Shown: one piece after another, positions 1 through 55,118 of the stretch | How the letters are laid out: each line of letters begins with the position of its first letter | How positions within the stretch are numbered: the stretch's first letter is position 1 | Assembly: GCA_036399055.1 (NCBI GenBank) | Contig: DASWNX010000019.1 | Coordinates: 1 to 55,118 of the forward strand | Source: Jatrophihabitans sp. | GTDB taxonomy: Bacteria > Actinomycetota > Actinomycetes > Mycobacteriales > Jatrophihabitantaceae | Direction: 5' to 3' | Length of the DNA: 55,118 nucleotides | Notes under the pieces: generated by a model | Databases searched by the model: none | What the model saw: only the letters and a program-made list of their open reading frames with translations | Told to the model about the DNA's origin: nothing | Made by a program: the position numbers and the translations under genes

Positions 1-474
1 TTGGTCCTGGTAGAAGGCCGCTGACTCCTGGTCCAGGGGCAGCAGCAGCCGCTCCAGCGAGCCCAGGGCGCGCGAGTGCAAGGTGTGGGCGTGGGCGGCG
101 GCCTCGGCGTGGGGGTGCATCTCGTGGATGGCGGAGTGGATGACGAAAGCGCTCGGGTTGACCTTGTGCTTTCCTTCCACGACCACCCCGGCGCTGTCGA
201 CGCAGATCAGGTCCTGCACGGTCACCAGCTTGAACGAGACCCCGAACGGGTTCACCCAGAAGCGGTCGCGGTGCTCGGGGTCGCGCACGGAGATGTGCCC
301 GGCGATCCCCTCTCCGAAGCCGAGCCGGCCGAAGATCCGCAAGGCCGCGGCCAGGCGCAGCTTGCGGTGCTCGCGCTCCTGCTGATGAGTGGCGAAAACC
401 GGAGCGGAGGGCAGCGGAAGACCCGTGTGCGTGTCGGCCAGAAACGCCTGCTCCTCAGACTTGGTCATAGTCAT
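1..474 (-). CDS. class II aldolase/adducin family protein (C-terminus beyond window)
   Basis: The visible 158 codons match the N-terminal part of the class II aldolase/adducin fold (fuculose-phosphate aldolase, sugar epimerase and decarboxylase relatives). A glycine-rich segment with the pattern FGEGIAGHISVRDPE lies near residues 50-65. A zinc-type His-x-His pair (AAAHAHTLHSR) lies near residues 133-143. Members bind a divalent metal and cleave or rearrange hydroxy-carbonyl substrates in the cytoplasm. The start chosen is the ATG at 474, which overlaps the upstream stop in an ATGA arrangement and has AAGGAG seven bases before it. A second ATG two codons later is possible. It is the second gene of a leftward pair with the FAD/NAD(P)-binding protein, so it probably acts on the same small molecule. 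The substrate cannot be read from the sequence. Confidence 0.86.
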   Translation of the reverse strand, partial: MTMTKSEEQAFLADTHTGLPLPSAPVFATHQQEREHRKLRLAAALRIFGRLGFGEGIAGHISVRDPEHRDRFWVNPFGVSFKLVTVQDLICVDSAGVVVEGKHKVNPSAFVIHSAIHEMHPHAEAAAHAHTLHSRALGSLERLLLPLDQESAAFYQDQ

Positions 475-2033
475 GCCGGTGCTCCTTGAATGGTGGCCGC
501 CGACGCCTGCGGGCCGAGGCGTTCTGGCGGAGCGGTCCGGCTGCGGATCGCCAGGTCGCGCGCGATGTCCACCGCGCGGTCGACCAACGACTGCACGCCG
601 AAAGTGAAGAACAACGAACCCGAGGCCGGATCGCCCAGCGTGTAGAGCCGGGACGGCGACCCATCCGGGCGCCGGGCCCTGCTGTCAGCCCGGTCAGTGA
701 CCAGCCCGCCGTGGCGATGGCGTAGCGCCAGCCCGTGCTGGACCAGCGAGTCCGTCAGGTCGGCAGCGCCGAGGGAGTACCCCCGAACTCGCGCGTTCAC
801 CGCGCTGACCACGACGTCGGTGCTCTCGACCCGGCCGTCGACGGTCACGTCGAAGTGCGAGCCGCCGGCGCCTGGCCGGATGTCCTGCAGACCGGGCTCG
901 ACGCTCAGCTGTCCGTTGTCGGCCAACTCCAGCAGAAGACTGGCGCTGGTCGGGGGCATCGGGCAGCACAGGCTCATGATGATGCGGTAATGGCTGCTGA
1001 GCATGAGCTCCTGCTCGTCGCTGCTCAGGTACGGCCAGATGTCAGGGCCCACCTCAGGCACGGCTTGCTGGATCAGGCGAAGCGCCACAGAGGTGTCGTC
1101 CACCAGACTCAGATGCCGGCGTAGCCGGCTGATCCCGGACTCGTCGCGCACACCTGTTATCTCTTTGAGCAACTCGGTCGGATCCTCGCCCCAGTGCGCC
1201 AGCTCCTTCGACATCAGGTCGATGACGTCGGCGATGTGCAGCTGGCCCATGGAGGATTGCCGGAGCTCAGTGAGGGCCTCGGTGGTGAAGTGGCGCATCT
1301 CGAGGGTGACCGCGCGCTGACGCACCCCGGGGAGGGAGCCCGAGCGTGACAGCAGGCGAATGGGCCCCCGGTGTCCTTTGGCTCGTAGGCCCAGGGCCAC
1401 ATCGACCGCCGTCAGGCCGGTGCCGATCACCGCGACCGAGCTGTCGTCATCGAGCTCGAACAGCTTGTGCGCCACCGGATAGGGGTCGGCGATGAAGTTC
1501 TCGGCACCGGCCAGACCGTAGACGTCGGTGGGCGTGCCGGCGCCCGTCGCCAGGATCGCGTAGTCCACAACCTGGGTCTGGTCGGCGGACTGGACCGCGA
1601 GCCGGCCGTCGGGCAGTTGCCGGATCTCAGACACCAGCTCGCGGACGAATGTCACCCGCCAGCCACGGCGGCCCAGTGACATGAGCGCCTGCCGCGCCGA
1701 CTGCTCGAGGTAGTCGCCGTACACGGCTCTGGGAATGAAGACGCTGCCGGACAGCTCGTCGGTGAGGACCGACTTCTCGAGCATGATTTCTCGAGCTTGG
1801 AGCCAGTTCATCAGATGGTGGGGGTCATCAGCGACCACCGACATGTCGGTGGGCACCGAATTGACCCGGACGCAGTCATCGTCTGGCTGGTAGGCCCGCC
1901 CTCGCCAGAGATACCTGGACGGGTCGTAGATGAACAGCTCGCCCGGGTCTAGGTCGTCTCTTTTGTCGAGCGCGGCCAGGAACGACACCGCGGATGCTCC
2001 GGCACCCACCACCGAGATTGAGATTCCCGTCAC
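471..2033 (-). CDS. FAD/NAD(P)-binding oxidoreductase (NAD_binding_9-like)
   Basis: 520 aa. The N-terminus has a dinucleotide-binding fold (ISVVGAGASAVSFLAAL, residues 4-20) followed by a typical FAD-family segment with WRGRAY. A second nucleotide-binding motif (VAVIGTGLTAVDVALGL) occurs near residue 200, as in flavoproteins that bind both FAD and NAD(P)H. The C-terminus has a late FAD-contact stretch (LYTLGDPASGSLFFTFGVQS). The overall layout fits the FAD-NAD(P)-binding proteins often found as tailoring enzymes in actinomycete clusters. It has no signal peptide and is presumably cytoplasmic. It heads a leftward two-gene operon and overlaps the aldolase start by four bases. The 159-bp gap to the divergent flavin reductase gene should hold promoters for both. 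The actual reaction is unknown. Confidence 0.85.
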   Translation of the reverse strand: MTGISISVVGAGASAVSFLAALDKRDDLDPGELFIYDPSRYLWRGRAYQPDDDCVRVNSVPTDMSVVADDPHHLMNWLQAREIMLEKSVLTDELSGSVFIPRAVYGDYLEQSARQALMSLGRRGWRVTFVRELVSEIRQLPDGRLAVQSADQTQVVDYAILATGAGTPTDVYGLAGAENFIADPYPVAHKLFELDDDSSVAVIGTGLTAVDVALGLRAKGHRGPIRLLSRSGSLPGVRQRAVTLEMRHFTTEALTELRQSSMGQLHIADVIDLMSKELAHWGEDPTELLKEITGVRDESGISRLRRHLSLVDDTSVALRLIQQAVPEVGPDIWPYLSSDEQELMLSSHYRIIMSLCCPMPPTSASLLLELADNGQLSVEPGLQDIRPGAGGSHFDVTVDGRVESTDVVVSAVNARVRGYSLGAADLTDSLVQHGLALRHRHGGLVTDRADSRARRPDGSPSRLYTLGDPASGSLFFTFGVQSLVDRAVDIARDLAIRSRTAPPERLGPQASAATIQGAPA

Positions 2034-2080
2034 TCGATCATCTCCATCCTCGGTGTCCAGGGCATCGGCGATTGTTCCTG

Positions 2081-2092
2081 CGTAAGTTTACG
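2081..2092. promoter_or_regulatory. short inverted repeat in the divergent promoter region
   Basis: CGTAA-GT-TTACG is a 5-bp perfect dyad with a 2-base spacer between the divergent FAD-protein and flavin-reductase genes. The region (2034-2192) is less GC-rich than the flanking genes. The dyad is followed by CGAAT spaced at 10 bases. It could be part of an operator for the TetR protein encoded in the rightward operon. That is inference from location only. Confidence 0.3.
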
Positions 2093-2145
2093 AATCCGTC
2101 CGAATTGTGATGTGCAGAGCGCGCCTTGGCTCTGACGTATTTGCG

Positions 2146-2214
2146 CATGACTACTACGGGCGGGGCCCCATGACTACTGGCGGCGGGGCTGCATGACTAC
2201 TGGCGAAAACATTT
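2146..2214. repeat. three tandem 23-bp direct repeats over the flavin-reductase start
   Basis: CATGACTACT occurs at 2146, 2169 and 2192, exactly 23 bases apart. Units one and two also share a GGGCGGGGC-like tail. The third unit contains the ATG at 2193. Because 23 is not a multiple of three, the three ATGs are in different frames and only the last leads into the reductase. The repeats may come from slippage duplication of the start region or may be protein-binding sites. Confidence 0.75.
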
Positions 2215-2819
2215 TCACAATCAGCGCCGAAGGTGCGTGGACGGGCCACAGCGCGTGCGCGGATAGGCAATTCGACGCGCTCTGCGAATGCGAATCTGTC
2301 ACCGTGCAGAAACCAGCAGCCCTGCCGCCGACCTCGGGCGTCGCCGACGTGAGGGACGTCATGCGCTCCATCGTCACCGGCGTCTGCCTGGCTACCACCT
2401 ACCGTGAGACGCCCGAAGGCCTCGAGCATGACGCGCAGACGGTCAACTCGTTGACCGAGGTCTCCATGTCCCCGCCGCTGGTGTCGATCTGCCTTCCCAG
2501 GGACTCACCCTTTCTCCAGGACCTGCGAAGCTCGCTGAGCTGGGGCATCTCGATCCTCGACGTGTGCGGCGACGACATCGCGGTGCAGTTCGCTCAGGAC
2601 CGGCCGGCCCGGGCATCGGCACTGGCCGGCCTGGGGTTGACACCGGCTCCCCGAACCGGAGCGCTGGTCATGCCGGGGCGGAGCTGGCTGGAGTGCGAGC
2701 TGTTCCGATGCGTCGACGCAGGTGATCACACCGTCGTCATCGGCGAGGTCCTGAGCGCGCAGCTGGCCGTCGGCAGGCCGCCGCTGATCTACCTGGACGG
2801 GCAGTTCCGTGTCGCGTGA
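2193..2819 (+). CDS. flavin reductase-like protein (flavin supplier for a two-component monooxygenase)
   Basis: 208 aa. From about residue 52 it matches the flavin reductase-like (HpaC-type) split barrel: DVMRSIVTGVCLATT, then SLTEVSMSPPLVSICL, the classic Asn/Ser-Leu-Thr segment and a strand that holds FMN/FAD. The family uses NAD(P)H to make free reduced flavin. The preceding 50 or so residues are atypical and Cys-containing, so the true start may lie downstream. I see no better ribosome site, and ATG 2193 sits behind a GGGG stretch. It is first in a rightward operon that contains a flavin-dependent monooxygenase two genes downstream, its likely partner. Tandem 23-bp repeats cover the start. 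Confidence 0.85.
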   Translation: MTTGENIFTISAEGAWTGHSACADRQFDALCECESVTVQKPAALPPTSGVADVRDVMRSIVTGVCLATTYRETPEGLEHDAQTVNSLTEVSMSPPLVSICLPRDSPFLQDLRSSLSWGISILDVCGDDIAVQFAQDRPARASALAGLGLTPAPRTGALVMPGRSWLECELFRCVDAGDHTVVIGEVLSAQLAVGRPPLIYLDGQFRVA

Positions 2820-2877
2820 CCTGTCGCGGTCCCCGGCGGACGGCGCGGCATCAGCTACCGACACAGAAGGGCAAGCC

Positions 2878-4335
2878 ATGACTTCGCTCGACACCGAGCA
2901 GGAGACCAAGGGCGCCTGGGAGGCGCTGCTCAGCTCCGTCGTCGGCCCGGAGCGGGTGACGGCCGGAGCTCAAGCGCAGGAGCTCATCGCCCAGACGGCG
3001 AGCATGTCCGCGCCCAGATCGGTGCCGGTGCTGGTTCGGCCGCAGCACCCCGAGCAGGTAGCGGCCATCCTGAGCCACGCCAGCACCGAGGCCTCCGCCC
3101 TGCCGGTGCACGCGTTCAGCACTGGCCGCAGCTGGGGCATGGGCTCGCGGCTGCCGGCCGTCGGCCCGGTGACAGCGCTGGACCTGTCCGACCTGCGGCA
3201 GATCCGCGAGTTGGACACCGAGCGCGGATTCGCCGTCATCGAGCCCGGCGTCAGCCAGATGGAGCTGTCCACCGCGCTCGCCGGCAGCGATCGAATGATC
3301 AACGTGACGGTGTCCTCGGCGCACACCAGCTTCATCGGCAACATGCTCGACCGAGGGGTGGGCCTGCGGCACCAGCGCACCGAGGACGTGCTCGGCCTGG
3401 AGGTGGCGCTGCCCAGCGGCGACCTCGTCCGGCTGGGGTGGTGGCCCGAGAACGGCCGTGCCGCGGTGTACCGGCACGGGCTCGGACCGGATCTGCTGCC
3501 GGCATTCACGCAATCGAACCTGGGCGTGGTCACCGCTGCGGTCATCAAGCTGTTGCCCCGTCCAGAGGCCTCTCGGCTGATCCAGTTCGGAGTGCCGGCG
3601 GATCTGCTTGAGCCGGCGATGGAAGAGGTCCGTCGCTGGGTGACCCAAGGCATGGCCAGCGGCGTGGTGAAGGTCTACAACCCGGCAGCCGCTGTCCCCT
3701 ACGGCGCGAAGTCCGAAAGCTATCTGGTCCACGTGGTGGTGGACGGCGTGGCGGCCTACGTCGACGCCGTCAGCGACGTGCTGGTGCGCCGGGCCCGCGA
3801 ATGCGGGTTCTTCGACGATGTCGACCTGGCGGCCAACGCGGCGCGCACCCCGCAACAGCGTGACGTCGACGCCGAAGTGCAGGCCAGCTACCTCGGTGAG
3901 CTCGATTCCTCGGACCGGCTGTTCACGGCGAAGATGGGCGTGCCCGTCCCAGACATCGACACCAGCGTCGGCTTCCTGATGTTCCTTCCCCTGATCCCGT
4001 TTCGGGGAAGAGACATCCGAGCCGTGTCCGATCTGATTTCCGAGGCAGATCGGGCGCAATGCGGCGTGACGTTCAATGCCATCGACGACGACGTGATCGA
4101 CTGCGTCGTGACGGTGCGCTTCGAGCGGACGCCCGAATCCCGCCAGGTGGCGCACGAGGTGCTCGGCCAGCTCGTCGCCGACCTGGCACAACGGGGGTAC
4201 CAGCCGTACCGCCTCGGCATAGACCAGGCGGAGGACTTCACGAAACTGGTGCACCCGAACGTCCGAGAACTGGTTGAGAAGGTCCGCAAGGCAATCGATC
4301 CGACTGGCGTGATCGCGCCGGGCCGTTATTCGTGA
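2878..4335 (+). CDS. VAO/4-cresol-dehydrogenase-type FAD-linked oxidase
   Basis: 485 aa from the ATG at 2878, which has GAAGGG six bases before it. An in-frame GTG at 2809 lies inside the previous gene and lacks such a site. The N-terminal half is a FAD_binding_4 (PCMH) domain: VLVRPQHPEQVAAIL near residue 45, then a flavin-contacting stretch with NMLDRGVGLRHQRTEDVLGLE near residues 155-175. The C-terminus ends AIDPTGVIAPGRYS, the usual closing motif of vanillyl-alcohol oxidase and p-cresol methylhydroxylase flavoproteins. These enzymes oxidise benzylic or allylic alcohols, amines and alkyl phenols. I cannot identify the substrate or whether FAD is covalently bound. It sits between the flavin reductase and the flavin monooxygenase, with a 16-base gap to the latter. 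Confidence 0.88.
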   Translation: MTSLDTEQETKGAWEALLSSVVGPERVTAGAQAQELIAQTASMSAPRSVPVLVRPQHPEQVAAILSHASTEASALPVHAFSTGRSWGMGSRLPAVGPVTALDLSDLRQIRELDTERGFAVIEPGVSQMELSTALAGSDRMINVTVSSAHTSFIGNMLDRGVGLRHQRTEDVLGLEVALPSGDLVRLGWWPENGRAAVYRHGLGPDLLPAFTQSNLGVVTAAVIKLLPRPEASRLIQFGVPADLLEPAMEEVRRWVTQGMASGVVKVYNPAAAVPYGAKSESYLVHVVVDGVAAYVDAVSDVLVRRARECGFFDDVDLAANAARTPQQRDVDAEVQASYLGELDSSDRLFTAKMGVPVPDIDTSVGFLMFLPLIPFRGRDIRAVSDLISEADRAQCGVTFNAIDDDVIDCVVTVRFERTPESRQVAHEVLGQLVADLAQRGYQPYRLGIDQAEDFTKLVHPNVRELVEKVRKAIDPTGVIAPGRYS

Positions 4336-4351
4336 AGGGGAAACACACATC

Positions 4352-5566
4352 GTGACCATGCTCACCGACCCTGCGACAAGCAACTCGACGAACCCTCCCA
4401 CGACTCCCGAGGAGGTCCTGGAGCGGGCTCGGGCCGTCGTTCCTGAGCTGCGTGCCTGGACCGAGCGCATCACCGCGGCGCGGCAGCTGCCGAGCGAGGT
4501 GGTCGACATCCTGCGATCGACCGGTGTCTTTCGCATGGGCGTCACGACCGCGGCGGGTGGCCCGGGACTGAACTCCGCCCAGCAGACCGAGGTGATCGAG
4601 ATCCTCTCGCAGGGCGACGCGTCGGCCGGCTGGTGCGCCATGATCGGAATGGACACCCCGCTCTACGCCGAGTTCTTGAGTGAATCGGTGGCCCAGGAGC
4701 TGTTCGCCGACCTCGACACCGTCACCGCCGGCCTGATCCTTCCGGTGGGTCGGGCGGACCGGGTCCCCGGCGGCTATCAGGTCACCGGGCAGTGGCCGTT
4801 CGGCAGCGGTATCACCCACGCCAAGTGGGTGGTCGCCGGATGCCAGGTGTACGAGAACGGCGAGCTGGTGCCCGGCCCTCACGGCATGCCGTTCACCTGG
4901 CGCATCATGGTCGTCCCGCGCTCGGACGTGACGCTGCTCGACACCTGGAACGTCTCCGGCCTGGCCGGCTCAGGCAGCCACGACTACCGGATGGACTCGC
5001 TGTTCGTGCCCGAAGAGCGGAGCTTCAGCTTCGGGAACCCGCGCAACCCCGGACCGATGGCCACTTCCGACGCGATCCTTCGCAACATGCCGGGAGTGCC
5101 CCTCGGCGTCGCCCGCGCGGCCCTCGACCATGTCAAGTCCCTGGCTGAGAATCGCGTGGATCGCGCGACCGGAACCAGCTGGCGTGACAGCTACCGGGTG
5201 CAGATGGCGGTCGCCTACGCCGAGCAGCAGCTCGATATCGCTCGCAGGGCGGTCTATCACGGGCTGGAGGAGCAGTGGGACCTGCTCGTCAGAGGCGTGG
5301 AGCCGACGCCCGAACAGCGGGTGGCGCCGGTGCTCGCCAGGGTTCACTCCTTCCGGGTGGCACGGCAGATCCTCAACGACCTCACCGACCTGGTCGCCAC
5401 TCAAGCGGTGCGGACGTCCTCGCCGCTGGCCGGCTGGCTGGCTGACGTGACGGTCATGCGTCAGCACATCATCGCCCAGGACGAGGTGCTGCAGTCTGCC
5501 GGCGCCGTGCTGCTGGGAGGAACCCCCTCGAATCTGTTCAGCGTGGGGCTGGTTCCTGGCACCTGA
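4352..5566 (+). CDS. flavin-dependent monooxygenase, acyl-CoA dehydrogenase fold (HsaA/HpaB-like)
   Basis: 404 aa. The sequence has the acyl-CoA dehydrogenase type-2 layout: an N-terminal helical domain (QLPSEVVDILRSTGVFRMGV), a central beta domain with QWPFGSGITHAKWVVAG and TWNVSGLAGSGSHDYRMDSLFVP split around residue 190-215, and a C-terminal helical bundle ending with LLGGTPSNLFS. The serine-glycine pattern around GLAGSGSHD is typical of group D flavin monooxygenases that hydroxylate aromatic or heteroaromatic rings with FADH2/FMNH2. The GTG at 4352 is preceded by GAAGGGG. An ATG two codons later is possible. The flavin reductase of the same operon would supply reduced flavin. The substrate is unknown, and a desaturase role is an alternative. 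Confidence 0.87.
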   Translation: MTMLTDPATSNSTNPPTTPEEVLERARAVVPELRAWTERITAARQLPSEVVDILRSTGVFRMGVTTAAGGPGLNSAQQTEVIEILSQGDASAGWCAMIGMDTPLYAEFLSESVAQELFADLDTVTAGLILPVGRADRVPGGYQVTGQWPFGSGITHAKWVVAGCQVYENGELVPGPHGMPFTWRIMVVPRSDVTLLDTWNVSGLAGSGSHDYRMDSLFVPEERSFSFGNPRNPGPMATSDAILRNMPGVPLGVARAALDHVKSLAENRVDRATGTSWRDSYRVQMAVAYAEQQLDIARRAVYHGLEEQWDLLVRGVEPTPEQRVAPVLARVHSFRVARQILNDLTDLVATQAVRTSSPLAGWLADVTVMRQHIIAQDEVLQSAGAVLLGGTPSNLFSVGLVPGT

Positions 5567-5598
5567 GGGCGCCAGCCGACGGATCGAAGGACCTGACG

Positions 5599-6177
5599 AT
5601 GGAATTCACCACGACTCTCGATCGGGATGGCGCCGTCCGGGCGGCGACGCGGATCTTTCGTGCCTACGGGTACTCAGACGCGACGCCGGTGTTGCTGGCC
5701 CACGCGGTAGGCGTGGCCAAGAGCGACCTGTACAGCGCCTTCGGCAGCAAGCACGACTTGTTCCTGACGTGCTTGACCACCTACGCCGATAGGGAGTTCG
5801 AGGAGTTTTCCGAACAGCTTTCCAAGGCAGGGCCGGCGCAGGAACGGATCCGGCGCGCTTTCGACGCGGCGGCGGCCGCGGATCAGGACGACCCCGACCA
5901 CTGCGGATGCCTGATCGTGAGCACCGCTACCGAACGGGGGTTCTCCGACTCCGAGGCGAGCAAGATCGTCTGGGAGAGCATGTCGCGCACCAGAGCGGCG
6001 CTGCGAGGCGTGCTGGCTGACGGTGTGCAGGCCGGCGAGATCGACCTCGACCGGGATCTGGACGCGCTGGCCGACATGCTGCAGTGCACCATGATCGGCC
6101 TCCGGGTGCTGGGCTCCGCGGCGTCGAACTCGGCGAGCATCCGCGCCGTCATCGACAGCGCCGTCAGCAATATCTGA
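5599..6177 (+). CDS. TetR-family transcriptional regulator
   Basis: 192 aa. The first 60 residues form the TetR helix-turn-helix: AVRAATRIFRAYGYSDATPVL, then LAHAVGVAKSDLYSAFGSKHDLFL with the signature aromatic/serine recognition-helix end. The remainder is the helical ligand-binding domain, with CGCLIVSTATERG as in the TetR C-terminal family. GAAGGA lies seven bases before the ATG. It is encoded between the monooxygenase and the MFS exporter, an arrangement typical of a repressor that senses a product or intermediate and controls export. An operator candidate lies at 2081-2092. Regulation of its own operon is inference. Confidence 0.92.
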   Translation: MEFTTTLDRDGAVRAATRIFRAYGYSDATPVLLAHAVGVAKSDLYSAFGSKHDLFLTCLTTYADREFEEFSEQLSKAGPAQERIRRAFDAAAAADQDDPDHCGCLIVSTATERGFSDSEASKIVWESMSRTRAALRGVLADGVQAGEIDLDRDLDALADMLQCTMIGLRVLGSAASNSASIRAVIDSAVSNI

Positions 6178-6258
6178 CCCACCCGACGCCCTGTGTCAGG
6201 GCACGTACCCCACACACCCCCAGTCAAGAAGACGAACACCAGCCCGAATAGAGGAAAG

Positions 6259-7695
6259 ATGTCCAGACAAGTCAACGATCAGGCAGACGCGATCGCCGCT
6301 GAGCCACCCCCACTGGCCGTCTGGTCCGGTCGCACCTGGGCCATGCTCATCGTGTTGTGCGGCGCGATGTTCCTCGACGCGTTGGACAACGCCATGGTCG
6401 GTATCGCCGTGCCGCCCATCCGGGATGAGTTCGGCATGTCGACCTCGGCGGTCCAATGGGTCGTCAGCGCCTACGTCCTCGGCTTCGGTGGCTTCCTGCT
6501 GCTCGGCGGCCGCCTGGCTGACATCGTGGGCCGGCGCCGGCTGCTGCTGATCGGCGTAGCCGTCTTCGCCGCCGCCTCGCTGGCCGGCGGCCTCGCGCAG
6601 AACGGCGTGTCGGTCATCGCCGCACGATTCGTGATGGGCGTGGCCGCGGCCTTCACCGCCCCCGCCGGTTTGGCGATCGTGATAACGACCTTCCCCGAAG
6701 GGCCGCAGCGCAACCGAGCGGTCGGCATCTACACCGCGTGCGGCGCCACCGGGTTCTCCCTCGGCCTGATCGCGGGCGGCCTGCTCACCGAGATCGGCTG
6801 GCGCTGGACGTTCTTCCTGCCGGTGGTCGCCGCTCTGGCCATCCTCATCGGCGCCCTGGTCTTCGTGCCCGCGGTCGGCAAGAACGCGAGCAGGCCGCAG
6901 ATCGACGTCACCGGCGCGGTTCTGATCACCGGCGCCATGCTGATGTTGGTGTACGCGGTGGTGGAGGCGCCGACTCGCGGCTGGACCTCGGGGCTGATCC
7001 TCTCGCTGTTCGTGGCGTCGGCGCTGTGCATCGGCGCGTTCGTCCTCGTCGAGCGATCCGTGCCCGTGCCGCTGATCCGGTTGTCCTTCCTGCGCAACGG
7101 CGGCCTGGTCGGCGCCGCGCTGTTCGCGGCAGCCATCCTCGGCACGTACATGAGCTTTCAGTTCATCGGAGCGCTCTACCTGCAGCAGCTTCGGGACTGG
7201 AGCCCACTGGAGATGGCTATGGGCTTCCTGCCCTGTGGCCTGCTGATCGGATTCCTGGCGCCCCGGGCGGGCAAGTTCATCGGCATCGTCGGGGTCAAGT
7301 GGATGATCGTGATCGGGTTCATCGCCTACACCCTGGCCTACCTGGTCTTTCTCAGGATCGGCCTGGACTCGTCGTACGCGGTCTACATCCTGCCCAGCAT
7401 GCTGCTCATCGGCATCGCGTTCCCGTTCTCCTTCACCGGCGCCTATGTTCAGGCGACGAGCGGCGTGGCCGACGACGAGCAGGGCCTGGCCGCCGGAGTT
7501 CTGCAGACCGGTTACCAGATCGGCGCGGCATTGGTGCTGGCCATCACCACCGCGACGATCAGCGCCAAGACCGGCAGCGGGCGAGAAGGAATCCTCGACG
7601 GTTACCACGCCGGTCTGTGGGTGGTGACCGCGGTGTCCGTCGCCGCGCTTATCGGAGCGGTGCTCTCGCTGGCTCGCAAGTCCGCGCGGAGCTGA
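6259..7695 (+). CDS. MFS drug exporter, DHA2 (EmrB/QacA) family, 14 TM
   Basis: 478 aa from the ATG at 6259, immediately after GAGGAAAG. An upstream in-frame GTG at 6193 would add a hydrophilic 22-residue tail with no ribosome site. Motifs: MFLDALDNAMVGIAVPPIRDEFG in TM1 (motif D1-like), QWVVSAYVLGFGGFLLLGGR in TM2, GRLADIVGRRR (motif A), and GIYTACGATGFSLGLIAGG near TM5 (motif C-type antiporter signature). About fourteen hydrophobic segments span the whole protein. DHA2 members are inner-membrane drug/proton antiporters. Its place beside TetR and the tailoring enzymes suggests export of the cluster product or of a toxic intermediate. Confidence 0.93.
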   Translation: MSRQVNDQADAIAAEPPPLAVWSGRTWAMLIVLCGAMFLDALDNAMVGIAVPPIRDEFGMSTSAVQWVVSAYVLGFGGFLLLGGRLADIVGRRRLLLIGVAVFAAASLAGGLAQNGVSVIAARFVMGVAAAFTAPAGLAIVITTFPEGPQRNRAVGIYTACGATGFSLGLIAGGLLTEIGWRWTFFLPVVAALAILIGALVFVPAVGKNASRPQIDVTGAVLITGAMLMLVYAVVEAPTRGWTSGLILSLFVASALCIGAFVLVERSVPVPLIRLSFLRNGGLVGAALFAAAILGTYMSFQFIGALYLQQLRDWSPLEMAMGFLPCGLLIGFLAPRAGKFIGIVGVKWMIVIGFIAYTLAYLVFLRIGLDSSYAVYILPSMLLIGIAFPFSFTGAYVQATSGVADDEQGLAAGVLQTGYQIGAALVLAITTATISAKTGSGREGILDGYHAGLWVVTAVSVAALIGAVLSLARKSARS

Positions 7696-7701
7696 CCGCA
7701 G

Positions 7702-9159
7702 ATGCCTGAGATGGAGGTGCTCGACGGCGGACCCGCTCCGGTCTTGGAGCACCTCCATCTGGCCGACCTGCTCCTCGGCGCCGCTCGGCGCCGTCCGTGC
7801 AACGGGATCAGCTCCATCGACGAGGCCGGCGGCTCCCGGCGTCGCAGCTATGCCGAGCAGCTGACGGTCAGCAGCCGGATCGCGCGCGAACTGCGGGCCG
7901 CCGGCCAACGATCCGGTGACCGGGTGATGCTGCCCGACATGCCCAACTGGGCCCTGATCGACGCATTCTGGGGATGCCAGCTCGCCGATGCGGTGCCCGT
8001 GGTGCTGCCCGCCGGAGCGCAGGTGGCGCCCGGGTATCACAGCCTCGTGGTCACGGGAGCGGACCTGAGCGTCGTGCAGCCGGAGCGAGGCCGCCCAGAG
8101 GCTCCGCACGAGCCGTTCGACGGTGCCGAGGGCGCCGCGGTGGTGTGCTTCACCGCCGGCGGCGGCGGCCGGCGACGGCCGATCACGCTGACCCACCATC
8201 AGGTGCTCAGCCGGACCGTCGCGACCTGCGAACACAACGGCTGGGACGACAGCGAGCGGACCTACAACTGCATGCCGCTGCGGCATGTCAGCGGCCTGCT
8301 CATGTTCCATGTCCGCGATGTCTACCTCGGCGCCGAGCAAATCCACGAGCTGCCGCAGGCCATTCTGAGCGATCCCGGGCTGCTGTTCGAGCGGTTGCGC
8401 CACACCCGCGCCAGCTTGTCCTGGATCTCGCCGCCGGTGCTGCGCTCGCTGGCCACTCGCCTGAGCAGCCCGGCGACGCCGGCCGGTTGCGCGAGGCTGG
8501 CCAACCCCGCGACGCTGCGCACCCTGATGGTCGGCGGAGACCGGATCGCCTCATCAGACGTGGCGATCATCGAGCGTCAGGCCGCGCTCAGCCCTGGGGT
8601 CATCGTCGCTGGTTACGGCCTGACCGAGGCCGGTTCGGGGATCGTGTCTGCTCCAGGGGCGGCCCCGTCGAGCAAGCCGGTGATGCCGGTGGGCCACCCT
8701 GAGCCGGGCAGCGCTGTTCGTGTCATCCCGCACGCGGGTAACGAGTTCGGTGACATCGAGGTCTCCAGCCCGTCGTGCGGTGGCGTGCACTGGCTCAGGA
8801 CCGGTGACGTGGGCTTCATCGACGCCGACGGCTTGACCGTTCTCGGCAGCAAGGCCGACATATTTCAAGCGCAGGCGCGTCCGTACCACGCCAGCGAACT
8901 CGAAGAGTCACTGCGAGGGCTGCCGTGGCAGCATCCGGACCAGCTCGTCGCCTGCCCCGTCCGGGAGGACCTCGGCAAGGTAGTGCTGTACGTCTCGGCC
9001 AGCGACCTCGACGGCGAGGCGGCTCGCGCGGTGAGCGGGTTCCTTCACGAGGTCGCCGGTCTGGAGCTGGCGCAGATCAAGCGCCTGCCGCCGACCGGCA
9101 TTCCGCGGGCCGCACATGGAAAGCCGCTGCGCGCACTGCTCGCCCAGTCCACGAGCTGA
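7702..9159 (+). CDS. acyl-AMP ligase/acyl-CoA synthetase-like protein with degenerate P-loop
   Basis: 485 aa, a member of the adenylate-forming (ANL) superfamily by its overall order. A SYAEQLT start region is followed by GDRVMLPDMPNWALIDAFWG. The A5-like GYGLTEAGSG is near residue 300. The A7-like RTGDVGFIDADG is near residue 370, and the C-terminal Lys sits in RAAHGKPLRALL near residue 475. The A3 nucleotide loop, normally YTSGSTGxPKG, reads CFTAGGGGRRRPI (about residues 151-163), so the Thr/Ser-rich loop and its Lys are altered. It is also short for the family. It may be a FAAL-like or CoA ligase with a modified loop, or catalytically impaired. It follows the MFS gene after six bases and ends the rightward operon. 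Confidence 0.8.
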   Translation: MPEMEVLDGGPAPVLEHLHLADLLLGAARRRPCNGISSIDEAGGSRRRSYAEQLTVSSRIARELRAAGQRSGDRVMLPDMPNWALIDAFWGCQLADAVPVVLPAGAQVAPGYHSLVVTGADLSVVQPERGRPEAPHEPFDGAEGAAVVCFTAGGGGRRRPITLTHHQVLSRTVATCEHNGWDDSERTYNCMPLRHVSGLLMFHVRDVYLGAEQIHELPQAILSDPGLLFERLRHTRASLSWISPPVLRSLATRLSSPATPAGCARLANPATLRTLMVGGDRIASSDVAIIERQAALSPGVIVAGYGLTEAGSGIVSAPGAAPSSKPVMPVGHPEPGSAVRVIPHAGNEFGDIEVSSPSCGGVHWLRTGDVGFIDADGLTVLGSKADIFQAQARPYHASELEESLRGLPWQHPDQLVACPVREDLGKVVLYVSASDLDGEAARAVSGFLHEVAGLELAQIKRLPPTGIPRAAHGKPLRALLAQSTS

Positions 9160-9177
9160 CCCCGGGTAGGGCGGCCG

Positions 9178-9212
9178 GGTTCGGCCAGCGCCGCCATAGC
9201 GCTGGCCGAACC
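9178..9212. terminator. bidirectional hairpin terminator between convergent genes
   Basis: A perfect 14-bp stem (GGTTCGGCCAGCGC and its complement) with a 7-base loop lies in the 60-bp gap between the convergent acyl-AMP ligase-like and DsbA-like genes. There is no clear T-tract, as is usual in high-GC actinobacteria. Confidence 0.75.
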
Positions 9213-9219
9213 GGATGGC

Positions 9220-9927
9220 TCAGGCGCCTGCCTGGGTGCCGAGCCGCTTGAAGATCTCGTCGATCCAGTCGCTGTCGTGGCTGTCTACCACCGGGAAGCC
9301 CTCGGCCCACGGTCCCTGCCAGTGCACCGAGATGCCCGGGTTGTTGGCCTCCCAGCCGTCCGCCAGAAACAGGTGCGGGCTGCCCTTGACCTCGTCGCCG
9401 CTGCTGACCGCGAAGTCGTTCATCACGTCGATCCGGTGCCGGCCGGTGTCCAGCGCCTCGGTCAGAGCCGCCACGTCCAGACCGGGAACCTCAGCCGCGA
9501 TGTCGAGGATGACCTGCCGGTGGGCGATCGAGCGCGAGGAGCTCCAGAACCCGCGGCGCAGGGCCAGGTCGAGCTCGGCGGAGAGGTTGAGGCTCTGCTC
9601 CTTCGCCGCCAGCACGGCCTCGGCGGCCAGCAGCACGGTGGACGGGTAAGCCCATTCCGGCCCGGTCCACAGCCGGAACTGGGCGTCCGGCTCGATCTGC
9701 CCCAGCCCGACCGCCTCGCTGTCGGTGCCCGGCCGCGGGTGCGGGCCGTTGAACAGCTCCAGCGGGAAGCAGTGGTGATCGATCTGAACCTGCTCGGTCA
9801 GTCCTGCCTTCTCGCGAGCCGCCATCAGCCGGTGGATGGCCACGTAGGCAAACGGGCAGAGCAGGTCGGACCAGATCTGGACGGTGTTCGGGGCGGGGAC
9901 GGGCCGCTGCGCAACGGAGTGCGTCAT
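9220..9927 (-). CDS. DsbA-family thioredoxin-fold protein (paralogue 1)
   Basis: 235 aa, a DsbA/FrnE/2-hydroxychromene-2-carboxylate isomerase-like thioredoxin fold with a helical insert. The active-site position reads WSDLLCPFAYVA (residues 19-30): only the first Cys of CxxC remains (CPFA), which suggests a glutathione/mycothiol-transferase or isomerase type of chemistry rather than disulfide oxidation. Late segments SGDEVKGSPHLFLADG and NPGISVHW form the usual cis-Pro region (SPHLF). There is no signal peptide, so it is cytoplasmic. It overlaps the PPOX gene by four bases and resembles the other DsbA-like gene of the same operon (10412-11146), so the two are duplicates. It is the last gene of the MarR operon. 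Confidence 0.87.
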   Translation of the reverse strand: MTHSVAQRPVPAPNTVQIWSDLLCPFAYVAIHRLMAAREKAGLTEQVQIDHHCFPLELFNGPHPRPGTDSEAVGLGQIEPDAQFRLWTGPEWAYPSTVLLAAEAVLAAKEQSLNLSAELDLALRRGFWSSSRSIAHRQVILDIAAEVPGLDVAALTEALDTGRHRIDVMNDFAVSSGDEVKGSPHLFLADGWEANNPGISVHWQGPWAEGFPVVDSHDSDWIDEIFKRLGTQAGA

Positions 9928-10415
9928 TTAGGTTCCTCGTGGTCGGTGCCGGATGGGTTGGAGGAGAAGCGGATGGGCCGCAGCAGCACCGCGGTGCGAC
10001 GCTCGGCGACCATCACCTGGTCATACTCCTCAAGGTCGGAATGCTTGCCCCCCGCGGCGTGATAGATGTCGCGGAACAGTTGGGCGTGCTCACTGGCCGG
10101 AAAGCCGTCGAGCTGGTCGTCGGGACCGACCAGCTCGACGGCTCCGGTGACGCCGATCCACTCCCACCCTGACCGGAACACCAGTTGAGCCCGGGGGGAT
10201 CGACGAAGATTGGCAAGCTTGGCAGTGCTGCCGCGCGATACGAAGGCGAGCACCGATTCACCGGTGACAGGGTGGGGCATGATGCCCACGTTCACAATGC
10301 AGACGCTGGGATCGCGATCGCCGCGATGGGTGACCAGCACGGCGAGGTACCGCTCCGCTGCGGCAAGCTGCTCGACCTGGCGTAAGCCCTCGGCCGTGTC
10401 GATGGCCGTGGTCAT
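9924..10415 (-). CDS. PPOX-class split-barrel flavin/F420 protein (Rv1155-like)
   Basis: 163 aa. Segments LAVLVTHRGDRDPSVCIVNV, FVSRGSTAKLANLRRSPRAQLVF and WEWIGVTGAVELVGPDD (together residues 22-110) follow the pyridoxamine-5-phosphate-oxidase-like split barrel. The RGSTAKLANLRRSPRA stretch is typical of actinobacterial F420/FMN-binding Rv1155-type proteins. The family includes Ddn, which reduces the nitroimidazole prodrug pretomanid, and the Nim proteins, which reduce nitroimidazoles to amines. Here it lies between two DsbA-like paralogues, with 4-base overlaps on both sides, under a MarR regulator and 2 kb from an azomycin-type operon. A role in detoxifying or finishing the nitro compound is inference. 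Cofactor choice (F420, FMN or haem) is not decidable by eye. Confidence 0.85.
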   Translation of the reverse strand: MTTAIDTAEGLRQVEQLAAAERYLAVLVTHRGDRDPSVCIVNVGIMPHPVTGESVLAFVSRGSTAKLANLRRSPRAQLVFRSGWEWIGVTGAVELVGPDDQLDGFPASEHAQLFRDIYHAAGGKHSDLEEYDQVMVAERRTAVLLRPIRFSSNPSGTDHEEPK

Positions 10416-11146
10416 CGGGCCAGCTCCGCGGCGTGCAGCAGCAACTCTTCATAGATCGCCGGAGCGTCAGAGTCGATCACCGGGTAGCCCTCGCCGAAGC
10501 CGCCATTGATCCAGTGCGCCTCGACGCCTGGGTTGGCGGCGTTGACGCCGTCGCTGAGGAAGATGTGCGGGCTGCAGATCACCTTGTCATCGCGAGCGCT
10601 CTCGAATTGGGCGAAGACAGCCGCCCGTGCCGAGCCGCTGTCCAAGTGCTTGGCCAGCTCGGAGACGTCCAACGCCGAGGTGGACTCGGCGATGTCAAGG
10701 ATCTCGTGCCGCATGGTGATGCAGCGGCTCTGCTGCCAGAACGCTCGGCGCAACGCCAGGTCGAGCGCCTCGCTGGCATGCCAGCCCTGCGCCTTGGCAG
10801 CCTGGACCGCCTCGAGCGCGGGCAACGTGCTCACCGGGTAGCGCCAGTCCGGCCCCTGCCACAACCGCCAGCCTGCTTCGGGTTCGAGGGCGCCGACCAC
10901 GGCGATCTCGGAGTCGACGCCCGGCCGCTCGTTGACCGACTTGTTGAACAGCTCCAGAGGGAACGCCCGGTGGTCGAAGTGGATGAGCTCCTCAAGGCCG
11001 AGCCGGCTGCGGGTCTGGTGCAGCCGGTACACCGCGACGTGCGCGAACGAGCAGTTGAGGTCGGTGTACACCGCGATGGTGTTGGCGGCGACCGGCAATC
11101 GAGGATCGTCGCGGGCGACGGTGGACATGTCCAAACTTGCGCTCAT
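10412..11146 (-). CDS. DsbA-family thioredoxin-fold protein (paralogue 2)
   Basis: 244 aa. It has the same plan as paralogue 1: AVYTDLNCSFAHVAVYRLH (residues 25-43) has a CSFA active site in place of CxxC. It is followed by FDHRAFPLELFNKSVNERPG, a middle helical domain (LDLALRRAFWQQSRCI) and a cis-Pro region with VICSPHIFLSDG and NPGVEAHW. The retention of one Cys in both copies argues for a shared thiol function such as conjugation, isomerisation or peroxide chemistry with mycothiol. Cytoplasmic, no signal peptide. It overlaps both the MarR stop and the PPOX start by ATGA, so the four genes are translationally coupled. Confidence 0.87.
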   Translation of the reverse strand: MSASLDMSTVARDDPRLPVAANTIAVYTDLNCSFAHVAVYRLHQTRSRLGLEELIHFDHRAFPLELFNKSVNERPGVDSEIAVVGALEPEAGWRLWQGPDWRYPVSTLPALEAVQAAKAQGWHASEALDLALRRAFWQQSRCITMRHEILDIAESTSALDVSELAKHLDSGSARAAVFAQFESARDDKVICSPHIFLSDGVNAANPGVEAHWINGGFGEGYPVIDSDAPAIYEELLLHAAELAR

Positions 11147-11646
11147 TGACTGTGGCCTTTCAATCTGCCGCCCGCGAGAACCGGCAATGGGAATGAACCT
11201 GACGGCGCGGGCGAGGCCGCTACCTTGCCGAGGGCCGCTGTCAGCACCCGCCGTTCGGCGTCAGTCAGATGGGAGGAGAAATGCTCTTCTATGCCGCGCA
11301 GGTAGCGCGGCGCGGTCTCTCGAAAGCTCTTGCGGCCGACATCGGTGATCTTGGCCCACACCACCCGGCGATCGTCGTCGTCGCGGACCTTCGCCACGAG
11401 GTTGTCGATGACCATCTCGTCAACCAGCCGGGAGACCCGCGTCCGGCTCAGGACCACCCGGTCGGACAACTCCTGCATGCGCAGTCTGCCCTCTGGCGCC
11501 GCGTTCAGCTCGAGCAGGACGTCGTACCAGGTGAGCGGGATGCTGCCGGAGGCTTCGAGGTCCGCGTCGATGGCTCGCATCGCTGCGTTGTAGGCGAGCA
11601 ACATGGCTCGCCACGCCTGCAGTCCGTCGACGTCGCGGGGGGTCAT
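11143..11646 (-). CDS. MarR-family transcriptional regulator
   Basis: 167 aa from the ATG at 11646 (MTPRDVDGLQAW). A longer reading to 11685 would run through the palindromic operator and is rejected. The winged helix is clear: LTWYDVLLELNAAPEGRLRM, then LSDRVVLSRTRVSRLVDEM (recognition helix) and a wing with VRDDDDRRVVWAKITDVGR, where DDRR is the usual DNA-contacting Asp/Arg motif. MarR proteins are dimeric repressors released by phenolic or electrophilic ligands or by oxidation. This one has no Cys in the visible sequence, so release by ligand is more likely than thiol oxidation. A perfect 26-bp palindrome begins 16 bases upstream of its start, indicating autoregulation. It heads the PPOX/DsbA-like operon. 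Confidence 0.93.
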   Translation of the reverse strand: MTPRDVDGLQAWRAMLLAYNAAMRAIDADLEASGSIPLTWYDVLLELNAAPEGRLRMQELSDRVVLSRTRVSRLVDEMVIDNLVAKVRDDDDRRVVWAKITDVGRKSFRETAPRYLRGIEEHFSSHLTDAERRVLTAALGKVAASPAPSGSFPLPVLAGGRLKGHSQ

Positions 11647-11662
11647 GGTCACAGCATATAAC

Positions 11663-11688
11663 CAGATGCGTGCGTACGCACGCATCTG
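11663..11688. promoter_or_regulatory. perfect 26-bp palindrome, probable MarR operator O1
   Basis: The left half CAGATGCGTGCGT is followed directly by its exact reverse complement. It lies 16 bases before the MarR start codon, in the 5' untranslated or promoter region of the leftward operon. MarR proteins characteristically bind such palindromes in divergent promoters. Confidence 0.82.
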
Positions 11689-11732
11689 CTTTTCTCATCA
11701 CAGCCACCTACGTTTTCAACGTCAAACCGGTA

Positions 11733-11748
11733 GCGTGCGTTCGCACGC
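11733..11748. promoter_or_regulatory. second operator-like palindrome O2 upstream of the YceI gene
   Basis: GCGTGCG-TT-CGCACGC has 7-bp arms. The right side, CGCACGCATCTG (11742-11753), is identical to the right half of O1. It lies 63 bases before the YceI start, so the MarR protein probably also represses the rightward YceI gene. Confidence 0.75.
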
Positions 11749-11810
11749 ATCTGTTAATGTGACCGGGCTATTCGCTCCTATAGGAGCAACCATGCCGCAG
11801 AGGAGATTCC

Positions 11811-12386
11811 ATGACAACTGCCAGTGCGGTCACCCGCACGGTTGATGGGCACGAGGTGCCGATTGCCGGCACATGGAACATCGATCCCGGCCACGCCCTC
11901 GTAGGTTTTCTTGGCCGGCACTTCATGTTGACCAAGGTCCGGGGACGGTTCACCCGCGTCGAGGGCAGTGTGGTCGTCGCCGAGAACCCGCAGGAGAGCA
12001 AGGTGAGCGTGACGATCGACATGACGTCGATCAACAGCGGTGATGACACGCGGGACAACCATCTGAAGTCCGAGGACTTCTTCGACATAGAGAAGTTCCC
12101 CAAGGCCTCCTTCGTCTCGGACTCGGTCACCTTCGACGGTGAGAACGGCTCGATGACCGGCGCCCTGACCATCAAAGACATCACCCGGCCGGTCACCCTT
12201 CAGTTCAGCTACGTCGGTTACGCCCGCGATCCGTGGGACAACGACCGCGCCATCTTCTCGGCCCACGGCCGGGTCAACCGCGAAGACTGGAACCTGACCT
12301 GGAACATGCCGCTGGCCAACGGCGGCCTGTTGGTCTCCAAGGAGATCGAGCTGGAAATCGAAGTGGAAACCATCCTGGAGCGCTGA
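11811..12386 (+). CDS. YceI-family lipid/isoprenoid-binding protein
   Basis: 191 aa. It has the YceI lipocalin-like barrel: AGTWNIDPGHALVGFLGRHF (residues 20-39), VRGRFTRVEGSVVV, IDMTSINSGDDTRDNHLKSE (the conserved 'R..HL.s.dfFd' region) and FDIEKFPKASFVSD, then GALTIKDITRPVTLQF. There is no signal peptide, so this is a cytoplasmic member. YceI proteins bind long isoprenoids or fatty amides, and cytoplasmic actinobacterial members are often stress-induced. AGAGGAG precedes the ATG by five bases. It is divergent from marR and shares its operator sequence. It could sequester a lipophilic quinone or product, but the ligand is unknown. Confidence 0.93.
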   Translation: MTTASAVTRTVDGHEVPIAGTWNIDPGHALVGFLGRHFMLTKVRGRFTRVEGSVVVAENPQESKVSVTIDMTSINSGDDTRDNHLKSEDFFDIEKFPKASFVSDSVTFDGENGSMTGALTIKDITRPVTLQFSYVGYARDPWDNDRAIFSAHGRVNREDWNLTWNMPLANGGLLVSKEIELEIEVETILER

Positions 12387-12393
12387 ACACACG

Positions 12394-12428
12394 GCGCCGG
12401 ACGCGGCTCTGCCGTAATGCCGGCGCCT
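12394..12428 (+). terminator. hairpin after the YceI gene
   Basis: GGCGCCGG (12394-12401) pairs with CCGGCGCC (12421-12428). An inner CGGC/GCCG pair sits inside the loop. It begins eight bases after the YceI stop codon and fits a GC-rich terminator without a T-tract. Confidence 0.6.
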
Positions 12429-12495
12429 ACCTGCTCGACTGCTGTGAGCTAAAGCTCGACTGTGTGAAGTGTGGACGGGGAACAAGGTGACTGCC

Positions 12496-12532
12496 GGCGG
12501 TCCGGTGCATCCCGCACCACGTGAGGACCGCC
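12496..12532 (+). promoter_or_regulatory. nested hairpin in the leader of the roh-like operon
   Basis: An outer GGCGGTCC/GGACCGCC stem encloses an inner GGTGC/GCACC stem with a 5-base loop and a 6-base bulge. It ends 43 bases before the rohP-like start codon. It could be a transcription terminator insulating the operon, or a leader structure. No riboswitch class is recognised. Confidence 0.4.
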
Positions 12533-12575
12533 ATTGGTGTTGTCCCGCCCCTTCCCCCCACATTTGGAGTGCGTA

Positions 12576-13769
12576 GTGAGCATCGAAGTAGCGGTCCAGG
12601 ACGTGTTGTCAGACGACGTGCGGGACCTGACCCAGCACGAGATCCAGGCTCTGAAGATGCGCCATAACCTGGCCGACGCGCACACCCATCAGAGCCAGTC
12701 AGCCGACCAGCGCGAGATCGTCAGCCGCTTGCCTGAGCTGTGGTACGAGGCGGAGCGCAAGACCCAGGCCGAGTGCGAGCAGCGGTTCCTCGACGCTTTC
12801 TTCCGGTTGCACGGTCAGCCCACCGCGCGCGCCAAGAACAAGACAATGCTGTCCTACGCGGCCTCCATCTCGACCCTCGTCGCGGCGATGTACCTCCGGC
12901 GTGAGCGGATGTCGGTCACCCTCATCGAGCCGTGTTTCGACAACCTGCACGATGTGCTGGCCAACATGGGCGTCCCGCTCTACCCGATTGACGAGTCGGC
13001 CTTCGCCGACGTCGGTTCGATCTATGACAACCTGCGTCGGCAGGTGAAGACCGACGCGCTGTTCCTGGTTGACCCGAACAACCCGACCGGCAGCAGCCTG
13101 CTCCAGCACGGCACCGAAGGCTTCGCCGAGGTCATCCGGTATTGCCAGGACTACCGCAAGCTGCTGCTGATCGACTTCTGCTTCGCGTCGTTCACCCTGC
13201 ACGGCACCGGTCCGAGCAGGTTCGACATCTACGAGATGCTCGAGGACTCCCAGATCAGCTACCTCGCCATCGAGGACACCGGCAAGACCTGGCCGGTGCA
13301 AGATGCCAAGTGCGCGATGTTGACGCCCAGTGACGACATCAAGCGGGTCGTGTTCGACCTGCACACCAGCGTCCTGCTCAACGTCTCGCCCTTTGTGCTC
13401 AACATGCTCACCTGCTACGTCGAGGCATCCATCAAGGACAAGATGCACTCGGTCTGCAGCCTGCTTGAGCAGAACCGGGAAACCGCCCGGACACTGCTCG
13501 ACGGGACCGCGCTGACCTATATGGAACCAGTGTGCAACGTCAGCGTCGCGTGGTTCCGCATCGACCACCCGACCCTCACCGCCACCGAGCTGCAACGGCT
13601 GGGCGCCAAGAGCGACGTCTACATCCTTCCCGGCAAGTTCTTCCTCTGGAGCCAGCCGAGCAAGGGCGACCAGTACATCCGGCTCGCGCTGGCCCGCGAC
13701 GCCGACATGTTCACCAGCGCGGTGACCAACCTTCGTGCCACCCTCGACCTCTACCGCGATGAGCACTGA
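12576..13769 (+). CDS. rohP: PLP-dependent L-arginine oxidase/hydroxylase, MppP/RohP-like
   Basis: 397 aa from the GTG at 12576, which has GGAG six bases before it. Fold-type I aminotransferase-like. Lys237 in EDTGKTWP is the PLP Schiff-base lysine. NNPTG holds Asn169, and Asp200 (LLID) faces the pyridine nitrogen. The N-terminus ([19 protein letters not shown], then LPELWYEAE) and the IEDTGK-WP block closely resemble, from memory, MppP and RohP. These O2-dependent enzymes oxidise L-Arg to 4-hydroxy-2-ketoarginine rather than transaminate. MppP serves enduracididine and RohP serves azomycin biosynthesis. The next gene starts inside its last codons, and the order that follows (unknown protein, DapA-type, HDO, Rieske) matches the azomycin pathway. 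A plain aminotransferase is the main alternative. Confidence 0.88.
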
Positions 13770-14259
13770 GTTCGTCGATGCCAGCTCCTTCCTCGGCATG
13801 AACAGCGCCGACGAGGATGAACGGCTGGCATGCGTGCGGTTCTTCGCGGCCCGGCTGGACGGCTCGCTCGGCATCAGCGCCGAGCAGGTCGGCGTGTGCG
13901 ATGACACGGTGTGGGGATTCGGCCGGCACGAGCAAGACCTTTACTACCCGTTTATGGATAATCTGCACACCGAGCTGCGCTTTGACCGGTTGGCCTACAC
14001 CGAGGCCGACCTGGTCGCGGCGCTGGACGGGGACCGGCTCGAACTCTCGATCACCGAGCGCCTGACCCTGGCCATGGTGATCAACCGCGACGCGACGCTC
14101 TACACCCTCAACCCGCGGCTGCTGGCCCTCGCCGACGCGCCGGTCCGGCATCCGGCCACCGACGCCGCTCACGACCAGGCCTTTCCTGCCTGGCTCGACC
14201 AGCTCTACCAGGACTCGTTGGTGCTGCGGGTGGCGCCAGCGGAGGTGCTGACGCCATGA
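13759..14259 (+). CDS. uncharacterised 166-aa protein, candidate cyclodehydratase (RohQ position)
   Basis: 166 aa. The ATG at 13759 overlaps the rohP-like stop by 11 bases, and its own stop overlaps the DapA-type gene by four. I recognise no family. Visible features are an acidic N-terminus, a helix-rich middle ([16 protein letters not shown]), a Tyr/His/Glu-rich segment ([20 protein letters not shown]) and a late [20 protein letters not shown] region. No signal peptide or membrane segment. In the azomycin pathway one step, cyclisation with dehydration of guanidinoacetaldehyde to 2-aminoimidazole, needs a separate enzyme (RohQ). By position and coupling this gene is the candidate, but I cannot confirm homology. 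Confidence 0.8.
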
Positions 14260-15053
14260 TCGCCTCGGGCGTGCTGGTCCCGCTGGTGACGCCGATCGAC
14301 GCGACGGGCGCTGTGTCCTCCACAGACGTTCGCTCGTTGACCGATTTCCTGCGGCCGCACGCCGATGCCCTGGTGCCCGCGCTGAGCACCGGTGAGGGCG
14401 GGCTGCTCAACGGCCAGCAGTGGAGCGCCATGGTCGCCGCCACCGTCGAGCACTCAGGTGGGTTGCCGGTGTATGCCGGCGCGCTCAGTTCCACCACCGC
14501 CGGCGTGATCGAGAAGGCCGAGCGCGCCGCCGACCTCGGCGCGGCCGCGGTGGTCGCGACGACGCCGTACGGCATAGCCGTGACCCAGCAGCAGATGGCG
14601 CAGCACTATGCCGAAGTCTGCGCGGCCAGTCCGATACCGGTGATCGTCTACGACGAGCTGGAGCAATCGGGCAACTCCCTGGAGCTGAGCACGCTGCTGG
14701 ACATCTGCCAGTTGCCCGGCGTGGTGGCGGTCAAGGACTCTCAGGGCGACCTGCAGCACTGGACCGCGCTTGTCCAGGCGCGCCCTGACGTGGCGATGTG
14801 GCTAGGCCGTGAGGAGCTCATCGGCCACGCGGTCGGAGCGGACGGCGTGCTGCTGGCCGTGTGTAACCTGATCCCCGAGCTCTGCCAGCGCTGGTGGCGA
14901 GGCAAGGAGCCGGCGTTGGCTGAGCGGATCGGTGAAGTGTGCCTGGGCCACTCGCTGTTCGACCCGGAATGGTTCATCCACGTCAAGACGGCCCTGCGAG
15001 CGGCCGGGCGCATCGCTCACGACGAACCGGTATCACAGATGAGGACGACATGA
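14256..15053 (+). CDS. rohR: DapA-family aldolase, probable 4-hydroxy-2-ketoarginine retro-aldolase
   Basis: 265 aa, a class I pyruvate aldolase of the dihydrodipicolinate synthase/NAL family. Lys160 (GVVAVKDSQGD) is the Schiff-base lysine and Tyr132 (VIVYDELEQSG) the proton-relay tyrosine. STGEGG (residues 44-49) replaces the usual GTTGE substrate loop. It is slightly shorter than the usual 290 residues. In azomycin biosynthesis the corresponding enzyme splits 4-hydroxy-2-ketoarginine into pyruvate and guanidinoacetaldehyde, which fits a DapA-type lyase. ATGA overlaps join it to the genes on both sides. Without that context it could act on any 2-keto-4-hydroxy acid. Confidence 0.86.
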   Translation: MIASGVLVPLVTPIDATGAVSSTDVRSLTDFLRPHADALVPALSTGEGGLLNGQQWSAMVAATVEHSGGLPVYAGALSSTTAGVIEKAERAADLGAAAVVATTPYGIAVTQQQMAQHYAEVCAASPIPVIVYDELEQSGNSLELSTLLDICQLPGVVAVKDSQGDLQHWTALVQARPDVAMWLGREELIGHAVGADGVLLAVCNLIPELCQRWWRGKEPALAERIGEVCLGHSLFDPEWFIHVKTALRAAGRIAHDEPVSQMRTT

Positions 15054-15892
15054 CCCTCGCGATCGAGACGGCTCCGTTGCGCAGCCTGTTCCTGTTGAAC
15101 CGCAGCGTCCCCGACCCCGCGGTCTACGCCCGGATCGCCGAGATCGAGCAACCGTGGATCGACGGCTTGCTGGCTGAGCTGGAGGCAGAGACCGACCCGG
15201 TCCCCTCGCGCGCCGCTTGGCTGGATCTGCTGGACGCACAGCTCCAGGCTGAAGCCGCGGATCTGGGCAGCCTGGCCTATCTGGCGCACGAGGCCAGCTA
15301 CGAGGAGTTCCGCACCTTCGTCCTGGAGTTCGGGCCCGACGGCCTCACCGAGGCGCAGAACTTCTTCCCCGCCATCGCGCGGGTTCCGATCAAGGCGCAG
15401 TTGGCCCTGATGCGCGTTCTGATCGACGAGTTCGGCTGCGGCAACCTGCAGCAGTCGCACTCCTACCTCTACATCAAGTTGCTTGCCGAACTCGGCCTGC
15501 CGACCGAGCTCGACCAAGTGCTGGAGCACACCTCCGAGCCCACCTTCGCCTTCATGAACGCCTTCTACTGGCTCGCCCAGCGGGCGCCGCACGTCGAGTA
15601 CTTCCTGGGCGCGCTGGCCTACCTGGAGGCGAGCATTCCGCCGGCGTTCTCGCTGCTGGCCGAAGGCTGCCTGCGGCTGGGCATCCAGAACGGCGCCTAC
15701 TACTCCGAGCACGTGCACATCGACGCCTTCCACATGAAGGAGATGCAGACCGCTATCCGCGAGCACGAGGTGGTGCACGGCCTGGACGCCACCAAGGTCT
15801 GGATCGGGGCGAAGCTGCTGTCCCGGGTGCTGGGCGAGGCAGTGGAGAACGCGGTCGAGCGGGCACGGAGCACTGCCGATGCCGGCCGCTGA
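15050..15892 (+). CDS. rohS: haem-oxygenase-like diiron oxidase (HDO), probable 2-aminoimidazole N-oxygenase
   Basis: 280 aa from the ATG overlapping the previous stop. Six candidate iron ligands can be placed: Glu101 (LTEAQNFF), Glu127 and His137 (IDEFGCGNLQQSHSYL), and His221, Asp225 and His228 (EHVHIDAFH). The spacings 26, 10, 4 and 3 equal those I remember for SznF (E189, E215, H225, H311, D315, H318), the N-oxygenase that founded the HDO group. RohS is an HDO that turns the amine of 2-aminoimidazole into a nitro group. HDOs are soluble helical proteins that assemble Fe2 and O2. Its coupling to a Rieske gene and an arginine-oxidase gene supports this role. The substrate is inferred from context. 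Confidence 0.87.
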   Translation: MTLAIETAPLRSLFLLNRSVPDPAVYARIAEIEQPWIDGLLAELEAETDPVPSRAAWLDLLDAQLQAEAADLGSLAYLAHEASYEEFRTFVLEFGPDGLTEAQNFFPAIARVPIKAQLALMRVLIDEFGCGNLQQSHSYLYIKLLAELGLPTELDQVLEHTSEPTFAFMNAFYWLAQRAPHVEYFLGALAYLEASIPPAFSLLAEGCLRLGIQNGAYYSEHVHIDAFHMKEMQTAIREHEVVHGLDATKVWIGAKLLSRVLGEAVENAVERARSTADAGR

Positions 15893-16130
15893 GCAGCCGA
15901 CGACGCAGGCACTGCCCGACGAGAAGGTGCTGGTCACGGCGGGCGAGCGCAGGTTCGTCATCGACGAGGCCTGCCCGCACCGCAAAGGCCGGCTGGTCTT
16001 CGCCCATGTCAACGCGAACACGCTGCGGATCACCTGCCCGCTGCACCGTTCCACCTATGACCTGACCGACGGCCACCAGATCTCTGGACCGGCCGCATCC
16101 TGCGCTTTGAACGTGGAAGAGGTCCGATGA
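15879..16130 (+). CDS. rohT: small Rieske [2Fe-2S] protein
   Basis: 83 aa. The Rieske cluster motif is complete: Cys32-Pro-His34 and Cys53-Pro-Leu-His56 (ACPHRKG and TCPLHRSTYDL). The rest is a minimal beta-sandwich, shorter than the usual 100-110 residues, with no transmembrane anchor. It would pass electrons to a redox enzyme, most simply the HDO encoded immediately upstream, whose stop it overlaps by 14 bases. A Rieske gene accompanies the N-oxygenase in azomycin-type operons. Its ATGA overlap with the methyltransferase gene shows tight coupling. Confidence 0.9.
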   Translation: MPAAEQPTTQALPDEKVLVTAGERRFVIDEACPHRKGRLVFAHVNANTLRITCPLHRSTYDLTDGHQISGPAASCALNVEEVR

Positions 16131-17167
16131 CCGATCGCGGGTACTACGTCGAGGAGCCATGGCTGCCGGTGTCGGAGAGCCTGACCGAGTGGGGTCAGGA
16201 CTTCCATGCCCTGTTGCTCAACGACCAGCTGCGCATGCGGACCTTCCGCGCCGCGATCGCCGAGGTGGTCCGCCCGGGCGCTGTCGTGGTCGATCTGGGC
16301 ACCGGAACCGGCATCCTCGCGCAGTGGGCGCTGGAGTTCGGCGCCGCCCGGGTGTACGGCATCGACTTCAACGCCGAGGTGCTGGCCGACGCCACCGAGC
16401 GGCTGGCCGCGGCCGGCTACCGGGACAGGTTCATCCCGGTCCGCGGGCTGTCCTATGACATCGAGCTTCCCGAGCAGGCTTCGGTGATCCTGTCCGAGAC
16501 GCTCGGCAACCTCGCCGACAATGAGAGCTGCGTTCCGATCCTCGCCGACGCGCGACGCCGGTTCCTCGCTCCGGGCGGCGTCCTGCTGCCCTCGAAGGTC
16601 GAGAGCTACCTGGTTCCGGTGGCAGCCACCGACGCCCACCGCAAGGTGGCGCAGTGTCAGGTCCGGGGCGGGGACGAGTCGCTGTCGGTTGAGCGCCAGC
16701 TGGCCCAACTCGGCGCGGCCAGCCCGTTCGACACCTACTACGACGCGGTGATCGGCTGGGACCGGCACCTGGCCACGCCTCGGTTGGCTCGCGAGTACCA
16801 GTTCCTCGAGGCAGAGACCGACGAATACGAGATAGCGCTGTCGTTCACCGCCCGCCAGCACGGCACGCTCACCGGGTTCAAGGGCTACTTCATCGCAGAC
16901 CTCTCCCCGTCGACGGCGATGGACATCTCCGGAGATGACATCGAAGCCGGCCAGACCTCGGACAGCTGGAAACACTGCTACCTGCCGATTCGCCTGCCCA
17001 TCGAGGTTCGCCCCGATGATCGGATCAGCCTTCGCTTCGCCCGCAAGCGCACCGGCGACGGCTTCGGCCAGTCCTACCGCTGGGCCGGCGAGGTGCACCG
17101 GGACTCAGACCAGGTGGGCGGCTTCGAGCAGAGCTCGGGCGCCGGGCCGGTGCTGCAGGACGCCTGA
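16127..17167 (+). CDS. SAM-dependent methyltransferase, PRMT-like
   Basis: 346 aa. Motif I reads VVDLGTGTGILAQWALEFGA (residues 46-65), and post-I reads VYGIDFNAEVLADA. A double-Glu-type loop (ILSETLGNLADNE, near residues 122-134) is followed by FLAPGGVLLPSKVESYLVPV. This order, with a C-terminal beta-barrel, is that of protein arginine N-methyltransferases and their small-molecule relatives. The loop has SETxG in place of the usual SExMG. It is the last gene of the roh-like operon and overlaps the Rieske gene by four bases. A guanidine, 2-aminoimidazole or nitroimidazole nitrogen is a plausible methyl acceptor, since PRMT pockets bind guanidino groups. I do not recall a methyltransferase as part of the basic azomycin pathway. 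Confidence 0.85.
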   Translation: MTDRGYYVEEPWLPVSESLTEWGQDFHALLLNDQLRMRTFRAAIAEVVRPGAVVVDLGTGTGILAQWALEFGAARVYGIDFNAEVLADATERLAAAGYRDRFIPVRGLSYDIELPEQASVILSETLGNLADNESCVPILADARRRFLAPGGVLLPSKVESYLVPVAATDAHRKVAQCQVRGGDESLSVERQLAQLGAASPFDTYYDAVIGWDRHLATPRLAREYQFLEAETDEYEIALSFTARQHGTLTGFKGYFIADLSPSTAMDISGDDIEAGQTSDSWKHCYLPIRLPIEVRPDDRISLRFARKRTGDGFGQSYRWAGEVHRDSDQVGGFEQSSGAGPVLQDA

Positions 17168-17177
17168 CCAGCGGGTG

Positions 17178-17204
17178 GGTGAGCCCCTGGCGGTAGCGCT
17201 CACC
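17178..17204. terminator. weak hairpin between convergent genes
   Basis: GGTGAGC and GCTCACC form a 7-bp stem with a 13-base loop between the methyltransferase and dehydratase-like genes. The right arm overlaps the stop codon of the latter. There is no T-tract. Confidence 0.4.
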
Positions 17205-19614
17205 GCGCGCCGTCGACGGCGACCATCCGGAACTCGCAGCTGTAGCGCTCGTCGGCGGCATCGACCAGCCACAACTGATCCAGGTCGGGCAACATCTCGG
17301 TCAACCGGATCGTCGCCGCAGGGTCGGCCTCGGCGGTGCGCCGGATCAGCTTGGTCAGCAGGTTCACCAGCGCCAGGCTGCTGAAGTCGACCGCCGTGGG
17401 CTTGTCCTCGACCGGCACGCTGAGAAAGCAGCGCTCGGGCAGGCCGCACGATGCCCGCCAGCGCCGCGCCAGCAGATATCGCTCGCTCTCGTCCTTCGCC
17501 CACACCCAGCCGGCCTCGGACACCGGCAGCCGCCACGACTCCCGGCTCAGCACCAACCGGTCGATCGTCACCCGTGGCTGGCGCCCCTGGATCGACATCG
17601 GCCGGAACGCGTTGATCGCCGCGCCGGCCAGGAACTCGCTGAGCACTTCGAGCAGGTCATATTCCACGCCCGTGCTCCGTGACCGCACCACCAGTCCCGA
17701 TGATCCGGGGTGAGCCGTTGACGAGGTGACGGCCAGAGTTGACGAGGTGACGGCCAGATCAGCCGCGGCCAGCACCGGGGCCGGGGGCCAGGCCGAGTCC
17801 ACCCACTCCGACCGCGACCAGTACGTCCAGTCCGGGGACAGCAACGCCGAGGGCGGCGCGCCACGCGAGGAGACCATCATCGAGTTCTTCGTGGGGATGG
17901 CGTAGATCCGCCGGCCGGCGTGATCGGCCTCAGCCCAGGCCAGCAACCGCTCCGGATCATCGTGCTGCTCGACGAACAGCCTGCCCTCCAGGGTGTTGAC
18001 CGACATGTGCAGCTCACCCAGCACCAGCAGGAAGTCCCCGTCGGCCACCGCCTGCGCGCTGCCGGCGGCCAGCATCACGTCCGGGCTGTGGTGGATCGCG
18101 GTGCTCCAGGTCGGCTCGTCGGTGACGGCGAACGCCGCTGCCGCCGAAGCCGAGATCCCGGCGTGACTGACCTGCTGGCGCCTGACCTGCTGGTGGCCGG
18201 TCTGCTGGTGGCCGGTCTGCTGGCGCCCGCCTTCGGCGTCCGTCGCGAGCACCTCGCGCCAGCGGCGCTGGAACTCCCGCAGGATCTGCTCGACCGGCTC
18301 GGCAGGTGTGCGGCCGACGCTGAACAGCACCGGCGCGGCCAGCCTGAGCAAGGTGGCCAGCGGCAACTCGTCCTCGCCGGTCCGTTCGCGTTCAGCCTGG
18401 TAGAGCTGGGAGAACACCTCTCGGTAGGTGAGCGCGAACTGCTGCAACAGCCACCGAGCGCTGTCCAGCACGAGCGCCAAGGGGCCGGACAGCGCGTCCA
18501 GCACCGCCGCGCCGATCTCGATCCGGGCGTCGCGCACGGCGTCCTGGTACAGCAGGGTGCGTCCGGCGTAGCTGGTGCCCGGCCTGCGGACGCCGGACTG
18601 CCCGGTGTGCTCGACGAACAGCTCGCGTAGGGCCTCGGTCGCGGCCAGCACGGCCTCGGCGTCACCGGAGGCCGCCGCCACCGCGTCCCGGGCGGCGACC
18701 AGTTCTGTCAATGGCACTAAGGCGCTCGCGCGCACCTGCGGATCGGTGATCAGCTCGAGCTGAGCCGCCAGGGTGCGCTCGGGGTAGGCCTCGATCGGCC
18801 CGATCGGCGCCAGCATGACCAGGCCTAGCCGGTCGAGCTCGATCAGAGCCGCCGGCACGTCCGCCAAGTCACCCACGTCCGTCACGTCACCGCTCAGATG
18901 GTCGCTCAACTGCGCGACCGTCCGGCTGCCGTCGGCCAGCGCGAACAGCCGCGCCTGCAGTGGTGTCAGCTCCCGGCTGTCCCCGCTCGGGTGGCGAACC
19001 ATGGCGCCTTCGAGCTGGCAGGCGGTGTCCCGGCGCGGCCGCAACCACGCCAGCATGCCCGGCTGGTCGGCGATCGCGGCCGCCAGCTCGTCGATTCCCC
19101 AGCTCTCGAAGTAGGTGGTGCGGCGCGCCAGCAGCTGAGCCCCCGGACGGACGGACAACCCGGCGACGCCGCGGTCTGCCCTGGCCCAGCCGACCGGGCC
19201 GAAGAACCCGATGGTCTCGTTCTTCAACGTGTAGCGCTGCAGGTAGCTGACGATCGCCTGCTCGTGGTTGCGCCCGCGCGCGTTGCGCGGCTCACCGCGT
19301 GCGATCTTGTCCAGGCAGGCCGGCACCAGCGCCGGGTTCTGCCAGGCGATCGCCTCGCGGAACCGCTGATCATTGGCCAGCGCCCGGACAGCTTGGGACA
19401 GCCGCCGGACCGCCGCGGCGTAGGCGTCCTGGTATGCGGCCTGCTTGTCGTCGGAGGCAGCGTCGGCCGCGGCGGCCAGCGAGGGATCGCGCAGCGTCAG
19501 CGCCAGCCGCGCCGGAAAGCCGGCGCCGCGCACCGCGATGTCAGGCCAGATGCTCCAGGCCGAGTCGCCGAGCGGAATCCGGTCCGACGGGGTCATCGGG
19601 TGCGCCGGGGTCAT
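17200..19614 (-). CDS. lantibiotic dehydratase-like protein (LanB N-terminal domain, possible PEARL)
   Basis: 804 aa from the ATG at 19614. A second ATG (19596) or an upstream GTG is also possible because no clear ribosome site is seen. The longer open frame to 20451 lies antisense to another gene and is rejected. Diagnostic segments: NHEQAIVSYLQRYTLKNETIG, then FFGPVGWARAD (near residues 120-150), RRTTYFESWGIDELAAAI, LVLGELHMSVNTLEG, and a C-terminal SLALVNLLTKLIRR. This is the tRNA-dependent glutamylation-type domain of class I lantipeptide dehydratases. I see no SpaB_C elimination domain. Such stand-alone proteins include split LanBs and PEARLs, which add an amino acid to the C-terminus of a carrier peptide from aminoacyl-tRNA. 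No lanthipeptide cyclase is present in the window. Confidence 0.85.
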   Translation of the reverse strand: MTPAHPMTPSDRIPLGDSAWSIWPDIAVRGAGFPARLALTLRDPSLAAAADAASDDKQAAYQDAYAAAVRRLSQAVRALANDQRFREAIAWQNPALVPACLDKIARGEPRNARGRNHEQAIVSYLQRYTLKNETIGFFGPVGWARADRGVAGLSVRPGAQLLARRTTYFESWGIDELAAAIADQPGMLAWLRPRRDTACQLEGAMVRHPSGDSRELTPLQARLFALADGSRTVAQLSDHLSGDVTDVGDLADVPAALIELDRLGLVMLAPIGPIEAYPERTLAAQLELITDPQVRASALVPLTELVAARDAVAAASGDAEAVLAATEALRELFVEHTGQSGVRRPGTSYAGRTLLYQDAVRDARIEIGAAVLDALSGPLALVLDSARWLLQQFALTYREVFSQLYQAERERTGEDELPLATLLRLAAPVLFSVGRTPAEPVEQILREFQRRWREVLATDAEGGRQQTGHQQTGHQQVRRQQVSHAGISASAAAAFAVTDEPTWSTAIHHSPDVMLAAGSAQAVADGDFLLVLGELHMSVNTLEGRLFVEQHDDPERLLAWAEADHAGRRIYAIPTKNSMMVSSRGAPPSALLSPDWTYWSRSEWVDSAWPPAPVLAAADLAVTSSTLAVTSSTAHPGSSGLVVRSRSTGVEYDLLEVLSEFLAGAAINAFRPMSIQGRQPRVTIDRLVLSRESWRLPVSEAGWVWAKDESERYLLARRWRASCGLPERCFLSVPVEDKPTAVDFSSLALVNLLTKLIRRTAEADPAATIRLTEMLPDLDQLWLVDAADERYSCEFRMVAVDGAR
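17717..17758. repeat. 21-bp tandem duplication in the LanB-like gene
   Basis: Two identical 21-bp units (17717-17737 and 17738-17758) add seven residues twice (LAVTSST-like). In frame. Confidence 0.8.
18187..18216. repeat. 15-bp tandem duplication in the LanB-like gene
   Basis: Two units of CTGCTGGTGGCCGGT encode a Gln-rich QQTGH repeat. Degenerate copies on both sides extend it to QQVRRQQV. Confidence 0.75.
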
Positions 19615-19626
19615 CGGGTGCGCCTG
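19591..19626. repeat. 18-bp tandem duplication at the LanB-like start
   Basis: Two near-identical 18-bp units each carry an ATG in frame (MTPAHP and MTPSDR), so the duplication creates two possible starts for the dehydratase-like gene. Confidence 0.7.
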
Positions 19627-19761
19627 GTCATCGAGTGCGACGGGGTCACCTGGCACGCAGGAGGTAGGTCCAGTCAGGCACCCGGCAAAGGTACCGCCGA
19701 GAAGGCGCCGCCGGAGGTGAAGACCTGACGGAACCAGGGCGGTGACATTACGATTCCGCAG

Positions 19762-20601
19762 GTGACCGATCCACCGGCCGGCGCCGCGCCTTTCGAGCAG
19801 TCGCTGGCCTGTCCAGGGATGCCAGCGTGGCTGCCGCCGGTGCTCAGGACGCTGCACGACGGCCAGAACCCCGCCACCGCGGCGCGCTGGGGCTCGCGTG
19901 TCAACGATTCGCTGCACGCCCTTGGCCGCACCCGGGGTGAAGCGCACCCGCCGTGGGAGGTGGTGCACGACTGGCAGGCCCGCACCGTCGTCCCGCTGAT
20001 GCTGCAGGCGTGCCAGCCGCACACGTGCGAGCCGGCCGCCTGCGAGCCGGCGGCAGCGCTGCGACAGCTGCACGTCCGAGCGGCGGCAGGTGAGCGGATC
20101 GGCCAGGGGCAGTGGCAGGCGGTGCTCGAGCCGGCGCTGCATGAGTTGTACCGGCACGCCTACGGCTACGCCAGCGCCTACGCCACCGCGCACGCCAGCG
20201 CCAGCGCCTACGCCAGCGCCAATGACTTCAGCCAGAGCGGAGCAGTCCAGTTCGCGAACTCTTACGCCGAGCTGAGCACCGAGGCGAACCGGCAGTCCTA
20301 CGCCCGGTCCAACGCCGTCGCCAACGCCGCTGTGCTGGCGGTGGCTTACGCCTCGGGTGAGGATCAGGCCTACGCCGAGGCCTATCCGTTCGCCCTGCTG
20401 CACGCCTGCGCGCACGCGTTCGCCAACCGTCAGAGACCGGCCGGCGAGCAAGCGGGACTCGCCGGCGCCGAACCCGCAGGCGAGCAGTCCACCCCCGAGG
20501 TCGAGCGCCGGGCCGCCTACACCCGGCTGGCCGACGGCCTGGCCGACAGCCTCGACAACCTCGCCAGCCTCGACATTGTGCGGCCTGAATCCGCGCGTTG
20601 A
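19762..20601 (+). CDS. hypothetical Ala/Tyr-rich repeat protein beside the LanB-like gene
   Basis: 279 aa from a GTG start; no strong ribosome site is visible. No family recognised. The N-terminal 120 residues are mixed and contain Cys-rich HTCEPAACEPAAAL (a small duplication). Residues about 132-155 form an Ala/Tyr/Ser repeat (YGYASAYATAHASASAYASA). A second Ala-rich segment (SNAVANAAVLAVAYASGEDQ) follows. Codon use shows strong G/C third positions, so it is a real gene rather than a shadow of the opposite strand. No signal peptide or clear membrane helix. It is divergent from the dehydratase-like gene with a 147-bp gap and may be its functional partner. That is inference from location only. 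Confidence 0.7.
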   Translation: MTDPPAGAAPFEQSLACPGMPAWLPPVLRTLHDGQNPATAARWGSRVNDSLHALGRTRGEAHPPWEVVHDWQARTVVPLMLQACQPHTCEPAACEPAAALRQLHVRAAAGERIGQGQWQAVLEPALHELYRHAYGYASAYATAHASASAYASANDFSQSGAVQFANSYAELSTEANRQSYARSNAVANAAVLAVAYASGEDQAYAEAYPFALLHACAHAFANRQRPAGEQAGLAGAEPAGEQSTPEVERRAAYTRLADGLADSLDNLASLDIVRPESAR

Positions 20602-20634
20602 CTCAGCCGCAGCGCGGATTCAGGCCGCACAATG
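20574..20634. terminator. long bidirectional hairpin terminator
   Basis: A perfect 23-bp inverted repeat (20574-20596 and 20612-20634) has a 15-base loop. The left arm forms the last codons of the Ala/Tyr-rich gene, and the stop codon is in the loop. The right arm ends 14 bases before the stop of the convergent dioxygenase gene. Confidence 0.85.
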
Positions 20635-20648
20635 CGGCACGGGCAGCC

Positions 20649-21524
20649 TCAGGCGGTGGGGCGGGCGCCGTTGATCGACACCCGCTGGCCGTAGCGGGCA
20701 TGCGGGTAGTAGTCCCAGATCGCGTGGTGCTGGGTGCAGCGGTTGTCCCAGAACACCAGGGTGTTGGGAGCCCAGCGGACCCGGCAGCTCAGCAGCGGCT
20801 TGGTGGCGACCAGGCCGAACAGCAGATCCAGCAGCGCCCTGCTCTCCTCGGCGGACAGCTGCGTGATGTGCGTGGTGAACCCGGGATTGACGAATAGCAA
20901 CTTGCGGCCGGTGTCGGGATGGCGCACGACCACCGGGTGCTCGCTCTTGGGGACGACGTAGTCCGCCGGCGGCTGGTGTCCCTGCCACGGCACCAGCCCG
21001 TCGTGCACCGCGGTCAAGCCGTCCAGAAAGCCGCGCATGGTCGGCGACAGCATCTCGTAGGCCAGGTGCATGTTGGCGAACATGGTGTCGCCGCCGCTGC
21101 CGATGGCCGGTGGTTTGGTGAGGTAGAGCATCGAACCCAGGGACGGCTCGGCGTCGGCGGTGCCGTCGGTGTGCCAGTCGTTGCCGTCGACGAAGGTGGA
21201 GTCCTGGTCGGCCCTGATGTCCAGGATCTCCGGGTCGCGGTCGTCGCCCTCGGCGCGCTGCTGCCGGCGCAGCTCGCCGAAGTGGGCGGCGAACCGCTTG
21301 TGGTCCTCAGGGCTCAGGAGCTGGTCGCGAAACACCAGCACGTGATGGGTTCCGAAGGCGTGCTTCACCTCCGCCAGCTGCTCCTCGGACAGTCTCTGGG
21401 ACAGGTCGATTCCTGACACCTCGGCGCCGATCACCGGCGTCAGCGAGTGCACCGAGATGTGCTGATAATTCTCAGGCGGGCGGGTGGTCAACCGCTGCGC
21501 CGCGGCGAGGGTGAATTGGTCCAT
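20649..21524 (-). CDS. TauD/TfdA-type Fe(II)/2-oxoglutarate dioxygenase
   Basis: 291 aa from the ATG at 21524, with AAAGGA nine bases upstream. A TTG two codons earlier is too close to that site. The iron triad is visible: His118 and Asp120 (DWHTDGT) and His266 (WDNRCTQHHA), with Arg281 (RYGQRVSI) for the 2-oxoglutarate carboxylate. The N-terminus (IGAEVSGIDLSQRLSEEQ) is typical of TauD/TfdA. These enzymes hydroxylate, desaturate or cleave using O2 and 2-oxoglutarate. It is the last gene of the long leftward NRPS operon, 52 bases after the SGNH-like gene, so it probably hydroxylates an amino-acid building block or the finished peptide. The exact substrate is unknown. Confidence 0.92.
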   Translation of the reverse strand: MDQFTLAAAQRLTTRPPENYQHISVHSLTPVIGAEVSGIDLSQRLSEEQLAEVKHAFGTHHVLVFRDQLLSPEDHKRFAAHFGELRRQQRAEGDDRDPEILDIRADQDSTFVDGNDWHTDGTADAEPSLGSMLYLTKPPAIGSGGDTMFANMHLAYEMLSPTMRGFLDGLTAVHDGLVPWQGHQPPADYVVPKSEHPVVVRHPDTGRKLLFVNPGFTTHITQLSAEESRALLDLLFGLVATKPLLSCRVRWAPNTLVFWDNRCTQHHAIWDYYPHARYGQRVSINGARPTA

Positions 21525-21576
21525 GCTCAACAGTCCTTTCGGTGGATCGTCAGTCGAGGATGGTGCGGGTCGCCGG

Positions 21577-22272
21577 TCACAGCCCGCGATCCAGCAAGTC
21601 GGTGAGGATCAGCCGGCCGAAGGCCAGGTTGCCGTGAATCGGGTCGCCGGCCTCGCACAGCTCAGGCCGCTGAAAACCGGTCGCGTCGGTGACCCGCGCG
21701 CGCAGGTCCACCAGCTCCACGCCCCACTCGGCCAGCGTGCCCGCGATGATGTCCTGCGCGGCCAGGAACACCTGCGGGTCAGCCATCGCCGGCACCCGCT
21801 GCGGGGGGAGCGCCGCCAGCACCCGCAGCCCCAGGCCACCGGCGTGACGGTAGAAGGCCAGCGCGTCGCCGGCCATCACCCGGATGATCTCGGCGAAGAG
21901 CCGGCTGGTCAGGAATCCGGGCGCGAAGTCCCCGTCGGCTGAACGGTAGAACTGCCAGTTCTCGGTCGTGGCGAAGGTGTGCACGTTGAAGCCGAAGGTC
22001 GAGACCACCGGAACGTCGAGCTGACCGAGGGCCGTCACCCCCAGCTCGTCCAGAAAGCCCCGGTAGTAGGCGTGGGGCTGGGAGTCGCGAAACGCCACGT
22101 CGTCCTCACGCAGCTCAAGGAAGCCGGCGTTGAAGTCGCGTCCGGAGCCGATCGGCCCGCCGCGGAAGCTGATGCCGGCCGCCTTCGCCGCCCGGCCGAT
22201 CACCCCGGCGTGCGAGTCGCCCAGCAGCAGGAATCTAGCGGGCGTTGTAGTAGTCGAGCACTGCGTCGTCAC
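21577..22272 (-). CDS. SGNH-hydrolase-like protein
   Basis: 231 aa from a GTG inside the preceding gene (38-base overlap). The N-terminus FLLLGDSHAGVIG (residues 14-26) carries the Gly-Asp-Ser block of SGNH/GDSL hydrolases. A late Asp-x-x-His (GDPIHGNLAFG, near residue 215) can complete the catalytic pair. The protein is shorter than typical esterases and lacks a signal peptide. SGNH-like proteins next to GSCFA proteins are often acyl-transfer or acyl-hydrolysis partners. Here it could act on a peptide ester, thioester or acyl group. The function is uncertain and the alternative is a non-catalytic relative. Confidence 0.72.
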   Translation of the reverse strand: MTTQCSTTTTPARFLLLGDSHAGVIGRAAKAAGISFRGGPIGSGRDFNAGFLELREDDVAFRDSQPHAYYRGFLDELGVTALGQLDVPVVSTFGFNVHTFATTENWQFYRSADGDFAPGFLTSRLFAEIIRVMAGDALAFYRHAGGLGLRVLAALPPQRVPAMADPQVFLAAQDIIAGTLAEWGVELVDLRARVTDATGFQRPELCEAGDPIHGNLAFGRLILTDLLDRGL

Positions 22273-23299
22273 AGAGCAAGTCCGCCCCCTCTCCGGACTC
22301 GGACGTCACAGACTCGGGCCGGCTGGCCGGTCGCTGGCCGGCCTGCCGGCTGAGCGCGGCGGTGAACCGGCGCATCACGAATTGCACTCCCTCGGCTGTG
22401 ACCGAGCGCAGGTTCGGCTCGAAGAAGGCGCTCCGGAAAGGGATGCCGGTGATGATCTCGTAGGCGGGGAAGTAGTCGATGCGCTCATGCTCGGCGGCCA
22501 GCTGGCCGGCGACCGCTCGCAGCACGGACTTGGAGTAGGTGTTGGCGGTCAGGGCATGCTCGCCAGTGGCGGTCGCGGTGAGCGGCACCGGGGACACGGT
22601 GAGCAGCAGCCGCAGCCCCGGGTTGACCTTGTGCGCCAACGCGAGGGCGGCCAGGACGTCCTGGCGCACCCGGTCGAAGGTGTGGTTGCTGAACACGTGG
22701 CGCTCGGGGTCGAAGTCACCGCGCACGGTGCCGGGGCACACCGGGTACGTCACGCCGGTGCCGCGGTCATGCCAGGCCTCGGTCAGGCCCAGCGTGAAGA
22801 CCAGGCAGCTCGCCTCGGCGACCGCGCTTCGGATGGCAGCCAAGGTCACCTCGCGCGCGGCCAACATCGCCTCGGCCGAGTCGTAGCCGGCCGGCTCGAC
22901 GGACGGGCGGAACGGGTCGAAGTGCCGGCCGTCGGAGATCCAGCTCTCGGCGCCGGGGCTCTCGGCGCCGGTCGCCCAGCCAAGCCATTGACGCAGCGTC
23001 GCCGCGGTGTAGATGTTGCCGGCGCGGAAGGAGAACACCCCGTACTGGCGAGCCGCTCGCTGCTCGGCGGTCAAGCCGGGCGGCGCCGGCTCGGCGTCAC
23101 GCCAGTTCATTCCCAGATCGAGCAGCGTCCGGCCGATATGACGGGCGAAGCACGAGCCGGCGGTGAGGATCGGGTCGTCCTGCCCCAGCGCGAACTTCGG
23201 CGTCCACAGCTCATCGATGTCGGCCATCTCGGGCTCGGCCGCCGCCGAGCGCCAGAACGAGCGGGCCGGCAAGGACTGGTACGGGTTCGCCGCGCTCAT
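22235..23299 (-). CDS. GSCFA-domain protein
   Basis: 354 aa. The family name motif is present as LTAGSCFARHIGRTL (residues 45-59). Further on are QYGVFSFRAGNIYTAATLRQ, FTLGLTEAW, a NHTFDRVRQDVL helix and LLLTVSPVPLTAT. The late YFPAYEIITG segment is also usual for GSCFA proteins. The family is SGNH-related and thought to have esterase or acyltransferase activity, but few members are characterised. Its start overlaps the thioesterase stop by ATGA, and its end overlaps the next SGNH-like gene. Both belong to the NRPS operon and may tailor or release its product. Confidence 0.9.
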   Translation of the reverse strand: MSAANPYQSLPARSFWRSAAAEPEMADIDELWTPKFALGQDDPILTAGSCFARHIGRTLLDLGMNWRDAEPAPPGLTAEQRAARQYGVFSFRAGNIYTAATLRQWLGWATGAESPGAESWISDGRHFDPFRPSVEPAGYDSAEAMLAAREVTLAAIRSAVAEASCLVFTLGLTEAWHDRGTGVTYPVCPGTVRGDFDPERHVFSNHTFDRVRQDVLAALALAHKVNPGLRLLLTVSPVPLTATATGEHALTANTYSKSVLRAVAGQLAAEHERIDYFPAYEIITGIPFRSAFFEPNLRSVTAEGVQFVMRRFTAALSRQAGQRPASRPESVTSESGEGADLLCDDAVLDYYNAR

Positions 23300-24114
23300 G
23301 GCGTCAGCCGCGGCTGGGTGGCCGGCCAGTCGAGGTCGGCCCTCGGATCGTCCACGTCCTTCGCCGCGACGTCGCCCTTCGCCGCGACGTCGGCTAGCAG
23401 GGCGGCGATGCTCTGCTGATGGGCGTTGAGGAAGAAGTGGTCGCCCGAGTAGAGGCGCCGTCGCACCGGCCGGCTGCTCTCCAGGGACCAGCCGGCGGCT
23501 CGGTCGAGCTCGACATGGGGGTCCTCCTCGCCCAGCAGCAGGTGGATCGGCAGGTCCAGCGGCGGCTCGGGGCGATAGACGTAGAGCTCGCTCAGGGCGA
23601 AGTCAGCACGCAGCCCTGGCAGCACCAGCTCCATCAGCTCCTGGTTGCCCAGCAGGTCCGTGGCCGTGCCGTTGTACTCACCCAGCGCCGCGATCAGCTC
23701 GGCGTCGCCCAGCTCGTGCAACCGGCGCCGGACCGCCCGGGTCTGCGGGGCCTCGGCGCCGGACACCCAGAGGCTGGTCGGCTCGGGCAACCCGCCCCGG
23801 CGTAGCTGGCGAGCCACCTCAAAGGCCACCAGCGCGCCGAGGCTGTGGCCGAAGAAGGCGAACGGCCGGTCGGCCAAGCCGGCTACCGCCCGAGTCAGCC
23901 GGGCCACCAGCTCGTCCATGTCCGCCAGCGGCGGGTCGAACAGCCGCACGCCGCGAGCGGGGAGCTGGGCGATCCGCAGCTCCAGCCGCGGTCCGAGCAG
24001 CGCCTGCCAGGGCAGGAAGGTGTTGGCGTTGCCGCCGGCGAAGGGAAAGAGGAACAGCCGCATGGCGCCGGTCGGGTTGGCGCCGGCGGTGAACCAGGCT
24101 TCGTCGGTGTCCAC
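23296..24114 (-). CDS. type II thioesterase
   Basis: 272 aa from the GTG at 24114, with AAGGA nine bases before it. A further start at 24186 would overlap the NRPS end and has no such support. Alpha/beta-hydrolase: LFLFPFAGGNANTF (oxyanion region), Ser91 in FFGHSLGAL, an Asp in LLGEEDPHVE and His in YSGDHFFLNAH complete the usual triad. External thioesterases remove wrong or stalled acyl groups from carrier proteins. It follows the last NRPS-PKS gene by 58 bases. The C-terminal tail has an 18-bp in-frame duplication (DVAAKG). Confidence 0.93.
   Translation of the reverse strand: MDTDEAWFTAGANPTGAMRLFLFPFAGGNANTFLPWQALLGPRLELRIAQLPARGVRLFDPPLADMDELVARLTRAVAGLADRPFAFFGHSLGALVAFEVARQLRRGGLPEPTSLWVSGAEAPQTRAVRRRLHELGDAELIAALGEYNGTATDLLGNQELMELVLPGLRADFALSELYVYRPEPPLDLPIHLLLGEEDPHVELDRAAGWSLESSRPVRRRLYSGDHFFLNAHQQSIAALLADVAAKGDVAAKDVDDPRADLDWPATQPRLTP
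23357..23392. repeat. 18-bp tandem duplication in the thioesterase tail
   Basis: Two units ending TTCGCCGCGACGTCG encode DVAAKG-type repeats near the C-terminus. In frame. Confidence 0.75.
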
Positions 24115-24172
24115 GTGACTCTTTCCTTCAGGGAGCGGTTCTTCAACACAGGCCGCAGCTCTCAGCACACGG

Positions 24173-27100
24173 TCAGCAGTTCTCATACACCGGCAGCTCG
24201 GCCGCGTCGAGGGCCGCGTTCACGCTCTGGGCGATCGCCTGCGCCATCGGCGGGCGGACGATGCCGTAGTGGGTGGTGTCCAGCACCGAACAGCTGACCA
24301 GACCCGGCAGCAGCGCGTGCCACAGCTGTCGCCTCTGCGCTGCCGAGCCCTGTTCGGGCAGACCCGCCACCGGCCGGCCGGCCAGCCACAGCTCGGTCGG
24401 CGTCTCGGCCAGCGCCGGCAGCTCGTAGTGCGCCATGCTGGCCAGGTTGGCGCGGCAGCAGCGCGCCAACCGGTCGGCGTAGGCCGCTGCCTCGACCCCA
24501 CCGCCCGCCGCTGATCGGTCCACCGTGGGGACGCCGGCTGTCGGGGCGTCGGACGGGTGACTCGCCTTCGCGCCGTGCCCGAGCTCCAGCGCGAACACGG
24601 TCCTTAGCTGTTGCTCGTCGTAGGCCTGCAGGGACGTCCCGCTGCCGGGTGGTGGCGGATCGAGCAGGTAGAGCGCGGTCGCCGGCTGACCGGCCGCCTC
24701 GCACTCGGCGGCCATGGCCAGCGCGACCCAGGCGCCGAATGACCAGCCGGCCAGCCGCCAGCGCCGCTGGGCTCGGGGAAAGCGCTTGTGCAACGCCTGG
24801 TGATAGCGCCGCGCGCGCTCGTCCAGCGACCACGGCGGCAGCTCCGGCCGGTACAGCGCGGGGTCGGCGATCAAGCAGACGGTCAGCCGTGGGTCCAGCG
24901 CCGACACCAGCGACCGGTAGGCCTGAATGTCACCACCCACCGGGTGGATCAGGCACAGCAGGTCGTTTCCGGTGCCGGTCTGCCAGACCTCGACCGTCAC
25001 CGGCTCGCCGGAGCCGTCGCCGGTCGCCGCGCCGGCGGCGATGCCGTCCGTCGCTGCCGCGCCTGGCGCCAGTGCGGCGCCGCCGGCTGTCGCCTCGTAC
25101 TGGGCCAGCACCTCAGCCAGGCTGGCCCGGTGGCTCAGCCGGGCCAGCTCGATGTCGACGCCGAAGCGCTGCTTCACCTCACCGATCAGGTCCAGCAGGA
25201 CCAGCGAGTCGGCGCCCAGGTCATACAGCGAGGCGGCGGGATCGAGTCGGTCCACGCCCAGCCAGCGACACAGGCAGTCCGCCAGGTGCTCGGCCACCCA
25301 GCCGTTCGAGTGCGGCAAGCCGTTCGAGTGCGGCAAGCTGGTCGCGGTGGTGACCGTCCTGGCGCCGTCGGCGGTCGAGCCCATCGGCGGCACCGGCGCG
25401 CGGTCCGCGTGATGGCCCGCGCCGGCCGTCGGCGCGTAGAAATCACGGGCCTGTTCCAGAGGGGTGGTGCTGACCAGCACCTGCGGCAGCCCCAGCCGTA
25501 ACGCCCGGGCGAACACCCGCTGGGCCTCGGCCACCGCGAGCCCGACAGCCAGGTGCGCCTGGTGGCGGGCGTCGCCGCGCAGGGCCTGGCGCGCCATGCC
25601 GACCTCGCTCCAGACGTCCCAGTCGATGCCCAGGCGCTCAGTGCTCTCAGCCTGGCCCCGATAGCGGGCGAAGCCGTCGGTCAGGCCGTTGGCGGCGGCG
25701 TAGTCGAGCTGCCCGATGCCTCCGAACAGAGCCGACATCGAGGAGCAGTAGGCGGCGAAGGCCGGTTGGTAGCGCTGGATAAGGCCCTCCACGAGCAGGC
25801 AGCCGTGCAGCTTGGCGGCCATCGCCTGCCGCATCGCGGCCGCGTCGCGCCGGGCGATCAGAGCCCCGGCTGCCACGCCGGCGGCATGCACCACCCCGTC
25901 GAGCCGGTCGAGGTGTCGCTCGAGCCGGCCCAGCACCGTCTCAAGCGGCTCCTGGGCCAGGTCGGCCTCGACCAGCTCGATCCGGTCAGCCCAGCTCGCG
26001 AGGTCAGCCGGCAGCTTCGCGCGCCGGGCCAACAGGACCACCCGGCAGTCGGCCTGAGCCAGCAGCCAGCCGGCGATGCTGCTGCCGACACCGCCGGTGC
26101 CGCCCAGGACCAGGTAGACGCCGCCGTCGATGGGCGGCCCGCCGGCTGTCCCGGCAACGCCGTCGACCGCGCTGCCGACCGGCTCGGGCGCGGTCACCGG
26201 CAGGGTCGCCGGCTGCCACCAGTAGCCCTGGCGCAGTGCCAGCCGTCGCGGCAGTCCGACCTCGGCGCCGGTGCCCATCCCGGCCAGCAGCGCTGCCAGC
26301 GGCGCCGCCCAGTCGGCCGGGTCGGGGCAGGGCAGGTCCAGCCACCGCCCGTCGACACCGCATTCCTGGGGCGCCACCTCGCAGGCGCCGGCCAGCAGGC
26401 CGAACTCCGGCCGCGCGACGTCGCCTTGGACCGGCTGCCCCTGGTAGGACAGCCACCAGAGCCGCAGTCCGATAGCCGCCGGGAGGCCGGCCACCGCCTG
26501 CAGCAGCGCAGCCGGCGTGTCCAGGCAGGCCCAGCCGGCGCGGCTGAGCGCGTGCTGGCCGACCGGACCGTCGACCGCCAACGGCAGCGCGTGCAGCCAA
26601 TCGATGCCGACCTCAGCCGGAAGGCTCAGCTCGTTCAGCAGCCGCGACAAGGATGCCGGGTCACCTGGATCGACCTGGTAGGCGTCGTCACCGGCCAGCT
26701 TGGCGAATGCGTCCCCGGCGCTGACCCGGACCACCCGGGAGTAGGCCTCGTCGAAGGGCCGCAACGCCTCGGCCGGCGCCGGCCGAGCCGTCATGATGAC
26801 CAGCAGCCGGGATGTCCGGGCGCCGCCGCCGACGGCTGCGCGGCGCCATCGCGCCCACTGCGGCTGGTGCAGCCAGGCGTCCTCAGGTAGACGCTCCAGG
26901 GCGGGCGGAGCCGCCGGAGCGGGCTGGGCGGTTGCCGGCGCCGCCCGTCCGAAGTCGAACTCCGCGAGCTCGAAGGCCGGCGGCGGGAAGTCCCACGGTG
27001 GCTGGGATGGTCCGGCAGGCCAGCGGAGCGTGGCGCCGCTCAGCCAGGCGGCGCTCAGCGCCTCGATCCGCTGATCATCGACCGGCTCACCGGCTTCGAC

Positions 27101-30100
27101 CGGCTCACCGGGGGGTGCCAGCACCCCGGCTGTCGTGCGCAGCCATGCCACCGCGCTGGTCACATCCGGGCAGTGCGCCGCCATCCGCCAGCGGCGAGCG
27201 GGCCGGCCGGCCTGCAGGTGCCGCAGGACCTGCCGATAGCTCTCGGGGCGCCCGGTCAGGTAGTCAGCGATCCGGTCGGCGTCGGCGCGCAGGGCCGCGG
27301 CGCTGCTGCTGGACAGCATCAGCAGGGCGGGCGGACAACCAGCGCCGGCTGCCGACTGGGGCGCTGCCCACGGTGCCGACTGGGGCGCTGCCCATGGTGA
27401 CGACGGTGACGATTCAGCGGCCTCCAGCACCAAGTGGCTATTGGTGCCGCCGATGCCGAAGCTGCTCACCGCGGCCACCCGCGGCCGCCCGGCCGGCCAG
27501 CGCGCCGCCTCGGTCGGGATGTAGAACGGCGCCGGGTCGGGCCCGAGCTCCGGATTGAGACGGTGGAAGTCGACATTCGGCGGGATCACCCCCGCATGCA
27601 CCGCCAGGGTGGCGCGGACGAGCCCGATGACCCCGGACGCTGCGCCGAGGTGCCCGATCTGGCTCTTCACCGAGGACAGCGCGCACTGGGCGGACTCGGC
27701 CAGCTCGTAGGCCTGGCGCAGCGCGCCGACCTCGACCGGGTCACCGAGCCGGGTGCCGGTGCCGTGCGCCTCGACGTAGCCCAGCTCGGCGCTGGTGCGA
27801 CCGCTGCGCCGCAACGCCGACCGGATGACCTCGCGCTGGCCGGCAAGCGCCGGTGCGCTGTAGCTGAGCTTGGCGGAGCCGTCGTTGTTGACCGCCGAGC
27901 CGGTGATCACCGAGTAGACGGTGTCGCCGTCGCGCTGGGCCAGCCGCAGTGGCTTGAGCACCACCACGCCGACCCCGCTGGCGCCGATGGTGCCGCTGGC
28001 GTCGTCGCTGAACGGGCGGCAGTGGCCGTCGGAGGAGAAGACGTGCTGCGGCCGGTAGCGGTAACCCTGGCTCAGCAGCGGGTCGACCAGCACACCGCCG
28101 ACCAGCATCACCTCGCTGTCGCCCTGGCGCAGCATCCCGGCGGCGACGTGCACTGCCAGCAGCGAGCTGGAGCAGGCGGACTGCACGGTGAAGGCCGGCC
28201 CGGTCAGGCCCAGGTGATAGGCCGCCTTGGTGGCCAGGAAGTCCTTGTCATGATGCAGGGCCAGCTGGAAGCTGTCCGGCAGCCGGGCCGGGTCGCCCTC
28301 GCGCAGCATCGACTGGAAGTAGGTGTTCTCACCGCAGCTGGCCACCAGCCCGACCCGCTGATCGGCCGGCTCGGCGATGCCCGCATGGGCCAGCGCCTGG
28401 ACGCAGCTCATCAGCAGGTGCCGCTGCTGCGGATCCATCAGCAGGGCCTCTTGCCGGCTGATCCCGAAATGGCCCGGGTCAAAGGCCAGCACGCCGTCCA
28501 GCTGGCTGCGGGCGCCCACCAGCCCGTCGGCGGCGTCGAAATGCTCGATGCCCCGCCGGCCGGCGCACACCAGGTCCCAGAAAGCGGCCAGGTCACTGGC
28601 GCCGGGCAGCCGGACCGCCATGCCGATCACCGCGATCGGCTCGATCGCCGATCCGGCCGGTGCCGGCTCGGCAGTGTCGGGACGGTCCGCGACGCGGACG
28701 CCGCCGCCGATCCGAGGCTGGTCCGCGGCGCCGTCGACAAACCTGGCCAGCCCGCGGATGGTGACGTGCTCGAAGAGGTCGGCGATGCTCAGCGACAATC
28801 CCAGCTCGGCGGTGCAGCGCAGCTGAAAGCGCATCAGGCCGAGGCTGGACGCGCCGGCGTCGAAGAACCGCTCATCGAGGGAGATCGGGCTGCCGATGAC
28901 CGCCTCGAACAGCTCGCTCAGCTGAGCCTGCCGCGTGGTCAGGTCCAGCGCGTCGCCGGTGCGCTGGCGCAGCTCCTCACCCGGCGCGCTCAGCATCCGG
29001 CGGCGGTCCAGCTTGCCGCTGGCGGTCCTGGGCAACGCCGCCAGCAGGCGGAACCGGTTGATCCGCACGTAGGAGGGCAGCAGCGGGGCCAGGTGCTCGG
29101 CCAGCTCGGCAACCGAAGGCGGGTCCGCGCGGCACTGCAGGCAGGCCACCAGCTGCTCGCCGTCGAGCACCACCACCGCCGCGGTGATCGCCGGGTGCCG
29201 CAGCAGGGCGGCCTCCACCTCGCCCAGCTCCAGGCGATGGCCGCTCACCTTGACCTGGTGATCCTCACGGCCCAGGTAGTGCAGCAGCCCCTGCCGGTCG
29301 AACCGGGCCTGATCCCCGGTCCGGAAGAAGCGCCCGAGCCCGGGCAGCTCGAGGAAGCGGGCCCGGTTGAGCTCGGGGTCATCCAGGTAGCACGGCGCGA
29401 CCAGCGGGCCGCCGATCAGCAGCCGGCCGGGGCAGTCCGGCGGAACGGGCTGGCCGGCCTCGTCGACCACCCGTAGCCAGTGGTTGGCCACCGGCTCTCC
29501 GATGGCCGGGCGGACCGGCCAGCGCGCCGGGTCGCCGTCCAGGCATAGGCTGCTGACCACGTGGGTCTCGCTGGGGCCGTAGTGGTTGAACAACCGGGCG
29601 CCGGGCATGCGTGAGAACCAGCCGCGGATCGCCTCGGTGCACAGCAGCTGCTCGCCCGCGGTGACCACCTCGCGCAGCCCTCGCGGATAGCGGCCCAGCA
29701 GGACGCCGTGCTCGGCGAGCAGCTGCAGCGCCACGTAGGGCATGTAGATCCGCTCGATGCCTGCCGAGTCCAGTTGCTCCAGCAGCGCGGGCGCGTCCTG
29801 GCGCCAGCCCGGCTCGATCACATGCAGGCATCCGCCGCCGCACAGCGTCGAGAAGATCTCCTGGAACGAGACGTCGAAGGACAGCATGGAGAACTGCTGG
29901 GTGACCGCCTCGGACGCCAGGTCACCGGCCTCGTGCTGCCACTGCAGCAGGTTGCACAGCACCTCATCGGGCACCTGCACGCCCTTCGGCGTGCCGGTGG
30001 AGCCGGAGGTGAACAGGGTGTAGAGCGGCCGCCGACCAGCGTGCGGAGGCAGCGCCGGCCCGGTCGCGGCGCGCAGTCGCACCGGGTGCCGGGGCAGGTC

Positions 30101-33100
30101 GCCGGTGTCGATGACAGCCGTGGAGTCCGGTGGGAGAAGGACGCACAGCGGGTCGATCTGGCTCAGGATGTGGCGCAGCTGCTCCGGCGGGTACTCCGGG
30201 TCCAGCGGCACGATGGTCAGGTTGAGCCGGGCCAACGCCAGCAGCGCCACCACATGCTCGACCGAGGCCTCCAGGTGTAGGGCCACGCAGCAGGGCTGGT
30301 CATCAGCTGAGGGCAGCGAGTAGTTCGCCAGCAGCTCAGCGGCTAAGGCGCCTGCGTAGGATTCGAGTTCGGCGTAACTGACGGCCCGGTCGCCGGCCCG
30401 CAACGCCGGAGCGTGCGGCGAGCGCCGGACCTGGCGGTCAAAGCCCTCGGCCACCGTGGCGTAGCTCAGCGTCCTGCTCGGGCCCCGGCCGGGCTCGGGC
30501 AGGCCGGCGCGGTAGCCGGCCACCAATTCCGACAACGTCGCCGACCGTCCCTCGACCAGCCAGTCCAGCCCCTGGGAGAACAGCGCGGCCAGCGCCTGGG
30601 CGTCGGCGCGGTCGAAGTAGGCGTCGGCGTACTCCCAGAGGCAGTCCAACCCCTCGGCGTGCTCGAGCACCGTCAGGGTCAGCGCGCACTTGGCGTGGGC
30701 GGGGGCCGAGAACTCCGGACGGCTGGAGCAGCCGGGCAGCGCCAGGCTGGCGAAGTCGGTGTTCTCCAGCACGAACAGAAAGTCGAACAGCGGCCCGTCC
30801 TCGCGGAACCGGTGATCGCTGAGCACGTCGGCCAGCGCCACGTCCTGCCGGTCCAGCACCGCCTTGCTTGCCTCGCTGTGGCGTCGCAGCTGCTCCCGCA
30901 AATCCTCGGCCGGGTCCAGCGGCAGCGGGATGAGCACGGTGTTGGCGAACATCCCGACGCTGGCCTCGAACTCCTGCACCGGCCGGTTGGCGACCGGGCT
31001 GGCGATCAGCGGCCGGTTCCGGCCGGTCACGCCGTACAGGCTCCAGGCGAACACCCCGAGCATCAGCTGGAACCGGGTCAGCCCCAGCTCGGCGCCGAGA
31101 CGGTCAAGCTCGGCGCGGCGGGCCTGACCCAGCTCGACGCGCTTCAACCGCCCGGGGGGACGGGCCGCCGCCGTCACCGGCTCAAGAGGCTCCGAGACCT
31201 CCGCCAGCTCGGCGTAGTGGGCCTGCAACTGCGCGCGCTGGAGGGCGTAGGCCGGCCGGCTGAACCACTCGGCCTGCCAGTCGGCGTAGTCGAGCGGGGT
31301 GGGTGCGGAGTCCGCGCCAGGCGCCGGGGCCGCCCCGAGCGCGGCGGCGTACTCGGCCGAGAGCGTCTGCAGCAGCAAGGTGACCGACCAGCCGTCCACG
31401 GCGATGTGGTGCAGCCGCAGCAGCAGCACCCCGCCGTCGCCGTCGGCCAGCCAGCAGGTCTGCAGCATCCTCGGCCGAGCCAGGTCGAACGGCTCGGCGA
31501 ACAGCCGGTCGGCGAACGGGCGCCAGTCACTGGTCGGCGGGGAGCCGGGCTGCCGGTCCGGCTCCAGCCACGGGTCATACGGCTCGGCCACCACCTGGCG
31601 AAGGCCGTCGGCGGCGGGAGAGAAGCCGGTTCGCAACGCCGGGTGACGCGCCACCACCCGTCGCGCCGCATGCCGCAGCGCCGGCACGTCGACGACGCCG
31701 GCCAGCCGGAAAGCCAACCCGACGTTGTAGGCCACCGACTGCGGGTCCTGCTGCTGCAACAACCACAGCCGCTGCTGCTCGGTGGTGGCCGGCGCCGAGC
31801 TCGCGCCCGCCGCCGTCACCGGCGCCGGATAAGGCGAGTCAGCCTGGTCCCGACCGGTCGCGATCGCCTCGGCCAACTGCCCGAGCTCGGCCTGCAGCAC
31901 CAGCCCGGCCGGCAGCTCGCTTCCCCAGCGCCGCCGGACCTCAAAGCGCAAGCGCAGCGCCTTGAGGGAGTCGCCGCCGTTGGCGATCCAGCGGTCACCC
32001 GGGCGCAGCCCGCTCACCCCCAGCACCTCGGCGGCCACGTCCAGCACCTCCCGCTGCCATTCAGTGACCGCTGCCGAGCCGGCGTCGGCGCGCCATGGCG
32101 GGTCCTCGCGGCTGAGCAGCGCGTCCCGGTCGACCTTGCCGTTGGCAGTCAGCGGCAGGGACTGGAGGAGATACACCCGGTGCGGGCGCATGTAGGACGG
32201 CAGGCTCGCCGCCAGGTGGTCCTCGAAGGCCTGGAACGTCAGCTCCTGGCCCAGCACCAGATAAGCCAGCAGCTCGTTGGCGCCGAGCGCGTCACGACGG
32301 GTGCAGACGTAGGCCTGGCGCACCGCCGGATGAGCCAGCAGCTGCCGCTCCAACTCGCCCGGCTCGATGCGGAAGCCACGCACCTTGACCTGGCGGTCGG
32401 TCCGGCCGACGTAGCAGATCAGGCCGTCGGCGTCGCGGCGGACCAGGTCGCCGCTGCGGTAGTAGCGCTCGCGCCCGCCGTCCAGCCACGGCAGCCGGAG
32501 GAAGCGCAGCGCCGTCTCATCGGCCAGGTTGCGGTAGCCGAGTGAGACGGCCTCGCCGCCGAGGTAAAGCTCGGCTGTCTCCCCGTCGGCGGCCAGGCGC
32601 CCGTCCTCGGTGACCAGCAGCGCCTCGGTGCCGGGCAACGGCCGGCCGATCGGCACCACGTCGGCGTCGAAATCCCGGGGGATCGGGTGGCAGAGCGCGA
32701 ACGTGGCGGTCTCGGTGGGCCCGTAGACGTTGTGCAGCACGGTGTGGCTGCCGGGGTTGTCGCGGTACCAGCGCTTGATCAGCGCGGCGTTGAGCTGCTC
32801 GCCGCCCACCAGCACCTGGCCGACGCCGGCGAAGCAGTTCCGCACCTGGTCGATGACCGCGTTGAACAGCGCCGTCGTGATGAACAGCGTGTCGACGCGC
32901 TCGGCCAGCAGCGCCGCCGCGAGCCGCTCCGGCGCCTGCACCGTCTCGTCGTCGAGGATCACGCAGCAGGCGCCGGTCAGCAGCGGCGTCCAGACCTCGA
33001 AGCTCAGCGCGTCGAAAGCCGGGTTGGACAGGCTGGCATAGCGCGCGGCCTTGTCGAGCTGGAGATAACCCGGCCGGGCCAGCCGCAGGATGCCGGCGTC

Positions 33101-33640
33101 GGGCACCTCGACGCCCTTGGGCCGGCCGGTGCTGCCTGAGGTGTAGAAGATGAAGCGGGCGGGCGGGCAGTCGCCGGCCGCCTCGGTCCCGGGTTGGCCG
33201 TTTCCGGCGGCTGTATCGGTGGCGAGGTCGGCGGCTGTCTCGGTGGCGAGCAGGGCCGCCACCGTCAGCGGCCGCACCCCGTCCGGCAGGTCGGCGGTGT
33301 CGGCCTCGCGCCCGATGAGCGCCACGCAGCCCGAGTCGGTGAGCATGTGGCGCTGCCGCTCCGGTGGGCTCTGCCCGTCCAGAGGAACCACCACCGCGCC
33401 CGCCCGCAGGATGCCGAGCATGGCGCAGACCAGCTGCCAGGACCGCGGCAGGCACACCGCGACCGCGTCGCCCGGGCCGACGCCGGACCGGCGCAGTCCC
33501 TCGGCGACCGCGGCGCTGGCGGCGGCCAGTTCGGCGTAGTCCAGCCGCCGGTCGCCATCGACCACCGCAACGGCGTCTGGCGTCTGGTCGGCCTGGGCCA
33601 GCACCGCTTTCGCCAGTGACTGGGACATCGGCTGGTTCAC
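24173..33640 (-). CDS. NRPS3: hybrid NRPS-PKS, A-PCP-C-A-PCP-KS-KR-ACP-TE
   Basis: 3155 aa, GTG start overlapping the NRPS2 stop. Domains: A1 (10-510; pocket reads DAFFVGVTFK, as in Ile/Val-type domains), PCP1 (Ser558), C (617-1040; HHIAVDG near 745), A2 (1070-1545; pocket DVQIVAHVVK, close to proline codes), PCP2 (near 1600), KS (1660-2085; Cys1823, EAHGTGT, GHLGAASG), a linker with no acyltransferase motif, KR (2490-2680; GGTGGVGSS and YAAAN), ACP (near 2810) and TE (Ser in GWSFGA near 2966). It starts with A, so it looks like an initiation protein making an Ile/Val-Pro unit extended by one reduced C2 unit. Malonyl would have to come from a trans acyltransferase outside the window. Residue codes are by-eye alignments. 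Confidence 0.93.
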   Translation of the reverse strand: MNQPMSQSLAKAVLAQADQTPDAVAVVDGDRRLDYAELAAASAAVAEGLRRSGVGPGDAVAVCLPRSWQLVCAMLGILRAGAVVVPLDGQSPPERQRHMLTDSGCVALIGREADTADLPDGVRPLTVAALLATETAADLATDTAAGNGQPGTEAAGDCPPARFIFYTSGSTGRPKGVEVPDAGILRLARPGYLQLDKAARYASLSNPAFDALSFEVWTPLLTGACCVILDDETVQAPERLAAALLAERVDTLFITTALFNAVIDQVRNCFAGVGQVLVGGEQLNAALIKRWYRDNPGSHTVLHNVYGPTETATFALCHPIPRDFDADVVPIGRPLPGTEALLVTEDGRLAADGETAELYLGGEAVSLGYRNLADETALRFLRLPWLDGGRERYYRSGDLVRRDADGLICYVGRTDRQVKVRGFRIEPGELERQLLAHPAVRQAYVCTRRDALGANELLAYLVLGQELTFQAFEDHLAASLPSYMRPHRVYLLQSLPLTANGKVDRDALLSREDPPWRADAGSAAVTEWQREVLDVAAEVLGVSGLRPGDRWIANGGDSLKALRLRFEVRRRWGSELPAGLVLQAELGQLAEAIATGRDQADSPYPAPVTAAGASSAPATTEQQRLWLLQQQDPQSVAYNVGLAFRLAGVVDVPALRHAARRVVARHPALRTGFSPAADGLRQVVAEPYDPWLEPDRQPGSPPTSDWRPFADRLFAEPFDLARPRMLQTCWLADGDGGVLLLRLHHIAVDGWSVTLLLQTLSAEYAAALGAAPAPGADSAPTPLDYADWQAEWFSRPAYALQRAQLQAHYAELAEVSEPLEPVTAAARPPGRLKRVELGQARRAELDRLGAELGLTRFQLMLGVFAWSLYGVTGRNRPLIASPVANRPVQEFEASVGMFANTVLIPLPLDPAEDLREQLRRHSEASKAVLDRQDVALADVLSDHRFREDGPLFDFLFVLENTDFASLALPGCSSRPEFSAPAHAKCALTLTVLEHAEGLDCLWEYADAYFDRADAQALAALFSQGLDWLVEGRSATLSELVAGYRAGLPEPGRGPSRTLSYATVAEGFDRQVRRSPHAPALRAGDRAVSYAELESYAGALAAELLANYSLPSADDQPCCVALHLEASVEHVVALLALARLNLTIVPLDPEYPPEQLRHILSQIDPLCVLLPPDSTAVIDTGDLPRHPVRLRAATGPALPPHAGRRPLYTLFTSGSTGTPKGVQVPDEVLCNLLQWQHEAGDLASEAVTQQFSMLSFDVSFQEIFSTLCGGGCLHVIEPGWRQDAPALLEQLDSAGIERIYMPYVALQLLAEHGVLLGRYPRGLREVVTAGEQLLCTEAIRGWFSRMPGARLFNHYGPSETHVVSSLCLDGDPARWPVRPAIGEPVANHWLRVVDEAGQPVPPDCPGRLLIGGPLVAPCYLDDPELNRARFLELPGLGRFFRTGDQARFDRQGLLHYLGREDHQVKVSGHRLELGEVEAALLRHPAITAAVVVLDGEQLVACLQCRADPPSVAELAEHLAPLLPSYVRINRFRLLAALPRTASGKLDRRRMLSAPGEELRQRTGDALDLTTRQAQLSELFEAVIGSPISLDERFFDAGASSLGLMRFQLRCTAELGLSLSIADLFEHVTIRGLARFVDGAADQPRIGGGVRVADRPDTAEPAPAGSAIEPIAVIGMAVRLPGASDLAAFWDLVCAGRRGIEHFDAADGLVGARSQLDGVLAFDPGHFGISRQEALLMDPQQRHLLMSCVQALAHAGIAEPADQRVGLVASCGENTYFQSMLREGDPARLPDSFQLALHHDKDFLATKAAYHLGLTGPAFTVQSACSSSLLAVHVAAGMLRQGDSEVMLVGGVLVDPLLSQGYRYRPQHVFSSDGHCRPFSDDASGTIGASGVGVVVLKPLRLAQRDGDTVYSVITGSAVNNDGSAKLSYSAPALAGQREVIRSALRRSGRTSAELGYVEAHGTGTRLGDPVEVGALRQAYELAESAQCALSSVKSQIGHLGAASGVIGLVRATLAVHAGVIPPNVDFHRLNPELGPDPAPFYIPTEAARWPAGRPRVAAVSSFGIGGTNSHLVLEAAESSPSSPWAAPQSAPWAAPQSAAGAGCPPALLMLSSSSAAALRADADRIADYLTGRPESYRQVLRHLQAGRPARRWRMAAHCPDVTSAVAWLRTTAGVLAPPGEPVEAGEPVDDQRIEALSAAWLSGATLRWPAGPSQPPWDFPPPAFELAEFDFGRAAPATAQPAPAAPPALERLPEDAWLHQPQWARWRRAAVGGGARTSRLLVIMTARPAPAEALRPFDEAYSRVVRVSAGDAFAKLAGDDAYQVDPGDPASLSRLLNELSLPAEVGIDWLHALPLAVDGPVGQHALSRAGWACLDTPAALLQAVAGLPAAIGLRLWWLSYQGQPVQGDVARPEFGLLAGACEVAPQECGVDGRWLDLPCPDPADWAAPLAALLAGMGTGAEVGLPRRLALRQGYWWQPATLPVTAPEPVGSAVDGVAGTAGGPPIDGGVYLVLGGTGGVGSSIAGWLLAQADCRVVLLARRAKLPADLASWADRIELVEADLAQEPLETVLGRLERHLDRLDGVVHAAGVAAGALIARRDAAAMRQAMAAKLHGCLLVEGLIQRYQPAFAAYCSSMSALFGGIGQLDYAAANGLTDGFARYRGQAESTERLGIDWDVWSEVGMARQALRGDARHQAHLAVGLAVAEAQRVFARALRLGLPQVLVSTTPLEQARDFYAPTAGAGHHADRAPVPPMGSTADGARTVTTATSLPHSNGLPHSNGWVAEHLADCLCRWLGVDRLDPAASLYDLGADSLVLLDLIGEVKQRFGVDIELARLSHRASLAEVLAQYEATAGGAALAPGAAATDGIAAGAATGDGSGEPVTVEVWQTGTGNDLLCLIHPVGGDIQAYRSLVSALDPRLTVCLIADPALYRPELPPWSLDERARRYHQALHKRFPRAQRRWRLAGWSFGAWVALAMAAECEAAGQPATALYLLDPPPPGSGTSLQAYDEQQLRTVFALELGHGAKASHPSDAPTAGVPTVDRSAAGGGVEAAAYADRLARCCRANLASMAHYELPALAETPTELWLAGRPVAGLPEQGSAAQRRQLWHALLPGLVSCSVLDTTHYGIVRPPMAQAIAQSVNAALDAAELPVYENC
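25302..25337. repeat. 18-bp perfect duplication before the ACP of NRPS3
   Basis: Two identical 18-bp units encode PHSNGL-type repeats in the KR-ACP linker. Confidence 0.8.
27350..27397. repeat. 24-bp tandem duplication in the post-KS linker of NRPS3
   Basis: Two units differing at one base encode PWAAPQSA twice, just after the ketosynthase domain where an acyltransferase would normally begin. Confidence 0.75.
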
Positions 33641-36600
33641 GATCCGTGCCTCACCGATTCGCTCAGCCCTGCCGTTTCGCTCAGCCCTGCCGATTCGCTC
33701 AGCCCCACCGATTCGCTCAGCCCTGCCGTTTCGCTCAGCCCCACCGAATCGGGTCTGACCGAATCGGACCCGACCGAAGCGGACCCGACCTCATCAGGCC
33801 GTGACAGGCAGTCCAGCTCCCGGCCGATCAGCGCGGCCACCCCCCGCACCTCGTCGGTCTCCAGGATCTCCCAGTGATCGCAGTCCACCACCTCCACAGC
33901 CAGGCCCTGACCGGCCCGGCGCTGCCAGAACTCCAGCGCCTGCCGGACCGAGGCCTCGTCCCGGTTGGCGACTGCCTGCAGCAGCACCAGCCGGGCCGGC
34001 GACGGCGGTGTCAGGTAGTCGCGCATGCTCAGCCGGTTGTGGTTGTAGACCCGGAAGTACTGCTCGATCTGGGAGTCCTCGATGCCCGGGTACATGCCGT
34101 TGAACTTAATCAGCTTGTCCCGGAACTCCGGCAGCTCCACCGGCTCGATCTCGGCACGTTCGGCCGGGTCGTCGGTGCCCTGAGTGTCCAGCAGCAGCAC
34201 GCTGACCCTGGTGTTGCCGGCTAGCGCCAACCTGCGTCCCATCTCATAGGCCACCAGCCCGCCGTAGGACAGCCCGGTCAGCACCAGCGGCCCGTCGAGC
34301 ATCGGCTCGATCAGCCGCAGGTAGGCCTCGGCCATCGCCTCCACCGTGGGCAGAAAGGCCTCGCCGGGATTCACCCCCGGCGACTGGATGCCGTACACCC
34401 CGAACGCCGCGGGCAGTGCCTTGGCCAGCGACAGATAACAGAACGCGGTGCCGCCGGCGGGGTGCACGCACACCACCCGCCGGTGGGCCTGGCCAGGCTC
34501 GGCATCGCCCGGCCGGAACTCGATCAGGTTTCCGGGCGGGCCGCCGGCGCCCCGGCGCAACCGGGCTGCCAGCGCCTCGATACTCGGGTGCGCCACGATC
34601 TCTGAGATCGGCAGCCGCTGGCCGAACGCCTCGTTGATGGCGTGGGCCAGCTTGATGGCCGAGATGGAGCTGCCGCCGACGTCGAAGAAGCTGTCGGAGA
34701 TGCCGATGTCGGGCTGCAGCAGCAGCCGTTCCCAGATCTTGTAGAGGGTCAGCTCGACGTGGTCGCGCGGGCTGGCCTGGTTGACCTGCATCGGCGCGTC
34801 GGCCAGCCCCTGGCGCAGCAGCGCCGCGCGGTCGAGCTTGCCGTTGGCGGTCCGCGGCAACTCCGCCAGCTCCAGGAACACCGCCGGGATCATGTAACCG
34901 GGCAGCTGCCGGGACAGCGCCTCCCGCCATTCGGCCGGCTGCTGCGCCGAGGCCTCGCCGCGCGCGACAGCGGCCACCAGCCGTGGTTCGGCGCCGCTCT
35001 CATCGAGCAGGACGGCCGCCTCGCGCACGCCGGGCTGCTCGCGCAGCACCGCCTCCACCTCCCCGAGCTCGACCCGGAAGCCGCGCAGCTTGACCTGGTG
35101 ATCGCGGCGCCCGGCATAGCAGAGATCGCCGTCTGGCAACCGCCGGCCCAGGTCGCCGGTGCGATACATCCGCTCGCCCGGCACGAAGGGGTCCGGCACG
35201 AACCGCTCGGCGGTCTGGCCTGGCCGGCCGAGGTAGCCGCGGGCCACGCCGGCGCCGCCGATGTAGATCTCGGCCGCCACCCCGATCGGCACCGGCCGCA
35301 GCCGCTCGTCCAGCAGGTAGATGCGGGTGTTGTCCAGCGGCCGGCCGATCGGGCACTGGCGAGCCAGCGGTCGGGGGTCGAGATAGGCGCTGCTGTAGAC
35401 GGCGGTCTCGGTGGGGCCATAGCCGTTGAGCACGCGCAGCCCTGGCAGCTCCTGGCACATCCGGTGCAGCGCCAGCTCGGGCAGCGGCTCGACCCCGACC
35501 AGCAGTTGGCGCAGCGCCAGCCCGGACAACCGCTCGGCGGGCGCCTCGTCGATCCATGTGACGTAGGCCGGCGGCAGGTAGGCCTGTTCGATCCGATGCT
35601 CGCGCAACCAGGCCATCAGCGCCTCGGGATCGACCCGGACCTCCTCCGGCGCCAGGTGCAGCGCGCCACCGCTGGTCAACGGCAGCAGGATCTCCTGCAC
35701 CGAGACGTCGAAGCCGATGCTGGACCACAGGGCCGCCGCCGCGCCGGGCGCCGGGCCCAGCCGGGCCAGCCAGTGGTCGAGCAGGGTGGTGACGCTGGCG
35801 TGGCTGACCGCGACGCCCTTGGGCCGACCGGTCGAGCCGGAGGTGTAGATCACGTACGCCAGGTTTGCGGGATGGACGGCGACGCCGGGTCGGTCCTCGC
35901 GCCCGCCCTCCGCCTCCAGGGCCGCCAGCGGCGTCCCGCCCACGGGAGCGGAGTCAGTGAGAGCTGAGTCAGTGAGAGCTGAGTCAGTGGGAGCGGAGTC
36001 GGTGGGAGCGGAGTCGGTCAGCACCAGGGCCGGCTGGGCGTCGGCGACCATGCCGGCCAGCCGCTCGGCGGGCAGCGCCGGGTCCAGCGGCAGGTAGCCG
36101 GCGCCGGCCTTGAGGATGCCCAGGATGCCGACCACCAGCTCGACCGAGCGCTGCATGCACAGCCCGACCAGCTGGTCAGGCCCGACGCCGCGGCCGATCA
36201 GGGCGGCGGCCAGCCGGTTCGCGCGGCGGTCCAGGGTGGCGTAGTCCAGCGACTGGCCTCGGCTGACCACCGCGAGTTGGGCGGGAAAGCGGCTGGCCTG
36301 GACCTCGAACCGCTCGACCAGGCCGGCCGGTCCTGCCAGGGCGTCCGGGGCGGCGACGCTCAGGGCGGCGGCGTGCGGGGCGGCGTTGTAGCCGTAGAGC
36401 TCGTGCTGCCGTTCGGCGGCGCTGAGCAGCTCGAGCTCGCCGATCGGCCGGTGCGGATCACGGCTCACCTGCTTCAGCAGCCGGACGAAGTGCGCCGCCA
36501 TCCGGGCGATCGTGGCGGGCTCGAACAGGTCGCTGTCGTACTCGAACAGCAGCTCCAGCTCACCGCCGCGCTCGGTCACCTCCAGCGCCAGGTCGAAGCG

Positions 36601-37935
36601 GGCCGCGCCGGTGCTGGTCTCCAGCGGTCGCAACGCCAGCCCGGGCAACTCCTGCTCTCCCAGCGGCATGTTCTGCAGCACCAGCATCACCTGGAACAGC
36701 GGCGAGTAGCTGGCGTGCCGCTCCGGCCGCAGCGCCTGGACCAGCTGCTCGAAGGGCTGGTCGGCGTGGGCGTAGGCCTCCAGCACCCGGTGGCGCACCT
36801 GGCCCAGCAGCTCGGAGAAGGGCTGGCCCGGCGCCAGCTGGCTGCGGATCACCACGGTGTTGATGAAGTGGCCGATCAGCTGCTCCAGCTCGCTGGAGTC
36901 GCGGTTGGCGAACGGCGTTCCGACGCACACGTCGTCCTGCCCGCTGTAGCGCCACAGCAGCACCGACAGGCTGGCCATCAGCGTCATGAACAGCGTCGCC
37001 TCGCCGGCCCGGCTGAGGGCGTGCAGACCGCGGAGGGTGCCGGCGTCAGCGGTGACGTAGAGGCGCCCGCCCTGAAAGCGCTGGGCGGCCGGTCGCGGCC
37101 GGTCGGTCGGCAACGCCAGCAGGGTCGGCGCGTCGGCGAGGCGGGAGGCCCAGTACTCCAGCGCGTCCCCCGGCTCGCGCTCGCGCTGCCACAGCGCGTA
37201 GTCCGGGTACTGGACGGCCAACTCCGGCAGCGGTGACGGCCTGTCCTGCAGGTAGGCGCCGTAGAGCTGGCCCACCTCGTGCACCAGGATGCCGATCGAC
37301 CAGCCGTCGGCGACGATGTGGTGGACGTTGAGCAGCCAGCGGTACTGCTGTGGGCCCAGCTTGAGCAGGCTGGTGCGCAGCAGCGGTCCGGTGGCCAGGT
37401 CGAACGGGGCCCGGGCGTCGGCCTCGGTGATCTGGCGGGCCCGTTCCAGCCGCTCGGGCGCCGGCAGGCCGGTGAGGTCGGTCAAGGTCATCGGAGCCGG
37501 GCCGGCGGGCAGCACCTGCTGACAGGGCTCGCCGTCGACGAGTGGGAACACGGTGCGCAGCGACTCGTGCCGGCGGACCACCTCTGACACCGCCCGTCGC
37601 AGCGCGGTGAGGTCCAGCTCGCCGGTGATCTCGAACGCGGAAGGGTTGTTGTAGAAGGGGTTTCCGGGCGACAGCTGGTCGAGATACCAGAGCTGGCGCT
37701 GGGAGGATGACAGCGGCAACGGCGCGTCCGAGGGCGGCCGGCGGTTGAGCCGACCGGCGCCGGGCTGCGCGTCGCCGCTGAGGATGGCGATCAGTTGCTG
37801 CTTGTTCCGCTTGAGCGCGGCCAGCCGGTCGGGGGTGAGAAAGCCTTTGGGCGCGGTGAGCCGGAGCTTGCCGTCGGCGACCTCGAGGCCGACGGCATGG
37901 TGGTGAAACAGCTCCAGCAGCTCGTAGGCGTTCAT
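33637..37935 (-). CDS. NRPS2: TubC docking-C-A-PCP-TE
   Basis: 1432 aa from the ATG at 37935, which overlaps the NRPS1 stop by ATGA. The longer frame to 38118 is rejected because it runs through NRPS1 in a low-complexity Arg/Gly stretch. Domains: N-terminal TubC-type beta-hairpin docking domain (1-55; [20 protein letters not shown]), C (75-505; HHIVADG 205-211), A (540-1040; pocket reads DVQALGGVYK, no confident substrate), PCP (Ser1090), TE (1150-1385; Ser1223 in GLSYGG). After the TE comes a 35-residue Ser-rich repeat tail. A TxDSAP/L repeat lies between A2 and A3 (residues 639-665). It probably receives the thiazolyl peptide from NRPS1, adds one residue and releases the chain. Confidence 0.93.
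33654..33743. repeat. five 18-bp tandem units encoding the C-terminal tail of NRPS2
   Basis: Units start at 33654, 33672, 33690, 33708 and 33726 and vary around CCGATTCGCTCAGCCCTG. They encode GLSES/TA/V repeats after the TE domain. The reading frame is kept because 18 is a multiple of three. Confidence 0.88.
35944..36018. repeat. five 15-bp tandem units inside the NRPS2 adenylation domain
   Basis: Units at 35944, 35959, 35974, 35989 and 36004 vary around GGGAGCGGAGTCAGT and encode [10 protein letters not shown] repeats between core motifs A2 and A3. Confidence 0.88.
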
Positions 37936-40900
37936 ATCTCGATCTGTTCCATCTCGGCGCCGTCCATTTCGGCGCCGTCCATCTCGGCGCCGTCCAGCTC
38001 GATGCTGCCCGGCTGCGGCGCCCGCAGGCCGCCCACCATCGAGTAGACCAGCTGGTGGGTCGGGCCCAGCTCCAGCAGCGGAGCCAGCTCGGCCCGCTCC
38101 ACCGAGCCGATGCCGCACAGCCCCACGCCCAGCTCCGGCGCGGCCATCGTCAGCAACTGCGCCATCGCACCGGCCTCGACCTGGCAGAAGCCCAGGCTCT
38201 CAGACCCGTAGAGCGGCTCGATCGCCGCCAGCTCGGCCACCAGGAACAGCGCGAAGGCGGCCGCCTGGAACACCGGGCGGTTGACGAAGTAGTCATAGGC
38301 GTCCGGGCTCAGCGTCCGTCCGGCGCCGACCGCCACCAGCCGGTGCTCGCTCGGGTCGTAGTAGTACGCCCCGCCCGGCACGCCGGCCACCCGGCCCGGC
38401 TTGAGATAGAGGTAGGTCTGCACCGGGTAGCTGCTGCCGGCCGAGCCGTAGAGGTACTTCCCACGGCCGTCCAGCTCGCGCTGGGACAGCCACGCCAGCA
38501 ACTGGGACAAGGTCTGGACGCCGACCGGCTCGGTGCGGAACTGCCGCACCGAGCGCAGCTGGGCATAGCGGCGCGCGAAGGCCGGATCGGTCGGGGCGGC
38601 CAGCGCGACGGCCGGCGCGCCGCTGTCGACGCTGCGCAGCCCGAGACCGGCCGCCTTGAGCTGCTGCCGTGCCCGCGGGTCCTCGACCACGCCGACGCCG
38701 TCCGCGCTCGCCGGACCGCTGGAGGCGCCCGGCGCGTGCTGGGCGCCGCGCTGGGCGCGGGCGGCGATCGCCTGCTCACGGCAGTGCTGGCCGAACATCG
38801 CGAGCAGCTCGGTCAGAGTGGGCTTGCGCATCAGCTGGGCCAGCTGCGGCCGGAAGCCCAGCTCGCTGGACAGCGCGTTGGCTATCCGGACGACGTCGAT
38901 CGACGTGGCCCCGAGTTGCAGCAGGTTCGCCTCCGCCGCGATGCACGGCTGGTCCAGCACGCCCTCGACGATCGCCACCAGCCGAAGCTCGGCCGGTGAC
39001 CGCACCGCCGGGGCCTCGGCCGCGGGCTGGCTCGCGCGGCCGGGCTCGGGCAGCCGGCTTCGGTCGACTTTTCCGTTGGTCGACAAGGGGAAACTGTCGA
39101 GAAAGGTGATCGAGGACGGCACCATGTAAGCCGGCAGCTTGCCAGCCAGGTGCTCGGTCAGCTCGTGCCGGCTCGGCTCATCCTGGCCCTGCCCAGCCCG
39201 GTCCACCACCACATAGCCGGCCAGCCGCTTGTCGCCGTGCGCCTGCCCCCAGACCCGGACCGCGGCGGCCCGCACCGCCGGGTGCGCCTCGAGCGTCGCC
39301 TCGATCTCGCCCAGCTCGACGCGGTAACCGTGCACCTTGACCTGGCCGTCCTCCCGGCCGAGGAACTCGATGTCACCGCTGGGCAGCAACCGGCCCAGGT
39401 CGCCGGTTCGGTAGAGCCGCTCGCCGGTGATCGGGTGGGTGATAAAGCTGGCGGCGGTGCGGGCCTCGTCGCGCCAGTACCCCTGGGCCAGGCCGATGCC
39501 GCCGATGTGGAGCTGGCCCGGCACCCAGGTCGGGCAGGGTCGCAGCGCGTCGTCGAGGACGTGGAACTGCTGGTTGGCCAGCGCCTTGCCGTACGGGACG
39601 CTGCGCCAGGCCGGGTCCAGTTCGCCGATCGGGTAGTGGATCGACCAGATCGAGGCCTCGGTGGCGCCGCCCAGGCTGTGCACCTGGGCCGCGGGCGCGA
39701 GCCGGCGCAACCGGCCCGGCAACGCCAGCGGGATCCAGTCGCCGGACAGCATCACCAGCCGCAGCGAGGGCGGCAGCTCGCGGCCGCCCTCGGCGTACTC
39801 GACGAGCATGCCGAGCAGCGTCGGCACCGAGTTCCAGACGCTCACCCGGTGGGCGTGCAGCAGCTCCAGCCAGTGGGCCGGGTCGCCGGCCAGCTGCGGC
39901 CTCAGCAGCACCACCGCCGCTCCGGCGGCCAGCGCGCCGAAGATGTCGAACACCGACAGGTCAAAGCTCAGCGACGACAGCGCCAGCACCCGGTCGGCCG
40001 GGCCGACGGCAAAGCGCTGGTTGACGTCGAGGAGGGTGTTGACCGCGCCGCGGTGATCGATCATCACGCCCTTGGGGGCGCCGGTCGAGCCCGAGGTGTA
40101 GATCACGTAGGCCAGGTCATCCCCGGTCCGGCTCACCGGCTGCCAGTCCGGGCCGGCGGGGCCGCAGGAGCCCTCGTCGACCGCCAGCGCCGACACGCCG
40201 GCTGGCAGCTCCACGGCGTTGGCCCGGCCCGGTTGCACCAGCACCAGCCGGGCCTCGGTGCGCTCCAGCAGGTGGGCGACCCGCTCGGCCGGCAGCGTCG
40301 GGTCCATCGGCAGGTAGGCGGCGCCGGCGTACAGCACCGCCAGGGTGGCCGCCACCTGCTCCCAGCCGCGTTCCAAGCTCAGCGCCACCAGCTCGCCGGG
40401 CCGCACGCCGGCCGCCTGCAGCCGCCCGGCCAGCCGGCGCGCCTGGAGGTCCAGCTGCCCATAGCTCAGCTGCCGGTCCGCCGCCAGCACCGCGACCGCC
40501 TCGGGCTGGGCCTGCGCCCGGCGCTGGAACAGCTCGTGCAGCAGCGGCAGCGCCGGCGGCGACGGCTGGACCGACGGCTGCAGCCGGGCCAGCGGCAGCA
40601 ACTGGTCGACGGTGGCCTGCCAGGCCGCCGGCTCGGCCAGCCGGTCCAGCAGCGCGCAGTAGGCGGCGAACATCTGGGCCACCATGCCCTCGCCGAACAG
40701 CTCGTCGATGCTGTCCCAGTTGAATTGAAGCCGGCCCTGGACCTCGAACACCGTGTGGTCGATCCACACCTGCGGGGTCTGGGTGATGCTGTGCGCGGTC
40801 TCGCCGCCTAGTGCCCGGGCCAGGTCGCCTTCGGTGAACTGCGCCTGTCCGGGGGCGGTGTCGGCCATGCCCACCGTGCTGTTGAACACCACCGGCATCG

Positions 40901-43900
40901 CGCCGGGCTGGGTGCCGCGTGCCTTCGACAGCTCGCGCACCACCAGCACGCCGCTCATCGCCGAGTGGTCCATGTCCTGCCACAGCCGGTCCTGGACCGC
41001 GCGGGCCTGCTCGGCGAAGCCGGCGTCGGCGGCCACGTCCACCTCGAGCAGCACCAGCGAGGTGAAGTCGCCGAGCACCGAGTTGATGTCCGGGTGCAAC
41101 GGCAGCCGGTTGAACAGCGGCAGGCTCAGGGTGAAGCGCGGCTGCCGGCTCCACAGCGCCAGCACCTCGGCGAACGCGGTCAGCAGCAGCGTCGAGGCGG
41201 TCACCCCGTGCCGTCCGGCGATCGCCTTCAGCGCGTTCCACTGCTCGGCTGGCAGCACCTGCTGGTAGCGGGTGAAACGCGGCCGGCGGACGGTGTCGGG
41301 CTGGCGGGCCAGCGGCAGGTCCGGCGGCCCGGCCAGGCTTCCGGCCCGCTGCTGCCAGTACCGCCGGGCGCGCTGGTAGCGCGGGCCCTGCCGCAGCGAC
41401 CGCTCGGCGAGCACGCAGTCGCGGAAGGTCACTCCCAACGGCGGCAGCTCGGCGTCGGGGTCGGTGTAGAGCTGAGCCAGCTCGCGCTCCAGCAGGTCGG
41501 TGCTCGCGGCGTCGAGAATCAGGGCGTCGGTGCTCAGGTGCAGCCGGACCTCGCCGTCGAGCAGGGTCACCGCGAACTCGAACAGCGGCCAGCGGCCGGC
41601 GTCGAACAGCTGGTGCGACATCCGGTCCCGGATCTCGGCCAGCCCGCGGTCGGCATCCGACGGCGCCAGGCCGCGCAGATCGTGGTGGGTCATCTGGTAC
41701 GGCGGCGTCTGGGCCAGCACCCGCTGCTGGCCGTCGGAGGAGAACACCGCCCGTAGCATGTCGTGCCGGTCGATCAACCGGTTGAGCGCCCGGGTGAAGC
41801 GGTCGGAGTCGAACTCGGGCAGCCGGATCTCCTCATAGCCGTGCGCGCCGACCCCGCCGAGGGAGATGGTGGAGTCCCGGCCCACCCAGTAGGCCTGCTG
41901 GATGTCGGTCAGCGGGAAGGGCTGGTGGCGACCGGCCGGGTCGGGCGCCAGCCGCGGCAGCACCAGCGCCTCCTCGGCGGCGTCCCCGTCCGGCAGCGCA
42001 CCGGCGGGCTGCTCGGTCGACTGGCGGGCCAGATGGCTGGCCAGGTCGGCCAGCACCGGATGCTGGAACAGGCTGCGCAGCGACAGCCGCGCCGACATCC
42101 GCTGGTTGACGGCGGCGATCAGCCGGGTCGCCAGCAGCGAGTGCCCGCCCAGGGCGAAGAAGTCATCCCGCGCCCCGACCCGGTCCAGGCGCAGCACCTC
42201 GGCCCAGATCTCAGCCAGCCGCGCCTGGGTCTCGGTGGCCGGCGGCTGGTAGCCGGCCGCGTCACCGGCGCGCTCCGGCGCGGGCAGCGCCCGGCGGTCC
42301 AGCTTGCCGTTCACCGTCAGCGGCAACCGCTCCAGCGGCACCCATCGGGTCGGCACCAGGTGCCCCGGCAGCCGCTGGGCCAGTTGCTCGCGCGCGGCCT
42401 CAACGGTGATGGCGCCAACCAGGTAGCCGACCAGGTGCTGATCACCCGGCTGGTCCTCGCGCACCAGCACGGCCGCCTCCCGCACGCCGGGCAGCGCCAG
42501 CAGCGCGCTCTCCACCTCGCCGAGCTCCACCCGGAAGCCGCGCACCTTCACCTGACGGTCGGCGCGGCCGGTGTAATCCAGGCTGCCGTCGGGATGCCGG
42601 CGGACCAGGTCGCCGGTCCGGTACATCCGCTCGCCCGCCGCGCCGAACGGGTCGGGCAGGAAACGCTGCGCGGTCAACCCCGGCCGGTGCAGGTAGCCGC
42701 GGGCCAGGCTGGCGCCGGCGATGTAGAGCTCGCCGACGACGCCGACCGGAACCGGCTGCAACCGGGCGTCGAGGACGTAGAGCCGGGTGTTGTCCACGGC
42801 CGTCCCGATCGAGGGCAGCGCCGGCCAGCGGTCGGCGTCGGCGACCGGCAACACCTCCTGGCTGGCCGCGTGCGTCTCGGTGGGGCCGTACTGGTTGTAG
42901 AACCGCTCGCCGCCGAGCCGCCGCAGCCAGGCCCGCAGCTGGTCGTTGACCTGCAGCGCCTCACCGGCGGTGATGATCTCGCAGCCGGACGGCGGCCCGG
43001 GCAGGGCGCTGTCTGCTAAGCCCGCCACCTGCTGCAGCACCGCGGACGGCAGGAACGCGCGCTGCACATCGTGCTCGGCCAGGAAGCGGTCCAGCCGGTC
43101 CAGCTCCTGGTGGCTGCCGTCGGGCAGCAACACCAGGGTGGCCCCCTGGCACAGCGTGCTCCACACCTCCTGGAAGGAGACGTCGAAGCTGATGGAGGCG
43201 AACTGCAGCACCCTGGCGGCGGGCCGGCTGCCGGCTGTCGCGCGGGTCAGCTGCCACTGCACCAGGTTGTCGGCGGTGCGCCAGGTCTGGGCGACGCCTT
43301 TGGGCTGGCCGGTCGAGCCGGAGGTGTAGAGGACGTAGGCCAGCTGGGCGGGCAGCCGGTCGACCGCCGGGTCCTGGACCGGCGCGCCGGCCCAGCCGAC
43401 GGAGTCGGTGTCGAGGCAGAGCACTGCAAGCGAGCCTGGGGCCAGCGCCCCGGCCAGCGCCGCCCGGGTGCTGCTGTCGGTGAGCAGCATCGCCGGCCGG
43501 CTGTCGGCCAGCAGGAAGCCCAGCCGCTGCGCCGGATACCCGGAGTCCAGCGGCAGGTAGGCCGCGCCTGCCTTGAGCACGGCGGCCAGCGCGACGATCA
43601 GCTCGGGGCAGCGCGGCAGGCAGACCGCGATCACCGAGTCGGGCCCGACGCCCTGGCCGCGCAGGTGATGGGCCAGCTGGTTGGCGGCGGCGTCGAGCTG
43701 GGCGTAGGTCAGCCTCTGGCTGCCGGACTCCACCGCGATGGCGTGCGGGGTGGCGGCGACCTGTGCCCGGAACAGCTCGGCGATGGTGTGGGCCACCGGC
43801 TGGTCGGTGGAGTGCGCCTCCTGCGCCAGCCGCCGGCGTTCGGCCGCGTCCACCAGGGCCAGCGTCGCGGCGGGCTGGTCCGGCTGCCGGGCCAGCTGGT

Positions 43901-46900
43901 CCAGGGCGTGTCGCAGGTAGCCGGCGATGCGCTCGGCCGACTCCGCGTTGAACAGCGCGCTGGCGTACTCCAGGGTCCCCACGACCCGGCCGTCGGACTC
44001 CCCGAGTGACAGCGTCAGGTCGTACTTGGCCACCGAGCTGACCGCGCCCAGCGCGCGCACCTGCACGCCAGGCAGCTTCAATTCGGAATTCTCGTTGTTC
44101 TGCCAGGCGAAAAGGACTCCGAACACCGGCGCGTGGGCCAGGCTGCGAGCCGGGTTGACCAGCTCGACCACCTGCTCGAACGGCAGGTCCTGGTGCTCCA
44201 GCGCCGCCAGCGTCACCGCGCGCACCCGCTGCAGCAGCTCGGCGCCGGTGGGGTCGCCGGTCAGGTCGACCCGCAACGCCAGGGTGTTGACGAAGAACCC
44301 GATCAGGTTCTCCAGCTCGGGCCGCCGGCGGTTGGCGGTGGGCGTGCCGATGACCACCTCGTCCTGCCCGGACAGCCGGCTGAGCACCAGCGCCCAGCCG
44401 GTCAGCACGGTCATGAACAGCGTGCAGCCATGCCGCTGGCTCAGCGCGTGCAGTGAGGCGGTCAGCTCGGCGTCGAGCTCGACCCGCAGTTGGTCACCGC
44501 GGTAGTCCTGCTCGGCGGGACGGGGGGTGTCGGTCGGCAGTTCGAGCAGCGCCGGCGCGCCGTCCAGGGCCCGCTTCCAGTACTCGCACTGGCCGGCCAG
44601 CACCTCACCGCTCAGCCACTGGCGCTGCCAGGCCGCGTAGTCGGCGTACTGCGCCGGCAGCGGCGGCAACTGCGCCGGCCGGCCCTCGCGCAGGGCGGCG
44701 TAGAGCACGCCGAGCTCGCGGGCCAGCACGTCGATCGACCAGCCGTCAGACATCACGTGGTGCAGGGTCAGCAGCAGCACGTGCCGCCGCGGACCCAGCA
44801 CCACCAGCCGGCCGCGGGCCAGCGGCCCCCGGGCCAGGTCGAAGGGCTCGGCGGCTTCCTGACCTCGGATGCCGACCAGCTCGGCCTCGGCGTCGGCGTG
44901 GCCGCTCAGGTCCACGATCGCCAGCTGAAAGCCGGTGTCGGCCGGGTCGATCTGCTGAACGGGCGAGCCTGAGACGGTAACCAGGCGGGTGCGCAGCGCC
45001 TCGTGCCGAGCGGCCAGCGCGTCGAGGGCGCCGGCCAGCGCCGACCGGTCCAGCGGGCCGTCCAGGCTGAACGCCTCGACCACGTGGTAGGCCTCGCTGC
45101 CGCCTTCCAGCTGCGCCAGGAACCACAGCCGCTGCTGGGCGAAGGACGGCGCCAGCGGCCCGGTCCGGTCGGCCACGGGTATGGGTGGCAGGCCCTGCTG
45201 ACCGGCTGATGTCAGCTGCTGCGCTGAGGTCAGCCGCTCGGCCAGGCGCGCCACCGTGGGGGCGGCGAACAGCGCGGTGGCCGGCGCCTGATGGCCCAGT
45301 CGCTGGCTGATCCTCGACATCGCCCGGGCGGCCAGCAGCGAGTGCCCGCCCAGGGCGAAGAAATCGTCGTGCCGGGAGATCGGGCGCACCTCGAGCAGCT
45401 CGGCGAAGATCGTGGCCAGCTCGCTCTCCAGCGGCCCGACCGGCTCGGCGTGCTCACCCTGGCCGAAGGACTGCGCGTCGGGCGCGGGCAGGGCCTGCCG
45501 GTCGAGCTTGCCGTTGGGCGTCAGCGGCCAGGCGGCCAGGCGCACGTAGGCGGCCGGCGCCATGTGCGCGGGCAACGTCTGGGCCAGCCACTGCCGGACG
45601 GCGTCGGCGCTGGGGCCGGCCGGCTCGCTCTCGGAGTCGGGGCCGTCGCTGGGAGGGTCGGCGAGGTAGTAGGCCACCAGGCGCCGGTCGCCGTCGGCGA
45701 GCTCTCGGGGGGTCACCACCGCCTCCCGCACCCCGGGGCAGGTCGTCAACCGAGCCTCGATCTCGCCCAACTCGACCCGGAAGCCGCGGATCTTGACCTG
45801 GTAGTCCTCGCGTCCCAGGAACTCCAGCTCACCGCTGGGCAGCCATCGGCCGAGGTCGCCGGTGCGGTACAGCCGCTCGCCGTCGAGGAACGGGCTGGCC
45901 ACGAAGCGCTCGGCGCTCAGCTCAGGCCGGTTCAGGTAGCCACGGGCTACCCCCGCGCCGCCGATGCAGATCTCCCCGGCCACGCCGTCGGGCGCCGGCT
46001 GCCCCGCCTCATCCAGCAGGTGGATCCGCACGCCGGGCAGCGGCCGGCCGATCGGCAGGATGTCCAGCCGGTCCAGCCCGTGCGCGGGCACCACGTAGTG
46101 GGTGCTGTCGACGCAGGCCTCGGTGACGCCGTAGGCGTGCACGATCTGCACCGTCGGACCGCACAGCTGTCGCAACCGGGCGGCGCTGGCCGCCGTCCAG
46201 ACGTCGGAGCCGCAGACCACCGTCCGCAAGGCGGGCAGGCCGGCGCCGGCGCTCTGCCAGTGCTCCAGCATTGCGTTCAACACCGCGGGGACGAAGTCGG
46301 CGAAGCCGATCTGGCTGCGCCGCATCAGGGCGAGCAGGCCGGCGCCGTCGAGCAGCAGCTCGGACGGGCAGAGCACCAGCCGGCCGCCGAAGCCGAGCGC
46401 GCGCACCACGTCCGCGGTGAACACGTCGAAGGAGAAGCCGGCCATCTGCAGGTGCGCCAGGCCCGGGCGCAAATCCAGCACCTGCCCCCAGGCGTCGGCG
46501 ATGGCAGCCAACTGGCCGTGCTCGACCAGCACCGCCTTCGGCTGGCCGGTGGACCCCGAGGTGTAGATGACGTAGGCCAGGTGCTGGCGGGTCAGGCCGA
46601 CCTGGTGCGGGTCCGGGTCGGTGGTCGGGGCCTCGGCCCAGGCGTCGGTCTCGTCCAGCAGGAGCACGGAGGTGTCGGCCGGGACGGCAGGTCCGACGAT
46701 GGCGGAGGTAGCGGTGTCGGTGATCAGCAGGGTGGGGTCGCTGTCGTGCAGCAGGTAGGCCAGCCGCTGGGTGGGGTAGTCGGGGTCCAGGGGCAGGTAG
46801 GCGCCGCCGGCCTTGAGCACGGCCAGCAGCGCGGTGATGAGCTCAGGGGTGCGGGGCAGGCTGATCGCGACCCGGGTGTCGGGGCCGACGCCGCGCTCGC

Positions 46901-47051
46901 GCAGATGGTGGGCGAGCTGGTTGGCGCGGGCGTTGAGCTGGGCGTAGGTCAGCTGCTCGGTTCCCGCTTCGACGGCGACGGACTCGGGGCCGGCGGCGAC
47001 CTGTGCGCAGAACAGCTGGAGAAAGGTGCGGTACTGCTCAGCTGCCGGCAA
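37932..47051 (-). CDS. NRPS1: A-PCP-C-A-PCP-Cy-A(Cys)-PCP-Ox
   Basis: 3039 aa; TTG start at 47051 with GGAG ten bases before it. Domains: A1 (10-525; pocket DVADVGAVDK, resembling arginine-type codes, with two Asp suited to a cationic side chain), PCP1 (Ser571), C (625-1060; HHVMSDG), A2 (1085-1590; DVQAIAQAAK, not assigned), PCP2 (Ser1638), Cy (1700-2150; DALILD 1842-1847 is the DxxxxD cyclisation motif), A3 (2170-2670; DLFNMSLIWK, close to Cys codes), PCP3 (Ser2717) and a SagB-type nitroreductase oxidase (2800-3015). Cys would be condensed, cyclised and oxidised to a thiazole. The protein ends in an acidic DGAEM repeat tail that may bind the TubC domain of NRPS2. MbtH is encoded directly upstream. 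Substrate codes are by-eye. Confidence 0.94.
37951..37995. repeat. three 15-bp tandem units encoding the acidic tail of NRPS1
   Basis: Units of ATCTCGGCGCCGTCC (one with a single change) at 37951, 37966 and 37981 encode DGAEM three times at the extreme C-terminus. The NRPS2 start codon follows immediately. Confidence 0.88.
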
Positions 47052-47274
47052 GACCGATGCTCTCCTGTTCCGCCATCGCCTCGATCAAGCTTGCGGGGCG
47101 CATATCCGTCCAGTGCCGCTCGACGTAGTCCAGGCACTCCTGCCGGCTGCTGGCCGGCAACGCGATCGTCCAGCCCGCCGGGACGCCGGCGAACGCCGGC
47201 CACAGCGCGTGCTGCGCTTCGCCGTTGACCACGACGAGGTACTGGGCGTCGGGATCGTCGAACGGATTGCTCAC
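47038..47274 (-). CDS. MbtH-like NRPS accessory protein
   Basis: 78 aa from the GTG at 47274 ([12 protein letters not shown]), the usual MbtH N-terminus. An upstream in-frame GTG at 47310 would add 12 unusual residues. All signature features are present: NPFDD, the conserved [19 protein letters not shown] segment with the Trp pair, RQECLDYV, and [11 protein letters not shown]. MbtH proteins bind adenylation domains and are needed for their solubility or activity. The stop lies 14 bases inside NRPS1, so the two are translationally coupled. One or more of the four to five A domains nearby is the likely partner. Confidence 0.95.
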
Positions 47275-47643
47275 CGTCGTATCCGGCGGCGAGCAAGGGA
47301 AAAAGCGCACGATGCACCAGCGGACGGTAGAGCCATGGCCGCGAGCATATCGGCTGAATTTCAGTTGGCTAGGGAGTTCTCCTTTTCAAACCCAGAAAGC
47401 GACCGCAGACACCTCGGTGTGGCACGGAATGCGGGCCTCAATGAGATCCAGGCACACAATTTGCTTCTGCACCAGCAAAACGGGCGATCGAGGACCGAGG
47501 CAATAGTCTTGCTCATACCGTTTTAGCCAAATACTGCCGAGGTGCCGGTGGAGTTCAAATCCCGCCCGATCCGGCAGCAATTCAGCCGGTGTGAATTCCC
47601 AACTCGATAGCCGCCAGCGATAGCTCGGTGCGGGTCCCTGCCG
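47275..47643. promoter_or_regulatory. 369-bp non-coding gap, probable promoter of the NRPS operon
   Basis: No convincing gene. The sequence is clearly richer in A+T than its surroundings. It contains an 11-bp dyad (CTGAA-T-TTCAG, 47354-47364) and an AATTCA/TGAATT inverted repeat with a 7-base spacer around 47579-47597. It separates the HDO genes from MbtH-NRPS1. I cannot place -35/-10 boxes with confidence. Confidence 0.5.
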
Positions 47644-49218
47644 CTAACCCCCGGTTGCCGACTGCTGCGCGTGCAGGTGGCCGAGCAGCTGGCGGGGTGT
47701 CACTCCGAACGGTCCGTGCAACCGGTCGTTCGCGGCATCGGTGTAGTACCAGTGCAGCTCCTCCCAGGCCCTGAAATTGAGTTCCAGCAGAAACAGCAGG
47801 TGGTCCATCGCCCGTCGCTGACCGGCCGGACTGACGACCGGCACCTGCGCGAGCAACCGGCGAGCCATGGTTGTGTGGTCGAGCTCGACGTTGACCTCCT
47901 CGTGCTGGCGCATCACCTGTGCCGCGTCGGTCCCGGCCAGGGCGCCTGCCTGTTCCAGCAGGTCATTGACAGGAGTGCGGGTGCCGGGCAAACCCTCGGT
48001 CACCATCACCGATGCCAAGAAGCCGACCGGGTCGGTGGCGGCGATCCGGGCGAAGACATCGAGGTAGGTGACCCAGGCCGGCAGCGCGGTGGCCAGCACC
48101 ACCTCGGATTCGGTCAGGCCGAGGGCGAGGCAGGTCTGCAGCTCGAAGACCTCATGCCCGACCTCTTCGGCGTAATACCTGAACAGGCTGTCGCGCAGCT
48201 CCGGTCGCAGGCGTTTGGCCAGCAGCGGAAGTATGATCTCGACGAACCGGCGGGTGATCAGGTACTGCTCCAGGTACGTGCCGAGCGCCAGCCGGTCCGG
48301 CCGGTCACCATCGCTGGGCGCGCCGCTGCCGAGCGTGCGGTGGTAGCTCGACGGCCCCAGGACCCGCAACCCCCGCACCGCCAGGCGCTCGCCTGCCAGC
48401 GCCAGGTTCGTGCCGCTGCACGGGCCGGTTGCGGTGTCCGCCGCGCTCAGCTCCAACAACCGGTCGTTGCCCGGCCCGGCTGCCCGGCCCAGGGTCACCA
48501 CGAGGCAGCTCAGCTGGGTGGCGGTCTCGGCGAGGTCGTAGGGACCGCCGGCGAGCTCCGCGAGTAACCGGAGCGCCAGCTCGCCGTCCCCGCCCGCCGG
48601 GTCGGCCTCGCGCAGTGCCAGGCAGGTCAGAAGAACTGCCGCAGGTGCGGTGTAGCGCCAGTGGGTGAGCAGCTGGTCGACCAGGTGGCCGTAGAAGTCC
48701 GTCGCCGGCCGGATCCGGGCCGCGCCGCCCGCCGCCGGTAAACCCGAAAGCCCCAGCTCGCTGGCAAGCTCGATAAGCAGGCTGTGGGCATGCGCCAGCG
48801 TGCTGCCCAGCACGGTGGCCAGCCGGTCAGCCATCGGCGCCGGCGCCAGCTCGCTCAGCTCGTCCAGCCAGCGCCGTGCCTGGGCGGCCAGCTCGAGGTA
48901 GCGATCGGTCTCAGCTGCGGCCACCGCACTGAGCTGATCGTCGGCCTCGGCGATCAGGCCGAACACGTCCAGACTCTCCACCAGCTTCGACCAGGGACTG
49001 GGCTTGCGCAGTTCGAGCCACACCTCATGTTCGGGGTCACGCATGGAGCTCAGCAACCGCGCCATCGCCTGCTGGCTGACCCCGTCCGGGGGCCCGAGCT
49101 CGAAGGTCTCCTCGGCGGCACACAGCAGGATCTCGCCCGACGGATCGGTCTGAACCTCCGCCACCTGCAGGAACGGCTTGCGGTAGGAGGCGAGGGACCA
49201 CGTTGTCATGGGCGTCAC
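47644..49218 (-). CDS. HDO-like protein with RRE-like N-domain (third of three; partly degenerate ligands)
   Basis: 524 aa, GTG start overlapping the previous stop; an ATG three codons on is also possible. Residues 1-95 resemble a winged-helix peptide-binding domain as found at the N-terminus of E1-like/TOMM proteins (SGEILLCAAEETFEL, then LVESLDVFGLIAEAD). A long helical insert follows. From about residue 300 an HDO-like core appears: GTYLEQYLITRRF, FRYYAEEVGHEVFELQTCLALGL (split here by position 345-367) and RQHEEVNVELDHTT. Compared with its two neighbours the first motif is ExxL instead of ExxH, so one metal ligand seems lost. It may be a structural partner. The protein is much larger than usual HDOs (about 250 aa). 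Its reaction is unknown. Confidence 0.75.
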   Translation of the reverse strand: MTPMTTWSLASYRKPFLQVAEVQTDPSGEILLCAAEETFELGPPDGVSQQAMARLLSSMRDPEHEVWLELRKPSPWSKLVESLDVFGLIAEADDQLSAVAAAETDRYLELAAQARRWLDELSELAPAPMADRLATVLGSTLAHAHSLLIELASELGLSGLPAAGGAARIRPATDFYGHLVDQLLTHWRYTAPAAVLLTCLALREADPAGGDGELALRLLAELAGGPYDLAETATQLSCLVVTLGRAAGPGNDRLLELSAADTATGPCSGTNLALAGERLAVRGLRVLGPSSYHRTLGSGAPSDGDRPDRLALGTYLEQYLITRRFVEIILPLLAKRLRPELRDSLFRYYAEEVGHEVFELQTCLALGLTESEVVLATALPAWVTYLDVFARIAATDPVGFLASVMVTEGLPGTRTPVNDLLEQAGALAGTDAAQVMRQHEEVNVELDHTTMARRLLAQVPVVSPAGQRRAMDHLLFLLELNFRAWEELHWYYTDAANDRLHGPFGVTPRQLLGHLHAQQSATGG

Positions 49219-50210
49219 TCCGCGTCCGGCTCGAAGATTCGCAGCGCCAGCTCCGGGCCGGCGTAGTGCAGCAGGATGTCGCGCTCCAGCCTGCTCAGCG
49301 ATTCCACCAAAGCGGCCACCTGCTTGAGCACCGCCTGCGCATGCTCCAAGCCCAGGGCGCTGGTGGTGCTCAGCAGCGCCAGCGACACGTCGGCATGCCC
49401 GGCGTCGGCGTTGACGTCGGAGTGATCCAACAGCGGTTGAATGAACTCGGCCGGAAGCTCCAGCGACCGGGCGCGTTCGGCGAAGGCTCGGTTGAACTGC
49501 GGGGAGGGTTCCTCGACCACCGACAGGCAGGCTGCGAACGCCAGCGGATCCTGCGCGGCCACCGCGCCGAGCGTGGCGCAGACGGCGAAGGTCGCCGGCA
49601 GCGGCTGGGTGCTGGCGAGCACCGGTCCTGGCACCCCGACAGCGGCCAGCGCCGAACGGGTCATCCGATCGTGCCCGATCTCATCGCGCAGGAAGTTCTG
49701 CAGGATTCCGTAGGCATCCGGGTGCCAGGCGTGCGCCAGCGCCGGTGCGATCAGGGCGGGGCTCTGCCAGACGACGTGGTGGTACTCCAAGGCGTAACCG
49801 ATCAGCTGATTGCGGGTCGCGGTCCCGTTCGTCATCCGGGTGAACAGCTCCGAACCGGCGCTGGTCGCTTGCAACCGGCGGGTGAATCGCCGCACCAGCC
49901 GGTACAACTGCTCGCCGGTCATGGTCGCCGGCGCCGGCCGCTCGTCCTCGGTCAGCAGTCCCAGCCGGTCCAGCTCGTCCAGCATGCCGTCGAAGTCACT
50001 CAGGTTGGGAGCGCGTTCCCGCAGCTGGGTGGACGGCGCGCCGGCCATCAGCCCCTCCAGCAGTTCAGCGACCTCCGCTGCCGCGAAGTCCGGCACGTCC
50101 AGGTCCGCGCTCTGGCTTCGGTAGGTCAGGGCGAAGCCGGCATCGGCGCGGGTGATTTGGACCCCGGGCCGCAGCCGGGGCCGCCGGAAGAAGGTGTGGG
50201 TCGCGGTCAC
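49215..50210 (-). CDS. HDO-like protein with RRE-like N-domain (second of three)
   Basis: 331 aa; GTG start overlapping the preceding stop (GTGA). Residues 1-92 form a winged-helix-like domain: RRPRLRPGVQITRADAG, VAELLEGLMAG, then LDELDRLGLLTEDE, the pattern of RiPP recognition elements in TOMM E1-like proteins. Residues 105-320 follow the haem-oxygenase-like fold: ALEYHHV (ExxH), FLRDEIGHDRMTRSALAAVG (Glu ligand and GHD) and LDHSDVNADAGH. The last motif is H-x3-N-x4-H rather than the common H-x3-D-x2-H. Its relatives use diiron and O2 for N-oxygenation, C-C cleavage or decarboxylation. The fused peptide-binding domain suggests that the substrate is peptide-borne. The reaction is unknown. Confidence 0.8.
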   Translation of the reverse strand: MTATHTFFRRPRLRPGVQITRADAGFALTYRSQSADLDVPDFAAAEVAELLEGLMAGAPSTQLRERAPNLSDFDGMLDELDRLGLLTEDERPAPATMTGEQLYRLVRRFTRRLQATSAGSELFTRMTNGTATRNQLIGYALEYHHVVWQSPALIAPALAHAWHPDAYGILQNFLRDEIGHDRMTRSALAAVGVPGPVLASTQPLPATFAVCATLGAVAAQDPLAFAACLSVVEEPSPQFNRAFAERARSLELPAEFIQPLLDHSDVNADAGHADVSLALLSTTSALGLEHAQAVLKQVAALVESLSRLERDILLHYAGPELALRIFEPDAE

Positions 50211-51241
50211 AGCGCTTCCTCGGCTGTTCCGATGCCCATGACGTCCCCCACCAGGCCAGAGATCGATCGCAGCAGCGTTGTGGCGGTGCTGTAGTGCTCC
50301 CAGATCCCGCGGTAGAAGTCGTCGTACAACTCGACGAACAGCACGGTGCGCGCCCGCAACCGGCTCAAGGTCTGCGCGCTGATCGCCGGGATGTCGGCAA
50401 AGACCTGGCGGGTCAGGCTGCCGTGCCCGCCGGCCAGGTTGATCTGCGAGTGGGTCCGCATCGGGCCCACCAGGTCCGGATCGACGTCGCGGCTCTCACA
50501 GGCCCGCACGAATGAGTCGACCGCGAGATCTCGGCCTTCCAGCACACCGATCGTGGTGATGAAGAAGAGTGGGTCGGTCCGCGACCACCAGGCCAAGGAG
50601 TTGCACAACGCCGCTGTAGTCTGCAGGGGAATCGTGTCGGCCAGATCGTCGCGGGTGTGCCCCAGGGACTTCAGCGAGTTCAGGATCAGCTCGTCGTGGC
50701 CGCTCTCCTCTACGAAGAACTCGTTTAGGCTGACCCGGACGCCCCGGGAGTAGGGATAGCTGAGCGCCGGGGCGTCGAACCAGCTTTCCCGGAACAGGAA
50801 GTGGTAGTTCTCCACGATGGTGCCCTGCAGGACTAGCTCGGGAATCACCGCGGCAGGGTCCTGCATCGCCTGCCAGTACGGGTTCTTGTACAGCGTGTCG
50901 TACAGCTGGCCGGTGACCAGGTCCTCCAGCTCCAGCAATGCCGCTGTGCCACTGATCGGCTGGTGAGCCGGGCCGCCTTCCCGCACCAGATCTCCCCGGA
51001 CTAGGTCCTGGTCGGCGAGCTGGGAAACAAGCTGGGCCGCTTCGGGCAGCGGCAGGCCGGCGGCAGCCGCGGCCGCGCTGACCTCCTGGGTGCCGTCCAG
51101 CGCGGTCAGGAAGCGGTGCACCGTGTCGAGGTGTTCGGCCGGCGCCTGGACCTCGACCGCGTCAGGCCCCTCGCCCAGCACCAGGAGGTCCTCGACCCGG
51201 GCGATGCCCGCGAGCAGCCGCGGACGTGCCGCAGAGACCAT
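50207..51241 (-). CDS. HDO-like protein with RRE-like N-domain (first of three)
   Basis: 344 aa, two bases after the Nudix-TPP gene. Residues 1-88: ARPRLLAGIARVEDLLVLGE, then RFLTALDGTQEVSAAAAAAG and LVSQLADQDLVRGD. This is very like the N-terminal winged helix of TOMM E1-like cyclodehydratase partners (the 'LDGt.t.a.l...g' pattern). Residues 105-320 are HDO-like: TIVENYHFLF (ExxH), NEFFVEESGHDELILNSLKSLG (Glu and GHD) and MRTHSQINLAGGH (H-x3-N-x4-H). The ExxH and Glu ligands are kept, but the canonical Asp of the last motif is replaced by Asn or shifted, as in its two neighbours. The three genes share 4-base overlaps, so the proteins probably act together on one substrate. Confidence 0.8.
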   Translation of the reverse strand: MVSAARPRLLAGIARVEDLLVLGEGPDAVEVQAPAEHLDTVHRFLTALDGTQEVSAAAAAAGLPLPEAAQLVSQLADQDLVRGDLVREGGPAHQPISGTAALLELEDLVTGQLYDTLYKNPYWQAMQDPAAVIPELVLQGTIVENYHFLFRESWFDAPALSYPYSRGVRVSLNEFFVEESGHDELILNSLKSLGHTRDDLADTIPLQTTAALCNSLAWWSRTDPLFFITTIGVLEGRDLAVDSFVRACESRDVDPDLVGPMRTHSQINLAGGHGSLTRQVFADIPAISAQTLSRLRARTVLFVELYDDFYRGIWEHYSTATTLLRSISGLVGDVMGIGTAEEAL

Positions 51242-51243
51242 CG

Positions 51244-53568
51244 TCAGCCCCCTCTCTGCTGCGGGCCGGCAGGCCCTGGCTCGGCTAGGGCGGCGGCCGG
51301 CATCAGCGAGGCGGCCGCTGCCGACGTGGCTCCTCGGTGGCGGTAGCTGGGGTCGAGCACGACGTCGATGACCGCGGGCAGGTTCGAATCCGCCGCCCGC
51401 CGCAAGGCGCCGGCAATCTGATCGGGGAGTTCCACCCGCTCGCCGTAGCCGCCCAGCGCCTCGCTCACCCGGTCATAGCGGGTGCCCTGCGACAAGTACT
51501 GGGCCTGCATGTTCTCGGCGCCGTACATCGTCTCGTGGAAGGTGCGCATCTCGCCCCACGCGCCGTCGTTGCCGATCGCGGCGACGAACGGCAGCGATTG
51601 CCGGACGGCCGAGTCCAACTCCATGCCGTTGAAGCCGAAAGCCCCGTCGCCGAGAACCGCCAGCACCTGGTTGTCGGGATGAGCCAGCCGGGCGGCCATC
51701 GCGAACGGAATGCCGACACCGAGGCAGCCGAACGGCCCGGTGTCCAGCCAACGGCCGGGTGCGTTCGGGGCCAGCGCCGATGCTGCCATGGAGGCGATGT
51801 CGCCGCCGTCGACGATCAGGGTGGCGTCCGGGTCGGCGAACCGGGCAAGCTCGGCGATGAAGCGCAGGGGATGGATGGGCACCTGGTCCAGTTCGATGGC
51901 TTGCTGCGAGGCGGCTCGCCGCCGGTCATCGCAGGCGCGGAGTTCGGTCAACCAGTCAGGCTCGACACGGCGGGCAAAGCTGTGGCCAAGCCTGTTGAGC
52001 GCTTCGAGGAACAGCCGGATGTCGCTGACCACCCCGTGCCGGACGTCGCGCGCGTGCCCGATCCGACTGGCGTCGGGATCGACGTGCACCACTGCCACGT
52101 CGTCGCCGAACACCGGCGGACGGCCGTAGCCCAGCCGGAAGTCGAAGTCGGCGCCCAGGACCAGGACGACATCGGCCGAACGCAACGCCTCCGAGCGACT
52201 GAAGCGCAACGCCGACGGGTGGTCGGGTGGCAGCATCCCGCGGGCCAGGCCATTGCAGTACGTGGGCGCCCCCAGCGTCTGCGCCAGCTCCGTCAGGCTG
52301 TCCGCGGCTGCGGACCAGTACGCGCCCGAGCCAGCCAGCAGCACCGGCCTCGTTGCCGAGCCGATCAGCCGGGCCACCGCTGCCACCTCGTCCGGGTCCG
52401 GGCCCGGCGCTGAGGTGAACCGGCGGCAACCCGGCAGGACGCCATCGGTGACCGGCGTCAGTTGCACGTCCAGCGGCAGGTCCAGCAGCACCGGGCCGCT
52501 GCGCGGGGCCTGAGCCGCCGTGAACGCCCACTCGGTGAGTTCGGCCAGCCGCGAGCCGTCCATCGCGGTCTCGGCGCGTTTGGTGATAGGTCGCAACAAC
52601 TCCACGTGCGGAGCGTCCTGCAGGCCGCCCAGGCCTTCCAGCAGAACGGGATTGCGCCCCGACAACAGCACCACCGGGCTCTGCGCATACCACGCGTTGG
52701 CGATCGCGGTCACCGAGTTGGTCAGCCCCGGGCCAGCGGTGACGGCGGCGACCTGAGGACGCCGCCGGAGCCGGGCCAGCGCGTCAGCGGCATGCACCGC
52801 GGCAGCCTCGTGCCGGAAGTCGATCAACCGGATGCCCTGCTGCGCGCAGCCCTGAAAGATCGGCGAGATGTGGCCTCCGGTCAGGGTCATGACCTCCGTG
52901 ATTCCTTCGGCCGTCAACTGGGCGCACAACAGGTCTGCGCCGGTGCGGGCCTGGGCCGGGATGCGGCCGGCTGCCGGGGCCGGGATGCGGCCGGTTGCCC
53001 GCGCCGGCTGGGCCTCGGCGCCTGTGACCGGGTCGATGGCCGGGAGTTGATCGAGATCGCGCGAGCCCGACCAGCCGGGTGCCATCTCCTCCAGCAGCAA
53101 TTGCACGACCAGCGCGGTCAGGCCCCAGATCACACCACCCCCAGGCAGCCGCCAGGCCACGGCCGCGCGGCCGTCCTCGGCGACGGCCCTGCGGTGGGTG
53201 GACTCGTCCAGCAGCACCGCGACCGGCACTAGCAGCGGGTCGGCGACCTCGGCCGAAGATTTCAGCGGATGCGGCTTTCGCCATCGGGCGTACACCGCAA
53301 CGATCAGATCGTCGTTCTCGGGCAGCCTGATCAGCGGGCTCTCCCCGAGCACCTCCACCGTCTCCGGCTCCAGCCCGACCTCTTCGAACGCCTCCCGCAG
53401 GACGGTCTGGGCCGGCGACTCACCGGGTTCACATCGGCCGCCGGGCAGCGCGATATCGCCGGGAAAGGCGCGCAGCTCCGCTGACCGGGTGGTGAGCAGG
53501 AGCCGAGCAGTTCCATCGACGCGGCCAATCAGGGCGAGCACCGCATGCGAGGGATGAAGGCCAGGCAT
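51244..53568 (-). CDS. Nudix hydrolase-TPP-dependent enzyme fusion
   Basis: 774 aa. Residues 1-165 are a Nudix domain of the CoA-pyrophosphatase type: AFPGDIALPGGR and a complete Nudix box (G44-x5-E50-x7-R58-E59-x2-E62-E63-x-G65). A Pro/Ala linker with an imperfect GRIPA repeat (190-207) leads to a ThDP enzyme (210-760). Glu254 (DFRHEAAAVHA) is the catalytic glutamate of the N domain, and the GDGAFGFNGMELDSAV motif near 640 binds TPP-Mg, ending in IGND. The second part resembles acetolactate synthase, oxalyl-CoA decarboxylase or 2-hydroxyacyl-CoA lyase. A separate ribosome site is weak; it starts 10 bases after the small peptide gene. I do not know this fusion from characterised proteins. The frame is continuous, so it is not two genes. 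Confidence 0.88.
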   Translation of the reverse strand: MPGLHPSHAVLALIGRVDGTARLLLTTRSAELRAFPGDIALPGGRCEPGESPAQTVLREAFEEVGLEPETVEVLGESPLIRLPENDDLIVAVYARWRKPHPLKSSAEVADPLLVPVAVLLDESTHRRAVAEDGRAAVAWRLPGGGVIWGLTALVVQLLLEEMAPGWSGSRDLDQLPAIDPVTGAEAQPARATGRIPAPAAGRIPAQARTGADLLCAQLTAEGITEVMTLTGGHISPIFQGCAQQGIRLIDFRHEAAAVHAADALARLRRRPQVAAVTAGPGLTNSVTAIANAWYAQSPVVLLSGRNPVLLEGLGGLQDAPHVELLRPITKRAETAMDGSRLAELTEWAFTAAQAPRSGPVLLDLPLDVQLTPVTDGVLPGCRRFTSAPGPDPDEVAAVARLIGSATRPVLLAGSGAYWSAAADSLTELAQTLGAPTYCNGLARGMLPPDHPSALRFSRSEALRSADVVLVLGADFDFRLGYGRPPVFGDDVAVVHVDPDASRIGHARDVRHGVVSDIRLFLEALNRLGHSFARRVEPDWLTELRACDDRRRAASQQAIELDQVPIHPLRFIAELARFADPDATLIVDGGDIASMAASALAPNAPGRWLDTGPFGCLGVGIPFAMAARLAHPDNQVLAVLGDGAFGFNGMELDSAVRQSLPFVAAIGNDGAWGEMRTFHETMYGAENMQAQYLSQGTRYDRVSEALGGYGERVELPDQIAGALRRAADSNLPAVIDVVLDPSYRHRGATSAAAASLMPAAALAEPGPAGPQQRGG

Positions 53569-53578
53569 CTGGCCCGTG

Positions 53579-53755
53579 CTAGAGGTGAACGGCGATCAGA
53601 ACCGGCCGACCCTCGCGGGGCTTGATCAAAATGTCGTACCGTCGCCCTTCGGTGAGCCCGGTCTTGAGAATGACGTCCGGTTCCATCTCCTCGCGCAGCA
53701 TCCTGCCGATGCTGTTGGAATCCTCAGTGACCTGCGCCTGCACTTCATCAGCCAT
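53579..53755 (-). CDS. 58-aa peptide gene heading the HDO operon
   Basis: ATG at 53755 with GAGGGGG six bases upstream, an excellent ribosome site; stop TAG at 53579. The 58-residue product is MADEVQAQVTEDSNSIGRML at its N-terminus, has an acidic middle (REEMEPDV), and ends GRPVLIAVHL. It contains no Cys or Trp. It is the first gene of the operon encoding the Nudix-TPP fusion and three RRE-like/HDO fusions. It could therefore be a ribosomal precursor or carrier peptide read by those RRE-like domains, with the hydrophobic C-terminus as a possible modified region. It could equally be a small folded accessory protein: the last 20 residues look like two beta strands. No family recognised. Confidence 0.72.
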   Translation of the reverse strand: MADEVQAQVTEDSNSIGRMLREEMEPDVILKTGLTEGRRYDILIKPREGRPVLIAVHL

Positions 53756-53788
53756 CGGATGCCCCCTCGTACCACGCGGCTATCAGGC

Positions 53789-53818
53789 GTGATGTATATC
53801 ACACATCTGCACCAGATG
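53789..53818. promoter_or_regulatory. two adjacent inverted repeats upstream of the 58-aa gene
   Basis: GTGAT-gtat-ATCAC (53789-53802) and CATCTG-cac-CAGATG (53804-53818) lie 34-63 bases before the 58-aa gene, in the 273-bp gap to the divergent sulfotransferase. They are operator candidates. Which regulator binds is unknown. Confidence 0.4.
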
Positions 53819-54028
53819 GGGTCGTAGTCGGTCTGTTGCAGTTCACCGGCGCCAGTCCGCTGTGCTTCCTCGAGGCCGCGGCTTGTCTGCGGGCACGGAG
53901 TGTGGACATACTCGCCCGCGAAATCTGCCCCGGGCTCCTCCAGGGTTGACGCCTGAGCGATGCAGGGAGATGTTGGTGCTCGCTGTCCCGACGCGCTGCG
54001 TACTGCGGTATGGCTTCCTGACGTCCGG

Positions 54029-54835
54029 ATGAGCGCGCCCATCCTGATCCTCGCAGCGGGCCAGCGGTGCGGGAGCACGCTCATCCAGCGGCTGCTGTCC
54101 TCCCACCCCGAGGTCCTGATCTGGGGTGAGCATGCGGGCCAGCTTCGCCAGATCCTGGCGGTGAGCCAGCGGCTGCACGAGTGGGCGGCCGAGCACGGCC
54201 AGCTCGGACGCCTGGGCTACGAGCGCGCCGGCCACCAGAGCTTCATGGCCAACCTGACTCCGGAGCCCGTCCATATCGATGAGGCGGCGCGTGCCTTCGT
54301 CCAGACCCTGTTCGCCAAACCCGCTGAGAGCGCGGGTAGGCCGATCTGGGGGTTCAAGGAAGTCCGTTACGGCCTGGCCGAGGCCCTCGCCATCCAGGGC
54401 CTGTTCCCCGGCTGCCGGGTGGTGCACATCGTTCGGGACCCGCGCGACGTCCTGCGCAGCCTCGATGTGTGGGAGCGAGCCGGCGGCTGGCCCAGGAGCG
54501 ACACCGAGGTGGTGGTGGGCGACTGGACGCGAGTCGCGGGCAGCTTCTGGTCGGCCTCGCCCGACCTGCCCCCGTGGGTGCTGCGAGTGCGATACGAGGA
54601 CCTGATCTCGGACCCGATGCGATGGTGCGCGCGGATCGCCCAGCACTGCGGCCTGCAGACCGACCTGTTTGACACCACGGTGTTCGACAAGCGGATCCAC
54701 GCCGCCGGCCTGCGCGGGCGGACCCGCAGGGACATCAGGGATTGGGCTGATCTGCCGGCCTCGATGCGTGCCCTGCTGGACAGCGACGAGGTGCGCCTGG
54801 TCGGCCGCGCCTGCGGATACGACCTCGGCGCCTGA
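54029..54835 (+). CDS. sulfotransferase family protein
   Basis: 268 aa from the ATG at 54029. An in-frame start at 53960 adds 23 unusual residues and is less likely, although neither start has a strong ribosome site. The PAPS 5'-phosphosulfate loop is AAGQRCGSTLIQRLL (residues 9-23) and the 3'-phosphate motif is IVRDPRDVLRSLDVW (near 134-148). The remaining sequence (WVLRVRYEDLISDPM) is typical of bacterial sulfotransferase domains. Such enzymes move sulfate from PAPS to a hydroxyl or amine of a small molecule or glycan. It is divergent from the HDO operon and precedes a glycosyltransferase. It may belong to this cluster or to a neighbouring glycan locus. Confidence 0.9.
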   Translation: MSAPILILAAGQRCGSTLIQRLLSSHPEVLIWGEHAGQLRQILAVSQRLHEWAAEHGQLGRLGYERAGHQSFMANLTPEPVHIDEAARAFVQTLFAKPAESAGRPIWGFKEVRYGLAEALAIQGLFPGCRVVHIVRDPRDVLRSLDVWERAGGWPRSDTEVVVGDWTRVAGSFWSASPDLPPWVLRVRYEDLISDPMRWCARIAQHCGLQTDLFDTTVFDKRIHAAGLRGRTRRDIRDWADLPASMRALLDSDEVRLVGRACGYDLGA

Positions 54836-54941
54836 GCGTCCGCGCTTGTCCGCCGCCGCGAAGTGCGGTCATACTCGCAGCGATTTCCGCCTCGGGGCTG
54901 TCCGGGGTGTGGGGCGCCTTTTCCGAAGCAGGGAGACACCG

Positions 54942-55118
54942 GTGGCCGCTGTCGGAAGGTGCAGTGTCGTCATTCCCACCTATAACCGGGCGGAGTTGCT
55001 CAGGCGCACGCTGGACTCGTTGATCGGGCAGGACCTGGGCAGGGACGCTTTCGAGGTGCTGGTGGTCGATGACGGCTCCAGCGACGGGACGGCTGAGCTG
55101 GCGCGGGGGTATCGGGAT
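54942..55118 (+). CDS. family 2 glycosyltransferase (N-terminus only)
   Basis: The window ends after 59 codons. The GTG at 54942 follows AGGGAG by six bases. The visible part is the GT-A nucleotide-sugar fold of family GT2: CSVVIPTYNRAELLRRTLDSL (positions 8-28, split here by residue number), then VLVVDDGSSDGTAELARG with the DDGSSDGT signature. This part binds the UDP- or NDP-sugar. Donor, acceptor and full length cannot be seen. It lies 106 bases after the sulfotransferase on the same strand, so the two may be co-transcribed and act on the same glycan or glycoside. Confidence 0.88.
   Translation, partial: MAAVGRCSVVIPTYNRAELLRRTLDSLIGQDLGRDAFEVLVVDDGSSDGTAELARGYRD

Follow-up and report, generated by a model that had tools for sequence, protein, structure and literature searches.

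Gene content of the roh locus

The window, by which we mean the whole 55,118-nucleotide stretch of Jatrophihabitans sp. contig DASWNX010000019.1 that was analyzed, carries six plus-strand genes at 12576–17167. Neighboring genes overlap by 4–14 bases and each has one stop, so that the six overlapping genes of the original prediction and their coordinates were borne out. The functions given for RohP, RohQ and RohR are by homology.

12576..13769, + strand: RohP, GTG start, 397 aa; putative O2- and PLP-dependent L-arginine oxidase, K237
13759..14259, + strand: RohQ, ATG start, 166 aa; putative cyclodehydratase, DUF6190
14256..15053, + strand: RohR, 265 aa; putative DHDPS-family retro-aldolase, K160
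15050..15892, + strand: RohS, 280 aa; haem-oxygenase-like diiron N-oxygenase (HDO), probable 3H/4C ligand set
15879..16130, + strand: RohT, 83 aa; minimal Rieske [2Fe-2S] protein
16127..17167, + strand: MT, 346 aa; PRMT-fold methyltransferase, conserved sixth gene

The first five genes lie on one strand in the order P-Q-R-S-T, as in the rohPQRST azomycin operon. RohP aligned with the solved RohP 6c3a over 378 residues (1.1e-173, phmmer); MppP, of the same family of O2-dependent PLP arginine oxidases, was far more distant (1.1e-49, phmmer). The possibility that the PLP protein is an ordinary aminotransferase was rejected, as it grouped with RohP, and the 6c3a match far exceeded those to Aminotran_1_2 (9.1e-7) and the best NCBIfam aminotransferase (1.9e-9). 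The 166-aa protein, previously called unknown, was identified as RohQ by PF19689 (1e-56) and 9c5w, "Cyclodehydratase RohQ" (3.9e-23). RohR belongs to the DHDPS family (PF00701, 2.7e-36), in agreement with the predicted DapA-type aldolase, and a RohR match was found at every locus having RohS. RohS matched PbrRohS 9pfx (6.5e-49) and SznF (7.6e-14). RohT, predicted to be a minimal Rieske protein, matched PF00355 (1.5e-10) and the Rieske proteins at the same position in relatives, with C32-P-H34 and C53-P-L-H56 conserved. An HDO and a Rieske protein without close relation to RohS and RohT would have counted against the original prediction, and this outcome did not occur. Orthology to characterized Roh proteins was established via solved structures for P, Q and S, and via family and position for R and T. 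K237 of RohP and the Schiff-base lysine K160 of RohR occupy the places assigned to them earlier, and the catalytic residues (PLP lysine, aldolase lysine, diiron ligands and Rieske C-H pairs) are all present.

Judged by its sequence, 12576–17167 is a genuine rohPQRST azomycin-type operon, as predicted from the matches of RohP, RohQ and RohS to solved Roh proteins, with a sixth, methyltransferase gene. It has the five enzymes of the S. cattleya, S. eurocidicus and Pseudomonas operons in the same order, but adds MT, which overlaps rohT here and is fused to it in some relatives. The described operon has five genes, of which MT is no part, and the word "methyl" does not occur in the accessible portion of PMC12713392; the same portion attributes azomycin of Pseudomonas strains DF41 and CMR5c to the five-gene operon. 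Our literature search on azomycin or 2-nitroimidazole with methyltransferase found, judged by title, no paper on the MT of a roh operon, and matches for 1-methyl-2-nitroimidazole as a natural product, judged by listing, concerned synthesis or drugs. The five-gene operon is already known; the new part is the sixth gene, apparently overlooked so far.

Distribution of MT and extent of the conserved module

MT lies beside rohPQRST in 28 of the 59 non-duplicate operons compared, in Actinobacteria and Proteobacteria (MT+; operons without it are MT−), a proportion that is no frequency, since 20 of the 32 Streptomyces copies had been picked deliberately, 16 of these being MT−. The duplicates L153 (= L026) and L154 (= L028) were left out of group counts. 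RohT and MT are fused in frame in 8 of the 28 MT+ rows; Streptomyces eurythermus (L052) has a natural fusion of this kind. A survey of 392 genomes from a single genus, taken to be Streptomyces since G719 and G702 have loci identical, on the tree, with those of named Streptomyces, found MT in 12, all among the 30 RohQ+ genomes, where it lies 1.9–2.2 kb from RohQ; no MT ortholog was found in the 362 RohQ− genomes, with the five best candidates per genome scored. The absence from RohQ− genomes and the fusions to RohT suggest that the role of MT is tied to the roh pathway. Further, MT distances tracked those of RohPQRS (r 0.945 over 27 rows, a value reached in none of 2000 permutations). On the concatenated tree, built without L142, L043, L046, L059 and L061, where the RohP or RohR reading was too short, split or too long, MT status changes only three times, too few for independent pairs to become significant (median p 0.25).

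The S. cattleya operon is of the MT+ type, and that of S. eurocidicus, a species suspected to have two roh operons, probably is too. MT was missing from 12 of the 13 Pseudomonas genomes with roh, and the CMR5c-like operon (L036) is without it; a search elsewhere in these 12 MT− Pseudomonas genomes gave no MT at E <= 1e-10.

Upstream of the operon lie the following genes.

9220..9927, − strand: DsbA-family protein 1 (PF01323), 64% to L019
9924..10415, − strand: PNPOx-fold protein (PF01243), in 2 of 18 rows (window included), shared solely with the nearest relative, L019
10412..11146, − strand: DsbA-family protein 2 (PF01323), in 17 of 18 MT+ and 16 of 17 MT− actinobacterial rows
11143..11685, − strand: MarR-family regulator (PF12802), in 16 of 18 actinobacterial MT+ rows (window included) against 0 of 17 MT−
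11811..12386, + strand: YceI-like protein (PF04264, 1.5e-48), in 16 of 18 actinobacterial MT+ rows (window included) and 0 of 17 MT−

At the 27 other MT+ loci, DsbA recurred 16 times, MarR and YceI 15 times each, and PNPOx at L019 only. By this recurrence the conserved module is 9220–17167, extending away from the NRPS genes.

NRPS/PKS genes are present nearby, as had been noted, at 24173–47051 on the strand opposite to the operon. The original prediction held that the imidazole product is methylated, or joined to or co-produced with the NRPS product. Methylation is likely, MT being recurrent and in part fused to RohT; neither joining nor a functional hybrid was supported, as the genes of the NRPS side are not conserved. 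The genes between MT and the NRPS genes (LanB-like, orf19762, TauD, orf21577, GSCFA and TE; 17200–24186) had no match at the 27 other MT+ loci (E <= 1e-10), the HDO trio of the NRPS side was found at none of them, and NRPS1-3 matched at L152 alone, weakly (87–100 bits). The flanks of relatives reach 0.6–6.9 kb beyond MT and the NRPS of the window starts 7.0 kb beyond it, so that NRPS genes may lie farther out at those loci. The hybrid reading, in which the neighboring genes' thiazolyl NRPS/PKS product becomes linked to a nitro- or aminoimidazole, would draw on closeness (17167 is the end of MT, with the LanB-like gene at 17200 and NRPS1 at 24173) and on an oxidase-like domain of the nitroreductase family in the NRPS line. 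We regard it as highly improbable, given the opposite strand, the intervening genes and the recurrence of MT without NRPS. The NRPS/PKS genes look like mere neighbors of the roh operon.

Features of MT and RohS

The predicted PRMT-like methyltransferase agreed with a PRMT5_C match (1.9e-9) and with the AlphaFold2 model of MT (pLDDT 88.9), for which Foldseek returned PRMT5, PRMT6 and PRMT1. MT shares with these its whole predicted fold, including the beta barrel and the double-E loop, whose residues E124 and E133 were invariant in 26 sequences. It differs in the low identity (17–22% among the 50 best fold matches) and in replacement of the THW-loop histidine.

SznE-like methyltransferases adjoining SznF-like HDOs also retain both double-E glutamates, and SznE/SznF/Rieske sets were found at L157 and L158. 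Like the SznE-SznF streptozotocin module, the operon sets a PRMT-fold methyltransferase, an HDO N-oxygenase and a Rieske protein side by side, with Glu at the position of SznF E281; unlike that module, its RohS is without a cupin domain. We rejected MT as an SznE ortholog, because the two formed separate clades (MT, 100/100; SznE with L156, 100/99) and MT has SDSW where SznE has SHW. The SznE rows of this tree are proxies, namely PRMT-like genes beside SznF-like genes at L157 and L158.

In RohS, the six predicted SznF-like ligands E100, E126, H136, H220, D224 and H227 all aligned with SznF, and each was kept in 97% or more of the 61 RohS rows, which include that of the window (residue 1 is the codon at 15053; 1 is added for the ATG at 15050). 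A conserved seventh acid, E192, aligned with SznF E281, which we take to be the seventh iron ligand of that enzyme. RohS thus probably has the 3H/4C ligand set, with E192 as presumed seventh iron ligand; this class of HDO N-oxygenases (SznF type) is described in the accessible portion of PMC13108848.

The residue pair beside E192 was L/I in 28 of 28 MT+ rows and F/V in 28 of 31 MT− rows, the L/I type occurring also in three MT− operons (L136, L146 and L150). With L031 left out of the residue contrasts, fixed MT-linked differences were more frequent in RohS than in RohP, RohQ and RohR pooled (Fisher test at 80% fixation, p 0.0003 in actinobacteria and 0.02 in proteobacteria, counts that ignore relatedness); at 90% fixation the proteobacterial contrast gave p 0.08 with the same disregard of relatedness. 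Actinobacterial RohR had such sites nearly as often (14/82) as RohS (23/108), and proteobacterial RohR had none (0/65). RohP position 189 tracked MT presence in both phyla.

Possible role of MT in nitroimidazole formation

KaRohS, which is MT+-like by identity, has a Km of 390 uM and a kcat of 0.23 per min on 2-aminoimidazole, and a Pseudonocardiales RohS yielded no azomycin (PMC10724926). The slow turnover and the missing azomycin look as though these enzymes had a better substrate than 2-aminoimidazole. Against such a preference, AtRohS from Actinokineospora terrae, the operon of which (L025) is MT+, made azomycin from plain 2-aminoimidazole (12.2 uM), and SaRohS made more (15.2 uM) (PMC10724926); SaRohS, 59% identical to KaRohS, is possibly of the MT+ type too, whereas PbrRohS is of the MT− type.

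Our tentatively preferred explanation treats the locus as a roh operon of the MT type that works independently of the NRPS. In it MT would methylate a guanidine-like intermediate, most likely 2-aminoimidazole, before RohS acts, and the end product would most likely be 1-methyl-2-nitroimidazole. RohP, RohR and RohQ would convert L-arginine to 2-aminoimidazole, as shown for Roh enzymes elsewhere and assigned here by homology. MT, SAM-dependent and with an intact guanidinium-binding double-E loop, would methylate this cyclic guanidine. RohS, probably supplied with electrons by the Rieske protein RohT, would by homology turn the amine into the nitro group, and 1-methyl-2-nitroimidazole would be made in place of or beside azomycin.

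MT might instead act first, as an SznE-like L-arginine N-omega-methyltransferase, with RohP, RohR and RohQ passing N-methylarginine on to a methylated 2-aminoimidazole that RohS oxidizes. SznE methylates the L-arginine guanidine before SznF acts, according to the accessible portion of PMC11705231, the sets at L157 and L158 make PRMT, HDO and Rieske a recurring kit, and MT-linked variation extends to RohP position 189 and to RohR of actinobacteria. The separate clades and the lack of the SHW histidine that SznE keeps make this order unlikely, as does RohP: 6c3a, which we take to be the S. cattleya enzyme that turns over L-arginine, shares 82% identity with an MT+ RohP, suggesting that the MT+ type handles unmethylated arginine. 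Methylation of azomycin after RohS, for tailoring or self-protection, would suit the last place of MT among the overlapping genes and the azomycin formed by AtRohS. We consider it the least probable of the roles for MT weighed here, since the conserved acidic double-E loop would fit a guanidinium-like cation and not 2-nitroimidazole, and RohS would meet no methyl group, yet it differs between MT+ and MT− operons. That MT acts on a protein or another metabolite, merely co-inherited with an operon for plain azomycin, is unlikely as well: the best PDB fold and sequence matches are protein arginine methyltransferases, DF41 and CMR5c make azomycin with five genes, and the CMR5c-like operon is without MT, but MT is confined to RohQ+ genomes in the genus surveyed and is repeatedly fused to RohT.

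An extension of methylation before RohS, possible although we hold it with more doubt, is that the first-described roh operons in truth comprise six genes and make an N-methylated 2-nitroimidazole. Azomycin would there arise as a by-product or intermediate, or come from a second operon that lacks MT, and two operon types with different products would coexist, even in one genome. The poor actinobacterial RohS rate on 2-aminoimidazole would then reflect the wrong substrate.

Azomycin stands at the origin of the nitroimidazoles, an important class of drugs. Should MT make a methylated natural nitroimidazole, the described pathway would miss a natural product, an N-methyltransferase dedicated to a cyclic guanidine would be available, and the slow RohS assays would gain a testable explanation. 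A kit of PRMT, diiron N-oxygenase and Rieske protein would also serve two N-oxidized product classes, nitrosoureas and nitroimidazoles.

A search of the window's own genome for an actinobacterial-type multicopper oxidase, run without a positive control, gave no match; multicopper oxidases accompany 20 of the 28 MT+ operons and none of the 31 MT− operons. RohS was also found on plasmids, in 14 records, each at <60% identity.

The roh operon and its methyltransferase

The six genes at 12576-17167 (+ strand) overlap successively head to tail, and the first five are rohP, rohQ, rohR, rohS and rohT, in that order. RohP matched the solved RohP structure 6c3a (1.1e-173) far better than MppP (1.1e-49). 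RohQ, previously described as an unknown 166-aa protein, belongs to DUF6190 (PF19689, 1e-56) and matched PDB 9c5w, 'Cyclodehydratase RohQ' (3.9e-23). RohS, the haem-oxygenase-like diiron enzyme (HDO) of the operon, matched PbrRohS 9pfx (6.5e-49) and SznF (7.6e-14). The predicted PLP lysine of RohP (K237) and aldolase lysine of RohR (K160) were both in place. RohS (residue 1 = codon 15053) possesses, as predicted, all six SznF ligands, and a seventh conserved acid, E192, aligned opposite SznF E281, which we take to be the extra glutamate ligand of that enzyme. A 2026 review describes an HDO class with three histidines and four carboxylates, in which the extra glutamate was first recognised in SznF (PMC13108848). 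The matches of RohP, RohQ and RohS to solved Roh proteins, together with the catalytic residues, confirmed the original prediction of an azomycin-type operon. In this pathway, L-Arg is converted by RohP, RohR and RohQ into 2-aminoimidazole, from which RohS forms azomycin (PMC10724926).

The sixth gene encodes a PRMT-like methyltransferase (MT; PRMT5_C, 1.9e-9), whose top PDB sequence match was 3r0q, 'Probable protein arginine N-methyltransferase 4.2' (3.8e-22). The AlphaFold2 model of MT (26 sequences; pLDDT 88.9) best matched PRMT5, PRMT6, Hmt1 and PRMT1 in Foldseek (best 50 rows: E 3e-26 to 2e-24; TM 0.70-0.76 by query). Residues E124 and E133 of the double-E loop were invariant (n=26 sequences), and the THW-loop histidine was substituted (SDSW; SASW in one row).

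Two types of roh operon

A RohP scan of the genome collection yielded 45 loci, of which 39 contained RohS; these 39, L018, 20 further regions and the window gave 61 RohS rows (59 without two duplicates). Because the 20 regions were picked deliberately (16 without MT, 4 with MT), the counts of MT+ and MT- operons do not represent frequencies. In the nearest relative, L019, the series DsbA, PNPOx, DsbA, MarR, YceI, rohPQRST and MT is found again at 50-75% identity, and its contig stops 638 bases past MT. The PNPOx-fold protein (9924-10415) was, among MT+ loci, common only to the window and L019; it may serve self-protection, because this fold includes nitroimidazole reductases. RohQ was found in 0/23 other genomes searched in the window's family (8 of the same genus), in which 12/24 genomes are at least 90% complete.

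In the genus to which G352 belongs, which we infer to be Streptomyces because the G719 and G702 loci are identical to named Streptomyces loci, RohQ occurred in 30 of 392 genomes (32 copies). MT orthologs (E <= 5.1e-94) were present in 12, all within these 30 and 1.9-2.2 kb from RohQ; the next PRMT-like proteins followed from 5.7e-26. No MT was detected at E <= 1e-10 in twelve roh-bearing Pseudomonas genomes, and P. benzenivorans carries roh with MT. Distances of MT and RohPQRS were correlated (Mantel r 0.945, n=27; Actinobacteria alone 0.970, Proteobacteria alone 0.938). Further, RohT and MT formed a single reading frame in 8/28 MT+ rows (duplicates removed).

Mapped on a tree of RohPQRS from 56 rows, the presence or absence of MT required 3 changes (shuffled mean 18.9; 0/500 as low). 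A multicopper oxidase of ~1260 aa accompanied 15/18 actinobacterial MT+ rows; in 5/10 proteobacterial MT+ rows the oxidase was shorter and showed no BLAST similarity to the actinobacterial one, and 0/31 MT- rows had either. DoxX and GST genes were each present in 10/10 proteobacterial MT+ operons versus 0/14. The operons of the window and L020 have no multicopper oxidase, the L019 contig ends too early to tell, and a search of the window's own genome, run without a positive control, found none. Two genomes each carry one operon per type: G700 (L152, MT+; L136, MT-) and G719 (L153 and L137, likewise). What is new here is the conserved, sometimes RohT-fused methyltransferase and the two operon types; neither PMC12713392 ('methyl' 0 times) nor sections 3, 5 and 9 of PMC10724926 mention MT, and the 2019 founding paper may do so.

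Cyanobacterial, Catenulispora and Uhrbacteria contigs (L037, L038, L055, L057) carried RohP-RohR pairs with no RohQ or RohS match, perhaps a different use of the same chemistry.

The characterised enzymes were placed by operon type. The 6c3a RohP, the S. cattleya enzyme, was nearest to MT+ RohPs (82% to L021), and the top 20 of the 45 rows listed were the actinobacterial MT+ rows, all 20 of them when duplicates are counted. L152 versus the P. piscis operon L036 (MT-) gave identities, from P to T, of 54.6, 38.2, 36.1, 40.6 and 40.3 (R = 34.7 in the reverse direction). Since all of these but the value for T match the series published for S. eurocidicus versus Pseudomonas CMR5c (54.6, 38.2, 36.1, 40.6, 38.8; PMC12713392), G700 is probably S. 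eurocidicus, whose reference roh operon would be MT+ (L152) and second operon MT- (L136). KaRohS was the enzyme used in the original assay; its identity is 64% to the RohS of A. terrae and 78% to one from Pseudonocardiales (PMC10724926). Identity to RohS of L025, the A. terrae operon, was 59.6-88.9% in actinobacterial MT+ rows and 43.7-47.8% in MT- rows; the KaRohS values fit the actinobacterial MT+ type rather than MT-.

The step at which MT acts

KaRohS acts on 2-aminoimidazole with a Km of 390 uM and a kcat of 0.23 per min (PMC10724926). Azomycin formed amounted to 4.2 uM with KaRohS, 12.2 with AtRohS, 15.2 with SaRohS, a trace with KvRohS and 0 with a Pseudonocardiales RohS (PMC10724926, Table 1).

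RohS residues 191/195, on either side of E192, were L/I in 28/28 MT+ rows and F/V in 28/31 MT- rows (duplicates removed). At 80% fixation, in counts that ignore relatedness (three independent pairs cannot reach significance), MT-linked fixed differences affected 23/108 RohS positions versus 27/346 of RohP, RohQ and RohR pooled in Actinobacteria (p 0.0003), and 11/116 versus 10/301 in Proteobacteria (p 0.02); at 90%, p was 5e-5 and 0.08, respectively. These differences, taken with the fusion of MT to RohT, weakly suggest that MT acts immediately ahead of RohS, with 2-aminoimidazole as the methyl acceptor. RohQ was least changed between types (0/58 and 4/47). Speaking against an account confined to RohS, RohR had 14/82 MT-linked differences in Actinobacteria, against 0/65 in Proteobacteria, and RohP carries F at position 189 in 25/28 MT+ rows and Y in 28/30 MT- rows. 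SznE-like methylation of L-Arg itself is kept alive by parallel SznE/SznF/Rieske gene sets (L157, SznF 4.9e-287; L158, 3.5e-219), although MT falls outside the SznE clade.

The streptozotocin-type set of L158, from the window's genus (G402), also includes an ATP-grasp gene. The genome of L019 has another HDO, Rieske and PRMT-like trio (L156:3011-5788), whose PRMT clusters with SznE-like rows.

The NRPS side of the window

NRPS1 starts 7.0 kb past MT. The suggested hybrid of a nitroimidazole with the flanking NRPS product was not supported, as none of the genes between MT and the NRPS recurred at 27 other MT+ loci; because the flanks of these relatives end 0.6-6.9 kb past MT, this comparison covers the genes up to NRPS1, not an NRPS lying further out. 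The last domain of NRPS3 (37932-47051) is of the nitroreductase family (residues 2833-3006), as would befit a thiazoline oxidase, in keeping with the thiazolyl peptide proposed originally. A stand-alone lantibiotic dehydratase N-terminal domain protein (17200-19563) adjoins a + strand ORF without a Pfam match (19762-20601). Upstream of the NRPS genes lie three HDO genes in tandem (47644-53568), with a gene for a NUDIX-TPP enzyme fusion ahead of them in the same orientation; such a combination is unusual in a peptide pathway. The window's genome (4.5 Mb) has eleven PF14518 (HDO) matches, four of them on the window's contig.
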